NCBI RefSeq assembly: GCF_025949695.1
Contig: NZ_JAPDFL010000001.1
Span: 2,793,501-2,857,500, forward strand
Direction of reading: 5' to 3'
Length of the DNA: 64,000 bases
Origin: Pararhodobacter zhoushanensis
GTDB taxonomy: Bacteria; Pseudomonadota; Alphaproteobacteria; Rhodobacterales; Rhodobacteraceae
In this document: positions 1-64,000 of the stretch, one piece after another
How the letters are laid out: each line of letters starts with the position of its first letter
How positions within the stretch are numbered: position 1 is the first letter of the stretch
Position numbers and translations under genes: made by a program
Notes under the pieces: generated by a model
What the model saw: the letters and a program-made list of their open reading frames with translations, nothing else
What the model was told of the DNA's origin: nothing
The model's database searches: none

Positions 1-1299
1 GCGTCGCCCCCCTTGCGCGCAAAGCTTTTCAGCTGGCGGGTGATCGCGCCCATGCGGTCGATCAGGTCATCGATGCGCTGGAAACTGACCAGCGCCTCTT
101 CCGAGCGCCGCCGGGTCAGCAACAGCCGCGCCCCGGCCAGATAGGTCTTCATTGCCGCAAGCGGTTGATTGAGCTCATGGCTGACCGCGGCCGACATCTC
201 GCCCAGCACCGCCAGTTTCGAGGATTGCACCAGCGTCTGTTCCGCAACATGCAGTTCTTCCTGCACCTTTTCGCGCGCCGCAATCTCGCGTTGCAGGCGC
301 AGGTTCAGCTGGCGCAGCTCGACCGATTCCTGCTCGAACCGCGCGGATTGCGACCACGCGCGGCGCGAGAAGATATAGAACACCATCGCCAGCAGCAGTG
401 CGAGATCCCATGATGATCAGCGCCAGAACGCCGTTCACCTTCTCGCGCACGCCGTCATAGGTGGTGAAGCTGATCAGCCGCCAGCCGCGATGCTGCACGC
501 GGCTCTCGGACCGCAGAACCGCTTCGTTCGACAAGAACGCATCCGGCCCGCGCCCGGCCAGATCGGCCGTGTAGCGCAGCGCCCATTCGATGGCCGAAGG
601 CGCGTCGCGCAGCTCAAGGGCTTCGCCCTCGGTCCGGCCGCGCCAGCGCGGCTCGGTTGCCAGAATGATCCGGCCTTCGCTGTCCAGAAGTGCGACGGCA
701 TCCGAGAACCCGGCCCACGAGCGTTCGAACTTGGCCAGATCGACCTCGACCGTGACCACGCCCAGCACCTGCCCGTTCGCGCGCAAAGCCCGCGAGTAGC
801 CAAAGCCATAGCCACCGGAATCGCGGGGCTGAACGGCAAAGATCGTGTCATTGGCGCGGCGTGCTTCGATGAACAGCGATTCCGAGGTGCGGGTCACGCC
901 AAGCCGGTTGCGGTCCGTCGCAGCAACAACCCGGCCCGAGATATCGAGAAGTTCGATCGATGCGGCACCAACCTCGGATTGCAGGCCGATCAGCAGCTGC
1001 GAGATCGAGGCGTAATTGCCATTCTGCAGGGCTTCGCGCAGGACCGGGTCGCGGGCCAGCAGGATCGGCACGATCTGCGTGCGCTGCATTTCGGCTTCGA
1101 TGTTGCCTGCGTACAAGACCAGCCGCAATTCGGCCCGGTTGCGCGTGTCGACGGTAAAGCTTTCGCTCAACCAGTCGTCCATGACCCAGACAACGGCGAC
1201 GGCGATCACCAGCAATACACCAACGACAGCCTTGCCCCATGCTGGCATGCCGCTGCGCAATGCTGCCAAGGGGGCAGATAGTCGGGTCTCGTCCGTCAT
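1..1299 (-). pseudogene. dctB: DctB-like sensor histidine kinase, frame-broken and cut by the window edge
   Basis: This is the sensor kinase of a C4-dicarboxylate-type two-component system in the inner membrane. The first part (1299 down to about 408) encodes a membrane segment at residues 20-40 and a long periplasmic sensor region, then enters the second membrane segment. The reading frame is then lost near 400-407. In the neighbouring frame the protein continues cleanly down to position 1: end of the second membrane segment, a coiled linker (RFEQESVELRQLN) and the HisKA H-box VSHELNQPLAAMKTY, whose NQPL form is typical of DctB. The ATPase domain and any dctD partner lie outside the window. 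One extra base explains the break, so this is either a recent pseudogene or a sequence error. The family call is from recalled motifs, and other NQPL-type kinases remain possible. Confidence 0.75.
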
Positions 1300-1356
1300 G
1301 GCGCCAATCTATGCGGCGAAACGGGCGGCCTCAAGCCGCGCCGGGGCGCGCGCACG

Positions 1357-2025
1357 TCAGGTAAGCGCCAAGGCGCCCATCAAGCCGTCAAACATCGCCA
1401 TGCCATCCGTGCCGCCGTGCTCAGCGCTGATCGCGCGCTCAGGGTGCGGCATCAGGCCCAGCACGCGACGGTTTTCCGACAGAATGCCGGCGATGCTGTC
1501 CATGGACCCGTTGATGTTCTGCGCATACCGGAACGCCACGCGATCCTCGCCTGACAGGCGCAGCAGCGTTTCGGGGTCAGCCTGATAGTTGCCGTCATGG
1601 TGGGCAACCGGGATCACTGCCGTGTCGCCAAGGCTGTAGCCCCGGGTAAAGGCACTGTCGGTGGTGGTCACCCGCAGCTCTACGGGCTTGCAGATGAACT
1701 TGAGCCCGGCATTGCGCATCAGCACACCCGGCAGCAGGCCGGTTTCCACCAGCACCTGAAAGCCGTTGCAGACGCCCAGAACATAGCCGCCACGCTCGGC
1801 GTGTTTGATCACGGCCTTGGCGATGGGCGAATGCGCCGCAATCGCACCGCAGCGCAGGTAGTCGCCAAACGAGAAGCCGCCGGGGATGCCGACGATATCG
1901 ATGCCCTCGGGCAGCGCGGCATCCTTGTGCCAGACCCGCGTGACCTCGGCCCCTGCCGCCTCGAAGGCAACGGCAAGGTCGCGGTCGCAGTTGGAGCCCG
2001 GAAAGGTGATGACGGCAGCTTTCAT
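1357..2025 (-). CDS. purQ: Phosphoribosylformylglycinamidine synthase, glutaminase subunit PurQ
   Basis: PurQ releases ammonia from glutamine and passes it to PurL for the fourth step of de novo purine synthesis in the cytoplasm. The 222-residue protein is a single class I glutamine amidotransferase domain of normal length. It has the oxyanion strand [13 protein letters not shown] (residues 46-58), the nucleophile Cys86 in GVCNGFQ and the triad partners His194 and Glu196 in MPHPERA. It is the small PurQ of the PurS-PurQ-PurL complex and not a large fused PurL; purS and purL are not in the window. The short tail after the triad and the ATG start followed by [13 protein letters not shown] are typical. 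Confidence 0.96.
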
Positions 2026-2192
2026 GCGCGCCTCCGCTGGTGTGATGATGGCCTTCCTTACTGCGCCGGGACGCCGGGGGAAAGAGGCTTTGGCCGGCTT
2101 TGCTCAGGCACCAGCACACCCTGCCCTGCAGTTTCCCTGTGTGGCAGGCATATCAGTGTGACTGTCACGTTGCGAACGCGTCAGATAGTCCT

Positions 2193-2215
2193 AAGGTGGC
2201 ATATCGCCACTTTTT
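2193..2215 (+). terminator. Terminator-like hairpin upstream of coxS
   Basis: GGTGGC and GCCAC(T) form a short stem around ATATC (2195-2211), extended by A-T pairs and followed by five T. It lies about 40 bases before the coxS start, in the divergent purQ/coxS gap. It could be an attenuator in the cox leader or a chance palindrome; the stem is short. Confidence 0.3.
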
Positions 2216-2254
2216 GCAGCGTGCTTACATGCTGCCATCCTAAGGGAGGGATTC

Positions 2255-2740
2255 ATGACCAAGGTTACTTTGACCGTGAACGGCAAGTCGATGTCGGGCG
2301 AGGCCGAAGGCCGCACGCTGCTCGCCTCGTTTCTGCGCGACACGCTGGGCCTGACCGGTACCCATATCGGCTGCGACACCAGCCAATGCGGCGCGTGCGT
2401 CGTGCATCTGGACGGCAAGGCGGTGAAAAGCTGCACCCTGCTGGCGATGGATGCCGATGGCGGCACTGTCACTACGATCGAGGGCATGGCCAACGCCGAT
2501 GGCTCGCTGAACACGATCCAGCAGGCGTTTCAGGACCACCACGGCCTGCAATGCGGCTTTTGCACGCCGGGCATGGTGATGTCGGCCTCGGCCCTGCTGG
2601 CAGAGAACCCCAAACCGACTGAATCCGAGATCCGTCATTACCTCGAAGGCAACATCTGTCGCTGCACGGGCTACCACAACATCGTCAAGGCGGTGCTAGC
2701 AGCGTCAGGACAGGATGCCAACGTCATGGCCGCCGAGTGA
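2255..2740 (+). CDS. coxS: Carbon-monoxide-dehydrogenase-type small subunit, two [2Fe-2S] clusters (CoxS)
   Basis: This is the iron-sulfur subunit of a molybdenum hydroxylase of the xanthine oxidase family; it carries electrons from the Mo site in CoxL to the FAD in CoxM. Residues 1-80 form a plant-type ferredoxin domain with Cys40, Cys45, Cys48 and Cys60. The C-terminal helical domain holds the second cluster at Cys100, Cys103, Cys135 and Cys137 (CGFC and CRC). The length of 161 residues is normal. A GGGAGG ribosome site precedes the ATG. The stop overlaps the GTG start of the next gene, which indicates one operon with the large and medium subunits downstream. Confidence 0.92.
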
Positions 2741-3144
2741 CCGCCCTGCGCAAACTCGCCCTTGCCGCAGCGCTTGCCTGTCTGCCTGCGCTGGCACAGG
2801 CCGATGGGTTTTACACCAGCGACATGGGCGAAGGCGGTGCACCGGACGCCTGCATCGCGCGGGCCGAGCGTTCGTTGAGCGGCTATATCAGGGAAGCGCA
2901 GAACGCCGGGGCGACGATGGCCACGGGTTCGTGGTCGGTGGATGCCTACCATCTGCAACCCGGCGACGTGTCGGTGCAGATCGCCTGCCCTTACCGCGAT
3001 TCGCATGTCTCGGCTGCGCTGGTAACCGCGTTCAGCACCGGGCCGGAATCCGACCGCATCGCAGCCGTTGAGGCCATTGTGCAGCGCTGGAATACGCCCG
3101 GTCAGCAAGGCGACGTGCGCGATCCGGGTTCACCGGGCAAATGA
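2737..3144 (+). CDS. Predicted periplasmic protein inside the cox operon
   Basis: I do not recognise a family. The 135-residue product begins with a clear Sec signal peptide (positively charged start, Leu/Ala core, cleavage near AQA-DG at about residue 22). The mature part of about 110 residues has two Cys (in DACIARAE and IACPYRD) that could form one disulfide, and ends in a Gly/Pro/Asp-rich tail. The GTG start overlaps the coxS stop (GTGA), so it is translationally coupled. Placement between coxS and coxL points to expression with the oxidoreductase, but export makes a direct structural role in that cytoplasmic complex unlikely. Confidence 0.72.
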
Positions 3145-3240
3145 TCCCGGCCCCGGCTGCGCCCCACGCGGGAAGGCCGGAGCCGACAAGACGTGAACCG
3201 TAGGCCGCAGGCCTGCACGCAGAGTTTCAGGGAGGAAACT

Positions 3241-5622
3241 ATGCCCAAAGACGGTGGCATTGGCGCCAGCTCCAAGCGGCGCGAGGATATTCGCTTTTTG
3301 ACCGGTCGCGGCAACTATACCGACGATCTCAGCCTGCACGGCCAGACCTATGCCGTGTTCTGCCGCTCGACCGTGGCGCATGGGCGTATCGTGTCCATAG
3401 ACACGAAAGCCACGGCAGAGATGCCCGGCGTGCTCGCAGTCTTCACGGGGGAGGATTTCAAGGACGTCGGCGGGAACCCTGCGGGCTGGCTGATCAACAG
3501 CCGCGACGGCACGCCGATGCGCGAGCCCAAGCGCCCGGTTCTGGCCCATGGCAAGGTCCGCCACGTCGGTGACGCCTATGCCGCCGTGATCGCCGAGACC
3601 TACGCCCAGGCCAAGGACGCCGCCGAGCAACTGGCCGCCGATACCGAGATCGAAGAACTCTCGCCCATCGTCGACATGGCACGCGCCGTCGCCAATGCGG
3701 ACAACCGGGTGCATGACGAAATCCCCGACAACCTGTGCTTCGACTGGGGCTGGATCGAGGATAACCGCGCCGCCGTGGACGCTGCCATCAAGGCCGCCCC
3801 CCATGTCACCACGCTGGAGCTGATCAACAACCGTCTGGTCCCCAACGCGATGGAGCCGCGCGCCTCGATCGGCGAGTATTTCCCCGGCACCGGCGATTAC
3901 AAACTGACCACCACGTCGCAGAACCCGCACCTGACGCGGCTTCTGGTCTCGGCCTTTGTCATGGGTATCCCCGAGAACAAGCTGACCGTGATCGCCCCCG
4001 ATGTGGGCGGTGGTTTTGGGTCCAAGATCTATCACTACGGCGAAGAAGCGCTGGTTCTGGCCGCCGCGCGCAAACTGGCCCGCCCGGTGCGCTGGACAGC
4101 GGAACGTTCGGAAAGCTTTCTGTCCGACGCGCATGGCCGCGACCACCTGACCAAGATCGAACTGGCGACGGATCTCGAGGGCAATTTCCTTGCCATCCGC
4201 ACCGAAACGCTGGCCAATGTCGGCGCGTATCTGTCGAACTTCTCGACCGCCACGCCGACGTTCCTGCATGGCACGCTGATGGCCGGACCCTACACGGTGC
4301 CGAATGTCTATGTGAACGTGAAAGCCGTGTTCACCAACACCGCCCCCGTCGACGCCTATCGCGGCGCGGGCCGGCCCGAGGCGACCTACTCGCTGGAGCG
4401 CGTCATCGACAAGATGTGCCGCGAGCTGAACCTCAATCCGTTCGAGGTCCGCCGCAAAAATTTCATCACGCCGGACATGTTCCCCTACGCCACCCCGGTC
4501 GGGCTGAACTATGACACCGGCAACCACGGCGCGACGCTCGACAAGGCCATGCAGATGGCCAATGTCGCCGGGTTCGAGGCCCGCGTCGCCGACAGCGCCA
4601 AACGCGGCAAGCTGCGCGGCATGGGGCTGTCGACCTGGGTCGAGGCCTGCGGACTGGCACCGTCTCATCTGGCGGGTGTGCTGGGATCGCGGGTTGGCCT
4701 CTATGAGGCCGCCACTGTGCGCGTCAACGCCACCGGCAACATCAGCGTGATGACCGGTGCCCATAGCCACGGGCAAGGGCATGAGACGGTCTTCGCGCAG
4801 CTGGTGTCCGAGCGGCTGGGCATTCCCGAATCGTCGATCGAGATTGTCCACGGCGATACGTCGAAGATCCCGTTCGGCATGGGCTCGTATGGCTCGCGTT
4901 CGCTGTCGGTCGGCGGCTCGGCCATCGACCGGGCGGTCGACAAGATCGTCGCCAAGGGCAAGAAGATCGCCGCCCATATGCTCGAAGCCGCCGAGGACGA
5001 CATCGTCTTTGCCAACGGCAACTTCACCGTGGCGGGCACCGACAAGGCGAAAAGCTTTGGCGAAATCGCCTTCTCGGCCTATGTCCCGCACAACTACCCG
5101 CTGGAAACGCTGGAACCGGGGCTGGAAGAGACCGCCTTCTACGATCCGGGCAACTTCACCTATCCTGCCGGGGCCTATCTGTGCGAGGTCGAGGTCGACG
5201 CCGATACCGGCCGCGTCGAGGTCGCCGAATTCATCTGCGCCGATGATTTCGGCAATGTGGTCAACCCGATGATCGTTGAAGGTCAGGTGCATGGCGGCGT
5301 CGGTCAGGGCATCGGCCAGGCGCTGTGCGAGAACACGACCTATGACGAGAACGGTCAGCTCGTCTCGGCGTCCTATATGGACTACGCCATGCCGCGCGCC
5401 GATGATGTGCCGTTCTACACTGTCGATCACAGCTGCCAGACGCCCTGCACCCATAACCCGCTAGGGGTGAAGGGCTGCGGCGAGGCTGGGGCGATCGGAT
5501 CGCCCCCCGCAGTGGTCAACGCGGTTATCGACGCGCTGCACCGGGGCGGTTACAGTCACGTCAAACACATCGACATGCCCGTGACGCCGTCGCGCGTCTG
5601 GGCCGCCATGCAGGCGAAATAA
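3241..5622 (+). CDS. coxL: Molybdopterin-binding large subunit, form II CoxL-type hydroxylase
   Basis: This is the catalytic subunit with the Mo-pterin cytosine dinucleotide site. The ATG at 3241 is chosen over the upstream open frame because GGGAGG sits just before it and [10 protein letters not shown] is a normal N-terminus; this gives 793 residues, the usual length. The active-site loop reads AYRGAGR (residues 372-378), the form II signature, instead of the AYxCSFR loop of true aerobic CO dehydrogenase. The Q-loop region GGGFGSK and the base Glu748 in [12 protein letters not shown] are present. Form II enzymes have poorly defined substrates, so CO oxidation should not be assumed; aldehydes or heterocycles are alternatives. 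It lies between coxS and coxM in one operon. Confidence 0.9.
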
Positions 5623-5634
5623 GGGAGCCACGGC

Positions 5635-6423
5635 ATGTATAATTTTGACTTTGTGAAACCATCCAGTGTTGCGGAAGCCGTCAAGGCGCTCAGCGATGAC
5701 GAGGCGCAGCCGCTCTCGGGCGGGCAAACCCTGCTGCCGTCGATGAAACAGCGCCTCAACGCGCCCGGGACGCTGGTCTCGCTGACCGGCATCGCCGAGC
5801 TGAAGGGCGTCAAGCGTGAGGGCGACACGCTGGTGATCGGCGCGGCCACGCTGCACGCCACCGTGGCGAAAGAGGCCGCCGCGCATTACCCGGCGCTGGC
5901 GGAACTGGCGGGGCAGATCGGCGACCCGGCCGTGCGCAACCGCGGCACCATCGGCGGCTCGCTGGCCAACAATGACCCCTCGGCCTGCTATCCGGCGGCG
6001 GTGCTGGCCTCGGGCGCAACGATTGTCACGTCGAACCGCGAGATTGCGGCGGATGATTATTTTCAGGGCATGTTCACCACGGCGCTGGAACCCGGCGAGA
6101 TCATCACCGCTGTCCGCTTCCCGATCCCGCAGAAGGCGGCCTATGCCAAGTTCCTGCAACCGGCCTCACGTTTCGCGCTGACCGGGGCGTTCGTCGCGCA
6201 ATACGCCGATGGCGTGCGCGTCGCGATCACGGGTGCCTCCGAGGGCGGCGTGTTCCGCTGGTCCGAGGGTGAGGCGGCGCTGTCGTCCAACTTCTCGGCC
6301 GATGCGCTCAAAGGCATGGCGGGTGAGGCTGACGGCATGATCGGCGACCTGCACGGCACGCCTGCCTACCGCGCGCATCTGGTGGGCGTCATGACGCGCC
6401 GGGCAGTGTCGGCGGCGCACTGA
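5635..6423 (+). CDS. coxM: FAD-binding medium subunit of the cox-type hydroxylase (CoxM)
   Basis: This flavoprotein passes electrons from the CoxS clusters to an acceptor such as quinone. The 262-residue protein has the two FAD pyrophosphate loops of the family: SGGQTLLPSMK (28-38) and TIGGSLANNDP (105-115), followed by the C-terminal CO-dehydrogenase flavoprotein domain. The ATG follows GGGAG by normal spacing and begins 12 bases after coxL ends, so it is the last gene of the S-L-M operon. No coxDEFG maturation genes follow, which again fits a form II hydroxylase more than a carboxydotrophic cluster. Confidence 0.9.
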   Translation: MYNFDFVKPSSVAEAVKALSDDEAQPLSGGQTLLPSMKQRLNAPGTLVSLTGIAELKGVKREGDTLVIGAATLHATVAKEAAAHYPALAELAGQIGDPAVRNRGTIGGSLANNDPSACYPAAVLASGATIVTSNREIAADDYFQGMFTTALEPGEIITAVRFPIPQKAAYAKFLQPASRFALTGAFVAQYADGVRVAITGASEGGVFRWSEGEAALSSNFSADALKGMAGEADGMIGDLHGTPAYRAHLVGVMTRRAVSAAH

Positions 6424-6450
6424 CCGGCGGGTATCGCACCCTGCAGGTGC

Positions 6451-6661
6451 GGCGCTCGGGGGCATCGAGCCCCCTCGCGCCGCGTGGGTTGCCACCCACG
6501 CCCGCTTCAAGGGGGACGCACGCGCCCCCTTGAAAATCCCCCGTGGATATTTGCAGACAGATGATGAGGCGTGGTTAACGAACCCTTATCATCTGTCCTT
6601 AAATATCCTGGGGGGTGAATTGGCCGTCAGGCCAAGAGGGGGGCAAGGCCCCCCTTCCCGG
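6451..6661. repeat. Dispersed intergenic repeat, copy A, with two arms facing each other
   Basis: The 446 bases between coxM and pntA hold no gene. They contain GC-rich mirrored stretches (CGGGGGCATCGAGCCCCC near 6457; GGGGGGCAAGGCCCCCC near 6639) framing an inverted repeat: GGATATTT...GACAGATGATGAGG (6545-6569) against CCTTATCATCTGTC...AAATATCC (6584-6608), with GTGGTTAACGAA in the middle. The right half recurs at 28296-28366 and the left half resembles 32355-32451. Confidence 0.7.
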
Positions 6662-6869
6662 TTTCCATCGGTGCTGGCGACGCAGGCTTTCCGCCACGGC
6701 GACGCCTCATTCCGGTCCCTCACTGTCGCTAGTGCAACCATGCAACGCCACCGACTTGGGGAGCGTTAGCGCCCACACGCGCTTGTGAAATAATCTTGCG
6801 CGGGGTATGCAGCAACGGCACGAAAACATCGGGCGGCGCCTCGCCCGGCCCTTGCAATGGAGGACCAAC

Positions 6870-8441
6870 GTGAAGATCGGGGCACCGAGAGAAATTTACC
6901 CGGGTGAAAACCGGGTCGCCATGACGCCGGATTCGGCGTTACTGCTGCAAAAGCTGGGGCATAGCTGCATCATCGAGGCCGGAGCGGGTGCCGCTTCGGG
7001 CTTTGAAGACGCCGCGTATGCTGCCGCCGGGGTTGAGATTGTCCCCACGGCCGAGGCCCTTTTCGAGACCGCGGATGTGGTCGTCAAGGTCCGCGAGGCG
7101 AAGATCGAAGAGCTCGGCCGTCTGCGCGCCGACCAGACGCTGATCGCGTTCTTCTGGCCAGCCCAGAACCCTGAAATGCTGGACCTGGCCAAGCAGCGCG
7201 GCACCACCGTCGTTGCGATGGACATGGTCCCGCGGATCAGCCGCGCGCAGAAGATGGATGCGCTGTCGTCGATGGCCAATATCGCCGGCTACCGCGCGGT
7301 GATCGAGGCGGGCAACAACTTTGGCCGCTTCTTCACCGGTCAGGTGACCGCTGCGGGCAAGGTCCCCCCCGCCAAGGTGCTGATCGTCGGCGCCGGTGTT
7401 GCCGGTCTGGCGGCCATCGGTACTGCGACCTCGCTGGGCGCGATCACCATGGCGTTCGACGTTCGCCCCGAAGTGGCCGAGCAGATCGAATCGATGGGTG
7501 CGTCCTTCGTCTATCTGGACTTTGAAGAGGCTCAGGACGGCGCTGCGACCGGCGGGTATGCCGCCCCCTCCAGCCCTGAGTTCCGCGAAAAGCAGTTGGC
7601 GAAATTTCGCGAACTGGCTCCCGACGTCGACATCGTCATCACCACCGCCCTGATCCCCGGACGCCCGGCCCCCAAGCTGTGGACCGAGGACATGGTGGCG
7701 CTGATGAAGCGCGGCTCGGTCGTGGTTGACCTTGCCGCCGAGCGTGGCGGCAACTGCGATCTGACGGTGCCGGACGAGAAGATCGTCAGCGCCAATGGCG
7801 TGACGATCATCGGCTACACCGACTTCCCCAGCCGGATGGGCACACAGGCCTCGACGCTTTATTCCAACAATATCCGTCACATGCTGGCTGATCTTACGCC
7901 CGGAAAAGACGGCGTCATCGTTCATAACATGGAAGATGACGTGATCCGCGGCGCGACCGTGGCGCATGGGGGTGAGATCACCTTCCCGCCGCCGCCGCCC
8001 AAGGTGAAGGCCATCGCGGCGGCCAAGCCCAAGGAGAAGGCCAAGGAGCTGACCGTTGAAGAACGGCGCGCTGCCGAGGTTGCGGCGTTCAAGGCGCAGA
8101 CCAAGAGCCAGTTCACGCTGCTTGGCGTCGGTGGTGGCCTTCTGCTGCTTGCCGGGTTCTTTGCCCCCGCCAGCTTCATGTCGCACTTCATCGTCTTCGT
8201 GCTGGCCTGCTTCGTCGGTTTTCAGGTCATCTGGAATGTCAGTCATTCGCTGCACACGCCGCTGATGGCCGTGACCAATGCGATCTCGTCGATCATCATT
8301 CTGGGTGCCCTGATGCAGATCGGTTCGGGCAGCTGGCTGGTGGTGATCCTTGCGGCGCTGGCGGTGTTCATGGCCGGGATCAACATCTTTGGTGGCTTCA
8401 TGGTCACCCGGCGCATGCTTGCCATGTTCCAGAAATCGTAA
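6870..8441 (+). CDS. pntA: NAD(P) transhydrogenase subunit alpha (PntA)
   Basis: PntA carries the NAD(H)-binding domain I and the first membrane helices of the proton-translocating transhydrogenase, which makes NADPH at the expense of proton motive force. The GTG at 6870 is chosen because AATGGAGG precedes it and [21 protein letters not shown] matches the family N-terminus; the open frame extends further upstream without support. The 523-residue protein has [11 protein letters not shown] (174-184) for NAD, a Lys/Glu-rich linker near 380-410 and about four membrane helices to the end. It is the two-subunit E. coli arrangement, not the split PntAA/PntAB form. Confidence 0.95.
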
Positions 8442-8453
8442 GGAGAGGCAGCC

Positions 8454-9893
8454 ATGGAATACGGTTTTACCACGGCAGCCTATGTCGTTGCCGCCGTTCT
8501 GTTCATTCTCAGCCTCGGCGGGCTGTCCGGGCAGGAAAGCGCCAAGCGCGCGGTCTGGTACGGGATTGTGGGCATGGGGCTGGCGGTACTCGCCACGCTT
8601 TATGGACCCGGTGCCGGAAACTGGCTGATCTCGGTCATCATGATCGCGGTTGGGGGCGGGATCGGCTGGGTCGTTGCGCAGCGCGTGCAGATGACCGAGA
8701 TGCCGCAGCTTGTGGCCGCGATGCACAGCCTCGTCGGTCTGGCGGCGGTGTTCATCGGCTTCAACGGCCATATCGAGATGGTCCGCGTCGCTGGTCTGCA
8801 CGACGATCCGGCGGCGCTGGCAGCACTGACCGGGTTTGCGGCGACGGTTGCCCACAAGACGGCAGCCGAGATCGCGGTGCTGAAGATCGAGGTGTTCCTC
8901 GGGGTCTTCATTGGCGCGGTGACCTTCACCGGATCGGTCATTGCTTACGGCAAGCTGGCGGGCAAGGTTGACGGCAAGGCGGCCAAGCTGCCCGGCGGGC
9001 ACATGCTCAACGCCGGTGCGGCGCTGATCTCGGCCATCCTGCTGGTGCTCTACTTCCAGGGCGCGGGCAGCTGGTCGCTCTTGTTGATGACGCTCTTGGC
9101 GTTCTTCATCGGCTATCACCTGATCATGGGCATCGGCGGCGCCGATATGCCGGTGGTCGTGTCGATGCTCAACAGCTACTCGGGCTGGGCCGCCGCGGCG
9201 ATCGGCTTCTCGCTGTCCAACGATCTGCTGATCGTGGTCGGCGCGCTGGTCGGCTCGTCGGGCGCGATCCTGTCCTACATCATGTGCAAGGCGATGAACC
9301 GTTCGTTCATCTCGGTGATCCTGGGCGGCTTTGGCGGCACCACGGGCCCGGCGATGGAGATCGAGGGCGAACAGATCGCCATCGACGCCGACGGTGTGGC
9401 GGCGGCGCTGAATGAGGCGGACAGCATCATCATCGTGCCGGGCTATGGCATGGCGGTGGCGCAGGCCCAGCAGGCGGTCAGCGAACTGACCCGCAAGCTG
9501 CGCGCCAAGGGCAAGAACGTCCGTTTCGCCATCCACCCGGTGGCGGGCCGCCTGCCCGGCCATATGAACGTGCTGCTGGCCGAAGCCAAGGTTCCCTATG
9601 ACATCGTTCTGGAAATGGACGAGATCAACGAGGACTTCCCGACCACCGACGTGGTGATCGTGATCGGCTCGAACGACATCGTGAACCCCGCCGCGCAGGA
9701 AGACCCCAACAGTCCGATCGCCGGGATGCCGGTGCTCGAAGTCTGGCGCGCCAAGCAGGTCTTTGTGTCCAAGCGCGGTCAGGGCACGGGCTATTCGGGC
9801 ATCGAGAACCCGCTGTTCTATAAAGAGAACACGCGCATGTTCTACGGCGACGCGAAGAAGTCATTGGATGGCCTGATGCCGATGATCGACTGA
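8454..9893 (+). CDS. pntB: NAD(P) transhydrogenase subunit beta (PntB)
   Basis: PntB supplies the remaining membrane helices of the proton channel and the cytoplasmic NADP(H)-binding domain III. The 479-residue protein has about nine hydrophobic segments up to residue 270, then a soluble domain with the NADP motif [10 protein letters not shown] and the conserved [11 protein letters not shown] loop. It starts 12 bases after pntA with AAGGAGAGG ahead of the ATG and is followed at once by a strong terminator, so pntAB is a complete two-gene operon. Confidence 0.96.
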
Positions 9894-9909
9894 TCTGGCT
9901 GACAAACCG

Positions 9910-9938
9910 AAAAAGGGGGGCAATCGCCCCCCTTTTTT
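9910..9938 (+). terminator. Rho-independent terminator of pntAB
   Basis: A perfect 12-base stem, AAAAAGGGGGGC against GCCCCCCTTTTT, closes an AATC loop and ends in a T run, 16 bases after the pntB stop. The A/T flanks make it usable in both directions, so it can also serve the convergent small gene on the minus strand. Confidence 0.9.
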
Positions 9939-9956
9939 AGGTGCTGTCAGTTGCGG

Positions 9957-10181
9957 TCAGGCCAGCGTGATCCCCACGATCACCAGCATCAGCCCCAGCA
10001 CCGACACGAACAGCGACGCCATGTTCCAGACGACACCCTTTTGCAGCGCCTTGCGCAGCGTCGCGTCGTCCAGTCCCGAGCGGCGCACGCGCAGCACGTA
10101 GACCACGCAGGCGATCAGCCCGACAACGCCCAGCAGTGTCACCACCGCCCCTGCCCAGATCATCAGATCGCCCATTGCCAT
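9957..10181 (-). CDS. Small two-helix inner-membrane protein
   Basis: The product is 74 residues, with two hydrophobic helices (about 6-29 and 50-73) joined by a basic loop, VLRVRRSGLDDATLRKALQKG. The positive-inside rule would place the loop in the cytoplasm. I recognise it only as a small membrane protein of the kind found in Rhodobacteraceae, with no function I can name. It is convergent with pntB and shares the terminator. The start has GGAGACGG upstream. A real gene is likely because the helices are coherent and no other frame competes. Confidence 0.7.
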   Translation of the reverse strand: MAMGDLMIWAGAVVTLLGVVGLIACVVYVLRVRRSGLDDATLRKALQKGVVWNMASLFVSVLGLMLVIVGITLA

Positions 10182-10303
10182 CGCCGTCTCCTTTTCGCTC
10201 GCCGCCCCTTACCGCGCCCGGCCCGGCCCGGCAAGCATCTTGCCCCGCCTCCGGTGCAAGGCTAGGAACAACGGGTCCAAAGACCGATCCAAAGAGGCAA
10301 GAC

Positions 10304-10558
10304 ATGAGCAGCTCCGATACCGCCTATGACGTGACCGCCGACGAACTGCGCCAGTTCGTCGAGCGCTACGAACATCTTGAGGCGGAAAAGAAAGACATCA
10401 CCGAGCAGCAGAAGGAAGTGATGGCCGAGGCCAAGGGCCGTGGCTATGACACCAAGGTGCTGCGCAAGATCATCGCCCTGCGCAAGCGCGAGCCTGACGA
10501 TATCGCGGAAGAAGAGGCGATTCTGGATCTGTATAAAGCCGCGCTCGGCATGCAGTGA
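10304..10558 (+). CDS. gapR: GapR-family nucleoid-associated protein (DUF2312)
   Basis: GapR is a small dimeric/tetrameric DNA-binding protein that grips overtwisted AT-rich DNA ahead of replication and transcription in alphaproteobacteria. The 84-residue product carries the family core: long helix ADELRQFVERYEHLEAEKKDITEQQKEV followed by AKGRGYDTKVLRKIIALRKREPDDIAEEEAILDLY, which are the DNA-contacting basic helix and dimer helix. The ATG at 10304 follows AAAGAGG; the longer open frame upstream is unsupported. It stands alone between two minus-strand genes. Confidence 0.9.
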   Translation: MSSSDTAYDVTADELRQFVERYEHLEAEKKDITEQQKEVMAEAKGRGYDTKVLRKIIALRKREPDDIAEEEAILDLYKAALGMQ

Positions 10559-10575
10559 GCTAAGCCGCCGGTGGG

Positions 10576-11451
10576 TCACGGCTCGAGCAGCGTGACCCCC
10601 GGCATCGATCCGATCAGATCGAGGTCATCATCGTATAGCGCGCTCAGCCGGTCGACCGTCTCGACGGTCCAGCCCGGTAGCAGCGCGTCCTGCTCCAGCT
10701 CTTCAGGCTTGGCAAAGCGTTCCAGCAACACGCTGAGCATTTTGCGCCGCGCATGGTCATCGGGCGGCGGGTTGGTTTCAAACCAGCGGCGCAGGGCCGC
10801 GTGGCCTTTCGGCGTTACCAGATCCCAATACCACGCGAGCCACCCCGCCATCTCGTTCTCTGGCGCATGACCCGAGACGACGCGCAGGACTTCGGGCCAG
10901 ATGAGCGGCGTATCCTCATAGCTCCACACCGTGATCGGCGCGTCGGGGACGGCTTCGGACAGACGGGCCAGCAGCGATGACCAGCGAAGCGCGCCCGGAT
11001 CACTGTCCGTGATCTGGGTCAGGATCGACCCCGTCTTGTCGGCCTTGACCATCGCCGGCAGAAAGCTGGCCGGGTTGCGGATCGCCAGAAACAGCTCGAT
11101 CCGGGCGTCGGGAAACAGGTTGCGCAGCAGCGAGACGCGCTCGGCTGCGGCATGATAGAGCCGACCGTGGCTGACCGCCCATTTCGGCAGGGACAGAAAG
11201 CTGTCAGAGGAAAATACCACCCGGCGCACATCGTCGTCGTCCAGAATGCCGTCCAGCAGCATTTCTTGCGTTTCCGCCGTCGTGTCGCGTCCGCGCATCG
11301 CAAAGGAAAGCTGCCGCAGTTGCTGGCGGTAGCGCGCCGGACCGGGAATCGCGATACCCTGTTTGCCCAGAACGGCACGGTTGCGCATCAGGCAACGGAC
11401 CAGATGGTCGTTGTCTGTCTCGTGCACGCCTAGATGCAGGGCAATTTCCAT
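10576..11451 (-). CDS. Uncharacterised protein with a sulfotransferase-like N-terminus
   Basis: The 291-residue cytoplasmic protein opens with LHLGVHETDNDHLVRCLMRNRAVLGKQGI, which follows the pattern of the PAPS-binding start of sulfotransferases (ILHIGxHKTGTTSLQ, then an arginine-rich helix). The usual Lys and Ser/Thr of the phosphate loop are replaced by Glu and Asp/Asn. A later strand, ARIELFLAIRNPASFLPAMV, resembles the second PAPS-binding segment (RNP). It is therefore probably a fold relative with altered or lost donor binding. No partner genes are adjacent. The Rhodobacteraceae contain many such orphan proteins; I would not assign a reaction. Confidence 0.6.
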   Translation of the reverse strand: MEIALHLGVHETDNDHLVRCLMRNRAVLGKQGIAIPGPARYRQQLRQLSFAMRGRDTTAETQEMLLDGILDDDDVRRVVFSSDSFLSLPKWAVSHGRLYHAAAERVSLLRNLFPDARIELFLAIRNPASFLPAMVKADKTGSILTQITDSDPGALRWSSLLARLSEAVPDAPITVWSYEDTPLIWPEVLRVVSGHAPENEMAGWLAWYWDLVTPKGHAALRRWFETNPPPDDHARRKMLSVLLERFAKPEELEQDALLPGWTVETVDRLSALYDDDLDLIGSMPGVTLLEP

Positions 11452-11631
11452 ACCAGCGATCTAGCGCGGGGTGCGATCAGGTGGCAAGCCCTGGCGGCAT
11501 GTGTAGCACGCACAAGGCATTGAGCATGCGGCCTGTTGCCGGGGTTCGTGCTGCGACGGTGACCAAAACCCTTCTCGTGCGCGTCGGAACGCGCTTGAGC
11601 GGCGCGCGCAATGACGCTATCACGACGCCAC

Positions 11632-11707
11632 GCCGGTGTAGCTCAGTTGGTAGAGCAACGCTCTTGTAAAGCGAAGGTCGGGGGTTCGAGTCCCTTTACC
11701 GGCACCA
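11632..11707 (+). tRNA. tRNA-Thr (anticodon UGU)
   Basis: A full cloverleaf can be drawn: acceptor GCCGGTG with TACCGGC, D-arm GCTC...GAGC, anticodon loop CTTGTAA with TGT at 11665-11667, T-loop TTCGAGT and an encoded CCA end. The top pair of the anticodon stem is A-A. Decayed insertion sequences begin just downstream. Confidence 0.95.
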
Positions 11708-11714
11708 CCCATTC

Positions 11715-11728
11715 TTCGGGCACTTTGA
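11715..11728 (+). repeat. Left copy of a 14-base direct repeat around the IS remnants
   Basis: TTCGGGCACTTTGA recurs exactly at 13401-13414. The first copy begins 8 bases after the tRNA. The two copies bracket all transposase debris. An inverted copy of its first nine bases (GTGCCCGAA) lies near 11774. Confidence 0.6.
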
Positions 11729-11789
11729 TGTCCCTCAGGACTGGGAACTGAGGCGCGCCTTGCACCGCGCCGGGTGTGCCCGAAACTGA

Positions 11790-13073
11790 TTGCGGTTCGT
11801 TGCGCGGCCTTCGGGTCAGTTTCTAGAACTGCCTTGAAATTTACCTCAGTTTCGGCTGGCAGGATGTTCCCGATCGGCTCAAGAAGACGGCGATTGTTGA
11901 ACCAGTCCACCTCTTTGAGCGTCGCGTATTCCACGGCTTCTAAGCCGCGCCCTGGGCCGCGGCGGTGGTTGACCTCTGCCTTGAACAGGCCATTGATCGT
12001 CTCGGCTAGGGCGTTGTCGCACCTGTCGCCGACGCTGCCCTTCGAGGGTTCGATACCGGTTTCCGCCAGGCGCTCGGTGTCGCGCATAGACAGGTATTGC
12101 GAGCCCCTGTCGCTGTGGTGAACCAGCCCGATGCCCTTTCCGGGGCGCGATCATGCACCGCCTGTTCCACGGCATCGAGAAGGAACCCCGCATGCGCGGA
12201 GCTGCTGACGCGCCAGCCAACGATCCTGCGGGCATACGCATCGATGACGAAGGAGACATAGGTGAAATCCTTCCAGGCGGCGACATACGTGAAATCCGAC
12301 ACCCCCAGCATGTTCGGTGTCGGAACACGGAAATGGCGGTTCACCTTGTCCAGCGGACACGGCGTCTTCTTGTCCGGAATCGTCGTCCGATGCGGCTTGC
12401 CCCTGATAATGCCTTGAATACCCATGCTCTTCATTCGCCGTGCCACAGGGCATCGGGCACCATCGAAATCTTCGCGGCCAGGCTGCCGCCAAACCTTCCG
12501 GACGCCATGGACTCGCCAGTTCTCTTCGAAGACCCGAAGAATCTACGGGCGCAACGCCTTGTCCCGACGTGACCGATCCGACAGCCGGGACGGATCGGCC
12601 CGCTTCGCACGATGATCACAAAAGGGGGACGAGGCGATCGGCCGCATCGAGCCATGGGAACGCCACTGGTCCGCGAGGCCATGGCGAGGGCACAGCGGCT
12701 CGACCCCATGCGCATCCCGGTGAGCGTCGATGAAACCCACCATCACTTCGGCCGGCAGTCGAGCTCCGCCATCGCGAAATACGCTGACGCCGCGAAGGAT
12801 CCCGTTCGCTAAGCGCAACTCGCGGTTCTCGCCTTCCAGCGCCTTCATCGTCTCGACCATCTCGCTGGAGACGCCCGCACGTTTGCCGCTCTCAACCTCG
12901 GCCTTCTTGGCCCAATCGTTCAGGGTCTGCGGCGCACAGCCGATCATAGCCGAGATCGACATGACCGCCTGCCACCGAGATCCCTGTTGACCCTCATTAT
13001 CCAGGACCAGACGCACCCCGCGTTCACGCACTTCCGGGGAGAACTGGTCGCTGACTCGCTCATGAGGCTCCAC
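11790..13073 (-). pseudogene. Decayed IS3-family transposase (orfA/orfB remnant)
   Basis: Reading down the minus strand from the GTG at 13073, pieces of an IS3-family transposase appear in changing frames. OrfA comes first (FSPEVRERGVRLV, a helix-turn-helix, then a leucine-zipper-like ALEGENRELRLANGILR). The HTH_21 start of OrfB follows (MVGFIDAHRDAHGVEPLC). Next is the rve core in another frame (RGKPHRTTIPDKK, LDKVNRHFRVP, then the first catalytic Asp in GVSDFTYV). The segment with the second Asp is frame-shifted, and the last Glu lies in DNALAETINGLF. At least three frame changes make it inactive. Clear terminal inverted repeats are not visible. Confidence 0.85.
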
Positions 13074-13094
13074 CTTGCTCAGGAGTTGGAGCCT

Positions 13095-13425
13095 CCGGCA
13101 ACCTAGGCGCGGTTCCTATCGCTCAACGTAGACATTCTGGTGCGGTTTCCCGGCATGGATGTGGGTCAGCGCAATGCCCGGCTTCTCGGCCCAGATCATC
13201 AGCGTGGAACTGATCTATTCCCGGCCATTGTCCACCCTAATCGCCAGAGGCTTCCCGCGCCACTCGATGATCTGGTTCAGCGACCGGACCACGCGCTTGG
13301 CTCGGAGCGAGAAGTCGACCTTGATGCCCAAGCCCTCACATGCGCTGCAGCCCCTTAACCATGGGGAGGATTACGTTTCGGGAGAAAGCGATCCCGTGCC
13401 TTCGGGCACTTTGAGTGTCTCTTCG
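13095..13425 (-). pseudogene. Fragment of a second IS3-family OrfB
   Basis: The minus strand encodes GIKVDFSLRAKRVVRSLNQIIEWRG, then LAIRVDNGRE, a stop where family members have Tyr (GPEYIS), then WAEKPGIALTHIHAGKPHQNVYVER. This is the middle of an IS3-type transposase of a different subgroup from the neighbouring remnant. It breaks off at 13095-13100, next to the upstream edge of the first element, so the first element probably inserted into this one. Both ends are missing. Confidence 0.75.
13401..13414 (+). repeat. Right copy of the 14-base direct repeat
   Basis: This is an exact copy of TTCGGGCACTTTGA from 11715-11728. Here it also forms a small hairpin with the preceding GTGCC. It marks the outer edge of the second transposase fragment. 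Confidence 0.6.
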
Positions 13426-13507
13426 TACTCAAAGTTGCTCCCAGCCAGTTGAGCGTTGCGCAAAGCCCCTGTTTCAGCTGGTCAGGTTTTCAGGTGTCAG
13501 CGCCCCT

Positions 13508-15304
13508 TTATGCGACGGCGCGGCGGGGAACTGGGATCATGCGATCACCGGTGCGCGACCGTGATCCGTTGTCCAGCTGGAACTTGCGCAGGAGATCCGC
13601 AAGATCAAGGGATTGCTGGCGCAGCACGTGAATGGCGGCCGTCGTTTCCTGCACCATTGCGGCGTTTTGTTGGGTAACGCTGTCGAGCTGACTGACACCG
13701 ACATTGATCTCGGTGACGCTATGTGCCTGATCGTCGGCCGCTTGTGCCACAACCGACATCAGACCGGCGATATCATCGACCTCGCTGGCGAACTCGGACA
13801 GGACGGCGCCCGACCGGCGGACCAGATCCACCCCGTGATTTACCTGCTCGGTGCTGCCCGTAACCAGTTCCTTGATTTCGCGGGCGGCATCGGACGAGCG
13901 CTGGGCAAGCGCGCGCACTTCGGTTGCAACCACGGCAAACCCGCGACCAGACTCGCCGGCGCGCGCCGCCTCAACCCCCGCGTTCAGGGCCAAGAGGTTC
14001 GTCTGGAACGAGATGTCGTCAATCAGGGTGATGATCTGCGCGATCTGCGATGATGTTTTTTCCAGCAACGCCATGGCTTCGATGGCCTCGCGCACAATCG
14101 GTTCGCTGACCTGCGCCTTTTGCTGTGCTGCGCGGGCTATCTCTTCGGCTTTGCGCGCATTGGTTGCAGTTTCAGTGACGCGCGTGTTGATCTGCTGGAT
14201 GGCGGCGGCGGTCTGTTCGAGGGTAGCGGCCTGTGTTTCGGTCCGCTGGGACAGGTTGTCGGCCGACCCGGCCATCTCATCTGCGCCTTGGCGCATTTCG
14301 CCGACCGAACTGATCACGTTGACAACCGTCTCGTGCAGCGCGGCGACGGTGGCGTTGTAATCCGTGCGCAGCGCTTCGTACTGCGGGTCGAAAGGCGTCA
14401 TGATACTGTTGGTAAGATCCTGATTGGCGAGCGCCGTAAGCCCGTCACGCAGCGCAGAGACAACACGCATCTGCATCTCGCGGTCGCGTTCGCGCGCGCG
14501 TTCTTCCTCATGCGCAATGCGCAATCCTTCGCGCAGATCCCCGATATGGCGGGCGAAGTCGCCGATCTCGTCGCCGCGGCCCAACTCTGGGAGGGGTTGA
14601 TCGTAGTCGCCGCGTGCGATGTCAGCCAGCGACAGCCCCAAACGCTCCATCGGCCGAGCAATGGTTTGGCGGACGGCGAACACCGAGATCGCCATCATCA
14701 CGGCCAGAATTGCAGCCGCCGTCGAATAGATCTGCCAGTCGTTGCTATGGGCGCGCGCCAAAGCTTCTTGCGTGGACCAGACCGTGACGACAGCGCCGAC
14801 GTGATTGTCACGGTTCGATCCGGAATAGATCGGCGTGGCAACTGTCAAAGTCCCGTCATCGCGCAGGTTCATCTGCACCCCGTCGGCGGCAAAGGCAGTT
14901 CTGGCGAGTTGATCAAGTTGTGCCTGGGACACAGTGCCCTCGGTCGAGAGAACGTTCCCTTCGGTGTCGGTGACCACGACGACCAGCAGTTCACCGTTTT
15001 GCGCCTCACTCATTTCCTCTTCAAACGCTTGAATACTCGCCGTGTCGCCGAAGCGGATCGCGTTGGCGACACCAAAGGCAAAGCTGTTCACACTGGCTTC
15101 GGCATTCTGTTGGAGATTGAGCATGCCCAGATGGTTGGTCGTCCGAAAGCCGAACGCAAGGTTCGCGGCGACGACCGTGACGGTCGCCAATGCGATCATC
15201 GCCGTAATCTTGATGAAGAGCGAGACACGCAGGTTGCGGACTCCAGCAAGCGAGATTTTAACAGATGAGCGCATTAGGCGACCCCCAGGTTCAGAGATGA
15301 TCAC
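13508..15304 (-). CDS. Methyl-accepting chemotaxis protein
   Basis: This is a transmembrane chemoreceptor feeding CheA/CheW. It has a first membrane helix near residues 33-50, a periplasmic sensor domain to about 190, a second helix (about 193-212), a HAMP segment and a long cytoplasmic signalling coiled coil. The hairpin tip is typical (ISFQTNLLALNAGVEAARAG then GFAVVATEVRALAQRS). There is no C-terminal pentapeptide for CheR binding; the tail ends PRRAVA. The GTG at 15304 overlaps the stop of the upstream sensor gene; an ATG at 15274 with GGGGG upstream is an equally good start and would shorten the protein by 10 residues. No other che genes are in the window. Confidence 0.92.
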   Translation of the reverse strand: MIISEPGGRLMRSSVKISLAGVRNLRVSLFIKITAMIALATVTVVAANLAFGFRTTNHLGMLNLQQNAEASVNSFAFGVANAIRFGDTASIQAFEEEMSEAQNGELLVVVVTDTEGNVLSTEGTVSQAQLDQLARTAFAADGVQMNLRDDGTLTVATPIYSGSNRDNHVGAVVTVWSTQEALARAHSNDWQIYSTAAAILAVMMAISVFAVRQTIARPMERLGLSLADIARGDYDQPLPELGRGDEIGDFARHIGDLREGLRIAHEEERARERDREMQMRVVSALRDGLTALANQDLTNSIMTPFDPQYEALRTDYNATVAALHETVVNVISSVGEMRQGADEMAGSADNLSQRTETQAATLEQTAAAIQQINTRVTETATNARKAEEIARAAQQKAQVSEPIVREAIEAMALLEKTSSQIAQIITLIDDISFQTNLLALNAGVEAARAGESGRGFAVVATEVRALAQRSSDAAREIKELVTGSTEQVNHGVDLVRRSGAVLSEFASEVDDIAGLMSVVAQAADDQAHSVTEINVGVSQLDSVTQQNAAMVQETTAAIHVLRQQSLDLADLLRKFQLDNGSRSRTGDRMIPVPRRAVA

Positions 15305-15870
15305 ATCAGAAGTTCAGCATCGACGCCGACGGTCATCGCGCCGACCAGCTCACCGTTTGCGGGATCGACCACGCTGAAAGATATCTGGCCCTGATAGTGA
15401 CCCGTCGATTCATCAAGCGCGATGTTGCTGAAATGAACGGCGTCTGGGCCGACCTGGAAGGTGGCGGAATATTTTTCCTCATCACCCTGCCAATAGTCCG
15501 AGGTGATCGTCGTGACGGCGACATTGAGCCCGATCGCGTCCATCAGAATGACTTCCGTGATCCGATTACGCGACGCTTCGACCTGCTGTCGCAGGAAATC
15601 GGCGGTAGCGTTATTGAGCACGGGTTCGACAGTGGGCATGGAGGGAAGGCCCACTTCACTTTGCCAGTTCCGGTCAAGCGCCGCGACCTGATCCGCCGAA
15701 TAGGTGCTGGTCAGCGCGTTCTGCGCGCGCAGCGCAGCGATGATCACCGGGTCTTGCGTCCAGAGTTGCAGATGCTCCTGATAATACGTGCGCATCGCTT
15801 GGTTCAGATCCTGTGCCGCTGCGGGCAGCGCCCAGGTGGCGGCGCAAAGGGCGAGTACGATATGTTTCAT
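15301..15870 (-). CDS. Periplasmic PDC/single-Cache sensor-type protein paired with the chemoreceptor
   Basis: The 189-residue product starts with a Sec signal peptide (KHIVLALCAATWALPAAA, cleavage near residue 20). The ATG at 15870 follows GGAAGGAA and is preferred over the longer frame. The mature part reads as an all-periplasmic PAS-like fold: a long N-terminal helix with a LQLWTQDPVIIAALRAQN pattern, then strands ending ITEVILMDAIGLNVAVTTITSDYW and ISFSVVDPANGELVGAMTVGVD, as in Cache-type sensor domains. There is no membrane anchor or output domain. It overlaps the chemoreceptor by 4 bases (GTGA), so the two are probably made together and may interact. Confidence 0.72.
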   Translation of the reverse strand: MKHIVLALCAATWALPAAAQDLNQAMRTYYQEHLQLWTQDPVIIAALRAQNALTSTYSADQVAALDRNWQSEVGLPSMPTVEPVLNNATADFLRQQVEASRNRITEVILMDAIGLNVAVTTITSDYWQGDEEKYSATFQVGPDAVHFSNIALDESTGHYQGQISFSVVDPANGELVGAMTVGVDAELLM

Positions 15871-16307
15871 GCCGGTAGTTCCTTCCACGCAACGCCCCGC
15901 CATCCGGAGCGATTCGCAGCCTAGGACCGAACACTTGCCGAGCCGTTAATTCGCACCATCCTTCTGGGGACACGGCACGATCCTCAGGGCAAGCGCCGCG
16001 CATCAGCGCGAGAACAAAGGGGTTAACGGACGAACCGGCACCGCAGCGGAATCGCCCCCGGACACTGGCGCGATTGCCCTTCGGTTCAGCGACAATCGCG
16101 AAATTGCGCCGGTCTTTTGCCCTTGGTCAGACGCGCCGCAAGTGCCCACAATACAGGCGGACACTGGTCATTATTCAATCAAAACAAGCTGACTTCGCCT
16201 AATTTTCACGCCTTATCCGGCCATTTCGCTTCAGAAATCGCCGCAATGACTAACCATTGCCGCCGACGAAGGATCGTCTAAGGTTATGGGCAAAGGGGAC
16301 ACCGAAC
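15871..16307. other. Intergenic stretch of 437 bases without a recognised gene
   Basis: This gap separates the divergent sensor gene and the ATP-grasp operon, so it must hold both promoters. An AT-richer stretch at about 16160-16215 is the likeliest promoter zone for the plus-strand operon. I see no convincing RNA gene, repeat or operator. Confidence 0.5.
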
Positions 16308-17720
16308 ATGACAGCCTACTTCAATGAGATGGTGAACCAGGGAACGGTTCGTTTGCCCTATGCGCAGCTGCAAAACTGGGTCGACCAGATGCCGGCAGAC
16401 CTGCGCAATTTGAAACAAGCCGAGGCCGAGGCGCTGTTTCGACGGATCGGCATCACCTTCGCGGTCTATGGCGAGGGCGGCGATCCCGACCGGTTGATCC
16501 CCTTCGACATGTTCCCGCGCGTGTTCAGCGGGCAGGAATGGTCGCGGCTGGAACGCGGCATCAAACAGCGCGCCCGTGCCCTGAACGCCTTTCTGGCGGA
16601 CGTCTATGACCGGGGCGAAATCGTGCGCGCCGGGCGCATCCCCGCGAAGCTGGTCTATCTGAACGAAGCCTATGAGAAGGCCGTCGCCGGCATCCGTCCG
16701 CCCAAGGGGGTTTACAGCCATATCGTCGGCATTGATCTGGTGCGCACGGGGCCAGATGATTTCTTCGTGCTGGAGGACAACTGCCGCACGCCGTCTGGCG
16801 TCAGCTATATGCTGGAAAACCGCGAGATCATGATGCGGATGTTCCCTGACCTGTTCGTGGAAAACCGCATTCAGCCGGTCGAGGCCTATCCCGAACTCTT
16901 GCGCCGGACGCTGGCCTCGGTCGCGCCGCTGCGCTGCCCGGATGAGCCGAATGTGGTGATCCTGACGCCGGGACATTTCAACTCGGCCTATTACGAGCAC
17001 AGCTTTCTGGCTGACATGATGGGAGTCGAACTGGTCGAGGGGCAGGATCTGTTCGTCGAGGGCGACTATGTCTGGATGCGCACGACCGAAGGCCCGCGCC
17101 GGGTGGATGTGATCTATCGCCGCCTTGATGACGCATATCTGGACCCGCTGTGCTTCAGGCCGGACTCGATGCTGGGCGTGCCCGGACTGATGGATGTCTA
17201 CCGCTCGGGCGGGGTGGCGATCTGCTCGGCGCCGGGCGCCGGGGTTGCGGATGACAAGGCGGTTTATACCTACGTGCCGGAAATGGTGCGCTTCTACCTC
17301 GGCGAGGAGCCGATCTTGCAGAACGTACCGACCTGGCAATGCGCCAAAGAGGACGAGTGCAAATACGTGCTCGAGAACCTTGGCGATCTGGTGGTCAAAG
17401 AGGTCCACGGGTCGGGCGGCTATGGCATGCTGGTCGGGCCGAAATCGACCAAGGAACAGATCGAGGTCTTCCGCCACAAGATCATCGACGATCCCGACAA
17501 CTATATCGCGCAACCGACGCTGGCGCTGTCCACCGTCCCGTCTTTCGTTGAGGAAGGCGTCGCACCAAGGCACGTCGATCTGAGGCCCTATTGTCTGGTC
17601 GGTGAACGGATCGAGCTGGTCCCGGGCGGGCTGACCCGCGTGGCGCTGCGCGAAGGCTCGCTGGTGGTCAACTCGTCGCAGGGCGGCGGGGTCAAGGACA
17701 CCTGGGTGCTGGCGGAATGA
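16308..17720 (+). CDS. Circularly permuted ATP-grasp protein (DUF404/DUF407)
   Basis: This is the first gene of a conserved four-gene block that ends with the Anbu peptidase. The 470-residue protein has a N-terminal DUF404-type region and a C-terminal ATP-grasp fold in permuted order. Visible landmarks are FVLEDNCRTPSGVSYMLENRE (about 161-181) and VVKEVHGSGGYGMLVGP, the nucleotide-binding strand. ATP-grasp enzymes join a carboxylate to an amine or thiol, so formation of an unknown peptide-like product is inferred from the fold. The ATG at 16308 follows AAAGGGG; the longer frame upstream is unsupported. The alpha-E gene starts 16 bases later. Confidence 0.9.
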   Translation: MTAYFNEMVNQGTVRLPYAQLQNWVDQMPADLRNLKQAEAEALFRRIGITFAVYGEGGDPDRLIPFDMFPRVFSGQEWSRLERGIKQRARALNAFLADVYDRGEIVRAGRIPAKLVYLNEAYEKAVAGIRPPKGVYSHIVGIDLVRTGPDDFFVLEDNCRTPSGVSYMLENREIMMRMFPDLFVENRIQPVEAYPELLRRTLASVAPLRCPDEPNVVILTPGHFNSAYYEHSFLADMMGVELVEGQDLFVEGDYVWMRTTEGPRRVDVIYRRLDDAYLDPLCFRPDSMLGVPGLMDVYRSGGVAICSAPGAGVADDKAVYTYVPEMVRFYLGEEPILQNVPTWQCAKEDECKYVLENLGDLVVKEVHGSGGYGMLVGPKSTKEQIEVFRHKIIDDPDNYIAQPTLALSTVPSFVEEGVAPRHVDLRPYCLVGERIELVPGGLTRVALREGSLVVNSSQGGGVKDTWVLAE

Positions 17721-17736
17721 GCGGGGGAGTGAACGC

Positions 17737-18690
17737 ATGCTGAGCAGAACCGCTGACAATCTTTTCTGGCTGGCCCGCTACATGGAGCGCGCCGAAACCG
17801 CCGCCCGTCTGCTGGAAGTGGGCGCGCGCATCGCGATGCTGCCCAACTCGGAACAAGGGTATCGCAACGAATGGGAAGCGTTGCTGCACGCCGGCGGCAC
17901 CGCCGACGCCTTCAAGACGAAATACGGCGACCCGGTGCAGCGCAACATCGAGAGCCATCTGTTCTTTGACCACGAGAACCCTTCGTCGGTCGCGTCCTGC
18001 ATCGTGGCCGCGCGCGAAAACGGCCGCATCGTGCGCACCGCGCTGACCACGCAGGTCTGGGACGCGCTCAACACCGCGTTTCAGGAGCTGCGCCAGATCG
18101 AACGCGAGGCGCGCTCGGAACAGTCATTGAGCCGGTTGACCGAATGGACACGCCGCCATTGCGCCCAAGTGCGCGGGGCGATCGAAACGACGCTGCTGCG
18201 CAACGATGGCTGGGATTTCCTCAACATCGGCTATTATCTGGAACGGGCGGATTCCACCGCGCGCCTGCTCGACGTGAAGTATTACGTCCTGCTGCCCAGT
18301 GTGGGTTTCATCGGCTCGGGTCTGGACAATTACCAGTGGCGCACCCTGTTGCGCGCGATGTCGCTGAACCGCGCCTTCCACTGGGCGTATGGTGGTGAAG
18401 TGACCGCCGCCAAGATCGCGCATTTCCTGATCCTGAACCCGCAGACGCCGCGTGGCCTGATCACCTGTGTCGAGGAATTGAACAAGCATCTTGACCGCCT
18501 CGCGCGCGCCTACCGGCGCTCGACCCCGGCGCAGACGGCAGCGCGCAACATGCTGGCGCGCATATCCGAGACCAATACCGAAATCATCTTTGACGAGGGA
18601 CTGCACGAATTCCTGACCCGCTTTATCGGCGAGGCAGGCGATCTGGCACTGAAGGTCCATGAGTCGTATCTGAGCGGGGACACGCGATGA
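17737..18690 (+). CDS. Alpha-E domain protein (DUF403)
   Basis: This 317-residue, mostly helical protein of the alpha-E family begins with the hallmark MLSRTADNLFWLARYMERAETAARLLEVGAR. It also has the conserved WDFLNIGYYLERADSTARLLDVKYY and the later NPQTPRGL segment. Its biochemical role is unknown, but it is nearly always encoded beside the permuted ATP-grasp protein, which suggests a shared complex. The stop overlaps the next start (ATGA), which shows translational coupling to the transglutaminase-like gene. Confidence 0.92.
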   Translation: MLSRTADNLFWLARYMERAETAARLLEVGARIAMLPNSEQGYRNEWEALLHAGGTADAFKTKYGDPVQRNIESHLFFDHENPSSVASCIVAARENGRIVRTALTTQVWDALNTAFQELRQIEREARSEQSLSRLTEWTRRHCAQVRGAIETTLLRNDGWDFLNIGYYLERADSTARLLDVKYYVLLPSVGFIGSGLDNYQWRTLLRAMSLNRAFHWAYGGEVTAAKIAHFLILNPQTPRGLITCVEELNKHLDRLARAYRRSTPAQTAARNMLARISETNTEIIFDEGLHEFLTRFIGEAGDLALKVHESYLSGDTR

Positions 18691-19493
18691 GATTGCTCGT
18701 AAACCACGTCACCACCTATCTCTATGACCAGCCGGTCCGCGCCGTCGTGCAAAGCCACCGGCTGCGCCCTACGGTCTGTCTGAACCAGGTCGAGAATGCC
18801 TGGAAGGTCGAGGTCAGCGACGGCCTGCGCGGCGGGTGTTTCCGCGACGGTGCGGGCGATGAGATACAGGCCTGGACCGTTCAGGGGCCGGTCGATCAGA
18901 TCACAGTCACGGTCACCGGCGATATCACCACCACCGACCAGTCCGGCATCCTGCGCGGGCAGCGCGAGATGATCCCGCCGGTCGCGTGGCTGGGCGACAC
19001 CTTTGCCACCAGCCCGGACTCCGCCCTGCGCGATCTTGCCCGGACAGCCAGCGGCAGCAGCCCGCTGGCCTTGGCGCATGATCTGTCGCGCGTGGTCTCC
19101 GAGGCCATCGCCTATACCCCCGGCTCGACCAGCTCCGCGACCACAGCAGCAGAGGCGTTGGCGCTGGGCACGGGCGTGTGTCAGGATCAGGCACATGCGC
19201 TGATCACCTGCGCCCGCCTGCGTGACCTGCCAGCGCGCTATGTGTCGGGGTATCTGTTCACCGATGCCAAGGGCGAGAGCCACGAGGCCGCGCATGCCTG
19301 GGCCGAGATCTGGGTCGACAGTCTGGGCTGGGTCGGCTTCGATCCGGCCAATGAATGCTGCCCTGATGAACGGTATATCCGGCTGGGCAGCGGCAGTGAC
19401 GCGGTTATGGCCGCCCCGATCCGGGGCATCGCCCGGGGTCCGGGCACCGAGACAATGGAGATCGCCGTTGCGATTGCGCAAGCGCAGCAGTAA
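18687..19493 (+). CDS. Transglutaminase-like cysteine protease
   Basis: The 268-residue cytoplasmic protein has an N-terminal beta domain (bacterial transglutaminase-like N, residues 1-85, with YDQPVRAVVQSHRLRPT) and a papain-like transglutaminase core. The catalytic triad is visible: Cys165 in GTGVCQDQAH, His203 in AAHAWAEIWVD and Asp219 in GFDPAN. Such enzymes usually cut or transfer amide bonds. Together with the ATP-grasp and Anbu neighbours it points to a pathway that builds and trims a peptide-like tag or product, which is inference. It overlaps alpha-E by four bases. Confidence 0.92.
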   Translation: MRLLVNHVTTYLYDQPVRAVVQSHRLRPTVCLNQVENAWKVEVSDGLRGGCFRDGAGDEIQAWTVQGPVDQITVTVTGDITTTDQSGILRGQREMIPPVAWLGDTFATSPDSALRDLARTASGSSPLALAHDLSRVVSEAIAYTPGSTSSATTAAEALALGTGVCQDQAHALITCARLRDLPARYVSGYLFTDAKGESHEAAHAWAEIWVDSLGWVGFDPANECCPDERYIRLGSGSDAVMAAPIRGIARGPGTETMEIAVAIAQAQQ

Positions 19494-19553
19494 GCACGGC
19501 TGACCGCCCCCGGCTGGGGGCGGACTCTCGTCTAGAAGGAACGCGTCGGACAC

Positions 19554-20279
19554 ATGACGTATTGCGTCGGATTGCTGCTCAAGGCTGGCATGGTTCTGCT
19601 GTCGGACACGCGCACCAACGCGGGGCTCGACAATATCGCGACCTACCGCAAGATGTTCGTGTTCGAAGAACCGGGCGAGCGCTGCATCACCGTGTTGACC
19701 GCTGGAAGCCTGTCGGTCACGCAAACCACCATCGCCCGTCTGCGCGAAGCGATCGAGCATCCCGATACCGCCGAGGATGCCTCGATCATGGCCGCGCATA
19801 CGATGCTGGACGTGGCCGAGATCGTTGGCGCGACGCTGGCCTCGGTCCGGCACGACATCAATTCCAAGATGGAAATGAGCAAGGTCTCGACCGCCGCGTC
19901 GATGATCCTGGCCGGGCAGCGCAAGGGCGGCGCGATGCGCATGTTCCTGATCTATCCCGAGGGCAATTTCATCGAAGCGACCGAAGACACGCCCTATCTG
20001 CAGATCGGCGAGCATAAATACGGCAAGCCGATTCTGGACCGCGTCGTGACCCCCGACACCACGCTGGAAGACGCCCGCAAGGCGGTGCTGTTGTCGATGG
20101 ATTCGACTCTGCGCTCGAACCTGTCGGTTGGCATGCCGCTCGACTTCGCCGTGATCGCCAAGGACGCGTGCCGGATCAGCGACCAGCAGCGGATCGAGCC
20201 GAATGACGAGGATTTCCGCGCCATGTCGCAGGCATGGTCCAACGCGCTGCGCGACGGGTTCCTCAAGATCACGATCTGA
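19554..20279 (+). CDS. Proteasome-like peptidase Anbu
   Basis: Anbu is a bacterial relative of the proteasome beta subunit and HslV that assembles into open helical rings. The 241-residue protein begins MTYCVGLLLKAGMVLLSDTRTNAG. After loss of Met1 the nucleophile is Thr2, with Asp18 and Lys33 in the places of the proteasome Asp17 and Lys33. The N-terminal Thr directly after the start Met rules out a propeptide and fixes the start; AAGGAACG lies upstream. It is 60 bases after the transglutaminase-like gene and completes the known ATP-grasp/alpha-E/transglutaminase/Anbu set. The natural substrate is unknown. Confidence 0.93.
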   Translation: MTYCVGLLLKAGMVLLSDTRTNAGLDNIATYRKMFVFEEPGERCITVLTAGSLSVTQTTIARLREAIEHPDTAEDASIMAAHTMLDVAEIVGATLASVRHDINSKMEMSKVSTAASMILAGQRKGGAMRMFLIYPEGNFIEATEDTPYLQIGEHKYGKPILDRVVTPDTTLEDARKAVLLSMDSTLRSNLSVGMPLDFAVIAKDACRISDQQRIEPNDEDFRAMSQAWSNALRDGFLKITI

Positions 20280-20403
20280 GGCCAGCCTGCCAGACGCTCA
20301 ATCCGTGTGCGGGGGCGCTCCTGACCTCTGCCGTGTCGGAGATGGCATTGCCCTGCCCCATCTGCCCCGCCTAGGATGCTGAAAACCGATCAGCGAGGGC
20401 GCC

Positions 20404-21822
20404 ATGCAGACCGAGCGTTTCTATATCAACGGCGAGTGGATGGTCCCCTTGGGCACGGGCCGCCTGCCGATCGAAAACCCGGCCACTGAAGAGATCCTTG
20501 GACAGTTGGCGCTTGGCTCGACTGCCGATGCTGACGCCGCCGTCGCTGCCGCCCGCGCCGCCTTCCCCGCCTGGACCGTCACCCCTGTTGCCGAGCGGAT
20601 CGCCACCGTTGCGCGCCTGCTTGCCACCTATAACGCGCGCTACGAAGAGATCGCGCTGGCCATGTCGCTGGAAATGGGCGCGCCGATCACCTGGGCGCGC
20701 GAGGCGCAGGCCTGGGCAGGTCAGGTCCATCTGGAAAGCACGCTCAAAGCCGCCGAAAGTTTTCCGTGGGAAGAAATGCGCGGCAGCACGCGGATCGTGC
20801 ACGAAGGGATTGGCGTCTGCGCGCTGATCACCCCGTGGAACTGGCCGATGAACCAGATCGTGTGCAAGGTCGCGCCCGCGCTGATCGCCGGGTGTACGAT
20901 GGTGCTGAAACCCTCGGAAATCGCGCCGCTGTCCGCGCTGCTGTTCGCCGAACTATGCCACGAGGCAGGCGTTCCCACTGGCGTTTTCAACCTGATCAAC
21001 GGCTTGGGCACCGATGTTGGCGCGCATCTGTCAGCGCACCCGGATGTCGATATGGTCAGCTTCACCGGCTCGACCCGCGCGGGAACTGCCGTTGCCGCAG
21101 CGGCCGCGCCCACCGTCAAACGCGTGGCGCAAGAGCTGGGCGGCAAATCCCCCAACATCATTCTGCCGCATGACAATTTCGACGCCGCCGTGAAAGCCGG
21201 GGCCGAGGCCGTCTTTGCCAACACCGGCCAAAGCTGCGACGCGCCGACCCGAATGCTGGTCCCGCGCGCGCTGCACGACCGCGCCGCCGCCATGGCGGCT
21301 GAGGCCGCTGCCGAGGTCATCACCGGTAATCCGGGCGACGAGGCCACCACCATGGGCCCGCTGGTCTCGCAGCAGCACTGGGACAAGGTGCAGCGGCTCA
21401 TTCAGGCGGGCATCGACGAGGGCGCGCAGCTCGCCGCGGGCGGAACGGGCCGCCCGGAAACCCTGAACCGCGGCTGGTTCGTGCGCCCCACGGTCTTTGC
21501 GGGCGTCACCAATGACATGACCATCGCGCAAGAGGAAATCTTCGGCCCGGTGCTGTCGATCCTGCCCTATGACGACATTGACCATGCCGTGACCATGGCC
21601 AATGACACGCCTTATGGCCTTGCTGCCTATATCTCGGGCCCGCAGGAACCCGCGCGTGGACTGGCGCGTTTGCTCAGGGCTGGCACCGTGAACCTCAACG
21701 GGCCTGACTGGGACACTTTTGCCCCCTTTGGCGGATACAAACAGTCGGGCAATGGCCGCGAATACGCCGATTGGGGTATCCGCGACTTTTGTGAGGTGAA
21801 GGGTATCGTCGGCTGGGAATGA
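20404..21822 (+). CDS. NAD(P)-dependent aldehyde dehydrogenase
   Basis: The 472-residue cytosolic enzyme of the aldehyde dehydrogenase superfamily oxidises an aldehyde to an acid. The general base Glu244 lies in ELGGKSPNI and the nucleophile Cys278 in [11 protein letters not shown]. Cofactor-binding segments [10 protein letters not shown] and FTGSTRAG, and the C-terminal [17 protein letters not shown], are intact. The substrate cannot be read from sequence; this type (PuuC/betaine-aldehyde-like clade) is broad. It is monocistronic in appearance, with 124 bases before it and pgk 80 bases after. Confidence 0.93.
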
Positions 21823-21902
21823 CCCTGTCGGTGCCTCTGCCTGCGGTTGACGATACCGCGCGGCACGGGCATCACTCAGGCGTACAGGCAAAGGAGCAGA
21901 TC

Positions 21903-23087
21903 ATGGGCTGGAAAACCCTCGACTCACTGAATTTCGCGGGAAAAACCGCGCTGGTGCGCGTCGACATCAACGTGCCGTTCGAGAACGGCGAGGTCAGCGA
22001 CTTTACCCGCATCGACGCCGTTCTGCCGACCATCCGCGATCTGAGCGAGGCAGGCGCGAAAGTGGTGCTGATGGCGCATTTTGGCCGCCCGAAAGGACAG
22101 GTCGTGCCTGAGATGTCGCTGGAAGCCGTCCGCCCCGCTTTGAGCGCGCGACTGGGCAAGCCGGTAAGTTTTGCCAGCGATTGCATCGGAAAACCGGCCA
22201 AGGACGCCATTCTGGCGCTGCAGCCGGGCGATGTTTTGCTGCTTGAGAACACCCGCTTCCACGCAGGCGAGGAAAAGAACGACCCGATGATGGCCGCTTC
22301 GCTCGCCGCGCTGGGCGACGTCTATGTCAACGACGCCTTTTCCGCCGCGCACCGCGCGCATGCCTCGACCGAAGGCATCGCCAAACTGCTGCCCGCCTTC
22401 GCCGGTCGGCTGATGGCGGCTGAACTGAAAGCGCTCGATGCCGCGCTCGGCAATCCGCAACGTCCGGTTGTGGCGGTCGTTGGTGGGGCCAAGGTTTCGA
22501 CCAAGCTGGAACTGCTGGGCAATCTGGTCAGCAAGGTCGACTATCTGGTGATCGGCGGCGGGATGGCAAACACCTTCCTTGCCGCGCAGGGTCATCCGGT
22601 CGGAAGATCGCTGTGCGAACATGATCTGGCCGACACCGCGCGCGAGATCCTTGAGAAAGCCGACGTGGTCGGTTGCCGCATCGTGCTGCCCGTCGATCTG
22701 GTCGTCGCGCGCGAATTCAGGGCGAATGCGCCGCATGAGGTCGTCACCCAGTGCCCCGATGACGCGATGATCCTTGACGCCGGTCCCGCCAGTGTCGCGG
22801 CCTTGGCCGATATCTTTGCCGACGCGCATACGCTGATCTGGAACGGCCCGCTCGGTGCGTTCGAGATGGAACCCTTTGATGCCGCCACCAACGCCGCCGC
22901 GCGCACGGCGGCGGATCTGACCAAGGCGGGCAAGCTCGTATCGGTCGCCGGCGGCGGCGATACAGTGGCCGCGCTGAACCGCGCCGGGGCGGCGGACGAC
23001 TTCACCTATATCTCAACCGCTGGCGGTGCCTTCCTTGAATGGATGGAAGGCAAAGAACTGCCCGGCGTCAAAGCTCTGGAGGACTGA
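21903..23087 (+). CDS. pgk: Phosphoglycerate kinase
   Basis: Pgk converts 1,3-bisphosphoglycerate and ADP to 3-phosphoglycerate and ATP in central carbon metabolism. The ATG at 21903 has AAAGGAG upstream and gives a normal 394-residue protein; the longer open frame is not supported. The family signature [12 protein letters not shown], the substrate loop HFGRPKG and the nucleotide loop near the C-terminus, [13 protein letters not shown], are present. It overlaps the next small gene (TGATG), so the two are co-translated. Confidence 0.97.
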
Positions 23088-23359
23088 TGGAAAACCGGGA
23101 TCCCGACGACCCCAAAGGCCTGATCCGTGAAGCCTATAAGATCGACGGGATCTCGGACGGTGAATGCCGGTCGATTCTTGTCGACTGGGCGCTCAGCCTG
23201 CCGCCCGAGGCCGACCAGCCTGCGGTCGCGGCGCGTCTGAGCGGGCGGCCTGGCTACCCGGTCGACCACCCGATGAGCATCCTGCTTGCTGCGGCGGCAA
23301 CGCCCGGTGCGGGCGGCACGGGCAGGCGCGGCGGGCGCGCGGGGCGTCTTGCCTCCTGA
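23087..23359 (+). CDS. Small conserved-looking protein coupled to pgk
   Basis: I do not recognise a named family. The 90-residue product starts at an ATG overlapping the pgk stop, with GGAGG at the right distance. It is acidic at first (ENRDPDDPKGLIREAYKIDGISDGECRSILVDWALSLP), likely a small helical fold, and ends in a Gly/Arg-rich disordered tail. The pattern AYKIDGI..ECRSILVDWALSLP followed by a PxDHPM motif is specific enough to argue for a real gene. No signal peptide or membrane segment is seen. Confidence 0.65.
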   Translation: MENRDPDDPKGLIREAYKIDGISDGECRSILVDWALSLPPEADQPAVAARLSGRPGYPVDHPMSILLAAAATPGAGGTGRRGGRAGRLAS

Positions 23360-23450
23360 CAGTGCCGCTCTCAGACTGGAAGCGGGGCGGCCCTGCGCTA
23401 AGTGAAACTCGCGGGGCCGATCCTCGTATCAGTCCCGTAGCCCACCGCCA

Positions 23451-24443
23451 ATGTCGAGTTCCTGCATGCCCTTTCCTGCCTCCGTTACGACCGTCACCAC
23501 GCTTGTCGCCGTCATAGCCCTTGCTGGCTGCGCCGCGCTGGTCGACAACCGCGCCGACCGGCGTGAAAGCGAGTGGATGCAGGAATTCCCGCCGCTGGGC
23601 CAGTTTGTCGAGGTTGAGGGGCACCGCATCCATATCCTCGTCACCGGGCGTGCCCGGGGCACGGCGCCGGATCTGGTGCTGATCCACGGTGCGAACGGCA
23701 ATTTGCGCGATTTCACCTTTGATCTGGTCGCGCTGCTGGAAGATGACTATCGCATCATCGCGGTGGACCGTCCCGGCCTTGGCTGGTCCGACAGTTGGGG
23801 GGACGCGGACAGCGACCCGCGCCTTCAGGCCCGCGTGCTGCACGAAGCAGTCGAGCAAATCGGCGTGCGGCGCCCCCTAGTGCTGGGCCATTCCTATGGC
23901 GGCGCTGTCGCACTGGCCTGGGCGCTGCAAAATCAGCGCGACACCGCCGGGCTGGTGCTGGTTGCCGCCGCGAGTGAGCCGTGGGAGGGCGGGCTGAGCT
24001 TTTGGTACGGGCTGAACGAGACACCGCTTGGCACCCCTGCCCGCGCCATTGTCACCGCATTCGCCACCGAAAGCGCGATCAACGCGGCGCTGGACAAGGT
24101 GTTCGAGCCGGACTCCGTCCCTGCCGGGTACAGTGAAGAATTCGGCGTGGGCCTGTCCCTGCGCCGTGAATCGCAGGAAAACAACAACCGTCAGGTCAAC
24201 GCCTTGCGCGACTATATCGTGCAGATGCAGCCCGACTACCCCTCGCTTACCCTGCCGATCGAGATGCTGCACGGCGATGCCGACACCATCGTCGGCCTCG
24301 ACATCCACAGCCGCCGTTTTGTCGGCGAGGTCGCCAGCGCCAACCTGACCGTCATCCCCGGCGCAGGCCACATGCTGCACCACACACACCCGCAGGCGGT
24401 GATCGACGCCATCAACCGGGTCCGGCGGCGCTCGGGGCGCTGA
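23451..24443 (+). CDS. Alpha/beta-hydrolase, predicted lipoprotein
   Basis: The 330-residue protein has a hydrophobic N-terminus ending in the lipobox LAGC (Cys27), so it is probably anchored at the periplasmic face of a membrane. The core is an alpha/beta-hydrolase fold: oxyanion HGANGN (79-84), nucleophile Ser148 in GHSYGG, acid in LHGDADTI and His in GAGHMLHH. A substrate is not predictable; esterases, epoxide hydrolases and haloperoxidase-like enzymes share these motifs. It is convergent with the TauE-like gene, only three bases apart. Confidence 0.85.
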   Translation: MSSSCMPFPASVTTVTTLVAVIALAGCAALVDNRADRRESEWMQEFPPLGQFVEVEGHRIHILVTGRARGTAPDLVLIHGANGNLRDFTFDLVALLEDDYRIIAVDRPGLGWSDSWGDADSDPRLQARVLHEAVEQIGVRRPLVLGHSYGGAVALAWALQNQRDTAGLVLVAAASEPWEGGLSFWYGLNETPLGTPARAIVTAFATESAINAALDKVFEPDSVPAGYSEEFGVGLSLRRESQENNNRQVNALRDYIVQMQPDYPSLTLPIEMLHGDADTIVGLDIHSRRFVGEVASANLTVIPGAGHMLHHTHPQAVIDAINRVRRRSGR

Positions 24444-24446
24444 GGC

Positions 24447-25220
24447 TCAGCCGCCCAGCAACCCCGCCAGCCCCTCATAAACCAGCTTGATGCCGACCAG
24501 CGTGATCATCACATAGGTGAAGGGGTAAAACACTTCCGGCCGCATCCGTTTGATGATCGCCGCGCCGATGCGCACGGTGACCACCGCCAGCGGCAGCATG
24601 ATCAGCGCCGACCACAGCACGCGCGTCTCAAAAAAGCCCAAAGCGGCATAGGGAACCACCTTGACCGCGTTAAGCACGGCGAAAAAGATCACCGAGGTGC
24701 CGGTGTACACCTTGGGGTCCAGCTTTTTGGGCAGCACCTGCACCTGAAACGGCGGCCCCCCGGCATGGGCCACGAACGAGGTAAACCCGGCAACCGTTCC
24801 CCACAGCCAGCCGGTGGCTGCCCGGTAGCTTGGCGCGCCGCCGATGAACCGGCCAAACACCGCGCGCGCGACAAAAGCCAGCGCCACGCTGCCCACCAGC
24901 AGCCGGACCATCGCATCCGATGTCACCGCCGCCAACGCCCAGGCCGCGCCCACCCCGATCAGCGAGGCCGGGATCATCACCTTGAGCACGCTCCAGTCAC
25001 GCCAGCCGCGCCATGTCCACAGGCTGACCGCATCCATCATGATCAGGATCGGCAACAAGACCGCCGCCGCCAGAACCGGCGGCATCACCAGCGACATGAT
25101 CGGCACACCCGCCAGCGCGAAGGCCCCGCCCAGCCCGCCTTTGGACAGGCCCACCAACCCCACGGCCAGCAAGGTTACCCACAGCATCGTCGGCGTTGCA
25201 AAAATCGTCCAGTCCGCCAC
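24447..25220 (-). CDS. TauE/SafE-family sulfite/organosulfonate exporter
   Basis: This inner-membrane transporter has 257 residues and about eight hydrophobic helices. The family repeat is visible at GLSKGGLGGAFALAGVPIMSL (residues 24-44) and again at GFTSFVAHAGGPPFQVQVLPKK. Members export sulfite, sulfoacetate or related anions, but many have unknown substrates. It follows the ABC permease gene by two bases on the same strand, so it may be co-transcribed with the metal transporter cassette. The sulfur-oxidation genes are about 18 kb away, so a link to them is only a possibility. Confidence 0.86.
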   Translation of the reverse strand: MADWTIFATPTMLWVTLLAVGLVGLSKGGLGGAFALAGVPIMSLVMPPVLAAAVLLPILIMMDAVSLWTWRGWRDWSVLKVMIPASLIGVGAAWALAAVTSDAMVRLLVGSVALAFVARAVFGRFIGGAPSYRAATGWLWGTVAGFTSFVAHAGGPPFQVQVLPKKLDPKVYTGTSVIFFAVLNAVKVVPYAALGFFETRVLWSALIMLPLAVVTVRIGAAIIKRMRPEVFYPFTYVMITLVGIKLVYEGLAGLLGG

Positions 25221-25222
25221 GC

Positions 25223-26365
25223 TCAGCGCTCCTCGGTCAGGGCCCGCCGGCGATCGTGGCGCTGCGCCTCGGCGCGGGCCAGGGCGCGACCGGCCTCGGT
25301 CAGCGACAGGCGCGCGCCGTCGCGGCGGATCACCCCGCGCTCCAGCGCCGTTACCAGCACCGTTTGCGCCTGATCAGGCGACCAGCGCAAGTGCCCAACC
25401 AGCGCTTCGGGCGTGCATTCCTCGGCCGCGCGCGCGGTGCCTTCATGCGCGGCCAGATGGGCGAGCAGCACGGCGACCAGCGATTCCTCACGGATTGCCC
25501 GTCGCCGGATCAGCGCTGCCACCATGCCCGACCGGGGCGAGGCCACCAGCGCCAGCGCCAGCCCCAATCCCGTCGCCACCGCCATCGAGCCACCCAGCGA
25601 CACGTCCCAATGCACCGCCCCGACATAGCCGATGCCCACAGCGACCACCCCGCTGAGCACCGCCAATCCCATCATCCCGCCGGTTGAGGCCGCGACCAGC
25701 CGTCCGGTCACAGCGGGGACGATCAGGAAGGCCAGAAACAGCACCACGCCGACCGCGTCGAACGAGGCCACTGCCGTCGCCGCCGTCAGCGCCAGCAACC
25801 CCAGCCCCAGCAGTGCAGGCCTGAACCCCAGGGCCTGCGCCAGCCCTGGATCGAAAGCCGCCAGTTTCAGCTCTTTCCAGAACAACCCGACGAACAGCAG
25901 GTTCACCAGCCCCACGGCTGCCAGCGTCACCCCGGCCACCGGCCAGTCCACGCCCAGCAGCGTCACCGTATCGAGCCAGACAAAGCCGATCTCGCCCAAC
26001 AGCACGGTGTCGGGGTCCAGATGCAGGTTGCGCGCGTTCAGGTTGATCAGCAGCACGCCCAAGGCGAACATGGCCGGAAACACGATCCCGGTCGCGGCGT
26101 CATGGCCCAGCAGCCGGCTGCGCGCCAACAGTTGCGCACCAAACACCGCCGCCACCCCGGCCAAAACCGCGCCGCCCACGGCCAGCGGGCCCGAGCGTGC
26201 GCCGGTCAGCATCCAGGCCAGCACGATGCCCAGCACGATGGCATGGCTGATCGCATCGCCCGCCATCGCCTCGCCCCGCAGCACCAGAAACGTGCCCAGC
26301 AGCGCACCCGACACCGCCACCAGCGCCCCGGTGCCGAGGATCATCAGCGCCACGGAATCAAGCAT
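25223..26365 (-). CDS. Zn/Mn/Fe-type ABC transporter permease with winged-helix tail (MntD/TroD-like)
   Basis: This is an ABC-3 family permease: residues 1-285 form about eight or nine membrane helices with the hallmark FLVLRGEAMAGDAISHAIVLGIV and DAVGVVLFLAFLIVPAVTGRLV. The last about 90 residues form a soluble domain resembling a winged helix (LVGHLRWSPDQAQTVLVTALERGVIRRDGARLSLTEAGRALARAEAQRHDRR cut here into parts), as in streptococcal or roseobacterial MntD proteins. The ATG at 26365 overlaps the upstream permease stop and follows GAAGAAGGCGG; a GTG at 26386 is possible. It is the third gene of an ATPase-permease-permease operon. Confidence 0.86.
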   Translation of the reverse strand: MLDSVALMILGTGALVAVSGALLGTFLVLRGEAMAGDAISHAIVLGIVLAWMLTGARSGPLAVGGAVLAGVAAVFGAQLLARSRLLGHDAATGIVFPAMFALGVLLINLNARNLHLDPDTVLLGEIGFVWLDTVTLLGVDWPVAGVTLAAVGLVNLLFVGLFWKELKLAAFDPGLAQALGFRPALLGLGLLALTAATAVASFDAVGVVLFLAFLIVPAVTGRLVAASTGGMMGLAVLSGVVAVGIGYVGAVHWDVSLGGSMAVATGLGLALALVASPRSGMVAALIRRRAIREESLVAVLLAHLAAHEGTARAAEECTPEALVGHLRWSPDQAQTVLVTALERGVIRRDGARLSLTEAGRALARAEAQRHDRRRALTEER

Positions 26366-27461
26366 GCTGGCCGCCTTCTTCGACACGCAGGCGCCCGGCC
26401 TCGGTCAGCTCCCAGCGCCGCGCCGCAGCCTCGGGGGCCAGACGCGCCGCCGGCCGGATCAACCCGTCGCGATAGAGCCGCGCCAGCGCAGGCCCGGCGT
26501 CGGTGCCCAGATAGGCCTGCAACATCGCCTCGTCGCTGGCATAATCGGGCGTGGCGTGATCGCCCTCCAACCCGCGCAGCGCCGCCAGCACCTGCCGCCC
26601 GCGCAAGGCCTGCCGCGCCGCGCCCTGCCGCCGCCACCGTGCCACGAGGCCCCGCTCAGGCGCCAGCAGCAGCGACAGCGCGGTCAGCGCCACGGCAGCC
26701 AGCACCATCACCGGCCCCGTCGCCACACCCTGCCCCATGGCCGAGATCACCGCCCCGCCGCTCCCGGCCAGCGCGCCGATCAGCGCCGCCAGCCAGACCA
26801 TCGGTGCCAGCCCCCGCACCCATTGGCGCGCCGCCACGGCTGGCGCAATAAGCAACGCCACCATCAGCACAACGCCCGCCAGCGACAGGCCCAGCACGAT
26901 GGTCACGGCGGTCAGCAGGGTCAGCAGCACCTCCAGCCGTTCCACCGGCAGGCCCTGTGCCCGCGCGGCCTCGCGGTCAAAGGCAACCAGTTGAAATTCC
27001 TTCCACAGCAGCACCAGAACCAGCAGAACCGTCCCGCCCACCACCGCCATCGGCAGCAGATCCGCCCGCAGGACCGACGCCGCCTGCCCGAACAAGAACA
27101 TCGTCAGCCCTGCCGACCCGCCCTGCGACTGTGCCACGGTCAGCAGGACCACCCCCAGCGCAAAGAACAGGCTCAGCACGCTGCCCAAGGCGGCGTCCGA
27201 CTTCACCCCGGCCCCGCGCCTGAGCAATTGCACCGACAGCCCGGCCAGCGCGCCCGACACCAGCGCCCCGGCCAGAATCGGCACGAACCCCCGCTCGCCC
27301 GAGATCAGGAACCCGGCAACCACGCCCGGCAGGGACGCATGCGCGATCACATCCCCCAGCAGGCTCTGCCCGCGCAGCACAAGGAAGGTGCCCAGCACCC
27401 CGGCCAAAGCGCCGATCATCGCGGCTGCCAGCGCAACGGTGATCAGCGTCGGGCTAAGCAT
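26358..27461 (-). CDS. Zn/Mn/Fe-type ABC transporter permease with winged-helix tail (MntC/TroC-like)
   Basis: The 367-residue protein is the partner permease. The ABC-3 hallmark FLVLRGQSLLGDVIAHASLPGVVAGF (residues 27-52) and the second motif LAGVVLMVALLIAPAVAARQW are present. After the membrane part, residues about 285-367 form a soluble tail ending in RLYRDGLIRPAARLAPEAAARRWELTEAGR, again winged-helix-like. Two different permeases suggest a heterodimeric channel. It overlaps both neighbours by eight bases, which argues for tightly coupled translation. The metal is not deducible: Mn, Zn and Fe are all transported by this family. Confidence 0.88.
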   Translation of the reverse strand: MLSPTLITVALAAAMIGALAGVLGTFLVLRGQSLLGDVIAHASLPGVVAGFLISGERGFVPILAGALVSGALAGLSVQLLRRGAGVKSDAALGSVLSLFFALGVVLLTVAQSQGGSAGLTMFLFGQAASVLRADLLPMAVVGGTVLLVLVLLWKEFQLVAFDREAARAQGLPVERLEVLLTLLTAVTIVLGLSLAGVVLMVALLIAPAVAARQWVRGLAPMVWLAALIGALAGSGGAVISAMGQGVATGPVMVLAAVALTALSLLLAPERGLVARWRRQGAARQALRGRQVLAALRGLEGDHATPDYASDEAMLQAYLGTDAGPALARLYRDGLIRPAARLAPEAAARRWELTEAGRLRVEEGGQHA

Positions 27462-28227
27462 CCGGGCTCTCCGTGGTGCGCAAGGTGCCGATTAGCGCCA
27501 GTTGCCCGCCATAGGCCGCGCGCAGATTGGCCTCGGTATAGACCTCGGCCACCGGGCCTTGCGCGATGATCCGCTGGTTCAGCATCACCAGCCAGTCGAA
27601 ATACCGCGCAACGGTCTGCAAGTCGTGATGCACCACCACCACCGTGTGCCCGGCATCGCGCTGCGCCTTGAGCAGCGCAACAATCGCCGCCTCGGTCACC
27701 GCGTCCACCCCCGCCATCGGCTCGTCCAGAAACAGCAGATCTGCCTCCTGGATCAGGGCCCGCGCGATGAAAACCCGCTGCTGCTGCCCGCCCGACAACT
27801 GGCTGATCGGCCGGGCGGCGTAGTCCTGCATGCCGACCTGTTCCAGCGCCGCCATCGCCTTGGCCTTCTCGGCCCGCCCCGGTCGGCGCAGCCAACCGAG
27901 CTGACCGTACAGCCCCATCAGCACCACATCGCGCACAGTGGCGGGGAAATCCCAGTCTACCGACTGGCGCTGCGGCACATAGGCAATCCGCCGCCGCGCC
28001 TTGGCCACCGGCAGCCCGAAGATCCGCACATGCCCCGCCACCGGCGGCACCAGCCCCAGCACCGCCTTGATCAGCGTCGATTTGCCCGCCCCGTTGGGTC
28101 CGACAATCGCCGCCATCACGCCGGGCGGAATATCCAGATCGATATCCCACAGCACCGGCCGCTCGCGGTAGCTGACGGTCAGATCCTCGACATGGCAGGC
28201 AATATGGGGTTCGTGCAGATCGGTCAT
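27454..28227 (-). CDS. ATP-binding protein of the Zn/Mn/Fe-type ABC transporter
   Basis: The 257-residue ATPase powers the two downstream permeases. Walker A GPNGAGKST (residues 39-47), the Q-loop YVPQRQSVDWDFPATV typical of metal-transport ATPases, the signature LSGGQQQRV, Walker B ADLLFLDEPMAGVD and the switch His in VVVHHDL are all intact. It is the first gene of the operon, with the start codon just after an intergenic repeat. No periplasmic binding protein gene (ZnuA/MntA/SitA) is found on either side, which is unusual for this family. Confidence 0.92.
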   Translation of the reverse strand: MTDLHEPHIACHVEDLTVSYRERPVLWDIDLDIPPGVMAAIVGPNGAGKSTLIKAVLGLVPPVAGHVRIFGLPVAKARRRIAYVPQRQSVDWDFPATVRDVVLMGLYGQLGWLRRPGRAEKAKAMAALEQVGMQDYAARPISQLSGGQQQRVFIARALIQEADLLFLDEPMAGVDAVTEAAIVALLKAQRDAGHTVVVVHHDLQTVARYFDWLVMLNQRIIAQGPVAEVYTEANLRAAYGGQLALIGTLRTTESPDA

Positions 28228-28295
28228 GCGCGCTCCGGGTTCGGCGCGAGGCTAGTCAAGCGCTTGCCGGAAGGAAAGCGGCTAAAGCGCGCGCC

Positions 28296-28366
28296 TGTCA
28301 TCTGTCTGAAAATATCCTGGGGGGTGAATTTGCGCAGCAAAGAGGGGGGCAACGCCCCCTTCCCGG
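28296..28366. repeat. Dispersed intergenic repeat, copy B
   Basis: TCATCTGTCTGAAAATATCC followed by TGGGGGGTGAATT, AAGAGGGGGGCAACGCCCCC and TTCCCGG matches the right arm of copy A (6588-6661) nearly base for base. It fills most of the gap between the ABC ATPase and moaA. A gggggcaacgccccc hairpin is included. Confidence 0.75.
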
Positions 28367-28416
28367 TCGCCCGACGGCGTGGCGCTGCAAGCGCTAAAGC
28401 CCAAGGGCGAAACCCC

Positions 28417-29433
28417 TCACCCGCCGGTATGGCTCATGTGGCGGCTCATCTGCCCAACGACGCCCTGACGCGAGTAGTCAAAGTCATGCCCTTTGGGCTT
28501 GCGCGCAATCGCGGCGCGGATCGCGCCCTCGATCACCGCCGGATCCTCCGAGGCCCGCAACGGCGCGCGCAGATCGGCCATGTCTTCCTGCCCCAGGCAC
28601 ATGTACAGCTCGCCCGTGCAGGTCAGCCGCACCCGGTTGCAGCTTTCGCAGAAATTATGCGTCAGCGGCGTGATGAAGCCGATCTTCTGCCCCGTCTCTT
28701 CCAGCCGCACATAGCGCGCCGGTCCCCCGGTGCGCTCGGCCAGATCGGTCAGGGTGAAGCGCTCGGCCAGCCGCGCGCGCAGATCCTTGAGCGGCCAGTA
28801 TTGATCGAGCCGGGTTTCCTCGCTCATGTCGCCCATCGGCATGACCTCGATAAAGGTCAGATCGTGCCCTTCGGTCGCGCACCAGTCGACGATCGAGAAA
28901 AGCTCGCTCTCGTTGAAGCCCTTCAGCGCCACGACGTTGATCTTCACCCGCAATCCCGCCGCGCGCGCCGCGTCGATCCCGGTCAGCACTTGCGGCAACC
29001 GGCCCCAGCGGGTGATCTGCGCGAATTTCGCGTCATCCAGCGTATCGAGCGACACATTCACCCGCCGCACCCCGACATCCGCCAAAGGCTGCGCAAATTT
29101 CGCCAGTTGCGAGCCGTTGGTGGTCAGCGTCAGTTCTTTCAGCGCACCGCTTTCCAGATGCCGCGCCATGCCCTCGAAGAAGGTCATGATCCCCTTGCGC
29201 ACCAAAGGCTCACCGCCCGTGATGCGCAGTTTCTCGACCCCCATGCCGACAAAAGCGGTGCACAGCCGGTCCAGTTCTTCCAGCGTCAGCAGCTCTTTCT
29301 TGGGTAGAAAGGTCATGTGTTCCGCCATGCAATAGGTGCAGCGGAAATCGCAGCGGTCGGTGACCGAGACGCGCAAATACTGGATGGCGCGGGCGAAGGG
29401 GTCGATGAGGGGGGCTGGCTGTCCATGCGGCAA
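28417..29433 (-). CDS. moaA: GTP 3',8-cyclase MoaA
   Basis: MoaA is a radical-SAM enzyme that starts molybdenum cofactor synthesis by cyclising GTP. The 338-residue protein has the SAM [4Fe-4S] motif Cys28-x3-Cys32-x2-Cys35, the GGEPL loop (73-77) and the C-terminal substrate cluster Cys262, Cys265 and Cys279. It ends in the di-Gly tail SHTGG needed for activity. No other moa genes adjoin it. The cofactor it serves is required by the CoxL-type hydroxylase and SoxC in this window. Confidence 0.96.
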
Positions 29434-29507
29434 AGCTAGTGCGCGTCTGCGTGACTGGCAAGGGACGCGCCTTGCCGCAGGCCCCTGTCAGCGCTACTCT
29501 TTACCCC

Positions 29508-29936
29508 ATGCGTACCTTGCCCCTGATCCTGTTACTCTCCGCCTGCTCTCTGGCCCGTCCAGACAGCGCAGCCATGCCTGATGTCATGGTCACCGAAGCC
29601 CCCGGCGATGAGGTCTTGCGCCCTCAGATGCGCCCCGGCGCAGGCATGACGGATGCCACGGTGGTCGAGGCTCCGGCCCCTGCCGCCGACGGCTTTCTGG
29701 GTGAAACCCTTGCCGGCCTCGGCGTAGCCGGCGGTCAGGGCCTTTGGGTCCAGACCGGGCTTGTTGCCAGCGCGCGCGCCGGTCGCGTCGTGGCCACGTC
29801 TGGCGCAACGGCAGAGGTCGAGCTGCGCCCCAGCGGGGCCGCCGCCTCGTCGGGCAGCCAGATCTCGCTTCAGGCCATGCAACGTCTGGGTCTGCCGCTC
29901 GGCACTTTGGCGACGCTGCGGGTCTACGTCAACTGA
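29508..29936 (+). CDS. Predicted lipoprotein, SAF-like domain possible
   Basis: The 142-residue product begins MRTLPLILLLSACSLA, a lipoprotein signal with lipobox LSAC (Cys13). The mature part has an Ala/Pro/Glu-rich linker (about 30-60) and a compact beta-rich domain from GFLGETLAGLG to LRVYVN. In Rhodobacteraceae similar lipoproteins are often labelled D-galactarate dehydratase-like from a weak SAF-domain match; I see nothing catalytic. The start is set by the signal peptide. Its last 13 bases overlap the convergent FAD oxidoreductase gene. Confidence 0.68.
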   Translation: MRTLPLILLLSACSLARPDSAAMPDVMVTEAPGDEVLRPQMRPGAGMTDATVVEAPAPAADGFLGETLAGLGVAGGQGLWVQTGLVASARAGRVVATSGATAEVELRPSGAAASSGSQISLQAMQRLGLPLGTLATLRVYVN

Positions 29937-30952
29937 ACCAACCGGTCCGGCGCGTAGGGATCCAACAGCGGATCGCGCGCGCCGGTCAGCATTTCCGTCG
30001 CCAGCATCGCGCCAATCGCCGGGGCCAGCGTCACGCCTGAGTGGCTGAGGGCCAGCCACAACCCCGGCATTGCCAACGCCCCGACCGCAGGCCGCCCGTC
30101 TCCGGGTGTGGGGCGTCCGGCAAGGGTAACGTGGTTGAAGACCAGCGTCGGCCCGTGCAGACGCTGCGAGGCCAGCGCCAGCAACGCCCGCCCCTTCTCC
30201 TCGGGGTCCATCCCGGGATCGGTGCCGCCGTAATCCTCGCCCAGCACAATCCGGCCTTCATCGGTCTGGCGGATGTGCATGTCGGGCATCATCACCAAGC
30301 CGTTGAGCCGGCGCGCGACCGGGCGCGACCATGCCAGCATCCCCAAAGGTGCGTGCATCGACAGCGCCATCCCGAGCGGCGCCAGCAGCGCGGCGCTGGC
30401 CGCACCCGCCGCCAGAACCACCGCGTCGAAACTCCGCACGGCCCCGGCCACCCGCAGCGCCGCACGCCCCTTGGCCTCTACCAACGTGACCTCGGACCGC
30501 ACAACCTCCAAACCCCGGCGCAACGCAGCGGCAGCGGCGACGGGCTCGGCCATCCCCTCGCCCGCCGCATGCACCGCCAGCGCGGGCGGGTGGCGCAAGG
30601 CTGGCTCCAGCCCCTGCGCCTCGGCGGCCCCGACCAGACGCAGCGGATAGTTCTCGGCCTCAGCCACATAGGCGCGCAACTCGGCCTCGGGCGCGTCCCA
30701 CATCAGACCGCCGCAAGCCTGAAAACCGGTGCCTGGCGCGGCCGCGGCCAATCCCGGCCACGCGGCCATCGAAGCCACACGCAACCGGCGATAGGCCGGA
30801 TCATTGCCCAGACTGGCGTTAATCCAAGCAAACGAGCCCTCGGTCGCACCGGGCGCTGCCGCGTGGAATACCGTCACCCGCGCGCCCCCCTGCGCCAGAT
30901 GCCAGCCCACCGACGCGCCCAGAATACCGCCGCCGATCACCGCGATTCGCAT
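29924..30952 (-). CDS. FAD-dependent oxidoreductase (DAO/DadA family)
   Basis: The 342-residue protein of the D-amino-acid oxidase fold begins with the dinucleotide motif IAVIGGGILGASVGWHLA (residues 3-20) and the glycine-rich FAD contact near HAAAPGATEGSFAWINASLG. The second FAD segment SFDAVVLAAGAAS and the C-terminal LALSHSGVTLAPAIG are present. It probably oxidises an amine or amino acid, with cofactor FAD held non-covalently. The exact substrate (D-amino acid, glycine, sarcosine or similar) is not readable. It has no enzyme partner nearby and is divergent from purB. Confidence 0.85.
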   Translation of the reverse strand: MRIAVIGGGILGASVGWHLAQGGARVTVFHAAAPGATEGSFAWINASLGNDPAYRRLRVASMAAWPGLAAAAPGTGFQACGGLMWDAPEAELRAYVAEAENYPLRLVGAAEAQGLEPALRHPPALAVHAAGEGMAEPVAAAAALRRGLEVVRSEVTLVEAKGRAALRVAGAVRSFDAVVLAAGAASAALLAPLGMALSMHAPLGMLAWSRPVARRLNGLVMMPDMHIRQTDEGRIVLGEDYGGTDPGMDPEEKGRALLALASQRLHGPTLVFNHVTLAGRPTPGDGRPAVGALAMPGLWLALSHSGVTLAPAIGAMLATEMLTGARDPLLDPYAPDRLVQLT

Positions 30953-31043
30953 GACAACCGTCCGTTACCGCCCCCAAGACTTGCACGCCTCGCGCGTGGG
31001 GTCTATCAGGCCGCCAAGCCCGCAAAACCGATAAGGATTGCCC

Positions 31044-32345
31044 ATGATCCCCCGCTATTCCCGCCCCGAGATGGTCGCCATCTGGTCACCCGAGACCAAG
31101 TTCAAGATCTGGTACGAGATCGAGGCCCATGCCTGCGACGCGCAAGCCGCCATCGGCGTGATCCCCAAGGCCAATGCCGAGGCCGTGTGGAAAGCCAAGG
31201 ACGTGGAATTCAACGTCGCACGCATCGACGAGATCGAAGCGGTCACCAAGCATGACGTCATCGCTTTCCTGACCCATCTGGCCGAGCATATCGGCGCGGA
31301 TGACGCGCGCTTCGTGCATCAGGGCATGACCTCGTCGGATGTGCTGGACACCACGCTGAACGTGCAGCTGGTGCGCGCTGCGGACATCCTGCTGAGCGGT
31401 ATGGACCGCGTGCTGGCCGCGCTGAAAACCCGCGCGTTCGAGCATAAGGACACGGTTCGCATCGGCCGCAGCCACGGCATTCACGCCGAACCGACGACGA
31501 TGGGCCTGACCTTCGCCCGCTTCTACGCTGAGATGGCGCGCGGCAAGGCGCGGCTGGAAGCGGCGCGGGCGGAAATCGCCACGGGCGCGATTTCCGGCGC
31601 TGTGGGGACGTTTGCCAACATTGACCCCTCGGTCGAAGAGCATGTCTGCAAGATGCTGGGCCTGACGCCCGAGCCGATCTCGACCCAAGTGATCCCGCGC
31701 GACCGTCACGCGATGTTCTTTGCCACGCTGGGGGTGATCGCGTCGAGCATCGAAAACGTCGCCATCGAGATCCGCCACATGCAGCGGACTGAAGTGCTGG
31801 AAGCCGAAGAATTCTTCAGCGCGGGCCAGAAAGGCTCGTCCGCGATGCCGCACAAGCGCAACCCGGTGCTGACCGAGAACCTGACGGGTCTGGCCCGTCT
31901 GGTGCGCATGGCGGTCATCCCGGCGATGGAGAACGTGGCGCTGTGGCACGAGCGCGACATCTCGCACTCGTCCGTCGAGCGCGCGATTGGCCCCGACACC
32001 ACGATCACGCTGGATTTCGCGCTGAACCGTCTGGCGGGCGTGATTGAAAAGCTGGTGATCTATCCCGACAACATGCTGGCCAATATGAACAAGTTCAAGG
32101 GCTTGGTCATGTCGCAGCGCGTGCTGCTGGCGCTGACGCAAGCCGGTGTATCGCGTGAGGACAGCTACCGTCTGGTCCAGCGCAACGCGATGAAGGTCTG
32201 GGAACAGGGCAAGGATTTCCGCGAGGAACTGCTGGCGGATGCCGAGGTCACGGCAGCGCTGAGCCCCGAGGAGATCAACGAAAAGTTCGACCTTGGCTAT
32301 CACACCAAGCATGTCGACACGATCTTCAAGCGCGTCTTCGGGTAA
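31044..32345 (+). CDS. purB: Adenylosuccinate lyase
   Basis: PurB acts twice in purine synthesis, cleaving SAICAR and adenylosuccinate to release fumarate. The ATG at 31044 has AAGGAT upstream and gives 433 residues; an in-frame TTG six bases earlier is less likely. The fumarase/aspartase signature GSSAMPHKRNP starts near residue 262 and holds the mobile catalytic Ser. An earlier SHGIHAEPTTMG segment carries the active-site His. It belongs to the short, B. subtilis-like class. purQ lies about 29 kb away, so purine genes are scattered. Confidence 0.96.
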   Translation: MIPRYSRPEMVAIWSPETKFKIWYEIEAHACDAQAAIGVIPKANAEAVWKAKDVEFNVARIDEIEAVTKHDVIAFLTHLAEHIGADDARFVHQGMTSSDVLDTTLNVQLVRAADILLSGMDRVLAALKTRAFEHKDTVRIGRSHGIHAEPTTMGLTFARFYAEMARGKARLEAARAEIATGAISGAVGTFANIDPSVEEHVCKMLGLTPEPISTQVIPRDRHAMFFATLGVIASSIENVAIEIRHMQRTEVLEAEEFFSAGQKGSSAMPHKRNPVLTENLTGLARLVRMAVIPAMENVALWHERDISHSSVERAIGPDTTITLDFALNRLAGVIEKLVIYPDNMLANMNKFKGLVMSQRVLLALTQAGVSREDSYRLVQRNAMKVWEQGKDFREELLADAEVTAALSPEEINEKFDLGYHTKHVDTIFKRVFG

Positions 32346-32354
32346 ACAGATGGC

Positions 32355-32451
32355 GCGGCTCGGGGGCATCGAGCCCCCTCGCCGCGCGCAGGGGGCGCTG
32401 CCCCCTACGGCCTGTCGGCCTACCCCCGGGATATTTATCGAGCAAAGAAAG
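32355..32451. repeat. Dispersed intergenic repeat, copy C
   Basis: GCGGCTCGGGGGCATCGAGC and CCCCTCGCCGCGCG, then GGGGGCGCTGCCCCC and CCCGGGATATTTATCGAGC, resemble the left arm of copy A (6451-6556). It lies between the convergent purB and crotonase genes and could also serve as a hairpin-rich terminator zone. Confidence 0.65.
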
Positions 32452-32495
32452 GTGTCCGCGGTGTGCGGGCCCTTTTGGTTCGGGCCCAGTCTTGT

Positions 32496-33284
32496 TCAGG
32501 CCCAGTCGGGTTTGCGCTTTTCGATGAAGGCGGTGATGCCTTCATCGGTGTCGCGCAAGAGCATGTTCTCGACCATCACGGCACCAGTATGGGCATAGGC
32601 CTGATCGAGCGGCAGGGTGATCTGGTCGTAGAAGGCGCGTTTGCCGATGCGCACAGCCGCGCCGAGCTTGGCGGCGACGGTTTGGGCAAGGGTCAGGGTT
32701 GCGGCCTCGAGGTCCTCGGGCGGAGCGATGCGGTTGATCAGGCCGAGATCGAGGGCGCGCGGGGCGGTGATGAATTCGCCCGTAGTCAGCATCTCGAGGG
32801 CCTGTTTGCGTGGCAGGTTGCGGGTGAGCGCGACCATGGGCGTCGAGCAGAAAAGCCCGATGTTCACGCCGTTCACGCCAAACCGGGTATCCTCAGCCGC
32901 GACGGCCATGTCGCAACTGGCGACCAGCTGACAGCCCGCTGCCGTGGCGATGCCATGGACCTGCGCGATGACCGGCTGCGGCAAGGTCGGGATCAGCTGC
33001 ATCAGCGTGCCGCAGCGGGTGAAGAGATCGGCGAAATAGGCGGCACCCTTGTCGGGTGCGCCGCGGCCCGCCTGCATTTCCTTCAGATCATGCCCGGCGC
33101 AGAACGCCTTGCCCGCACCGCGGATCACCACGGCCTTGACGTCCTCGCGGGTGCCAAGCGCCGAGAGCGTCCCGGTCAGCGCCGCCAGCAGCCCGTCCGA
33201 AAGCGCGTTCAGCGCCTGAGGGCGGTTCATCGTCACCACCGCCACCTGTTCCGCTACGTCACACAGCACCAGATCATCGCGCAT
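32496..33284 (-). CDS. Enoyl-CoA hydratase/isomerase family protein lacking both catalytic Glu
   Basis: The 262-residue crotonase-fold protein starts at the ATG at 33284, preceded by GAGGAGGG; the open frame runs much further upstream but that part is antisense to the neighbour. CoA/oxyanion-hole segments are present (FCAGHDLKEM and VHGIATAAGCQLVASCD). The two Glu residues that activate water in classical crotonase are replaced: Gln in AAGCQL and Gly in FGVNGVNIG. That pattern, with GLFCSTPMVALTRN, recalls the ECHDC3-like branch, so simple hydration is doubtful. A thioesterase gene starts 58 bases away, divergently, which suggests acyl-CoA metabolism. Confidence 0.85.
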   Translation of the reverse strand: MRDDLVLCDVAEQVAVVTMNRPQALNALSDGLLAALTGTLSALGTREDVKAVVIRGAGKAFCAGHDLKEMQAGRGAPDKGAAYFADLFTRCGTLMQLIPTLPQPVIAQVHGIATAAGCQLVASCDMAVAAEDTRFGVNGVNIGLFCSTPMVALTRNLPRKQALEMLTTGEFITAPRALDLGLINRIAPPEDLEAATLTLAQTVAAKLGAAVRIGKRAFYDQITLPLDQAYAHTGAVMVENMLLRDTDEGITAFIEKRKPDWA

Positions 33285-33341
33285 TCTTGCCCTCCTCTTG
33301 GCTTTGCCTGACCTTAGGCCCTGCCGAACCGGGAGGAAAGC

Positions 33342-33764
33342 ATGACACCAGTGATGGACGCCGCGTCGCTCAACAGCTTGATGGCCGAGATATTTCCGCA
33401 GGTCGCGGCCGATTTCCGCGTTGAGCGTGTCGCCTCGATGGAGGCCGATGTGCGGCTGCTGGTCGGTGACGCGCATCTGCGGCCCGGCGGTACGGTCAGC
33501 GGCCCGAGCATGTTCGCGCTGGCCGATCTGGCGATGTATGCCGTGCTGCTGGCAATGATCGGGCCGGTGGCGCTGGCGGTGACGACCAATGCCTCGATCG
33601 ACTTCATGCGCAAGCCGGAAGCGGGGCGCGACCTGATCGGGCGCGCCCGGCTGCACAAGCTGGGCAAGGTGCTGGCGGTGGGCGATGTGCTGATCACCAA
33701 CGATGGCGCCGAGGCCGTGCTGGCGCGGTCAAGCATGACCTACGCCATCCCGCCCGAGCGTTAG
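33342..33764 (+). CDS. PaaI-family hotdog thioesterase
   Basis: The 140-residue protein is a single hotdog domain. The central helix region LRPGGTVSGPSMFALADLAMYAVLL (cut at the ends) and the following strands TTNASIDFMRKPEAGRDLIGRARLHKLGK match the PaaI/YigI group, which hydrolyses acyl- or aryl-CoA thioesters. GGGAGG precedes the ATG. It is divergent from the crotonase gene and overlaps the convergent NYN gene by four bases. The substrate is unknown, but the pairing with a CoA-binding crotonase fits clearing of CoA esters. Confidence 0.85.
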   Translation: MTPVMDAASLNSLMAEIFPQVAADFRVERVASMEADVRLLVGDAHLRPGGTVSGPSMFALADLAMYAVLLAMIGPVALAVTTNASIDFMRKPEAGRDLIGRARLHKLGKVLAVGDVLITNDGAEAVLARSSMTYAIPPER

Positions 33765-34462
33765 TCGCGGCGACGCACCTCGACCTGCGCGCCGTTGCGG
33801 CGCAACTCATAGCGGCCAGCTTTCTCGACCAGATCCGAGAGTTTGGAGCAGCCGAATGACCGGCTGTCGAAATCGGGATGCGTAGCCTGAATGGTCTGGC
33901 CGATCAGACCCAGCTGGAACCATTCACCTTCAGGATCAAGCGCTTGCATGGCGGCATTGATCATAGGCACGGCGGCAGTTGCGTTGGTCGCAGCGCGCGG
34001 GGCTTCACGCGGCTCGGGCTCGCGGATCAGGTTTTCGACAAAGATGAACCGCTTGCAGGCCTTGCGGAACGCCTCGGGCGTTTTTTGCTGGCCGATGCCA
34101 TAGACGTCGAGACCCTGCTCGCGGATGCGGCTGGCCAGACGGGTGAAATCACTGTCCGAGGAGACCAGCACAAAACCGTCAAAGCGACCCGAATGCAGCA
34201 GGTCCATCGCGTCGATGACCAGCGCGATATCCGAGGAGTTCTTGCCGACGGTATTGGCCGGCTGGTGGTGCGGGACCAACGCGAGGCCCGGCAGACGCTC
34301 TTGCCAGCCCGACATCTGCTGGCGCGAAAAATCGCCGTAGATGCGGCGGACCGAGGCCTCGCCAAGGCTGGCGATCTCTTCGAAAATGGCTTCGGCCCAT
34401 TTGGGGGACGAATTGTCGGCGTCGACGAGGACGGCGAGGATGGGAGTTCCGTTGCGGGCCAT
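33761..34462 (-). CDS. NYN-domain (LabA/MARF1-like) putative ribonuclease with LOTUS-like C-terminus
   Basis: Residues 5-145 form a PIN-like NYN domain with the acidic residues of the family: LVDADNSSP (12-20), SDIALVIDAM and VSSDSDFTRLASRIRE. These Asp residues would bind metal for RNA cleavage. After an Ala-rich linker, residues about 165-230 (MINAAMQALDPEGEWFQLGLIGQTIQ to SDLVEKAGRYELRR) look like an OST-HTH/LOTUS domain, an RNA-binding winged helix. This domain pair is common in bacteria but its targets are unknown. It is a single gene, 130 bases from the end of mfd. Confidence 0.88.
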   Translation of the reverse strand: MARNGTPILAVLVDADNSSPKWAEAIFEEIASLGEASVRRIYGDFSRQQMSGWQERLPGLALVPHHQPANTVGKNSSDIALVIDAMDLLHSGRFDGFVLVSSDSDFTRLASRIREQGLDVYGIGQQKTPEAFRKACKRFIFVENLIREPEPREAPRAATNATAAVPMINAAMQALDPEGEWFQLGLIGQTIQATHPDFDSRSFGCSKLSDLVEKAGRYELRRNGAQVEVRRRD

Positions 34463-34592
34463 GATGGCTCCTTGTGGTACGGTTGGCAGAGGGGCCTTGC
34501 CCCTCTTGGTGCCTGCAACCCGTCAGCGCCGAGTGTCGGACAGGGTGACGGCGCGGGCGAGTGTGGGGTGAGCGCGCCGTTGGCGCAAGAGC

Positions 34593-37500
34593 TCAGATCG
34601 TGGCCTTTTCGGCCAGATCGCGGGCGACAGAGAACGCGCCGCGCAGTTTTTCTTTCTCGTTCGACCAGTCGCGCGGCAGCACAAGCTTGTTGTCGCGGAT
34701 CTTTGCGCCGGGGCCCTGCGTGTGAAGAAACTCGACCAAGCCTTTGGGGTTGGGGAATTTATCCTGGTGAAACTGAACAGTCGCACCCTTGGGTCCGGCG
34801 TCGAGCCGGGCGATATGAGCCTTCTTGCACATCGCCTTGATGCGCACAACGACCAAGAGCGTGTTGACCTCTTTGGGCAACGGGCCGAAGCGGTCGATGA
34901 GTTCGGCGGCGAAGCCTTCGAACTCGACCTTGCGCTCCAGCGTGGCGAGGCGGCGGTAAAGGCCGAGACGGACGTCCAGATCGGTGACATAGGCCTCGGG
35001 GATGAGCACCGGCACGCCGAGGTTGATTTGCGGCGCCCATTGGCCATCGGTCAGGTCGGCCAGTTCGCCCGAGCGCAGCTTGGCGATGGTGTCTTCGAGC
35101 ATGGATTGGTAAAGTTCGTAGCCTACCTCGTTGATATGGCCCGATTGTTCCTCACCCAAGATATTGCCCGCGCCGCGCAGGTCCATGTCCTGACTGGCGA
35201 TGTTGAACCCGGCGCCGAGGCTGTCAATGGACCCCAAGACCTTGAGCCGTCGCTGTGCTTGCGGGGTCAGCGGCATGCGCGGTTTGGTGGTCAGGTAGCA
35301 ATAGGCGCGGGTTTTCGAGCGCCCGACGCGGCCCCGGATCTGGTAGAGCTGCGACAGGCCGAACATATCGGCGCGGTGCACGATCATCGTATTGGCGCGC
35401 GGGATATCCAGACCGGATTCGACAATCGTGGTGGCCAGCAACACGTCGTGCTTGCCGTCGTAGAAGGCGTTCATGCGCTCGTCCAGCTCACCCGCCGCCA
35501 TCTGGCCATGGGCGACCAGCACGGAAACCTCGGGCACCTGATCGCGCAAGAAGGCTTCAATATCAGGCAGATCCGCGACGCGCGGCACGACAAAGAACGA
35601 CTGCCCGCCCCGGAACCGCTCGCGCAGCAGGGCCTCGCGGATGGTCACGGTGTCGAATTCCGACACATAGGTGCGGATCGCCAGACGGTCGATCGGCGGG
35701 GTCGAGATCAGCGACAGATCGCGCACCCCGGTCAGCGACAACTGCAGCGTGCGCGGGATCGGCGTGGCGGTCAGGGTCAGGACGTGGACGTCCGAGCGCA
35801 TCTCTTTCAGACGCTCCTTATGCCCCACGCCGAAGTGTTGCTCTTCGTCGATGACCATCAGACCCAGATTGCGGAACTTGATCGATTTGGCCAGCAGCGC
35901 ATGGGTGCCGACGACAATATCGACCGTGCCATCGGTGATCCCGGCGCGGGTGGCGGTGGCTTCCTTGGCTGGAACAAAGCGCGACAACTGTTTGACGATC
36001 AAGGGGAAACCCCGAAACCGCTCGGCAAAGCTGTGGTAGTGCTGGCGCGCCAGCAGCGTGGTCGGGCAGACCACGGCGACCTGAAGGCCGGACATCGCGG
36101 CGATGAAGGCAGCGCGCATCGCCACTTCGGTCTTGCCGAAACCCACGTCGCCAACGACCAGCCGGTCCATCGGGCGGCCGCGGTCGAAATCGTCGATGAT
36201 GTCCTCGATCGCGCGCAGCTGATCGTCTGTCTCGGCATAGGGGAAGCGCGCGGCGAAGGCGTCCCACAACCCCTCGGGCGGGTTCAGCACCGGGGCCTTG
36301 CGCAGCTCGCGCTCGGCGGCGATGCGGATCAGCTTGTCGGCCATCTCGCGGATGCGGGCCTTGAGCTTGGACTTCTTGGCCTGCCACGCCCCGCCGCCCA
36401 GCTTGTCGAGCAAGCCTTCCTCATGCCCGTAACGGCTGAGAAGTTCGATGTTTTCCACCGGCAGGAACAGCCGGTCACCGCCGGCGTATTCCAGCGCCAG
36501 ACATTCATGCGGCGCGCCCATCGCGGTAATGGTTTCCAGCCCCGTGTAGCGCCCGACGCCGTGATCGACATGGACCACCAGATCGCCGGGCGAGAGGCTT
36601 TGCGCCTCGGACAGGAAATTCTCGGCCTTGCGCTTGCGCTGGGTGCGCACCAGTCGCTCGCCCAGCACGTCCTGTTCCGAGATCACCGTCAGATCGGGGG
36701 TGACGAACCCTGCCTCGAGCGGCCAGACCACCAGCGCGACAGTGCCCTTGCCCTTGAGCGCGCGGGCGTCGGCGGCAGGTTTGGCGTCGGTCAGGCCGTG
36801 CTCGGCCAGAAGCCCCTCTAGCCGCTCGCGCGCGCCCTCGGACCACGAGGCGATGACGACGCTGCGTTGTTCACGTTCCGTCTGAACATGATCGCGCAGT
36901 GATTTGAAGATGTTTACATTTTCCTGCTGGCGCTCCAGCGAGAAACTGCGCCCGGCGCGACCTTGGGCGTCCAGCACCCCCGGTCCGGGCGGCTGCGGCA
37001 AGGGCGAGAGCTGGACCACCCGCAGGCGGGCCAGCGCCGCATCCCACGCCGCGTCATCCAGATACAAGAGCTGCGGTGCGGCGGGTTTATAGACCGTATC
37101 GACCCGCGCCTTGACCGCCAGCGCCTCGCGCCGGTTGTCGTATTGGTCGGCGATGGTTTCCCAGCGCGCGGCACGGGCGGCGTCGGTCTGGTCGTCCAGC
37201 ATCACCGACGCACCGGGCAGATAGTCGAAGACGGTTTCCAGATCGGGCTGGAAGAACCCCAGCCAGTGCTCCATCCCCTGATGCTTGCGCCCCGCGCTGA
37301 CCGCCTCATAGAGCGGATCATCAGTGCCCGCCGCGCCGAACTCGATGCGATAGCTCTGGCGGAACCGGGTGATCGCGGCGTCGTCGAGGATCACTTCGGA
37401 CGCGGGGGCCAGTTCCAGCCGGGTCAGTTTGCCGGTGGTGCGCTGGGTGCCGGGATCGAAACGGCGCAACCCGTCGAGCACATCGCCGAAAAGATCCAGC

Positions 37501-38030
37501 CGCACCGGCTCGGTATCGCCGGGCGGGAAGATGTCGATAATGCCGCCGCGAATGGCGAAATCGCCGGGCTCGGTCACTGTCGGGCTGGGCGAATAGCCCA
37601 TGCGGGTCAGGTAGCTGCGCAGCCCCTCCTCGTTCACCTGCCGCCCGACATCGGCGACAAAGCTGGACCCGGCAATCGTGCTGCGGGCGGGCAGCTTTTG
37701 CATCGCCGCGCTCAGCGTGGTCAGCAGGACGAACGGCCCCGGCACGCCCTGCGCCAGCGCGGCCAGCGTGGCCATGCGGCGCGCCAGAATATCGGGGTTG
37801 GGCGAGACGCGGTCATAGGGCAGACAATCCCATGCCGGCAGCGTCAGAACCGCCAGATCGGGCGCAAAGAACGCCAGCGCATTGCGCATGGCCTCAAGCC
37901 GCTTGTCATCGCGCGCGACATGGATCACCGGCGCGCCGCGCTTGGCGATCTCGCGGCGCAGCAGTTCGGCGTCAAAGCCTTCGGGCGCGCCGCCCAGCAA
38001 GATGCGTTCTGCCGCCATGTGCTCAGCCAC
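34593..38030 (-). CDS. mfd: Transcription-repair coupling factor Mfd
   Basis: Mfd removes stalled RNA polymerase from damaged DNA and recruits UvrA. The 1145-residue protein has the UvrB-like N-terminal modules (VLTLPAWDCLPYDRVSPN), the polymerase-interacting CarD-like domain (SPGDLVVHVDHGVGRYTGLE), then the helicase motor with Walker A GDVGFGKTEVA near residue 630, the DEEQH box near 727 and the TRG/late motifs LATTIVESGLDIPRANTMIV and QIRGRVGRS. The C-terminal D7 domain is complete. The GTG at 38030 overlaps the upstream stop; ATG at 38018 is an alternative start. Confidence 0.97.
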   Translation of the reverse strand: MAEHMAAERILLGGAPEGFDAELLRREIAKRGAPVIHVARDDKRLEAMRNALAFFAPDLAVLTLPAWDCLPYDRVSPNPDILARRMATLAALAQGVPGPFVLLTTLSAAMQKLPARSTIAGSSFVADVGRQVNEEGLRSYLTRMGYSPSPTVTEPGDFAIRGGIIDIFPPGDTEPVRLDLFGDVLDGLRRFDPGTQRTTGKLTRLELAPASEVILDDAAITRFRQSYRIEFGAAGTDDPLYEAVSAGRKHQGMEHWLGFFQPDLETVFDYLPGASVMLDDQTDAARAARWETIADQYDNRREALAVKARVDTVYKPAAPQLLYLDDAAWDAALARLRVVQLSPLPQPPGPGVLDAQGRAGRSFSLERQQENVNIFKSLRDHVQTEREQRSVVIASWSEGARERLEGLLAEHGLTDAKPAADARALKGKGTVALVVWPLEAGFVTPDLTVISEQDVLGERLVRTQRKRKAENFLSEAQSLSPGDLVVHVDHGVGRYTGLETITAMGAPHECLALEYAGGDRLFLPVENIELLSRYGHEEGLLDKLGGGAWQAKKSKLKARIREMADKLIRIAAERELRKAPVLNPPEGLWDAFAARFPYAETDDQLRAIEDIIDDFDRGRPMDRLVVGDVGFGKTEVAMRAAFIAAMSGLQVAVVCPTTLLARQHYHSFAERFRGFPLIVKQLSRFVPAKEATATRAGITDGTVDIVVGTHALLAKSIKFRNLGLMVIDEEQHFGVGHKERLKEMRSDVHVLTLTATPIPRTLQLSLTGVRDLSLISTPPIDRLAIRTYVSEFDTVTIREALLRERFRGGQSFFVVPRVADLPDIEAFLRDQVPEVSVLVAHGQMAAGELDERMNAFYDGKHDVLLATTIVESGLDIPRANTMIVHRADMFGLSQLYQIRGRVGRSKTRAYCYLTTKPRMPLTPQAQRRLKVLGSIDSLGAGFNIASQDMDLRGAGNILGEEQSGHINEVGYELYQSMLEDTIAKLRSGELADLTDGQWAPQINLGVPVLIPEAYVTDLDVRLGLYRRLATLERKVEFEGFAAELIDRFGPLPKEVNTLLVVVRIKAMCKKAHIARLDAGPKGATVQFHQDKFPNPKGLVEFLHTQGPGAKIRDNKLVLPRDWSNEKEKLRGAFSVARDLAEKATI

Positions 38031-38550
38031 CCAGAACCCGGACCGACAGGTTTTGCCACATGCCCCACATCGTGGTGACCAGAATGGTCAGCAGGCCAAT
38101 TGACTGCACCCCGACGCGGTACCAGGTGATTTTCTTGACCAGGGGCAGATCGCTCAGGGTGCCGGTTTCCAGCTTGGCGGCCAGCCGCAAGCCCATCCAC
38201 GCAGCCAGCGTCAACGGACCCAGCAACAGAACCAGCGCCTGCGCCAGTTGGAAGCCATAATAGAACCCGAGCGAGGCCAGAAACGTGATGATCGAGATCC
38301 AGAACGCCAGCAGCCATGGCCCAGAGCTGCGCAGGATCGCCATCCGCCGCCGCGCCTGAATCATCGCCAGCGTGTTCAGATCTTCCATGTCCTGACCGCC
38401 CTTGCGCTTGGCGCGCACGACCAGATCAAAGGGCACACCCATGACAAAATGGGTCGCGTTCGACCACGCGACGGCAAGGATGATCCAGAACCAGAGGTTG
38501 GAAAAAGACCCCAGATCGATCGTAGAAATTAGCGAGTCCGACAGATTCAC
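38023..38550 (-). CDS. Membrane protein of unknown role, co-transcribed with mfd
   Basis: The 175-residue product begins at the GTG at 38550 (VNLSDSLISTIDLGSFSNLWFW), with GGGGGCG upstream; the open frame extends further but lacks support. Three or four membrane helices are visible (about 17-35, 73-92, 96-118 and 145-165). A cytoplasmic basic stretch, DLVVRAKRKGGQDMEDLNTLAMIQARRRM, lies between the first two. Similar Rhodobacteraceae proteins carry the label component of SufBCD complex, for which I see no basis in sequence. It overlaps mfd by eight bases, so the two are co-translated. Confidence 0.7.
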   Translation of the reverse strand: MNLSDSLISTIDLGSFSNLWFWIILAVAWSNATHFVMGVPFDLVVRAKRKGGQDMEDLNTLAMIQARRRMAILRSSGPWLLAFWISIITFLASLGFYYGFQLAQALVLLLGPLTLAAWMGLRLAAKLETGTLSDLPLVKKITWYRVGVQSIGLLTILVTTMWGMWQNLSVRVLGG

Positions 38551-38679
38551 CCGCGCGCCCCCTGTTTGACGTCCCTGACTACTGGGGTTTCGCGCCGGGG
38601 CCAAGCGTCGAAAAGCCACATGCCCTTGAGCTTGCCCGCAGTGCATGGCACCTAAGCCTCCAGATCTGGGAGATTGCCG

Positions 38680-39678
38680 ATGCCCGTCCACACCCCCGCC
38701 GCCTTTCCTGCCGCCCGTTTGCGCCGCCTGCGCCGTACCTCTGCACTGCGCGATCTGGTCGCCGAAACCGCCGTCACCGCCGCTGATCTGATCTGGCCGG
38801 TGTTTATCCGTGAGGGTCGCGGCGTTGAGGAACCGATCCCGTCAATGCCCGGTGTCAGCCGGTTGTCACTGGACGTGATGCTGCGCAAGGCGGCTGAGGC
38901 GCATGCCGCGGGCGTGGGCGCGATCTGCCTGTTTCCCTATACAGACCAATCCCTGCGCACCGAGGATTGCGCCGAGGCCTGGAACCCCGAGAACCTGACC
39001 AACCGCGCGATCCGGTTGCTCAAGGCCGAACTGCCGGACATGGCGGTGATGACGGATATCGCGCTCGACCCGTATAATGCCAACGGCCATGACGGGTTTG
39101 TCGTGGGCCAAGAGATCGTCAACGACGAGACGGTCGCGGCGCTGGTCAAGATGGCGCTGGCACAATGCGAGGCCGGGGCGGATATTCTGGGGCCGTCGGA
39201 CATGATGGATGGTCGCATCGGCGCGATCCGGCACGCGGTGGAAAGTGCCGGATATCAGAAGGTTGCGATCCTGTCTTACGCGGCGAAATTCGCCAGCGGC
39301 TTCTATGGCCCGTTCCGCGATGCGGTCGGAGCCTCGGGTCGTCTGGTCGGCGACAAGAAGACCTATCAGGTGAACCCGGCCAACCGGCTTGAGGCCCTGC
39401 GCTGCGTTGCGCGCGATCTCGATGAGGGCGCGGATATGGTCATGGTCAAGCCGGGCATGCCCTATCTCGACATCTGCCGCGCGGTGAAGGACGAATTCGG
39501 CGTGCCAACCTTCGCCTATCAGGTCAGCGGCGAATACGCGATGCTGGCGGGCGCAATCGAGCGGGGCTGGCTGGGCGAGGCGGTGATGCTGGAAAGCCTT
39601 CTGGCCTTCAAACGCGCCGGCTGCGACGGGGTTCTGACCTATTTCGCCCCGGCCGCCGCCAAGGCGTTGCGGGGTTGA
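38680..39678 (+). CDS. hemB: Delta-aminolevulinic acid dehydratase (porphobilinogen synthase)
   Basis: HemB condenses two 5-aminolevulinate molecules to porphobilinogen for haem and (bacterio)chlorophyll. The 332-residue protein has both Schiff-base lysines: Lys in SYAAKFASGFYGPFRDA and Lys in MVMVKPGMPYLD. The Zn-binding Cys cluster of the animal and yeast enzymes is absent; the matching loop reads DIALDPYNANGHDG. The start ATG at 38680 is preferred over an in-frame TTG two codons earlier, with GGGAGA upstream. It is a single gene, divergent from the membrane protein and mfd. Confidence 0.96.
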   Translation: MPVHTPAAFPAARLRRLRRTSALRDLVAETAVTAADLIWPVFIREGRGVEEPIPSMPGVSRLSLDVMLRKAAEAHAAGVGAICLFPYTDQSLRTEDCAEAWNPENLTNRAIRLLKAELPDMAVMTDIALDPYNANGHDGFVVGQEIVNDETVAALVKMALAQCEAGADILGPSDMMDGRIGAIRHAVESAGYQKVAILSYAAKFASGFYGPFRDAVGASGRLVGDKKTYQVNPANRLEALRCVARDLDEGADMVMVKPGMPYLDICRAVKDEFGVPTFAYQVSGEYAMLAGAIERGWLGEAVMLESLLAFKRAGCDGVLTYFAPAAAKALRG

Positions 39679-39802
39679 TGACCGCAAGGGCAAGCTTTCG
39701 CGCAACCGGCGGCTGCGGGCGTGACAACGGCCTGTCGCTGTCCTATACTCAACAAACACAGGCTTTTTCGGTGACCGGAGCACAAGACTCTGGACCGCGT
39801 AT

Positions 39803-40405
39803 ATGAGGATGAGCATGACCCAGATTTCGCGCCTTACGCGCCCCGTTTCGCACAGCATTTCGCGGCGGGGCCTTTTGGTCGGTGGCGCTGCCACCTCGCT
39901 CTTGGCAGCCTGCGGCAACCCGGTTGGCAATTTCAACGCCGAACGGCTGGACTCGCGCGTTGATGCGACGCGCGACTTCCTGCGCCAGAACCATCCCGAA
40001 CTGAACGAACTGTTCGCGAACGCGCAGGGCATGCTTTACATGCCACTGGTGACCGAGGCCGGGTTCTTCCTGGGCGGATCCTTCGGTCAGGGTGCGCTGC
40101 GCATCAACGATGCAACGGTCGATTACTACTCGGCCACCCGTGTCAGCGCCGGTCTGCAAATCGGCGCGCAGCAGTATGCGCATGTGCTGTTCTTCATGAC
40201 GCCGCAAGCGCTCAGCGATTTCCGCGCTGGTGAAGGCTGGGCCGCCTCAGCCGATCTGCGCTATGCCACGCCCGAACAGGGCGGCTCGGCCGGGGTGCAG
40301 ACCACGACGATGTTCTCGCCGGTGATCGCGGTTGTCTTCGGTCAGGCCGGGCTGATCGCCGGGGCCTCGCTGGCGGGCGTGCGCTATCAGCGCATCATTC
40401 CCTGA
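39803..40405 (+). CDS. SYLF/YSC84-domain lipoprotein
   Basis: The 200-residue product has a twin-arginine-like motif SRRGLLVGGAATSLLAAC leading to a lipobox (LAAC, Cys about 37), so it is likely a membrane-anchored periplasmic protein. The rest is one SYLF (YSC84) domain, a lipid-binding beta-rich fold: DATRDFLRQNHPELNELFANAQGMLYMP, then glycine-rich strands GFFLGGSFGQG to AGASLAGVRYQRIIP. Its role in bacteria is unclear. The ATG at 39803 or 39815 could start it. A terminator follows within 30 bases. Confidence 0.85.
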   Translation: MRMSMTQISRLTRPVSHSISRRGLLVGGAATSLLAACGNPVGNFNAERLDSRVDATRDFLRQNHPELNELFANAQGMLYMPLVTEAGFFLGGSFGQGALRINDATVDYYSATRVSAGLQIGAQQYAHVLFFMTPQALSDFRAGEGWAASADLRYATPEQGGSAGVQTTTMFSPVIAVVFGQAGLIAGASLAGVRYQRIIP

Positions 40406-40432
40406 GCCGCAGAAATCCGGAAAGTTTCCGAT

Positions 40433-40458
40433 GGGCGCACCGCAAGGTGCGCCCTTTT
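40433..40458 (+). terminator. Rho-independent terminator after the SYLF gene
   Basis: A nine-base perfect stem, GGGCGCACC with GGTGCGCCC, closes a GCAA loop and is followed by TTTT. It lies 28 bases after the stop codon. Confidence 0.85.
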
Positions 40459-40579
40459 CCGATCCGCGACATGCGCGCGGCAAGGGCCCGCAGATTAAAT
40501 CGTTTCCATGGAAAATGCCCATGGACGACCCCTGCCCGCCTGCTAGCCTGCCCGCAAGGAAACGCGAGGGAGGAACCGC

Positions 40580-42223
40580 ATGATTATCGTGAGTGGCGAA
40601 GGGCTGGGGCTGGACGAGATTGTCGCCGTCTCGAAGGGGGCGAAGATTGCGCTGTCGACAGACGCCGCCGTGCTGGGCCGGATCGAGGCGTCACAGGGCC
40701 GGATCGAAGCCGCCGTCAACAAGGGCGAACAAGTTTACGGCGTGACCACGCTCTATGGCGGCATGGCCGACCAGTATGTCCCGGTCGAGCGCATGGTCGA
40801 GCTGCAGCATATCGCGCTGTGGCATCACAAGACCGCCACCGGCCCGCGCCTGCCCGCCGAGGATGTGCGCGCCGCGATGCTGTTGCGCATCAACAGCCTG
40901 ATGAAGGGCTATTCTGGCGTCCGGCTGGAACTGATCGAGCGCTATGTCACCTTCCTGAATGCCGGTGTCACGCCGCACGCCTTCCAGCGCGGCTCGATCG
41001 GGGCGTCGGGCGATCTGGTGCCGCTCAGCTATATCGGCGCGTCGGTGATCGGGCTGGACCCGGCGTTTCTGGTCGATTGGGGCGATGAGGTGCTCGATTG
41101 CGTCACCGCGCTGAAGCGGCTGGGGCTGGAGCCGCTGACCCTGCGGCCCAAGGAAGGGCTGGCGATGAACAACGGCACCACCGCCTCGACCGGGGTGGCG
41201 GCCAATGCGATGGGCCGCGCCACGACCGTTCTGGCGCTGGGGCTGAACGTGCAGGCGCTGCTGGCCGAGGCGCTCTTGGCCACCAACCAGTCCTTCCACG
41301 CCACCATTCAGGCGATCAAGCCGCACGCGGGTCAGGTGTTCATCGGCAAGCTGTTCCGCGACCTGCTCGAGGGCTCGTCGCTGATCCGCTCGGAAGCCGC
41401 AGGCGAACGCGGTCACCGCAGCGGCAAGCTGATCCAGGACCGCTATTCCCTGCGCTGCCTGCCGCAATACACCGGCCCCATCGTCGACATGATGGCAGTC
41501 GCCGCGCAGCAGATCACGGTCGAGGCCAACAGCGCCAACGACAACCCGCTGGTCGATCCCGAGACGGGCGAGGTCTATCACACCGGCAACTTCCTGGCGC
41601 AATACACCGGCGTGGCGATGGACACGCTGCGCGCGCAACTGGCGATGTTGCTCAAGCATCTGGATGTGCAGATCGCCATGCTGGTCACGCCCGAGTTCAA
41701 CAACGGCCTGCCGGCGTCCTTGGTCGGCAACACCGCGCACGGACTGAACATGGGCCTGAAATCGCTGCAGCTGACCTGCAATTCGGTTGCACCCCTGGTG
41801 CAGTTCTATGGCCGCTCGATGGTGGATCTGTATCCAAGCCATGCCGAGCAGTTCAACCAGAACATCAACTCTCAGGCGATGAACGCCGCCAATCTGGCGC
41901 GGGACTCGGTCGATGCCTGCGAGCATTTCCTTGCCGCCGCCTTGGTCTTCGCCGTGCAAGCGGTCGAGCTGCGCGCCAATACCGTGCGGCCAGGCTTTGA
42001 CGCCTCGGACATGCTGTCGACGCGCAACCGGGCGGTTTATGCCGCCGCGCGCACGGCGGCTCTGGGCGCGCCGGATGCTGAAAAACCGCTGCTGTGGAAC
42101 GACACCGAAGGGTTCATTCAGGACAAGGTCGAAGGCATCCTGACCGACCTGCGCAGCGGCAGCCTGATCCGCGACGCGATGGCACCGACGCTGTCTGAGG
42201 TCAACGCCTTCCTGAACGGCTGA
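40580..42223 (+). CDS. MIO-type aromatic amino acid ammonia-lyase/mutase family enzyme
   Basis: The 547-residue protein belongs to the histidine/phenylalanine/tyrosine ammonia-lyase family. Ala142-Ser143-Gly144 in GSIGASGDLVPLS would cyclise into the electrophilic MIO group, and the base Tyr53 lies in VYGVTTLYGG. Two features are unlike standard lyases: the loop TTGFG is TTLYGG, and the selectivity pair (His-Leu in tyrosine, Phe-Leu in phenylalanine, Ser-His in histidine lyases) appears as His82-His83 in LWHHKTATGP. The substrate is therefore open. No hutU/hutI/hutG genes are adjacent, which speaks against histidine breakdown. GGGAGG precedes the ATG. Confidence 0.88.
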   Translation: MIIVSGEGLGLDEIVAVSKGAKIALSTDAAVLGRIEASQGRIEAAVNKGEQVYGVTTLYGGMADQYVPVERMVELQHIALWHHKTATGPRLPAEDVRAAMLLRINSLMKGYSGVRLELIERYVTFLNAGVTPHAFQRGSIGASGDLVPLSYIGASVIGLDPAFLVDWGDEVLDCVTALKRLGLEPLTLRPKEGLAMNNGTTASTGVAANAMGRATTVLALGLNVQALLAEALLATNQSFHATIQAIKPHAGQVFIGKLFRDLLEGSSLIRSEAAGERGHRSGKLIQDRYSLRCLPQYTGPIVDMMAVAAQQITVEANSANDNPLVDPETGEVYHTGNFLAQYTGVAMDTLRAQLAMLLKHLDVQIAMLVTPEFNNGLPASLVGNTAHGLNMGLKSLQLTCNSVAPLVQFYGRSMVDLYPSHAEQFNQNINSQAMNAANLARDSVDACEHFLAAALVFAVQAVELRANTVRPGFDASDMLSTRNRAVYAAARTAALGAPDAEKPLLWNDTEGFIQDKVEGILTDLRSGSLIRDAMAPTLSEVNAFLNG

Positions 42224-42296
42224 GACGATTAACCTTGCCTCCGGTGTGCCCACGGCCCAAGCTTTCGCAAGGGTTGTGGGGCCCGGGGGAAGTACC

Positions 42297-42533
42297 ATGA
42301 AATCGCTGATCACCGCTGTGGCGGTCGTTGTTGCCTTGGGCGGCAGCGCCGTGGCTGCCGAAACGCCATCGACGGCAAATCTGTGGGGCTATCTGGTTAC
42401 CCATGGCTCAGAGGCCGTCGTGCAACCGGCGTCATGCTGCCGGGTCTGCCGCACCGGTTACGCCTGCGGAAATTCCTGCATCAGCCGGTCATATCGCTGC
42501 CACCAGCCGCGCGGTTGCGCCTGCGACGGCTGA
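42297..42533 (+). CDS. Small secreted cysteine-rich protein
   Basis: The 78-residue product starts with a Sec signal (KSLITAVAVVVALGGSAVAA, cleavage near residue 21). The last 35 residues hold eight Cys in the pattern CCxxCxxxxxCxxxCxxxxxxCxxxxxCxC (core GYACGNSCISRSYRC). That density suggests a disulfide-rich or metal-binding module. I recall similar short CGxSCI proteins in proteobacteria but no function. The start ATG follows GGGGGAAG. It lies 73 bases after the ammonia-lyase gene and ends one base before the convergent transporter gene. Confidence 0.7.
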   Translation: MKSLITAVAVVVALGGSAVAAETPSTANLWGYLVTHGSEAVVQPASCCRVCRTGYACGNSCISRSYRCHQPRGCACDG

Positions 42534-42534
42534 C

Positions 42535-43578
42535 TTATTCCGCTGCCACACCGATCAACCGGCGCAGCCCCACCAGTGCGCCCACCGCGATGGCGGCCAG
42601 CGTTACCGGGGCGGACCACGCCAGCGTCGAAAAGGCGCTGACGCCCTGCCCGACCGAGCAGCCCATGGCGATCACCCCGCCGATGCCCATCAGGGCCGCG
42701 CCGCCGACCTGACGGCCCAGTTCGCGCGGGTCTTCGCAGGCTTCCCAGCGGAACATCCCGCGCCAGAGCGATCCGGCCAAGGCACCGGCCATGACGCCCA
42801 GCACCGAACCGACAGAAAAGTTGATGCCCCCGGCGGTCGAGGTCATCAGAAACACGATGGTCCGGCCGACGGGCGCGGTAAAGGACAGCCCCTCAACCCC
42901 GATCTCGCCGAAGCTTTCATGGTTGACCCAACTGGTGCCCCAGAGCGCAAACACCACCGCCAGCCCCGCCACGACGCCCCACGCGATCTCTCCCGGTGCG
43001 CGGCGCAGCGGCCCATAGGCCAGCGCCCAGACCAGAAACCCAGCCGCGATGATCAGCGCGGTAACCAGCGGTGGCAGACCGATCAGCGCCTCTAGCGTGG
43101 CCGAGATGCCTTGCGGCTCGCGGGCTGGTTCCTGCGCGAAAAGCGCCACGCGCAGGGGTGCCAACGGGCCGGACAGCGTGATGAAGCCAAAAACGCCCAT
43201 CACCACGACCACCACCAGCGAGCGCAGATCACCGCCGCCAAACCGCACCAGCGCGCCAAAGCCGCAGTTCCCGGCCAACGCCATGCCATAGCCAAAGATC
43301 AACCCGCCCGCGACCGAGGCCAGCGGGTTCCAGACGATCTGATGGTAAAACGTCTCGCTCAGGGTGATCTGCCCCAGCGCGACGCCAACAAAGGTGCCAA
43401 CAATCGCCACCGCCAGCACAATACCCCACAGCCGCAACCGCCGCTGGTCACCGCCATACGCGGCAGATTCCAGCGCCCCAAGCGTGCAGAAATTGCCCAA
43501 CCGGGCCGACAGCCCCAGCACAACGCCCGCGATCAGGCCAACCAGCGCGGCCATCACACCATAGGAAATGCCATCCAT
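42535..43578 (-). CDS. YeeE/YedE (SoxT-like) sulfur-compound transporter, first copy
   Basis: The 347-residue inner-membrane protein has about ten hydrophobic helices and the three cysteine-centred motifs of the YeeE/TsuA thiosulfate channels: GNFCTLGALESAAYGGD near the start, AGNCGFGALVRFGGGDLRS in the middle and AMGCSVGQGVSAFS near the end. It lies on the minus strand next to a metallo-beta-lactamase protein gene and 1.2 kb before a second copy. Location near the sox genes supports import of thiosulfate or another reduced sulfur compound. Which of the two copies equals soxT of Paracoccus cannot be decided here. Confidence 0.86.
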   Translation of the reverse strand: MDGISYGVMAALVGLIAGVVLGLSARLGNFCTLGALESAAYGGDQRRLRLWGIVLAVAIVGTFVGVALGQITLSETFYHQIVWNPLASVAGGLIFGYGMALAGNCGFGALVRFGGGDLRSLVVVVVMGVFGFITLSGPLAPLRVALFAQEPAREPQGISATLEALIGLPPLVTALIIAAGFLVWALAYGPLRRAPGEIAWGVVAGLAVVFALWGTSWVNHESFGEIGVEGLSFTAPVGRTIVFLMTSTAGGINFSVGSVLGVMAGALAGSLWRGMFRWEACEDPRELGRQVGGAALMGIGGVIAMGCSVGQGVSAFSTLAWSAPVTLAAIAVGALVGLRRLIGVAAE

Positions 43579-43812
43579 CTTTGCCTCTGGTTTGCTGAAA
43601 ATTCAGGCGGTGGGTAAACTCGGCCCAGACTCCGGTTTTGCCCTGCAAATTGCAAGCGCGGATTGGCCGGCGATCAAAGCGTCGCGGCGGTGGGGTCTTT
43701 GCTTTCTTCGCAAGACCGCCTAAATATGGGGAAGGTCACGGCGTGTTCTCCCACCGCTCGGGCCTGCCACACAGACCCGCCGCTCGGCGGGCGACAGACC
43801 ATGGGAGCCATC

Positions 43813-44725
43813 ATGACCATCACCAGACGAGCCTTCACCCTTGGCGCAACCGCTTTGACCGCGGGCGGCCTGCTGACACGCCGCGCCCGCGCGCAGACTA
43901 CGGCCGAATTCGGTGCGATGCGGGTCGAGATGTTGTCCGACGGCAACCTGTCCCTGCCGCGCGATTTCACGCTGGGCACCATGCCGCAGCCCGACGCGGA
44001 CGCGATCCTTGCGCGCTATGGCCTTGGCGACGGCCCGCTGACCCCGCCCTGCAATGTGACGCTGCTGCGCCATGAAGACCGGGTTATCCTGTTCGATATC
44101 GGCGCTGGCCCTGATTTCCAGCCGAGCGCCGGGATGTTGCCCGATACGCTCGACGCTGCCGGGATCTCGCCGGACGAGATCACGCATCTGGTCATCACCC
44201 ACGGTCACCCCGATCACATCTGGGGTCTGCTGGATGATTTTGATGAGCCCTACCTGCCCAACGCGCAGATCCTGATGGGCCGGGGCGAGTTTGACTACTG
44301 GATGGATGACAATACCGTCTCGACCATCGATTCCGGACGCCAGACCTTTGCTGTGGGCGCGCAGCGGCGCTTGGCGACGGTGGCGGATCTGGTGACCTTC
44401 TTCGAGGACGGGCAAGAGATCCTGCCGGGCATCGCCGCCCGCGCCACCTATGGCCACACGCCGGGTCACATGGCGTTCGAACTGCGCGACGGATCGGACA
44501 GCCTGATGGTCGTCGGCGATCTCGCTGGGTAACCATCATCTGGCGTTCGAGCGGCCGGAATGGGAGTCGGGCTCGGATCAGGATGCGCCGGCGGCGGCGG
44601 CAACGCGGGTGCTGCTGCTGGATCAACTGGCGCACGCGCAGATGCTGATCGCCGGGTTCCATTTGCCCGGTGGTCTGGGCCGGGTCGAGCGTGCCGACAG
44701 CGGTTATCGCTTCGTTCCCGCCTGA
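43813..44725 (+). pseudogene. Metallo-beta-lactamase-fold hydrolase (SoxH-like position), frame-broken near its 3' end
   Basis: The gene encodes an exported MBL-fold protein. A twin-arginine-type signal (TITRRAFTLGATALTAGG, cleavage near residue 28) is followed by the metal motif THGHPDHIW with His130, His132, Asp134 and His135, and later GHTPGHMAFE. The frame hits a stop at 44530-44532 soon after VVGDL. In the next frame the protein continues without a gap: GNHHLAFERPEWESGSD to GYRFVPA, stop at 44725. One extra base in GATCTCGC (44518-44525) accounts for it. In the unbroken form it would be about 303 residues. The role in sulfur oxidation is inferred from its place between two SoxT-like genes. 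Confidence 0.82.
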
Positions 44726-44728
44726 GGT

Positions 44729-45805
44729 TCAGGCGAGTAGCGGGGCCCTGCGCTGATCGACCAACAGGTCGGTCAGCATCGCGCCCACCCACATGCACAG
44801 CAGCGCCAGCCACGCTGTTGCCGCAAAGATCGAGCCGCCCGTGACGCCCGCGCCAATCGCGCAGCCCCCGGCCAGCATCCCGCCGAACCCCATCAGGACA
44901 GCGCCCGCCATCGAGCGGCGCATGCTGCGTTCGCCCTCGAACCCCTGAAACCGGAACTCTCTGGCAAAGAGCGACGCCAGAAACGCCCCAAGGAACACGC
45001 CGGGCACCAGACCGATGTCGAAATTGAGCACAGGCGCGGAGTCGAGAAAGAACATCAACGTGTTGGCCGAGGGTCCGGTAAAGGTGGCCGAGGTCACATT
45101 GACCGGCTCCCACGCCGTTTGCGCCAGCGTCCATGTGCTCACCCAGCCCACCGCCACGGCAAATCCGACGCCCGAGGCAAAGACCAGCACCCGCGCGCCA
45201 ATCTGCGCGCGCAGCGCCACGATCAGCGCCACCGCCGCCAGTCCCAGCCCAAGCAGCAGCCCGGTGACCTCCGGCAATCCCACCATCGTCAGCAGGTTCA
45301 GGTTGCGCCCGTTCGGCGTGACCCACAGCGCCGCCAGCCCGTTGCGCAGTGGGGCCAGCCAGCCGTGCAGGCTCATCTGCGCGACCACCGCAAAGATCAG
45401 CCCGGACACCACGCTGCGCAGGTTGCCCGTCGCCGCCAGCACCAAGAGCCGCCCCGAACAGCCGCGCGCCATGACCATGCCGACACCGAACATCAGCCCG
45501 CCGATGATCGCGCCGGACCACGAGCCCGCCACCGACATCATCCGCGCGTCGCTGGCATCGAACAGGCCAAGCCGTTGCGCCAGTTGCACCCAGACCACGG
45601 CGGTCGAGAAGGTCAGCAACCACACCGCCACCCTGCCGCCGATGATCCCGCGCGCGAATTCCACCGTCGCGGCGCGCAGGCAAAAGGACGAGCGTTGCGC
45701 GGCGACGCCAAAGATCGTGCCGGTCAGAAGACCGAGCAACGCTCCGGCGACGGGCTCGCCCATGGCTTCCACGAATACGGTGAACAGATCCAGCAGCCAG
45801 TCCAT
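44729..45805 (-). CDS. soxT: YeeE/YedE (SoxT-like) sulfur-compound transporter, second copy
   Basis: The 358-residue membrane protein has the same plan as the first copy: SSFCLRAATVEFARG (about 36-50), ARGCSGRLLVLAATGNLRS and AGGCAIGAGVTGGS, with about ten helices. In Paracoccus a gene of this family, soxT, sits upstream of soxR, and this gene occupies that position; I use the symbol on that basis. The start ATG at 45805 has GAGGAGGG upstream. A near-palindrome that may be a SoxR operator lies 33-52 bases before the start. Thiosulfate uptake is the likely job. Confidence 0.85.
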   Translation of the reverse strand: MDWLLDLFTVFVEAMGEPVAGALLGLLTGTIFGVAAQRSSFCLRAATVEFARGIIGGRVAVWLLTFSTAVVWVQLAQRLGLFDASDARMMSVAGSWSGAIIGGLMFGVGMVMARGCSGRLLVLAATGNLRSVVSGLIFAVVAQMSLHGWLAPLRNGLAALWVTPNGRNLNLLTMVGLPEVTGLLLGLGLAAVALIVALRAQIGARVLVFASGVGFAVAVGWVSTWTLAQTAWEPVNVTSATFTGPSANTLMFFLDSAPVLNFDIGLVPGVFLGAFLASLFAREFRFQGFEGERSMRRSMAGAVLMGFGGMLAGGCAIGAGVTGGSIFAATAWLALLCMWVGAMLTDLLVDQRRAPLLA

Positions 45806-45837
45806 CGACAGCCCTCCTCAGCCTATTGCACAGGGCA

Positions 45838-45857
45838 ATATGCGAGAAATCGAATAT
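45838..45857. promoter_or_regulatory. Candidate SoxR operator upstream of soxT
   Basis: ATATGCGAGAAATCGAATAT is a near-perfect palindrome (ATAT-G/T-CGA arms, GAAA centre) in GC-rich surroundings. It shares 14 of 20 positions with the site at 48440-48459 upstream of soxX. Assignment to SoxR is inferred. Confidence 0.45.
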
Positions 45858-45885
45858 GGACCTTGATTCAGATCACGCTTTCACC

Positions 45886-46287
45886 TTAGCGGCGAAACAG
45901 CCGGTGGATCATTTCGACCATCTCGCGCACGCGGTTATCGGCCAGCGAATAGATGATCTGGTTACCGTCACGCCGCGTGGTGACCAGCTTTTCATGCCGC
46001 AGCCGGGCAAGCTGCTGGCTGACCGCAGCCTGCCGCGACATGATCAGCTGCTCAAGTTCGGTCACCGTGTGGTCACGCTCGCACAGATGATAGAGCATCA
46101 TCAGGCGGCCATCATGGCCCAGAGCCTTGAGGAAATCGGCAGCGGCGCGGGCCTCGATTGCCAGCGCTTCGGGCGGGATTGACGATGCATCGCAGCTGCG
46201 GTCGCGCATCACCGGCGCGCGCGTCACTGCCCGCCGCTCCGGGTTCGGATCGACTGACCGGTCGGCGTTTTGCCCGTCTGGCGCCAT
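45886..46287 (-). CDS. soxR: ArsR-family regulator SoxR
   Basis: In Paracoccus SoxR is an ArsR-type repressor of the sox genes that responds to reduced sulfur. The 133-residue protein has a winged-helix core (ALGHDGRLMMLYHLCERDHTVTELEQLI, recognition helix SRQAAVSQQLARLRHE, wing TTRRDGNQIIYSL). Cys69 in YHLCER matches one sensing Cys of the related SqrR/BigR proteins. The second, expected near the C-terminus, is not there (tail EMIHRLFRR), though Cys32 lies in the N-terminal extension. The gene is transcribed away from soxV, next to soxS. An internal ATG at 46209 is an alternative start. Confidence 0.87.
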   Translation of the reverse strand: MAPDGQNADRSVDPNPERRAVTRAPVMRDRSCDASSIPPEALAIEARAAADFLKALGHDGRLMMLYHLCERDHTVTELEQLIMSRQAAVSQQLARLRHEKLVTTRRDGNQIIYSLADNRVREMVEMIHRLFRR

Positions 46288-46420
46288 GCGCTCTCCACCC
46301 TGCTTCGCGCTCCGACGAAACAGCCCCTGCTTCTTTCACAGAACCCTACCACGCGGCGCTGACCGAATCGAGCACCCGTGCGGGTTTTGCTTCAAGGGTG
46401 TGACACCACGTCCTGCGCGC

Positions 46421-46813
46421 TTAGCCGGTGGTGTCTGCCAGCGCGTTGTCGATCATCTGATTGAGATACGGCCAGAAGAAATCCTGCCCGGGAAAGCCGA
46501 TCAGCCGGTCAACCTCGGTCCCTGAGGCATCGAGCAGGATGAAAGTGGGCGTCACGAAGGGACGCGAGGTCAGGGTGACCCCCTCAGGCAGTGGACCGCG
46601 CAGATCGGCGCGGATCAGGGGCGCGAACTGCGCTTCGGGCGACGCCTCATAGGCCGGGGCGACATCGCGGTTGAAGGCGGCGCAGATGTAGCAGCCGACC
46701 TGCTCGATCATCAGCAGGCGCAGCTCTTGCGCCGAAGCCGCGCTGATCGACAGCAGTGACAGGGCCAGCGCGCCAATGCCGCCAAAAACCGCCGTGCGAA
46801 ATCCAAGTGCCAT
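46421..46813 (-). CDS. soxS: Periplasmic thioredoxin SoxS
   Basis: SoxS is a periplasmic thiol reductase that reactivates SoxYZ. The 130-residue protein has a signal peptide (cleavage near ASA-QE, residue 28) and a thioredoxin-like domain with an active-site Cys41-x2-Cys44 (GCYICAAF) and cis-Pro region RPFVTPTFILLD. It is divergent from soxV and followed after 133 bases by soxR, as in Paracoccus. Electrons are expected from SoxV in the membrane. Confidence 0.9.
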   Translation of the reverse strand: MALGFRTAVFGGIGALALSLLSISAASAQELRLLMIEQVGCYICAAFNRDVAPAYEASPEAQFAPLIRADLRGPLPEGVTLTSRPFVTPTFILLDASGTEVDRLIGFPGQDFFWPYLNQMIDNALADTTG

Positions 46814-46911
46814 CGTCGTTTTCCCTTGCGGCCTGTCAGGCCCGATCTGTCGTCAGCTTACGCAGGATTCAACCCCAAGGGTACGAAAACCTGATTGACG
46901 ACAACTGAGAT

Positions 46912-46931
46912 ACATATGAAGATTGTAATGT
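46912..46931. promoter_or_regulatory. Candidate SoxR operator in the divergent soxS-soxV gap
   Basis: ACATATGAAGATTGTAATGT has imperfect inverted ends (ACATAT/TAATGT) and sits in an AT-rich island in the 186 bases between the divergent genes. TGAAGATTG plus ATGT recurs upstream of soxB (50864-50878). SoxR binding to the soxS-soxV gap is known in Paracoccus; the exact site here is inferred. Confidence 0.45.
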
Positions 46932-46999
46932 TTTCGATCCCCGCAAACAAGACCCGCCTTCGGGTCGGTTTGACGGGTACGCCAGGGAGGGCGTCATCT

Positions 47000-47737
47000 A
47001 TGCTGGATATCACGTTCGGCGGGGCCGCGTTGGCGGGCATCCTGTCGTTCCTGTCGCCGTGCATCCTGCCGATGGTGCCGTTTTACCTGTGCTACATGGC
47101 CGGTCTGTCGATGGCCGAACTGCGCTCGGATCACGGGCTTGCACCGGGTGCACAGCGGCGGCTGGTGCTGTCGTCCATCGCGTTCTCGTTTGGCGTGACC
47201 ACGATCTTCATGTTGCTGGGCCTTGGGGCCACGGCGCTGGGGCAAGCGTTCATCCAGTGGCAGGACACGCTGCGCTGGATCGCGGCCGCCGTCCTGCTGG
47301 TGTTCGGCCTGCATTTTCTGGGGGTCATCAAGATCTCCTTGCTCTACCGCCAGGCGCGGATCGAAAACGCCGGGTCACCCAAATCGGTCCTCGGCAGCTA
47401 TGTGATGGGTCTGGCCTTTGGCTTTGGCTGGACGCCCTGCGTCGGCCCGGCGCTGGCGGCGATCCTGATGATCGCATCGGGCATGGGCGATCTGACGCGC
47501 GGCACGGCGCTGCTGGCGGTCTACGGGCTGGCGATGACCCTGCCCTTCGTGATCGCCGCGCTCTTTGCCCGGCCGTTCCTGAACTGGGTCGCCCGGCACC
47601 GCCACAAGCTGCAATACGTCGAGAAAGTCATGGGCGCGATGCTGATCGTCTTTGCGGTCCTGATCGCGACCAATACGCTGAACTATATTGCCCAATGGAT
47701 GATCGAGACCATGCCCTGGCTGGCCACGATCGGTTGA
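47000..47737 (+). CDS. soxV: CcdA/DsbD-type thiol-electron transporter SoxV
   Basis: SoxV moves reducing equivalents from cytoplasmic thioredoxin across the inner membrane to SoxS and SoxW. The ATG at 47000 follows GGGAGGG and gives 245 residues with six helices; the longer open frame reads into the operator region. The two redox cysteines lie in helix starts: Cys21 in LSPCILPMVPFY and Cys147 in GWTPCVGPAL, the CcdA hallmark. It is the first gene of soxVW. Confidence 0.93.
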   Translation: MLDITFGGAALAGILSFLSPCILPMVPFYLCYMAGLSMAELRSDHGLAPGAQRRLVLSSIAFSFGVTTIFMLLGLGATALGQAFIQWQDTLRWIAAAVLLVFGLHFLGVIKISLLYRQARIENAGSPKSVLGSYVMGLAFGFGWTPCVGPALAAILMIASGMGDLTRGTALLAVYGLAMTLPFVIAALFARPFLNWVARHRHKLQYVEKVMGAMLIVFAVLIATNTLNYIAQWMIETMPWLATIG

Positions 47738-47752
47738 GATCTGGAGGTTCCG

Positions 47753-48343
47753 ATGATTGCCACCCGCCGTACGCTGCTGACCGGCCTTGCCCTGACGCTG
47801 GCCGCCCCTGCCCTGATCCGCCCCGCTCGCGCTGACGAAGCGGTGCCGCCTTTGGGCGAGGACGGGCTGCACAAGCCCGACTGGATCGTCGAAACCTTCC
47901 GCGACATGCGCGACGACCTTGACGAAGCGCGCGCCAATGGCAAGCGGCTGCTGATCATGGTCGAGCAGCGCGGCTGCATCTATTGCACCCGGATGCACGA
48001 GCATGTCTTTACCGATGACGCCATCGCGCGCACCCTGCGTGAGGATTACATGGTCGTGCAGATGAACCTGTTCGGCGATATTCCCGTCACCGATTTCGAC
48101 GGCGAGGAACTGGGCGAACGCGACATGATGCGCCGCTGGGGCGTGGTGTTCACGCCGACCATGCTGTTCATGCCCGAAGAGGTGCCCGAGTCGGGCACGG
48201 CGGCGCAGAATGCGGTGATGATGATGCCGGGCGCGTTCGAACGCGGCACGACCGGGCTGATGCTGCGCTGGGTTCTTGAGCGTGGGTATGAGGGCGACGA
48301 GCATTTCCAGCACTACGTCGCCCGGATGCTGAATGAAGGTTGA
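47753..48343 (+). CDS. soxW: Periplasmic thioredoxin-like protein SoxW
   Basis: The 196-residue protein has a signal peptide with a twin-Arg start (ATRRTLLTGLALTLAAPAL, cleavage near ARA-DE) and a thioredoxin fold with Cys75-x2-Cys78 (GCIYC) and cis-Pro region VVFTPTMLFM. In Paracoccus SoxW is a substrate of SoxV and helps reduce periplasmic disulfides. It starts 16 bases after soxV with GGAGG upstream; soxX follows after 210 bases with its own promoter region. Confidence 0.92.
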   Translation: MIATRRTLLTGLALTLAAPALIRPARADEAVPPLGEDGLHKPDWIVETFRDMRDDLDEARANGKRLLIMVEQRGCIYCTRMHEHVFTDDAIARTLREDYMVVQMNLFGDIPVTDFDGEELGERDMMRRWGVVFTPTMLFMPEEVPESGTAAQNAVMMMPGAFERGTTGLMLRWVLERGYEGDEHFQHYVARMLNEG

Positions 48344-48439
48344 CCTTGACCTCGGACGTGGCAAAAGCCATTGTTTTACGAAGGTTTGCGACGACAAGCT
48401 CACAGCCCCAGGAAACGGGGACCCGTGCGGTCGCAAGCT

Positions 48440-48459
48440 ATATGCAAATAAATGAATTT
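48440..48459. promoter_or_regulatory. Candidate SoxR operator upstream of soxX
   Basis: ATATGCAAATAAATGAATTT lies in the soxW-soxX gap, 95-115 bases before the soxX start, and is the AT-richest stretch there. It aligns with the soxT site at 14 of 20 positions. The gap is a known SoxR target in Paracoccus; position here is inferred. Confidence 0.45.
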
Positions 48460-48553
48460 TCTATTGCTCACCCGGCCCCGCATCGACTATCATGCCTTTG
48501 TGATGCGTTTGGGAGAGCGCAAACCCATCTGCTGAATGTCAGGGAGGACATCC

Positions 48554-49036
48554 ATGAAGCTGAAAGCTGTGACCGGCCTTATCGCCGCCGGAATCGCGCT
48601 GGCTGGCACCGCCATCGCCGAAGTCGCGCCCGGCGACATCACCTGGGTTGACGACGTGATGATCCCGACCTCGCTGACCGGCATGCCGGGCAGCGTCGAC
48701 GCAGGTGTCTCGGTTGTGTCGAGCCGTTCGGCGGGCAATTGTGTGGCCTGCCACGGGATCTCGGCCCTGCCCGACGCCGCGTTTCAGGGCAATGTCGGCC
48801 CGTCGCTGGACGGTGTCGGCAGCCGCTGGACTGAAGCGGAGCTGCGCGGCATTCTGGTGGATGCCAAGCACATGTTCCCCGACACGCGCATGCCGTCTTT
48901 CTACCGCGTCGATGGCTTTACCCGGCCGGGTGACGCCTATACCGGGCGCGCCGCTGACCCCGCCACCTTCGGTCCGCTGCTGAGCGCAGTGCAGATCGAA
49001 GACACCATCGCCTATCTCATGACGCTGACCGACTGA
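48554..49036 (+). CDS. soxX: Sulfur-oxidising protein SoxX, monohaem cytochrome c
   Basis: SoxX accepts electrons when SoxA couples thiosulfate to SoxY. The 160-residue product has a signal peptide (cleavage near AIA-EV, residue 22) and one haem site, Cys63-x2-Cys66-His67 in NCVACHGIS; the axial Met is likely in DTRMPSFYRVDG. The ATG at 48554 has GGGAGG upstream. It opens the soxXYZA transcription unit. Confidence 0.95.
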   Translation: MKLKAVTGLIAAGIALAGTAIAEVAPGDITWVDDVMIPTSLTGMPGSVDAGVSVVSSRSAGNCVACHGISALPDAAFQGNVGPSLDGVGSRWTEAELRGILVDAKHMFPDTRMPSFYRVDGFTRPGDAYTGRAADPATFGPLLSAVQIEDTIAYLMTLTD

Positions 49037-49073
49037 TCCGGTCCGCCCCGTCCCCTTGATAAGGAGCTTCCCC

Positions 49074-49490
49074 ATGCTGACAAGACGCGACACCCTCGCG
49101 ATCGGTCTGGGCGCCTCGGCCGTGGCAATGCTGCCCGTAGCCGCCGCCGCGACCCCGGTTGACGACGCGATTGCTGCCTATACCGGCGGCGCTGCCATTG
49201 CCGAGGGCGGTGTGACCATCACCGCGCCCGAGATCGCTGAGAACGGCAACACCGTGCCGATCACGATCGAAGCCCCCGGCGCGGTCGAGATCATGCTGAT
49301 CGCCACCGGCAACCCGACGCCCAACGTGGGCAAGTTCACCTTTGGCCCCGGTTCTGGCGCACCGATGATCGCCACCCGCATGCGTCTGGGCCGGACCCAG
49401 GATGTGCTGGCGATTGCCAAGATGGAAGACGGCAGCTTTGCCTCGACCGCGGTCGAAGTGAAAGTCACCATCGGCGGCTGTGGCGGCTGA
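49074..49490 (+). CDS. soxY: Sulfur carrier protein SoxY
   Basis: SoxY carries the sulfur intermediates on a swinging C-terminal arm. The 138-residue protein has a twin-arginine signal (LTRRDTLAIGLGASAVAML), an Ig-like body and ends in GGCGG with the substrate Cys136. As a Tat substrate it probably hitchhikes SoxZ, which has no signal. The ATG at 49074 follows AAGGAG; 37 bases separate it from soxX. Confidence 0.96.
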   Translation: MLTRRDTLAIGLGASAVAMLPVAAAATPVDDAIAAYTGGAAIAEGGVTITAPEIAENGNTVPITIEAPGAVEIMLIATGNPTPNVGKFTFGPGSGAPMIATRMRLGRTQDVLAIAKMEDGSFASTAVEVKVTIGGCGG

Positions 49491-49535
49491 TCCCGTCAGG
49501 GTTTCGCCGTTCCATCCAGTTTCAGGAGTTTCATC

Positions 49536-49862
49536 ATGACCGAAGTCAGACCCCGCATCCGCCTTCCCCGCAGCGCCTCGGCCGGCGAGTCGATCGTCGT
49601 CAAGACGCTGATCAACCACGACATGGAATCAGGCCAGCGCCGCAATTCGGCCGGCGAGACGATTCCGCGCCAGATCATCAACCGTTTCACCTGTGAATTC
49701 AACGGTGTGATGGTTCTGGACGCCGCCCTTGAACCCGCCATTTCGGCAAACCCGTATATGGAATTCGAGGCCGTCGTGCCCGAATCCGGCGAATTCGTCT
49801 TCACCTGGTACGACGACAATGGCGAAGTTTATACCGCCACTGAAACGTTCGAAGTCAGCTGA
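49536..49862 (+). CDS. soxZ: SoxY partner protein SoxZ
   Basis: SoxZ is the 108-residue, all-beta partner of SoxY. It lacks a signal peptide, as expected for co-export with SoxY by Tat. Recognisable stretches are RPRIRLPRSASAGESIVVKTLINHDMESGQ and the C-terminal FTWYDDNGEVYTATE. CAGGAG lies upstream of the ATG. It is 45 bases after soxY. Confidence 0.95.
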   Translation: MTEVRPRIRLPRSASAGESIVVKTLINHDMESGQRRNSAGETIPRQIINRFTCEFNGVMVLDAALEPAISANPYMEFEAVVPESGEFVFTWYDDNGEVYTATETFEVS

Positions 49863-49897
49863 GCATACGGCGCAACAGAAGTCTGGGAGGAGACACT

Positions 49898-50764
49898 ATG
49901 CAGCACCTGAAGCCTGCGAAAACGCTGGCGCTGGCCTCGGCCTGCGTCGCGGCGCTGTGGTCCGGCGCGGCCTTGGCCGACCCTGATCTGTCGGCTGACC
50001 TGATGATCGATGGCGAATTGCACATCGTGACCCGGGCCCCGGCGGACGACATCGTTCCGAACCTGTCCGAGCGGTATTCGGGCTGGCTGTTCCGCGATCC
50101 TGCCACCCGCGACATGCAGGCCGACGACTTCGAGAACCCGGCGATGCTGGCCGTCGATCAGGGCGCCGAACTGTGGGAAACCGCAGAGGGCACCGCTGGC
50201 CAGTCGTGCCAGGATTGCCACGGCGATGCCGAGGAAAGCATGGCCGGCGTTCGTGCCCGGATGCCACACGTCAACGCTGACGGTGAGCTGTGGTCGATGG
50301 AGAACTACGTCAACAACTGTCGCACCGAACGCATGGGCGCCGAAGAATGGCGTTGGAGCGGTGGCGAGATGACCTCGATGACCGCGTTCCTGTCGATGCA
50401 GTCGCGCGGCATGCCGGTGGCGGTGCAGATCGACGGTCCCGCCGCCCCCTATTGGGAGCAGGGCCGCGATATGTACTACACGCGCTATGGCCAGTTGGAG
50501 CTGTCGTGCTCCAGCTGCCATGAGGAAAGCACGGGCATGATGATCCGCGCCGACCACCTCAGCCAGGGCCAGATCAGCGGCTTCCCGACCTACCGGTTGA
50601 AGAATGCCGGCATCGTGTCGATCCACAACCGCTTCCGCGGCTGTATCCGCGACACGCGCGCCGAAACCTTCGCCGAAGGGTCGGAAGAGTTCCGCGCGCT
50701 GGAACTCTATGTCGCCTCGCGCGGCATGGGTCTGGACGTCGAAGGCGTCTCGGTTCGTCCGTAA
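49898..50764 (+). CDS. soxA: L-cysteine S-thiosulfotransferase subunit SoxA, dihaem cytochrome c
   Basis: SoxA, with SoxX, joins thiosulfate to the SoxY cysteine in the periplasm. The 288-residue protein has a signal peptide (cleavage near ALA-DP, residue 27) and two haem sites, Cys104-Cys107-His108 (CQDCH) and Cys204-Cys207-His208 (CSSCH), so it is the dihaem type. The active-site Cys249 lies in FRGCIRDTRAE and would ligate the catalytic haem as a persulfide; Cys141 likely serves the other haem. A hairpin eight bases downstream separates it from soxB. Confidence 0.96.
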   Translation: MQHLKPAKTLALASACVAALWSGAALADPDLSADLMIDGELHIVTRAPADDIVPNLSERYSGWLFRDPATRDMQADDFENPAMLAVDQGAELWETAEGTAGQSCQDCHGDAEESMAGVRARMPHVNADGELWSMENYVNNCRTERMGAEEWRWSGGEMTSMTAFLSMQSRGMPVAVQIDGPAAPYWEQGRDMYYTRYGQLELSCSSCHEESTGMMIRADHLSQGQISGFPTYRLKNAGIVSIHNRFRGCIRDTRAETFAEGSEEFRALELYVASRGMGLDVEGVSVRP

Positions 50765-50771
50765 GCGTTTT

Positions 50772-50797
50772 GGGGGCACGGTCGTCCGTGCCCCCTT
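50772..50797 (+). terminator. Terminator- or attenuator-like hairpin between soxA and soxB
   Basis: GGGGGCACGG pairs with CCGTGCCCCC around a TCGT loop, only eight bases after soxA. The following TTCCCC is a weak U tract, so partial termination or 3'-end protection is likelier than a full stop. Confidence 0.6.
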
Positions 50798-50858
50798 CCC
50801 CTACTCCGTTCGGATCATTCGGTGCTGTGCCGAAATTTTTTGTCCGAACAACATTCAT

Positions 50859-50878
50859 TCCTTTGAAGATTGGCATGT
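50859..50878. promoter_or_regulatory. Possible regulatory site upstream of soxB
   Basis: TCCTTTGAAGATTGGCATGT shares TGAAGATTG and ATGT with the soxS-soxV candidate site. It lies 60-80 bases before the soxB start in an AT-richer gap that follows the soxA hairpin. A SoxR site or part of a soxB promoter is inferred. Confidence 0.3.
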
Positions 50879-50937
50879 AACGCCTCCCCGTCGTGCCCGC
50901 TTCAACTGACCGAGTTTCGGCTCCAAGGAGACTGATC

Positions 50938-52635
50938 ATGATTTCCCGGCGCGAATTCCTGCAGGCTTCGGTGGCTGCATCTGCCCTTTACGGTGTGTCC
51001 GGCTTTGGCAACTGGTCCAGGCTGGCGGCACAACAGGTGCTGACGCAAGACGATCTGCTGCGCTTTGAGAGCTTCGGCAACGTGTCGCTGATCCACGTCA
51101 CCGATATTCACGCCCAGCTCAAGCCGATCTGGTTCCGCGAGCCCGAATTCAACTTTGGCGTCGGTGATGTCCGCGGCGTGCCTCCTCACGTCGTAGGGCG
51201 TGAGTTCATCGACATGTTCAACCTGACGCCCGGCTCAGCCGATGCCTATGCGCTGACCTATCCCGATTTTGTCGCGCTGGGTCAGGCTTACGGCAAGATG
51301 GGCGGCATGGACCGTGTGGCGACCGTGATCAAGGCGATCCGCGCCGAACGGCCCGAGGCGATCCTTCTGGACGGCGGCGATACGTGGCACGGTTCGATGT
51401 CGTCGTATCTGTCGCGCGGTCAGGACATGGTCAACGTGATGAACGCGCTGGGCGTCGAGGCGATGACCTCGCACTGGGAATGGACGCTGGGCACCGACCG
51501 GGTGCTGGAACTGGTCGATCAGTTGAATTTCCCCTTCCTTGGCCAGAACATCTTTGACGCCGAGTGGAACGAGCCGTCCGAAGATTTCCCCTCCTACACC
51601 TGGTTCGAGCGGGGCGGCGCCAAGGTCGCGGTGATCGGTCAGGCCTTCCCCTATACGCCCATCGCCAACCCCGGCTGGATGTTCCCCGAGTTCAGCTTCG
51701 GCATCCGCGACGAGCGCATGCAGGAGATGGTCAACGAGGTGAAAGCCCAAGGGGCCGATCTGGTGGTCGTACTGTCGCACAACGGCTTTGATGTGGACCG
51801 CAAGATGGCCAGCCGCGTGCAGGGCATCGACGTGATCCTGACCGGCCATACCCATGACGCCCTGCCCGAGCCTGTGCTGGTCGGCACCACGCTGCTGATC
51901 GCCTCGGGCAGCCATGGCAAGTTCGTCACCCGTCTGGATCTGGATGTGCGTGACGGTCAGCTGATGGGTTTCCGTCACAAGCTGATCCCGATCTTTGCGG
52001 ACGTCATCACGCCGGACGCCGAGATGGCCGCCGTCATCGACGCCGAGCGCGCGCCCTATGCCGCGCAGATGGAAGAGGTGATCGGCCACACCGACAGCCT
52101 GCTTTACCGCCGGGGCAACTTTGCGGGCACGTGGGACAACCTGATCTGCGACGCCGTGATGTCCGAGCGGGACACTGAAATCGCCCTGTCGCCCGGCGTG
52201 CGCTGGGGGGCCAGCCTGATGCCCGGCGACGCGATCACCCGCGAGGATATCCACGCCGTCACCACGATGACCTATGGTCAGGTCTACCGCTCGGAAATGA
52301 CCGGCGAGACGATCCACGCCATTCTCGAGGATGTCGCCGACAACCTGTTCAACACCGACCCCTACTATCAGCAGGGCGGCGACATGGTGCGTCTGGGCGG
52401 CCTTGGCTATGCCATCGACATCACCAAACCCATCGGCGAGCGCATCACCGGATTGACGCTGTTGCGCACCGGCGAGGCGCTGGACCCCGCGCAGACCTAT
52501 ACGGTCGGCGGCTGGGCCTCGGTCAACGAGGGCACCGAGGGGCCGATGATCTGGGATGTCGTCGAGGAACACATTCGCAAACTGGGCCGCGTGAGCGCCG
52601 AGCCGAACGGCTCGGTCATCGTGTCCGGCATTTGA
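50938..52635 (+). CDS. soxB: Thiosulfohydrolase SoxB
   Basis: SoxB hydrolyses sulfate from the SoxY-bound sulfonate using two Mn ions. The 565-residue protein begins with a twin-arginine signal (ISRREFLQASVAASAL). Its 5'-nucleotidase-like domain shows DIHAQ (Asp56, His58), DGGDTWHGS, LSHNGFD and GHTHDAL, and a C-terminal substrate-binding domain completes it. The ATG at 50938 follows AAGGAG. It opens a soxBCD unit after the soxA hairpin, 22 bases ahead of soxC. Confidence 0.96.
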   Translation: MISRREFLQASVAASALYGVSGFGNWSRLAAQQVLTQDDLLRFESFGNVSLIHVTDIHAQLKPIWFREPEFNFGVGDVRGVPPHVVGREFIDMFNLTPGSADAYALTYPDFVALGQAYGKMGGMDRVATVIKAIRAERPEAILLDGGDTWHGSMSSYLSRGQDMVNVMNALGVEAMTSHWEWTLGTDRVLELVDQLNFPFLGQNIFDAEWNEPSEDFPSYTWFERGGAKVAVIGQAFPYTPIANPGWMFPEFSFGIRDERMQEMVNEVKAQGADLVVVLSHNGFDVDRKMASRVQGIDVILTGHTHDALPEPVLVGTTLLIASGSHGKFVTRLDLDVRDGQLMGFRHKLIPIFADVITPDAEMAAVIDAERAPYAAQMEEVIGHTDSLLYRRGNFAGTWDNLICDAVMSERDTEIALSPGVRWGASLMPGDAITREDIHAVTTMTYGQVYRSEMTGETIHAILEDVADNLFNTDPYYQQGGDMVRLGGLGYAIDITKPIGERITGLTLLRTGEALDPAQTYTVGGWASVNEGTEGPMIWDVVEEHIRKLGRVSAEPNGSVIVSGI

Positions 52636-52657
52636 GACTATTGAGGGAGCACGCATC

Positions 52658-53946
52658 ATGACCGATCTGTCTGATGACGACACGCACAAGCCCGCCGGCG
52701 TCAGCCGCCGTGGCTTTCTGCGCACCGCCAGCCTTGCTGCCGGGGGGCCGCTTTGGGCGGCGCTGCCAGCGCGCAACAAGCCGACCCGCTGATCACGCAA
52801 GTGCAGGACTGGGCGTCGATGACCGGCGAAGGCGTCGATGCCACGCCCTACGGCATGCCGATCCGCTTTGAGGATGACGTGGTGCGCCGCACGGTGTCGT
52901 GGCTGACCGCCGATCCGATCAGCTCGATCAACTTCACGCCGATTCACGCGCTGGATGGCACCATCACCCCGCAGGGCTGCGCGTTCGAGCGCCACCATTC
53001 CGGCGCGATCGAGCTGTCGAAAGACGATTACCGCCTGATGATCACCGGGCTGGTCGACCGCCCGCTGGTGTTCACCTGGGAAGACCTCCAACGCTTCCCG
53101 CGCGAAAACCACGTGTATTTCTGCGAATGCGCGGCCAACTCAGGCATGGAATGGGCCGGTGCGCAGCTCAATGGCGCGCAGTTCACCCATGGCATGATCC
53201 ACAACATGGAATATTCCGGCATCCCACTGCGCTTGCTGCTGGAAGAGGCCGGGGTCCAGGCTGAGGGCCGTTGGGTGTTTGTCGAGGGGGCCGATGCCTC
53301 GTCGAACGGGCGCTCGATCCCCTTGGAAAAAGCGATGGATGACGTGCTGGTCGCCTTCAGCGCCAATGGCGAGGCGCTGCGCAAGGAGCACGGCTATCCG
53401 GTGCGGCTGGTGGTGCCGGGCTGGGAAGGCAACATGTGGGTCAAGTGGGTGCGCCGGATCGGCGTGAACCACTCGGCGGTCGAGGCGCGCGAGGAGACCT
53501 CGAAATACACCGACCTGATGCCTGACGGGCGCGCGCGCAAATGGACGTGGGAGATGGACACGAAATCTGTCATCACCTCGCCCTCGCCGCAAAAGCCGAT
53601 CACCCACGGCTCTGGCCCCTTGGTGATCACCGGGCTGGCGTGGTCGGGCCGTGGCATGATTGACCGCGTGGACGTGTCGCTGGACGGCGGCGTCAACTGG
53701 CAGCCCGCGCGTCTGGGCACGCAGGGCGGGCGCTATGCCCTGTCGCGCTTTTATCTGGAAATCGACTGGGACGGATCGCCGATGCTGCTGCAATCGCGCG
53801 CGGTGGATGAGCACGGCTATGTTCAGCCGACCAAGGACGCGCTGCGCGAAATCCGGGGCCTGAATTCGGTCTACCACAATAACGGTATCCAGACCTGGGC
53901 CGTCTACGAGAATGGAGCGGTGGAAAATGTCGAAGTCAGTTCTTAA
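52658..53946 (+). CDS. soxC: Sulfane dehydrogenase molybdenum subunit SoxC, frame broken in the signal peptide
   Basis: SoxC, with cytochrome SoxD, removes six electrons from the sulfane sulfur left on SoxY. The first frame begins at the ATG at 52658 (MTDLSDDDTHK), reaches a Tat motif SRRGFLRTASLAA, then loses frame at a run of six G (52742-52747). One more G would restore AAGGAALGGAASAQQ and join the long downstream frame, which runs to 53946. That part has the sulfite-oxidase fold with the Mo-ligand Cys in YFCECAANSG and a C-terminal dimer domain (RVDVSLDGGVNWQPA). With the break, a product could only start inside and would lack the export signal. Confidence 0.88.
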
Positions 53947-55018
53947 GATCCTCGCGTCCACCGCGTTGGCCGGTCTCATCGCCGCTCCGGCGCTGGCGCA
54001 GACGCTTGGTCTGGGCCGCGCGGCGCTGCCTGAGGAGATTGCCGCCTGGGATGTCGCGGTCGAGCCTGACGGCACCGGCCTGCCCGTCGGCTCGGGCGAC
54101 GTGTTCACCGGTGAAGACCTGTGGGTCGAAAACTGCGCCAGCTGCCATGGTGACTTTGGCGAGGGTGCCGGGGCCTATCCGGTGATCGCAGGCGGCGAAG
54201 ACACGCTGACCAACCGCCGCCCGGTCAAGACAGTGGGCAGCTACTGGCCGTATCTGTCGACGGTGTTCGACTACGTCCACCGCTCGATGCCCTTTGGCAA
54301 TGCGCAGATCCTGTCGGCCGACGACACCTACGCCATCGTCGCCTATATCCTGTACTCGAACGCCATCGTTGAGGATGACTTCACCCTGTCGAACGAGAAT
54401 TTCGCCGACGTCGTGATGCCCAACGCCGACGGCTTCTATGTCGATGACCGGGTTGAAACCGAGTTCCCGATTTTCGTGCACGACGTCTGCATGAGCGACT
54501 GCACCGCGCCGGTGCACATCACCCGCCGCGCCACCGATCTACAATCGACGCCCGAGGGCGCGGTGACGGTCTTCGCACCGGATCGGCCCAGCGGCGTCAT
54601 GGACGGTGCCGGTGCGCCTGAGGGTGGCGAGGGTGCCGCCCCGGCTGAGGCGCCGGTACAGGAAGCCGCAGCCGAGCCTGCAATGCCCGCGCTCGACCCC
54701 GAATTGGTCGCTGCCGGTGAAGGTCTGTGGCGTCAGTGCCGCAGCTGTCACCAGATCGGCGAGGGCGCGCGCAATGGCACGGGTCCGTTGCTGACGGATG
54801 TGCTGGGTCGCCATGCCGGTGGGGTTGAAGGCTTCCGCTATTCCAACCCGATGACTCAGGCCGGCGAAGAGGGGCTGATCTGGACGCCCGAGACGCTGGA
54901 CGCCTTCCTTGCCGATCCGCGCGGTTACATGCGCGGCACGCGGATGTCGTTCCGGGGGCTGCGCGACGAGGCTGATCGTCAGGCGATGATCGCCTATCTG
55001 CAAAGCCAGTCGCAGTAA
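53927..55018 (+). CDS. soxD: SoxD, dihaem cytochrome c of sulfane dehydrogenase
   Basis: SoxD takes electrons from SoxC. The ATG at 53927 overlaps the soxC end by 20 bases and gives a 363-residue protein with a signal peptide (cleavage near ALA-QT). Domain 1 has Cys70-Cys73-His74 (NCASCH). After an Ala/Pro/Glu-rich linker (about 235-262), domain 2 has Cys271-Cys274-His275 (QCRSCH) with a later RGTRMSFRGL holding the Met ligand. This is the dihaem Paracoccus type. A terminator follows, so soxE, F, G and H are absent from this locus. Confidence 0.94.
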   Translation: MSKSVLKILASTALAGLIAAPALAQTLGLGRAALPEEIAAWDVAVEPDGTGLPVGSGDVFTGEDLWVENCASCHGDFGEGAGAYPVIAGGEDTLTNRRPVKTVGSYWPYLSTVFDYVHRSMPFGNAQILSADDTYAIVAYILYSNAIVEDDFTLSNENFADVVMPNADGFYVDDRVETEFPIFVHDVCMSDCTAPVHITRRATDLQSTPEGAVTVFAPDRPSGVMDGAGAPEGGEGAAPAEAPVQEAAAEPAMPALDPELVAAGEGLWRQCRSCHQIGEGARNGTGPLLTDVLGRHAGGVEGFRYSNPMTQAGEEGLIWTPETLDAFLADPRGYMRGTRMSFRGLRDEADRQAMIAYLQSQSQ

Positions 55019-55040
55019 GCGACAGTGACAAGGAAATAGG

Positions 55041-55067
55041 ACGGGGCGCAGCGATGCGCCCCGTTTT
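55041..55067 (+). terminator. Rho-independent terminator of the sox operon
   Basis: A ten-base perfect stem, ACGGGGCGCA with TGCGCCCCGT, closes a GCGA loop followed by TTT. It lies 22 bases after soxD and also faces the end of the convergent gene. Confidence 0.85.
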
Positions 55068-55073
55068 GCTGCG

Positions 55074-56579
55074 TCACCCCTCGCCCCGGTCGCTGAGCAG
55101 CCGGTCGATGGGCGCGAAATCGTCGGTGAAGGTGACGGGCGTGCGCCCATCGAGGATCGCCTGCAGAGAGCTGGCGGCGATCCGCACCGCCGCCCCGTCC
55201 GGCCCGCCGATCTGCGAGCGTGGTGACGGCGCGTCCCCGGCGACCAGCACGAACACCCGGCGGTTCTCGGATGCGTCATGCGCGGGATCGGCCCAGACCT
55301 CGACCGAGGGCCAGACCGCACGCGCGGTGGTGACGATCGAGGCCAGCACGTCCAACCGGTCCATGTGGTCGATGACGTTCATCAGGTAGACGCCGCCGGG
55401 GTTCAGGCGCGCATCGACCAGCGCGAAGAATTCCCGCGTGATCAGGTGTTGCGGCACGGCGATGTCGCCGAAAGCGTCGCCGATGATCACGTCATAGGCC
55501 GCAGGCTCCCACGCCAGCGTGCGGCGCGCGTCGGCATGGATGATCCGGTCCTCGCCCGGGTCGTACCAGAAATAGTCGATGGCGGCACGGGTCACGGCCG
55601 GGTCCACCTCGGCCACCGTCACCGCCACCGGTGTGCCCCGCGCATGCCACGCGCGCGGCACGGTATAGGTGCCGCCGCCGATCAGGAACGCCGACCAGCC
55701 CTCGCGGCCTTCCATCCGCAGGCGCGGCAGGCCCTCCAGCATCACGCCATGCGGCGTCAGCATCGCGGTGGGGTCCAGCCCGTCCGCCGCGCCATGCACC
55801 AGATGGTCCAGCACCATCAGCCGAACCGGCGCCTGCGTGGTGCCCTCGTCAATCACGCGGATGCAGAAATAGTCACTCTCGACCGTGCAGGGGTTCGGCA
55901 GAGATAACCCGCCCAGCACCAGCCCGAACGGCACCAGCGCAGCCGCCGCGCCCGCCACGATCCCGCGCAGCCCGCTGGCCGAGGCCAGCGACATCAGCCC
56001 CAGCACCGCATAAACCGCCGCCACCACGGCCAGCGTGCCCACCGAGCCCAGCCACGAGATGAACACGAACCCCGCCGCCAGCGTGCCCAGGATCGCGCCC
56101 CATGCCCCGGCCGCGAACATCGCGCCCAGGGCCCGGCCCTTGCGCTCGGGATGACGCAGCACGGCGATCATCGACAGAATGGGTGCGGGGATACCGGCAA
56201 AGAAGGACGGCAGGAAGAACACCAGCGAAGTCAGCACCACGATGGATGCCACCGGGCTTTGCAGCGCGGGGATCACCGTCCCGGCGACACCGCGCAGGAT
56301 GAACACCGCCGCCGCCGTGCTGGCCGCCGCGCCCAGCATCGCCCAGCCGTTCCCCTTGAGCGCAGCCTCGGGCGACCATTCCGCCATGCGCCCGCCCGCC
56401 CAATGCCCCACCGAAAAGCCGGCCAGCACCACGGCAATCACCGAGGTCCACGTATAAAGCGACATCCCCACATAGGGAGCCAGCATCCGTCCCGCCACAA
56501 TTTCGACAATCAGGCTTGCCGCGGCGACCGTTGCCTGAATGGTCACCAACCCCCAAAGTCTTTGCATTCCTCGCCTCAT
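55074..56579 (-). CDS. Membrane-fused spermidine-synthase-like methyltransferase-fold protein
   Basis: The 501-residue protein has six or seven membrane helices in residues 1-220 (IVEIVAGRMLAPYVGMSLYTWTSVIAVVLAG cut across helices 1-2 is characteristic). A Rossmann-fold domain follows, resembling spermidine synthase: FLIGGGTYTVPRAW, VTVAEVDPAVTRAA, then HADARRTL and YDVIIGDAFGD. The acidic residue pattern fits binding of decarboxylated SAM or SAM, but this fused family has no firmly known reaction. It is convergent with soxD; a role in sulfur oxidation is not implied. Confidence 0.86.
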   Translation of the reverse strand: MRRGMQRLWGLVTIQATVAAASLIVEIVAGRMLAPYVGMSLYTWTSVIAVVLAGFSVGHWAGGRMAEWSPEAALKGNGWAMLGAAASTAAAVFILRGVAGTVIPALQSPVASIVVLTSLVFFLPSFFAGIPAPILSMIAVLRHPERKGRALGAMFAAGAWGAILGTLAAGFVFISWLGSVGTLAVVAAVYAVLGLMSLASASGLRGIVAGAAAALVPFGLVLGGLSLPNPCTVESDYFCIRVIDEGTTQAPVRLMVLDHLVHGAADGLDPTAMLTPHGVMLEGLPRLRMEGREGWSAFLIGGGTYTVPRAWHARGTPVAVTVAEVDPAVTRAAIDYFWYDPGEDRIIHADARRTLAWEPAAYDVIIGDAFGDIAVPQHLITREFFALVDARLNPGGVYLMNVIDHMDRLDVLASIVTTARAVWPSVEVWADPAHDASENRRVFVLVAGDAPSPRSQIGGPDGAAVRIAASSLQAILDGRTPVTFTDDFAPIDRLLSDRGEG

Positions 56580-56826
56580 TCCTCAGTTTTATTTCCGATA
56601 GCACGACAACACGCGCGCATTTCCAGAATCTAACGCAATTCCGGCAACGAAACTGCCATTATTGAACACGATAAGGAAACGACCCTTGCACGCTATTGAA
56701 ACGGTAACATTTTGTTTTTCTTTGATTTCTTTCAGCGATTGTGGCATGTTTTAGGCAGATTTGGTCATAATTGAGTTCGACAACCCGCCTTCGATCCGGG
56801 TCAGTCTCGACGCAAAAGGGGATAGC

Positions 56827-57579
56827 ATGTTTTTCAGATTCGGTGGAACGCTCGGCAATCTTGGGTCCGCTTGCAAAGGTGTGATCAACAACGTGGTAAT
56901 GAAAAGTCATTTCGGACGGCACGACGACAAGGACGATCACCACGGATGGGGTCGTGGTCATGGCCGCGACAAGGATGACCACGACAAGGATCATCACGGG
57001 AACCATGGCGGCCACCACGGCGGCAAGGATTGCGACGACGACAATGATGACGATTGCGGCGGCGCTGCTGACGGCGTTGACATCACCATCCCGGCGAATG
57101 CCCATTCCGCCATCTTGGTGATCGAGAACAACGACGACAACGATGACGACTACGACGATTACGTCCGCGTCTACGCGGACGATCTCGAAGATCCCAGCAA
57201 TGTGGACGACTATGTCGCTGCCGCCGAAGAAGAATACGCAGCCCGCGGCGACGATCTGGACTCGTGCGATGAGGTGCTCAAGGTTGTGGTCGAGGACGCC
57301 GATGGCAAGGTCATCAAGGTGCTCTACAAGGACGGCGACGGCAACTACACCGACAAAGACCCGCGTGCGGAAAACGACAGCGATGACGCGGGCGACGACG
57401 GTGACAACAGTGACGACGACGACAATAACGATGATGACGACGACAAGGACTGCGGTGGCATCGGCAAGTTCCTGAAGGTCATCCACGGCCGTCACGACCG
57501 CGACGACGACCGCAATGATCACAACGACGATGACGACGACCATGGTCACGGCGGCCACCACTACCAGATGGCCTGCTAA
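56827..57579 (+). CDS. Extremely Asp/His-rich protein of unknown function
   Basis: I do not recognise a family. The 250-residue product (ATG at 56827, AAAAGGGG upstream) has a short hydrophobic/basic N-terminus with no clear signal peptide. A His/Asp/Gly-rich segment follows (31-68: GRHDDKDDHHGWGRGHGRDK and on), then a plainer folded-looking domain (80-175) with acidic insertions and a DGDGN turn, an Asp-rich tract (183-208) and a closing His/Asp segment (221-246). Six Cys are spaced through it (16, 69, 77, 147, 209, 250). The composition suggests metal or cation binding. The 247 bases upstream are AT-rich and likely hold its promoter; a terminator follows. Confidence 0.72.
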   Translation: MFFRFGGTLGNLGSACKGVINNVVMKSHFGRHDDKDDHHGWGRGHGRDKDDHDKDHHGNHGGHHGGKDCDDDNDDDCGGAADGVDITIPANAHSAILVIENNDDNDDDYDDYVRVYADDLEDPSNVDDYVAAAEEEYAARGDDLDSCDEVLKVVVEDADGKVIKVLYKDGDGNYTDKDPRAENDSDDAGDDGDNSDDDDNNDDDDDKDCGGIGKFLKVIHGRHDRDDDRNDHNDDDDDHGHGGHHYQMAC

Positions 57580-57607
57580 GCCTCAGGCGTATCGCAGCGA
57601 TCAACAA

Positions 57608-57633
57608 ACGGCGGGCCTCAGGCCCGCCGTTTT
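57608..57633 (+). terminator. Bidirectional terminator between the Asp-rich gene and lrp
   Basis: ACGGCGGGCC and GGCCCGCCGT form a perfect ten-base stem around TCA, followed by TTT on the plus strand and preceded by an A-rich stretch that gives a weak U tract on the minus strand. Both flanking genes converge on it. Confidence 0.88.
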
Positions 57634-57639
57634 GCTGTC

Positions 57640-58098
57640 TCAGGGTCGGGGCAAGCTGCGCTGCACCTTGACCGGACGCAGCACCAGATGGGTCTGCACC
57701 TGCGCGATGCCCTCTTGCCGGAAGAGGCTGCGCTCCATGAAGTCGTTGAACGCCTGCAGATCGCGGCACTGCACGCGCAGGTGGTAGTCCATCGCCCCCG
57801 TTGTGGCGTAGCAATCCAGCACCTCATCGTGGCGCATCACCTCTTGGGTGAAGCGTTCGACCACCGCGCCCGAATGCCGGGTCAGGGTAATGTGGATGAT
57901 GGCGTGAAAGCCCAAACCGGCCTTGGCCGCGTCTACCTCGGCCCGGTAGGCACGAATGATCCCGGCCTCCTCCAACGCCTTGACCCGACGCCAGCACGAG
58001 CTCGCCGACAGCCCCACCCGCTCGGCCAGTTCCTGATTGGACAGGCGCGCGTCGGCCTGCAGCAGATCCAGCAGTTTCCAGTCGATCTCTTCCAGCAT
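57640..58098 (-). CDS. Lrp/AsnC-family transcriptional regulator
   Basis: The 152-residue protein has an N-terminal winged helix (LEEIDWKLLDLLQADARLSNQELAERVGLSASSCWRRVKALEEAG cut, residues 2-45) and a C-terminal RAM ligand-binding domain (FHAIIHITL, VLDCYATTGAMDYHLRV). The ATG at 58098 is preferred over the longer frame because MLEEIDWKLLDLL is the normal start. It is divergent from the indolepyruvate oxidoreductase gene, a common pairing in which the regulator senses an aromatic or branched amino acid and controls that gene. Confidence 0.92.
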   Translation of the reverse strand: MLEEIDWKLLDLLQADARLSNQELAERVGLSASSCWRRVKALEEAGIIRAYRAEVDAAKAGLGFHAIIHITLTRHSGAVVERFTQEVMRHDEVLDCYATTGAMDYHLRVQCRDLQAFNDFMERSLFRQEGIAQVQTHLVLRPVKVQRSLPRP

Positions 58099-58239
58099 CG
58101 GCGCGCACCCTGACAGGATTATCCAGAATTCAGGGTTAGCGCGGAACATCCGTGAAAGAAACCCCCGTCAAAGGGGTAACTCTGGCACCGCTTTTCGTCC
58201 GCGCTACGTTATCCTTGTCCAAACAGCATGAGGATAGCC

Positions 58240-61200
58240 ATGAACGCCCCCCTCCGCCCGCTTGACGACTACGCCCTCGATGACCGCTACACCCGCCCCT
58301 CGGGCCGGGTCTTTCTGACCGGCACACAGGCGCTGGTGCGCGCGGTGCTGGATCAGGCGCGGCGCGACAAGGCGGCGGGGCTGAACACCGCCGGGCTGGT
58401 CAGCGGCTATCGCGGCTCACCCCTGGGCGGTGTCGATCTTGAGATGTGGCGGCAGTCCAGGCGGCTGAAAGCGGCGCAGGTCGAGTTCCTGCCCGCCGTC
58501 AACGAAGACCTCGCCGCCACCGCCATTCTGGGCAGCCAGCAGGTGGAAAGCGATCCGCTCAAAGAGGTGCAGGGCGTTTTTGGCCTGTGGTACGGCAAGG
58601 GCCCGGGCGTTGACCGCGCCGGTGATGCGCTCAAGCACGGCAATGCTTACGGCTCCAGCCAGCACGGCGGCGTACTGGTCGTGGCGGGTGATGACCACGG
58701 CTGCGTCAGCTCGTCGATGTCGCACCAGTCGGATGTGGCTTTCATGGCGTGGTTCATGCCCTGCCTGAACCCGGCCTCGGTCGCGGAATTCCTGCCCTTC
58801 GCCGAATGGGGCTATGCCCTGTCGCGCGCCACCGGCATGTGGGTTGGCTTCAAGGCGGTCTCGGACGTGGTGGAAAGTGCCATGTCGGTCGAGCTGCCCG
58901 CCGACCGCGTGTTCCGCGCGCCCGAACTGGACGCGTATCCCGGCGGGCTGCACTACCGCTGGCCCGACCTGCCCGGCATGCAGATCGAAGAACGCATGGA
59001 AGCCAAGAAACGCGCCGTCGCCGCCTTTGCCGAGGCCAACCCCATCGACCGCGCCGAATACGACCTGCCCGAGGCGCGCTTTGGCTTTGTCACCACCGGC
59101 AAGGCGCATCTGGACCTGATCGAGGCGCTGCGCCTGCTGGGTCTGGACGAGGCTGCTTGCCGCCGTCTCGGCATTGATTTGTACAAGGTCGGCATGGTCT
59201 GGCCGCTGGCCCGCCGCGACGCCCTGCGCTTTGTCGAGGGCAAGGACGAGGTGATGATCGTCGAGGAAAAGCGCGGCATCATCGAAAGCCAGCTGAAAGA
59301 GTATTTCTACGACTGGGACGGCCGCAAACCGCGCCACATGACCGGCAAGAATGACGAGCTGGGCGAGCGGCTGGTGCCCTGGACCAGCGAGCTGACCCCG
59401 CGCCTCCTGCTGCCGCTGATCGCCAGGCGCCTGCACCGCCTGTTCCCGGACGAGGGCTTTCCAGCCCGCGCCGATGCCATCCTCGGCCACAAGCCGCAGG
59501 TGCTGCAGATCCCCGGCGCCACCCGCACGCCCTATTTCTGCTCGGGCTGCCCGCACAATACCTCGACCCGCGTGCCCGAGGGGTCCAAGGCGTTGGCGGG
59601 CATCGGCTGTCACTTCATGGCCAGTTGGATGGGCCGCGAGACGACCAGCCTGATCCAGATGGGCGGCGAAGGGGTGAACCACGCGGCCTCCAGCCGGTTT
59701 ACCGGGAAAAACCATGTTTTCCAAAATCTTGGCGAGGGAACTTGGTATCATTCGGGCAGCATGGCGATCCGGCAATCCATCGCTGCGGGCGCGAATATCA
59801 CCTACAAGATCCTCTACAATGATGCCGTCGCCATGACCGGCGGCCAGCCCGTCGACGGCCCGGTCAGCGTGCAGGCCATCGCCGCCGTCTGCCGCGCCGA
59901 GGGGGTAACGCGGATCGCGCTGGTCTCGGATGACATCAGCAAGTTCAGTAAATCCGACTATCCCGCCGGCACCAGCTTTCACGACCGCGACGAGATGGAC
60001 GCCGTGCAGCGCGAGCTGCGCGAGATCGAGGGCGTTACCGTCCTGATCTACGAACAAACCTGCGCCACCGAAAAGCGCCGCCGCCGCAAGCGTGGCACCC
60101 TGCCCGATCCGCAGAAATTCGCCGTGATCAACCCGGCGGTCTGCGAAGGCTGCGGCGATTGCTCGGTCGCCTCGAACTGCCTGTCGGTCGAGCCCATTGA
60201 AACGGATCTGGGCCCCAAGCGCCGCGTCAACCTGTCGACCTGCAACAAGGATTTCTCCTGCCTCGACGGTTTCTGCCCCTCCTTCGTCACCGTTGAGGGC
60301 GCAGACCGCCGCAAACCCGCGCCGCAAGCCCGGCCCGAGGTCGAAGCCGCCCTCGCCACCCTGCCCCTGCCCGCGCTGCCCGAGGCGGACAGCTGGGATC
60401 TGCTGGTCACCGGTGTTGGCGGCACCGGCGTGGTCACGGTCGGCCAGATCACCGCCATGGCGGCGCATCTGGAGGGGCGCGGCGTGTCGGTGCTCGATTT
60501 CACCGGCTTTGCGCAGAAATTCGGCCCGGTGCTCAGCTACCTGCGGCTGGCCCGTACGCCCGCCCTGCTGACGCAGGTGCGCATCGACAGCGCCAGCGCC
60601 GACGCGCTGATCGGCTGCGATATCGTCGTGTCCTCGTCGCCCAAAGCCTCGACCTGCCTGAACCCGCAAACCCGTGCCGTGGTGAACCTCGCCGAGATGC
60701 CCACCGGCGACATCGTGCTGAACCGCGACGCTTCGCTCAAGGTGCCCGCCCGGCTGCGCGCTCTGGATGGCGCTGTCGGCGATCTGGGCGCGCTGAACGC
60801 CGGACGGGTGGCCGAAGAGCTTCTGGGCGACATGGTCTTCGCCAATATGCTGATGCTGGGCTTTGCCTGGCAACGCGGGCTGGTGCCGGTGGGGCTGGAC
60901 GCGCTGCTGCGCGCGATCACCCTGAACGGCGTGGCGATTGCCGCCAACACCCGCGCCTTTGCGCTGGGGCGGCTGGCGGCGGTGAACCCGGATCTGTTCC
61001 GCGAAAAGACCCCTGAGGTCGAGCCGGTCGAACACCTGATCAACCGACGCGCCGACGCGCTGACCACCTACCAGAACGCCGCCTATGCCGCGCGCTTCCG
61101 CAAGGCGCTGGCGCCGGTGATGGGCGATGAGGCGCGCGCGCGTCTGGCCGCCAACTCGCTGTTCAAGCTGATGGCCTACAAGGACGAATACGAGGTCGCC

Positions 61201-61614
61201 CGTCTGCACCGCGATCCCGCCTTCGCCCAGCAGATCGCCCGGGACTTTGGCGACGGGGCCAAGCTGAGCTATCACCTCGCCCCGCCGATGCTGCCCGGCA
61301 CCGACGGGCGCGGTCGCCCCAAGAAGCGCCGCTTCCCCGGCTGGGCGATGCGCCCGGCCTATGCGGTGCTGGTGCGCATGAAACCCCTGCGCGGCACGGC
61401 GCTGGACCCGTTTGGCCGGACCGAAGAGCGGCGCATGGAGCGCGGGCTGATCGACTGGTTCGAGGGGCTGATCCAGACAGCGGCAACCCGCGACGAAAGC
61501 ACCGCGCGCGCGCTTTTGTCCGCCCCGATGGGGATTCGCGGCTACGGTCCGGTGAAAGAGGCTGCGGTAGTCAAGGTGAAGGCCGAGGTCGACTCGCTTC
61601 TTTCCCAGAAATAA
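58240..61614 (+). CDS. Indolepyruvate ferredoxin oxidoreductase, fused alpha-beta type
   Basis: This large oxidoreductase oxidatively decarboxylates aryl 2-oxoacids to acyl-CoA with thiamine diphosphate, passing electrons to ferredoxin. The 1124-residue protein combines the alpha part (GLVSGYRGSPLGG at the start, a TPP domain with GIGCHFMASWMGRE), a ferredoxin-type [4Fe-4S] segment Cys635-x2-Cys638-x2-Cys641-x5-Cys647, and the gamma/beta domain beginning GVGGTGVVTVGQ near residue 726. The ATG at 58240 has GAGGAT ahead; ATG at 58228 is possible. It is the aerobic-proteobacterial long form, controlled probably by the divergent Lrp. Confidence 0.93.
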   Translation: MNAPLRPLDDYALDDRYTRPSGRVFLTGTQALVRAVLDQARRDKAAGLNTAGLVSGYRGSPLGGVDLEMWRQSRRLKAAQVEFLPAVNEDLAATAILGSQQVESDPLKEVQGVFGLWYGKGPGVDRAGDALKHGNAYGSSQHGGVLVVAGDDHGCVSSSMSHQSDVAFMAWFMPCLNPASVAEFLPFAEWGYALSRATGMWVGFKAVSDVVESAMSVELPADRVFRAPELDAYPGGLHYRWPDLPGMQIEERMEAKKRAVAAFAEANPIDRAEYDLPEARFGFVTTGKAHLDLIEALRLLGLDEAACRRLGIDLYKVGMVWPLARRDALRFVEGKDEVMIVEEKRGIIESQLKEYFYDWDGRKPRHMTGKNDELGERLVPWTSELTPRLLLPLIARRLHRLFPDEGFPARADAILGHKPQVLQIPGATRTPYFCSGCPHNTSTRVPEGSKALAGIGCHFMASWMGRETTSLIQMGGEGVNHAASSRFTGKNHVFQNLGEGTWYHSGSMAIRQSIAAGANITYKILYNDAVAMTGGQPVDGPVSVQAIAAVCRAEGVTRIALVSDDISKFSKSDYPAGTSFHDRDEMDAVQRELREIEGVTVLIYEQTCATEKRRRRKRGTLPDPQKFAVINPAVCEGCGDCSVASNCLSVEPIETDLGPKRRVNLSTCNKDFSCLDGFCPSFVTVEGADRRKPAPQARPEVEAALATLPLPALPEADSWDLLVTGVGGTGVVTVGQITAMAAHLEGRGVSVLDFTGFAQKFGPVLSYLRLARTPALLTQVRIDSASADALIGCDIVVSSSPKASTCLNPQTRAVVNLAEMPTGDIVLNRDASLKVPARLRALDGAVGDLGALNAGRVAEELLGDMVFANMLMLGFAWQRGLVPVGLDALLRAITLNGVAIAANTRAFALGRLAAVNPDLFREKTPEVEPVEHLINRRADALTTYQNAAYAARFRKALAPVMGDEARARLAANSLFKLMAYKDEYEVARLHRDPAFAQQIARDFGDGAKLSYHLAPPMLPGTDGRGRPKKRRFPGWAMRPAYAVLVRMKPLRGTALDPFGRTEERRMERGLIDWFEGLIQTAATRDESTARALLSAPMGIRGYGPVKEAAVVKVKAEVDSLLSQK

Positions 61615-62059
61615 CCCACAGCCGCGCCTGTGCATAACTTTTGTGGACAGGCGCGGCTGTGGATTGTCGAAAAATCGCGGGCTGCGGCGCGGAGAAGCGT
61701 CCTGGAAAACTTGCGGCGCAGCCCTTTTTCCGCGATGTTATTTTTCAACAAGTTACGACGATTTCTTAAGCGTTTTGGCGTGCTTGGCACGGCCATAAAC
61801 GCGTCCGGTGCACCGCATCGAGAGCCCCTGTTTTATTGCCTTACATTTACAGACCTGTGGATAGATTCGTGTATGAAATTCGCCGCGAGCACGCTCAATC
61901 AGCGTCGATATGCACAGGGTAAACCCGTCTGTCTCCGTAAATGTCTGGCAAATAAGGTGATGCCGCCAGCAGTCACGGCACACCCCGTGTTAGCGGAACC
62001 ATTTGCTTTTCGGCCCTGAAGCCTCTATCGCAAAAACCACATGTCGAATGAGGCCGCCG
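61615..62059. other. AT-rich intergenic region with DnaA-box-like sites
   Basis: The 445-base gap holds no credible gene. Sites resembling the DnaA box TTATNCACA occur at 61629-61637 (TGTGCATAA, exact in reverse), 61856-61864 (TGTGGATAG, one mismatch), 61908-61916 (ATATGCACA, one mismatch) and 61658-61666 (two mismatches). Stretch 61725-61770 is clearly AT-rich (TTATTTTTCAACAAG, TTTCTTAAG). The eda promoter must also lie here. An origin function is a hypothesis only. Confidence 0.35.
61616..61662 (+). repeat. Perfect 16-base inverted repeat after the indolepyruvate oxidoreductase gene
   Basis: CCACAGCCGCGCCTGT and ACAGGCGCGGCTGTGG pair without mismatch around a 15-base loop. It begins two bases after the stop codon. 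No T run follows, so a classic terminator is not assured. The left arm end and loop spell TGTGCATAA, a DnaA-box match. Confidence 0.8.
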
Positions 62060-62701
62060 ATGAATCCTGCCCTGCAAAGTCACGCCACACGCAGCCTGTG
62101 CGATCTTGCGCCGGTGATCCCGGTTCTGGTGATCGAGGATGTCGCTCATGCCGAACCGCTCGCGCGGGCGCTCGTCGCGGGCGGTTTGCCCGTGCTCGAA
62201 GTCACGCTGCGCACCGACTGCGCGCTTGAAGCCATGGCGGCGATGGCGACCGTGCCGGGCGCTCGGGTCGGTGCGGGAACGGTGCTCAGCGCACATGACG
62301 TGAAGCGGGCCAAGGCGGCGGGCGCAACCTTTGCCGTGTCGCCCGGTGCAACGCCCGCGCTGATCGCCGCCTGTGCCGCGCAGGGCCTGCCTTTGCTGCC
62401 GGGCGCGGCCACGGCGAGCGAGGTCATGGCGCTCTTGGAACTCGGGTATCGGACAATGAAATTCTTCCCCGCCGGTCCCGCCGGTGGTCCGGCTCTGCTC
62501 AAGGGACTCTATGGTCCGCTACCGCAAGCGACCTTCTGCCCGACCGGTGGCGTCAGCCCGCAGAATGCCGCTGACTATCTGTCGCTGCCCAACGTCGCCT
62601 GCGTCGGCGGTAGCTGGGTTGCTCCGGCGAAGATGATGGCGGCAGGCGATTGGGACGGCATCACGGCGCTGGCGCGGCAAGCGGCAAGCCTGAGCCGTTA
62701 A
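62060..62701 (+). CDS. eda: 2-dehydro-3-deoxy-phosphogluconate (KDPG) aldolase
   Basis: Eda splits KDPG to pyruvate and glyceraldehyde-3-phosphate in the Entner-Doudoroff pathway. The 213-residue protein starts at the ATG at 62060 (MNPALQSHATRSLCDLAPVIPVLVIEDV cut here); the longer frame upstream is unsupported. Active-site residues are visible: Glu in LEVTLRT, the Schiff-base Lys in YRTMKFFPAGPAGG and the phosphate loop FCPTGGVSPQNAADYL. edd is not in the window. It overlaps the convergent crotonase gene by four bases. Confidence 0.94.
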   Translation: MNPALQSHATRSLCDLAPVIPVLVIEDVAHAEPLARALVAGGLPVLEVTLRTDCALEAMAAMATVPGARVGAGTVLSAHDVKRAKAAGATFAVSPGATPALIAACAAQGLPLLPGAATASEVMALLELGYRTMKFFPAGPAGGPALLKGLYGPLPQATFCPTGGVSPQNAADYLSLPNVACVGGSWVAPAKMMAAGDWDGITALARQAASLSR

Positions 62702-63492
62702 TCGAACGACCCGCCGCGCCCGGCCCCTTGGGCAAAGCGCGTCGCCCCGGCGATACCCTCGGCCAGCACCATTCCGGCGCTCACCCATTCGCGCTTGAGC
62801 GCTGCGGCCAGATCCGCCGGGGCCATGCGGGCCGAGAGAAAATCGGCGCGCAGGCAGCCCTGCGGAAACCGCGTGAGGCTTTCGGCCAGCGCCAACGCGG
62901 TCTCAAGCGCCGCGCCCGGCGCGGTCACGCGGTCGGCCAATCCGATCCGCGACGCTTCATCCGCCCCCACCGGCCGGCCCGTCAGGATCAGGTCATTCGC
63001 CCGGCCTTGGCCCACGACGCGCGGCAGTCGAACCGTACCGCCGTCAATCAACGGCACGCCCCAGCGGCGACAGAACACGCCAAACGTCGCGTCCTGCGCC
63101 ATGACGCGCAGATCGCACCACAGCGCCAGTTCCATCCCACCCGCGACGGCGGGGCCTTCAACGGCAGCGATCACTGGCTTGGACAGCATCAGCCGCGAAG
63201 GCCCCATCGGACCGGGGCGCGGATCGTTCACCGGATCGCGCCAGTCAGCGGGCAAATCCAGCCCGCCGATCCAGTCCGCCCCGTCCCCAGTTGAGGCCGA
63301 CTTCAGATCAAACCCCGCACAGAACGCCCCGTCCGCGCCGGTCAGGATGGCCACATCGACCGTTTCATCTGCGTCAAACGCCAGCGCCGCGTCGTAAAGC
63401 GCACGCGCCAGCGCAGGGTTCACCGCATTGCGGGCCTCGGGCCGTGAAAGGGTCCAGACCCGTATCCGCCCCTGCGTTGTGAGTGTCAGCAC
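62698..63492 (-). CDS. Enoyl-CoA hydratase/isomerase family protein
   Basis: The 264-residue crotonase-fold protein starts at the GTG at 63492 (VLTLTTQGRIRVWTLSRPEARNAVN), with GAGGAGG upstream and only one base after the dnaE stop, so it is co-transcribed with dnaE. Oxyanion segments are FCAGFDLKS and VEGPAVAGGMELALWCD. One catalytic Glu is kept (GGMEL), but the second crotonase Glu position reads FGVFCRRWG, which lacks it. That fits isomerase- or hydrolase-type members more than a standard hydratase. The substrate is unknown. Confidence 0.86.
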   Translation of the reverse strand: MLTLTTQGRIRVWTLSRPEARNAVNPALARALYDAALAFDADETVDVAILTGADGAFCAGFDLKSASTGDGADWIGGLDLPADWRDPVNDPRPGPMGPSRLMLSKPVIAAVEGPAVAGGMELALWCDLRVMAQDATFGVFCRRWGVPLIDGGTVRLPRVVGQGRANDLILTGRPVGADEASRIGLADRVTAPGAALETALALAESLTRFPQGCLRADFLSARMAPADLAAALKREWVSAGMVLAEGIAGATRFAQGAGRGGSFD

Positions 63493-63493
63493 A

Positions 63494-64000
63494 TCAGACC
63501 TCCTCGATTGCGAGCACGCCCTCAATCGCCCGGACCTGCTGTTTGAGCAGCGGCGTCACCGGGACCTGACGGCCTGCGTCGATCTCGATCTCGCCGCCGG
63601 TCAGCGGGTCGGGCACGCAGAACCGCAGCGGGCCGAAGGCCTTGCGCGGCGCGTTGGGCGGCAGGTTGTCGAAGACGTCAAGCAATTCGCTCAGCGCACC
63701 GGGGGCTTCCAGCCGCACGCGCAAACCGGCGGCCCCGGCATCGGCGACCACATCGTCAATCGGCGCCGCCCCGCGCGCCAGCAGTTTGAGCGTATCGCCC
63801 TCGAGCGTGGCCTCGACCGTCAGCACGACATTCATCCCGGTTTCCAGATGCTGGCGCGATGCTTCCAGCGTTTCGGAGAACACCGTGACCTCAAAAAGCC
63901 CGGTCGGATCAGAGAGTTGCACGAAGGCAAAGCGGTTGCCGCGCGCCGATTTACGCTCTTGCCGCGAGCTGACCGAACCCGCGATCCGCGCCACCAGCGC
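63494..64000 (-). CDS. dnaE: DNA polymerase III alpha subunit DnaE, C-terminal part (cut by the window edge)
   Basis: The frame is open to the right edge and encodes the last about 168 residues of the replicative polymerase. It contains the OB-fold domain (ARIAGSVSSRQERKSARGNRFAFVQLSDPTG cut, then FEVTVFSETLEASRQHL and VEATLEGDTLKLLARG) and the C-terminal domain that contacts tau and beta, ending VRAIEGVLAIEEV. The catalytic PHP and polymerase domains lie outside the window. The tail is typical of alphaproteobacterial DnaE1. Confidence 0.93.
   Translation of the reverse strand, partial: ALVARIAGSVSSRQERKSARGNRFAFVQLSDPTGLFEVTVFSETLEASRQHLETGMNVVLTVEATLEGDTLKLLARGAAPIDDVVADAGAAGLRVRLEAPGALSELLDVFDNLPPNAPRKAFGPLRFCVPDPLTGGEIEIDAGRQVPVTPLLKQQVRAIEGVLAIEEV

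What the first reader, a model, noticed from the sequence alone, without database searches (positions are those of the whole stretch)
56827..57579. Extreme Asp/His-rich protein with mirrored metal-binding-like ends
His/Asp/Gly clusters at 31-68 and 221-246 flank a folded-looking centre and a poly-acidic tract, with six spaced Cys. It has no recognised family or signal peptide, its own AT-rich leader and a perfect terminator. It may store or buffer metal or calcium, or template a mineral.
Basis: partly seen in the sequence, partly recalled or inferred. Interest (0 to 1): 0.7.

Follow-up and report, generated by a model that had tools for sequence, protein, structure and literature searches.

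The report
Genus-restricted Asp/His-armed orphan protein
A real, conserved bacterial gene makes a protein with a small folded centre and two floppy, aspartate- and histidine-rich arms that may soak up metal ions; relatives in the same genus can keep the centre but carry quite different, collagen-like arms.

Summary
The ORF at 56827-57579 (+) is a real gene, not a low-complexity artefact. Its orthologue in Pararhodobacter zhoushanensis has the same neighbours and both are under purifying selection, arms included (dN/dS 0.126). The protein has a folded core of about 100 residues (beta-beta-alpha-beta-beta) between two arms predicted disordered; 18 of its 19 His lie in the arms. The core matches no Pfam or NCBIfam family, no PDB sequence and no solved fold convincingly. 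Relatives were found only in Pararhodobacter (one of them a MAG) and in five proteins of a large collection. In D/H-type relatives the arms keep their D/H/G composition while their sequence drifts to 31-49% identity in the three distant ones compared. P. oceanensis keeps the core but has a long Gly-X-Y repeat as N-arm. Most likely a cytoplasmic, disordered buffer of Zn/Ni/Co/Cu (0.4). Main rival: a hydrophilin-like stress protein; all eight full-length members meet its two published criteria. Flanking genes are adjacent without it in three related genomes.

The parts
56621..56826 (+). AT-rich leader, similar in P. zhoushanensis; promoter not identified
   Evidence: GC 0.44 vs 0.65 for the window; both leaders printed; no sigma-70-like site found
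56816..56821 (+). Shine-Dalgarno-like AAGGGG before the ATG
   Evidence: sequence
56827..57579 (+). 250-aa protein-coding gene
   Evidence: dN/dS 0.126 against the P. zhoushanensis orthologue
56827..56904 (+). N-terminal segment, residues 1-26, less polar, partly kept in D/H-type relatives (MFxxGGxxxFGxAC-like; not in P0003's Cys)
   Evidence: sequences
56908..57030 (+). N-arm, residues 28-68, rich in His/Asp/Gly, predicted disordered
57031..57057 (+). Cys pair C69/C77, kept in the D/H-type relatives
57064..57378 (+). conserved folded core, residues 80-184 (strand-strand-helix-strand-strand)
57373..57450 (+). acidic tract, residues 183-208, 16 Asp of 26
57451..57471 (+). CGG[IL]xKF motif, residues 209-215, kept in the D/H-type relatives
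   Evidence: sequences
57484..57564 (+). C-arm, residues 220-246, Asp/His/Gly-rich, predicted disordered
57606..57632 (.). perfect hairpin between this gene and the convergent asnC-like gene; terminator candidate
   Evidence: not listed by the terminator scan

Best explanation
A stand-alone, genus-restricted, probably cytoplasmic protein in which a small folded core holds two intrinsically disordered, strongly acidic arms. Asp, His and Cys side chains of the arms act as a low-specificity, high-capacity buffer for divalent transition metals (Zn, Ni, Co, Cu), taking up or releasing metal as supply changes. Shown by computation: real gene under selection, conserved core, arms conserved in composition, predicted order and disorder. 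Inferred only: location, metal binding, buffering.
For: His and Asp enriched far beyond other window genes, His almost only in the arms. Six D/H relatives (P0002-P0006 and P. zhoushanensis) keep Asp 19-21% / 23-39%, His 6-17% / 10-17% and Gly 18-29% / 11-24% in N-arm / C-arm; in P0003, P0004 and P0006 the arms are only 31-49% identical to the window's, the core 71-73%. Arms are under purifying selection: 22 synonymous changes on 59 sites against 12 nonsynonymous on 289. A Cys pair and CGG motif are kept in the D/H type. Analogies: the disordered His-rich loop of V. cholerae ZrgA adds zinc sites (PMC9820375, passages); Helicobacter Hpn stores nickel (PMC4671568, passages).
Against: No metal-related gene was recognised directly beside it; no metal operator was identified (none was searched for systematically). 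Two relatives have the core without D/H-rich arms. Three genomes with the same two flanking genes lack it. Codons for Asp, His, Gly and Asn are close to each other, so slippage and drift could favour this composition.
Confidence: 0.4

Rival explanations
1. Hydrophilin-like protectant: the arms are water-binding disordered segments whose exact residues matter little; the core tethers or oligomerises them, and the protein protects other macromolecules under salt or drying stress.
For: All eight full-length members examined, both arm types, have Gly over 6% and hydrophilicity index over 1 (1.03-1.31), the criteria quoted in PMC7448490 (passages); 0 of 42 other window genes meet both. It covers both branches of the family.
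Against: Does not explain His enrichment, the kept Cys residues or the conserved core; stress induction is untested.
Confidence: 0.28
2. Exported matrix, adhesive or mineral-interacting protein: core anchors, arms form a calcium-binding or collagen-like polymer outside the cell.
For: Polymer-like arms of two chemistries, including up to 60 successive Gly-X-Y triplets in P. oceanensis; strong acidity.
Against: No hydrophobic signal-like N-terminus by hydropathy (no formal predictor); no exporter recognised among the direct neighbours; the Gly-X-Y repeat has no Pro.
Confidence: 0.17
3. Low-complexity by-product ORF without function.
For: GAY/GGY/CAY-rich DNA can expand by slippage; restricted distribution.
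Against: dN/dS 0.126 with dS 0.256, as in four neighbouring genes (0.23-0.29); conserved core at 46-49% identity in the distant branch; similar leader and hairpin in P. zhoushanensis.
Confidence: 0.03

Closest known systems
Hpn / Hpn-2 of gastric Helicobacter (His-rich nickel-storage proteins)
   Same: Lineage-restricted, compositionally extreme, His stretches plus Cys; low-complexity part differs between paralogues (Hpn-2 has a Gln-rich part)
   Different: Hpn has 60 aa with 28 His and no Asp dominance is reported in the passages seen; here 250 aa, 7.6% His, 26% Asp, with a folded core
Disordered His/Asp-rich loops of zinc solute-binding proteins (ZnuA, ZrgA)
   Same: Flexible stretches rich in His, Asp, Glu that add mostly weak zinc sites (ZrgA)
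   Different: Those are loops in periplasmic solute-binding proteins; no such domain matched here
Hydrophilins / LEA-like proteins
   Same: Gly over 6% and hydrophilicity index over 1 (criteria), long predicted disorder
   Different: Conserved folded core, His and Cys content, stress induction untested
Bacterial collagen-like (Gly-X-Y) proteins
   Same: Only the P. oceanensis relative: Gly at every third position for 60 triplets
   Different: No Pro in the repeat; the window protein has no such repeat

Membership tests
Hydrophilins | Gly content over 6% and hydrophilicity index over 1 | tested here: met
   12.4% Gly, index 1.29; 8 of 8 full-length members meet both; 0 of 42 other window genes
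Hydrophilins | Induced by or protective against osmotic or drying stress | not testable with these tools
   needs expression or phenotype data
Hpn-type His-rich nickel proteins | Small protein, about half His (28 of 60 in Hpn) | tested here: not met
   250 aa, 19 His; Hpn figures
Hpn-type His-rich nickel proteins | Binds and stores nickel | not testable with these tools
   needs purified protein and mutants
Zinc solute-binding proteins (ZnuA/ZrgA) | Recognisable solute-binding domain | tested here: not met
   no Pfam or NCBIfam match for the window protein at E up to 10; two of eight family members had Peripla_BP_2 at E 0.11 or worse, not significant
Known folds of the PDB | Convincing structural match to the core | tested here: inconclusive
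EF-hand calcium-binding loops | Conserved Asp ligands of the loop | tested here: not met
   first Asp of KDGDGNYTDKD is not kept in relatives; only this one candidate loop was looked at

The most novel reading that the evidence does not exclude
The core is a new small domain that serves as a common base for interchangeable low-complexity polymers: in one branch a metal-binding Asp/His/Gly brush, in the other a Pro-free collagen-like Gly-X-Y rod. This would be a natural bacterial modular material in which arm chemistry evolves independently of the anchor.
Probability: 0.25. Interest if true: 0.65.

Novelty: new variant of a known kind. Interest (0 to 1): 0.42.

Why it matters
It documents an unnamed domain and a clear case in which the composition rather than the sequence of disordered arms is kept, next to a sister branch in which the same core carries chemically different arms. 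If the metal reading is right, it adds an Asp/His metal buffer to marine Rhodobacteraceae; if the scaffold reading is right, it is a natural modular protein material.

Tried and rejected
Sigma-54 promoter: a TGGCA-N7-GGCA site at 56742-56757, 85 bases before the ATG, has a counterpart in P. zhoushanensis, and the genome has an rpoN-type gene. But matches of this quality (3 mismatches to the consensus, which I recalled) are not above chance in the window (111 found, 131 expected). Not claimed.

Distant relatives across the order: at E up to 0.1 the core profile hit 59 of 390 genomes, own genome included; the best other E was 0.007. I translated the nine best other loci (L022-L030): eight hold the same protein of about 270 aa, which I recognise from memory as CysQ-like, and one (L022) another protein. 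Taken as a spurious resemblance. At E up to 0.001 only the own genome remains: 1 of 394 (family), 1 of 390 (order), 1 of 385 (class). These samples overlap, and the family, order and class samples held few genus members.

Viral or plasmid origin: no relative in viral contigs; no match at E 0.001 or better among viral structures; best PHROG match E 0.011, unknown function, three of eight members, not pursued; no plasmid match. Weak Pfam matches of family members, best E 0.069, four families, not pursued. PDB sequences: one at E 0.93. A third protein search with the P. oceanensis core region found nothing at E 0.001 among 150 candidates, not even the family's own members, so that search was insensitive and absence from the collection is not shown.

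RNA element: two Rfam matches, both below their gathering scores. Mobile-element ends: the repeats found in 56500-57720 lie inside the coding sequence, plus the hairpin. EF-hand reading of KDGDGNYTDKD: first Asp not kept. Link to the neighbouring sox genes: the two flanking genes are adjacent without this gene in three related genomes, so the neighbourhood says little.

No solved fold is convincingly matched; families missing from those lists are not excluded, and a new fold is not shown.

Full report
What is there. The ORF at 56827-57579 (+) encodes 250 aa, 26.4% Asp, 12.4% Gly, 7.6% His, net charge -50. Against 42 other likely genes of the window (my own selection) both Asp (maximum elsewhere 8.2%) and His (3.7%) are far outside the range. 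18 of 19 His lie in two end segments, residues 28-64 and 220-246.

It is a real gene. The window lies in a 4.65-Mb genome; the closest named relative found is Pararhodobacter zhoushanensis, which has the orthologue with the same neighbours on both sides. Between the two, dS is 0.256 for this gene and 0.23-0.29 for four neighbours; dN/dS is 0.126 against 0.00-0.06 for those neighbours, so it is constrained but evolves faster than they do. The arms (residues 28-79 and 185-250) show 22 synonymous changes on 59 sites against 12 nonsynonymous on 289 (p 3e-11). The long antisense ORF at 56659-57561 I read as a by-product of GAY codons; it was not tested separately.

Architecture. A model of residues 67-210 has 70 of 144 residues at pLDDT 90 or more and the order strand-strand-helix-strand-strand, with a less certain loop between the first two strands. 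In the full-length model residues 1-74 and 184-250 are below pLDDT 50. The models rest on 8 and 9 sequences. Beside the core sit a Cys pair (C69, C77), an acidic tract and a CGG[IL]xKF motif, present in all D/H-type relatives seen. C147 in the core is kept in the D/H type only; C16 and C250 vary.

Relatives. Two searches of the large protein collection gave five proteins, P0002-P0006 (3 hits, 5, three shared), without names or organisms, all of the D/H type. Only the candidates sharing most words were scored, so more may exist. The one genome-contig scan gave three loci: P. zhoushanensis (D/H type), P. oceanensis, and a Rhodobacteraceae MAG. Their cores are 46-49% identical to the window's, but their arms are rich in Gly, Ser, Thr and Lys. 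In P. oceanensis Gly falls on every third position for 60 triplets in a row, a collagen-like period without Pro; its first residues still hold a short His/Asp/Asn/Gly stretch. The MAG copy is cut by the contig start and holds a run of N. In the genus 3 of 18 genomes held carry the core, the own genome included. Wider samples found only the own genome at E up to 0.001: 1 of 394 (family), 1 of 390 (order), 1 of 385 (class).

Composition is kept, sequence is not. For P0003, P0004 and P0006 identity to the window protein is 71-73% in the core, 31-37% in the N-arm, 32-49% in the C-arm; P. zhoushanensis is 96% in the core, 88% and 92% in the arms. P0002 is close to P. zhoushanensis, P0005 to P0006 and P0004, so the independent points are few. 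Over the six D/H relatives Asp stays at 19-21% (N-arm) and 23-39% (C-arm), His at 6-17% and 10-17%, Gly at 18-29% and 11-24%. I read this as selection on chemistry rather than on order.

Locus. The asnC-like neighbour was found at E 1e-60 or better in 12 of 18 genus genomes. In three of them besides the own genome (G010, G017, G016; L011-L013) the two flanking genes are adjacent, about 66-110 bases apart, instead of about 1.06 kb here and in P. zhoushanensis, and no copy of the core was found elsewhere in them. The other eight loci (L014-L021) show no left neighbour in the stretch held, two of which end shortly after asnC, so they say nothing. The gene was either gained in the window / P. zhoushanensis branch or lost in the others. 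In P. oceanensis and the MAG it lies in other surroundings.

How it probably works. Disordered His/Asp-rich stretches are known metal-ligand tracts: in V. cholerae ZrgA such a loop supplies four or five mostly low-affinity zinc sites and is not essential (PMC9820375, passages), and Helicobacter Hpn is a lineage-restricted His-rich protein that stores nickel and protects against overload (PMC4671568, passages). By analogy I propose a cytoplasmic low-specificity transition-metal buffer (0.4). Against it: no metal gene recognised beside it, no metal operator identified, and a branch of the family that does without D/H-rich arms. The hydrophilin reading (0.28) covers both branches: all eight full-length proteins exceed 6% Gly and index 1 and 0 of 42 other window genes do (criteria from PMC7448490, passages); it does not explain His and Cys. 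An exported matrix or mineral role (0.17) has no positive support beyond polymer-like arms and acidity.

Literature. Search listings seen: Pararhodobacter (20 of 46 papers listed), His/Asp-rich metal storage, CooJ/Hpn, ZnuA loops, polyglycine II, Asp-rich biomineralization, hydrophilins. None of the titles or abstract openings listed there describes this family. Read whole: PMC6856285; passages only: PMC9820375, PMC4671568, PMC7448490. The held library lacks most subscription journals, so this does not show that the family is unpublished.

Verdict. A genuine, unnamed, apparently genus-restricted protein family with a conserved core and exchangeable low-complexity arms. New as a family, of a familiar general kind; its function is inferred only.

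Noticed in passing
L006:5017-6390: P. oceanensis relative with the same core but a 60-triplet Gly-X-Y (GTK GSG GSK GTG) arm, collagen-like period without Pro.
   Followed up: partly
42535-55018: Sulfur-oxidation (sox-like) gene cluster, named from memory; only the last gene was scanned (cytochrome c domains).
   Followed up: no
25223-28227: Two ABC-3 family permeases and an ABC ATPase (metal importer type); I saw no solute-binding protein directly beside them.
   Followed up: partly
56659-57561: 300-aa antisense ORF rich in Val/Ile, mirrored in P. zhoushanensis; probably a by-product of GAY codons on the other strand.
   Followed up: partly
56742-56757: Sigma-54-like site in the leader with a counterpart in P. 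zhoushanensis; match quality is not above chance in the window.
   Followed up: yes
55074-56579: Left neighbour of 501 aa looks like a membrane/spermidine-synthase-like fusion (from memory) but has no Pfam match at E 1e-5.
   Followed up: no
11620-13073: ORFs that look like fragments of an IS3-type transposase (from memory).
   Followed up: no
19554-20279: Proteasome-family peptidase (PF00227, E 1e-7) beside transglutaminase-like and related genes (from memory).
   Followed up: no
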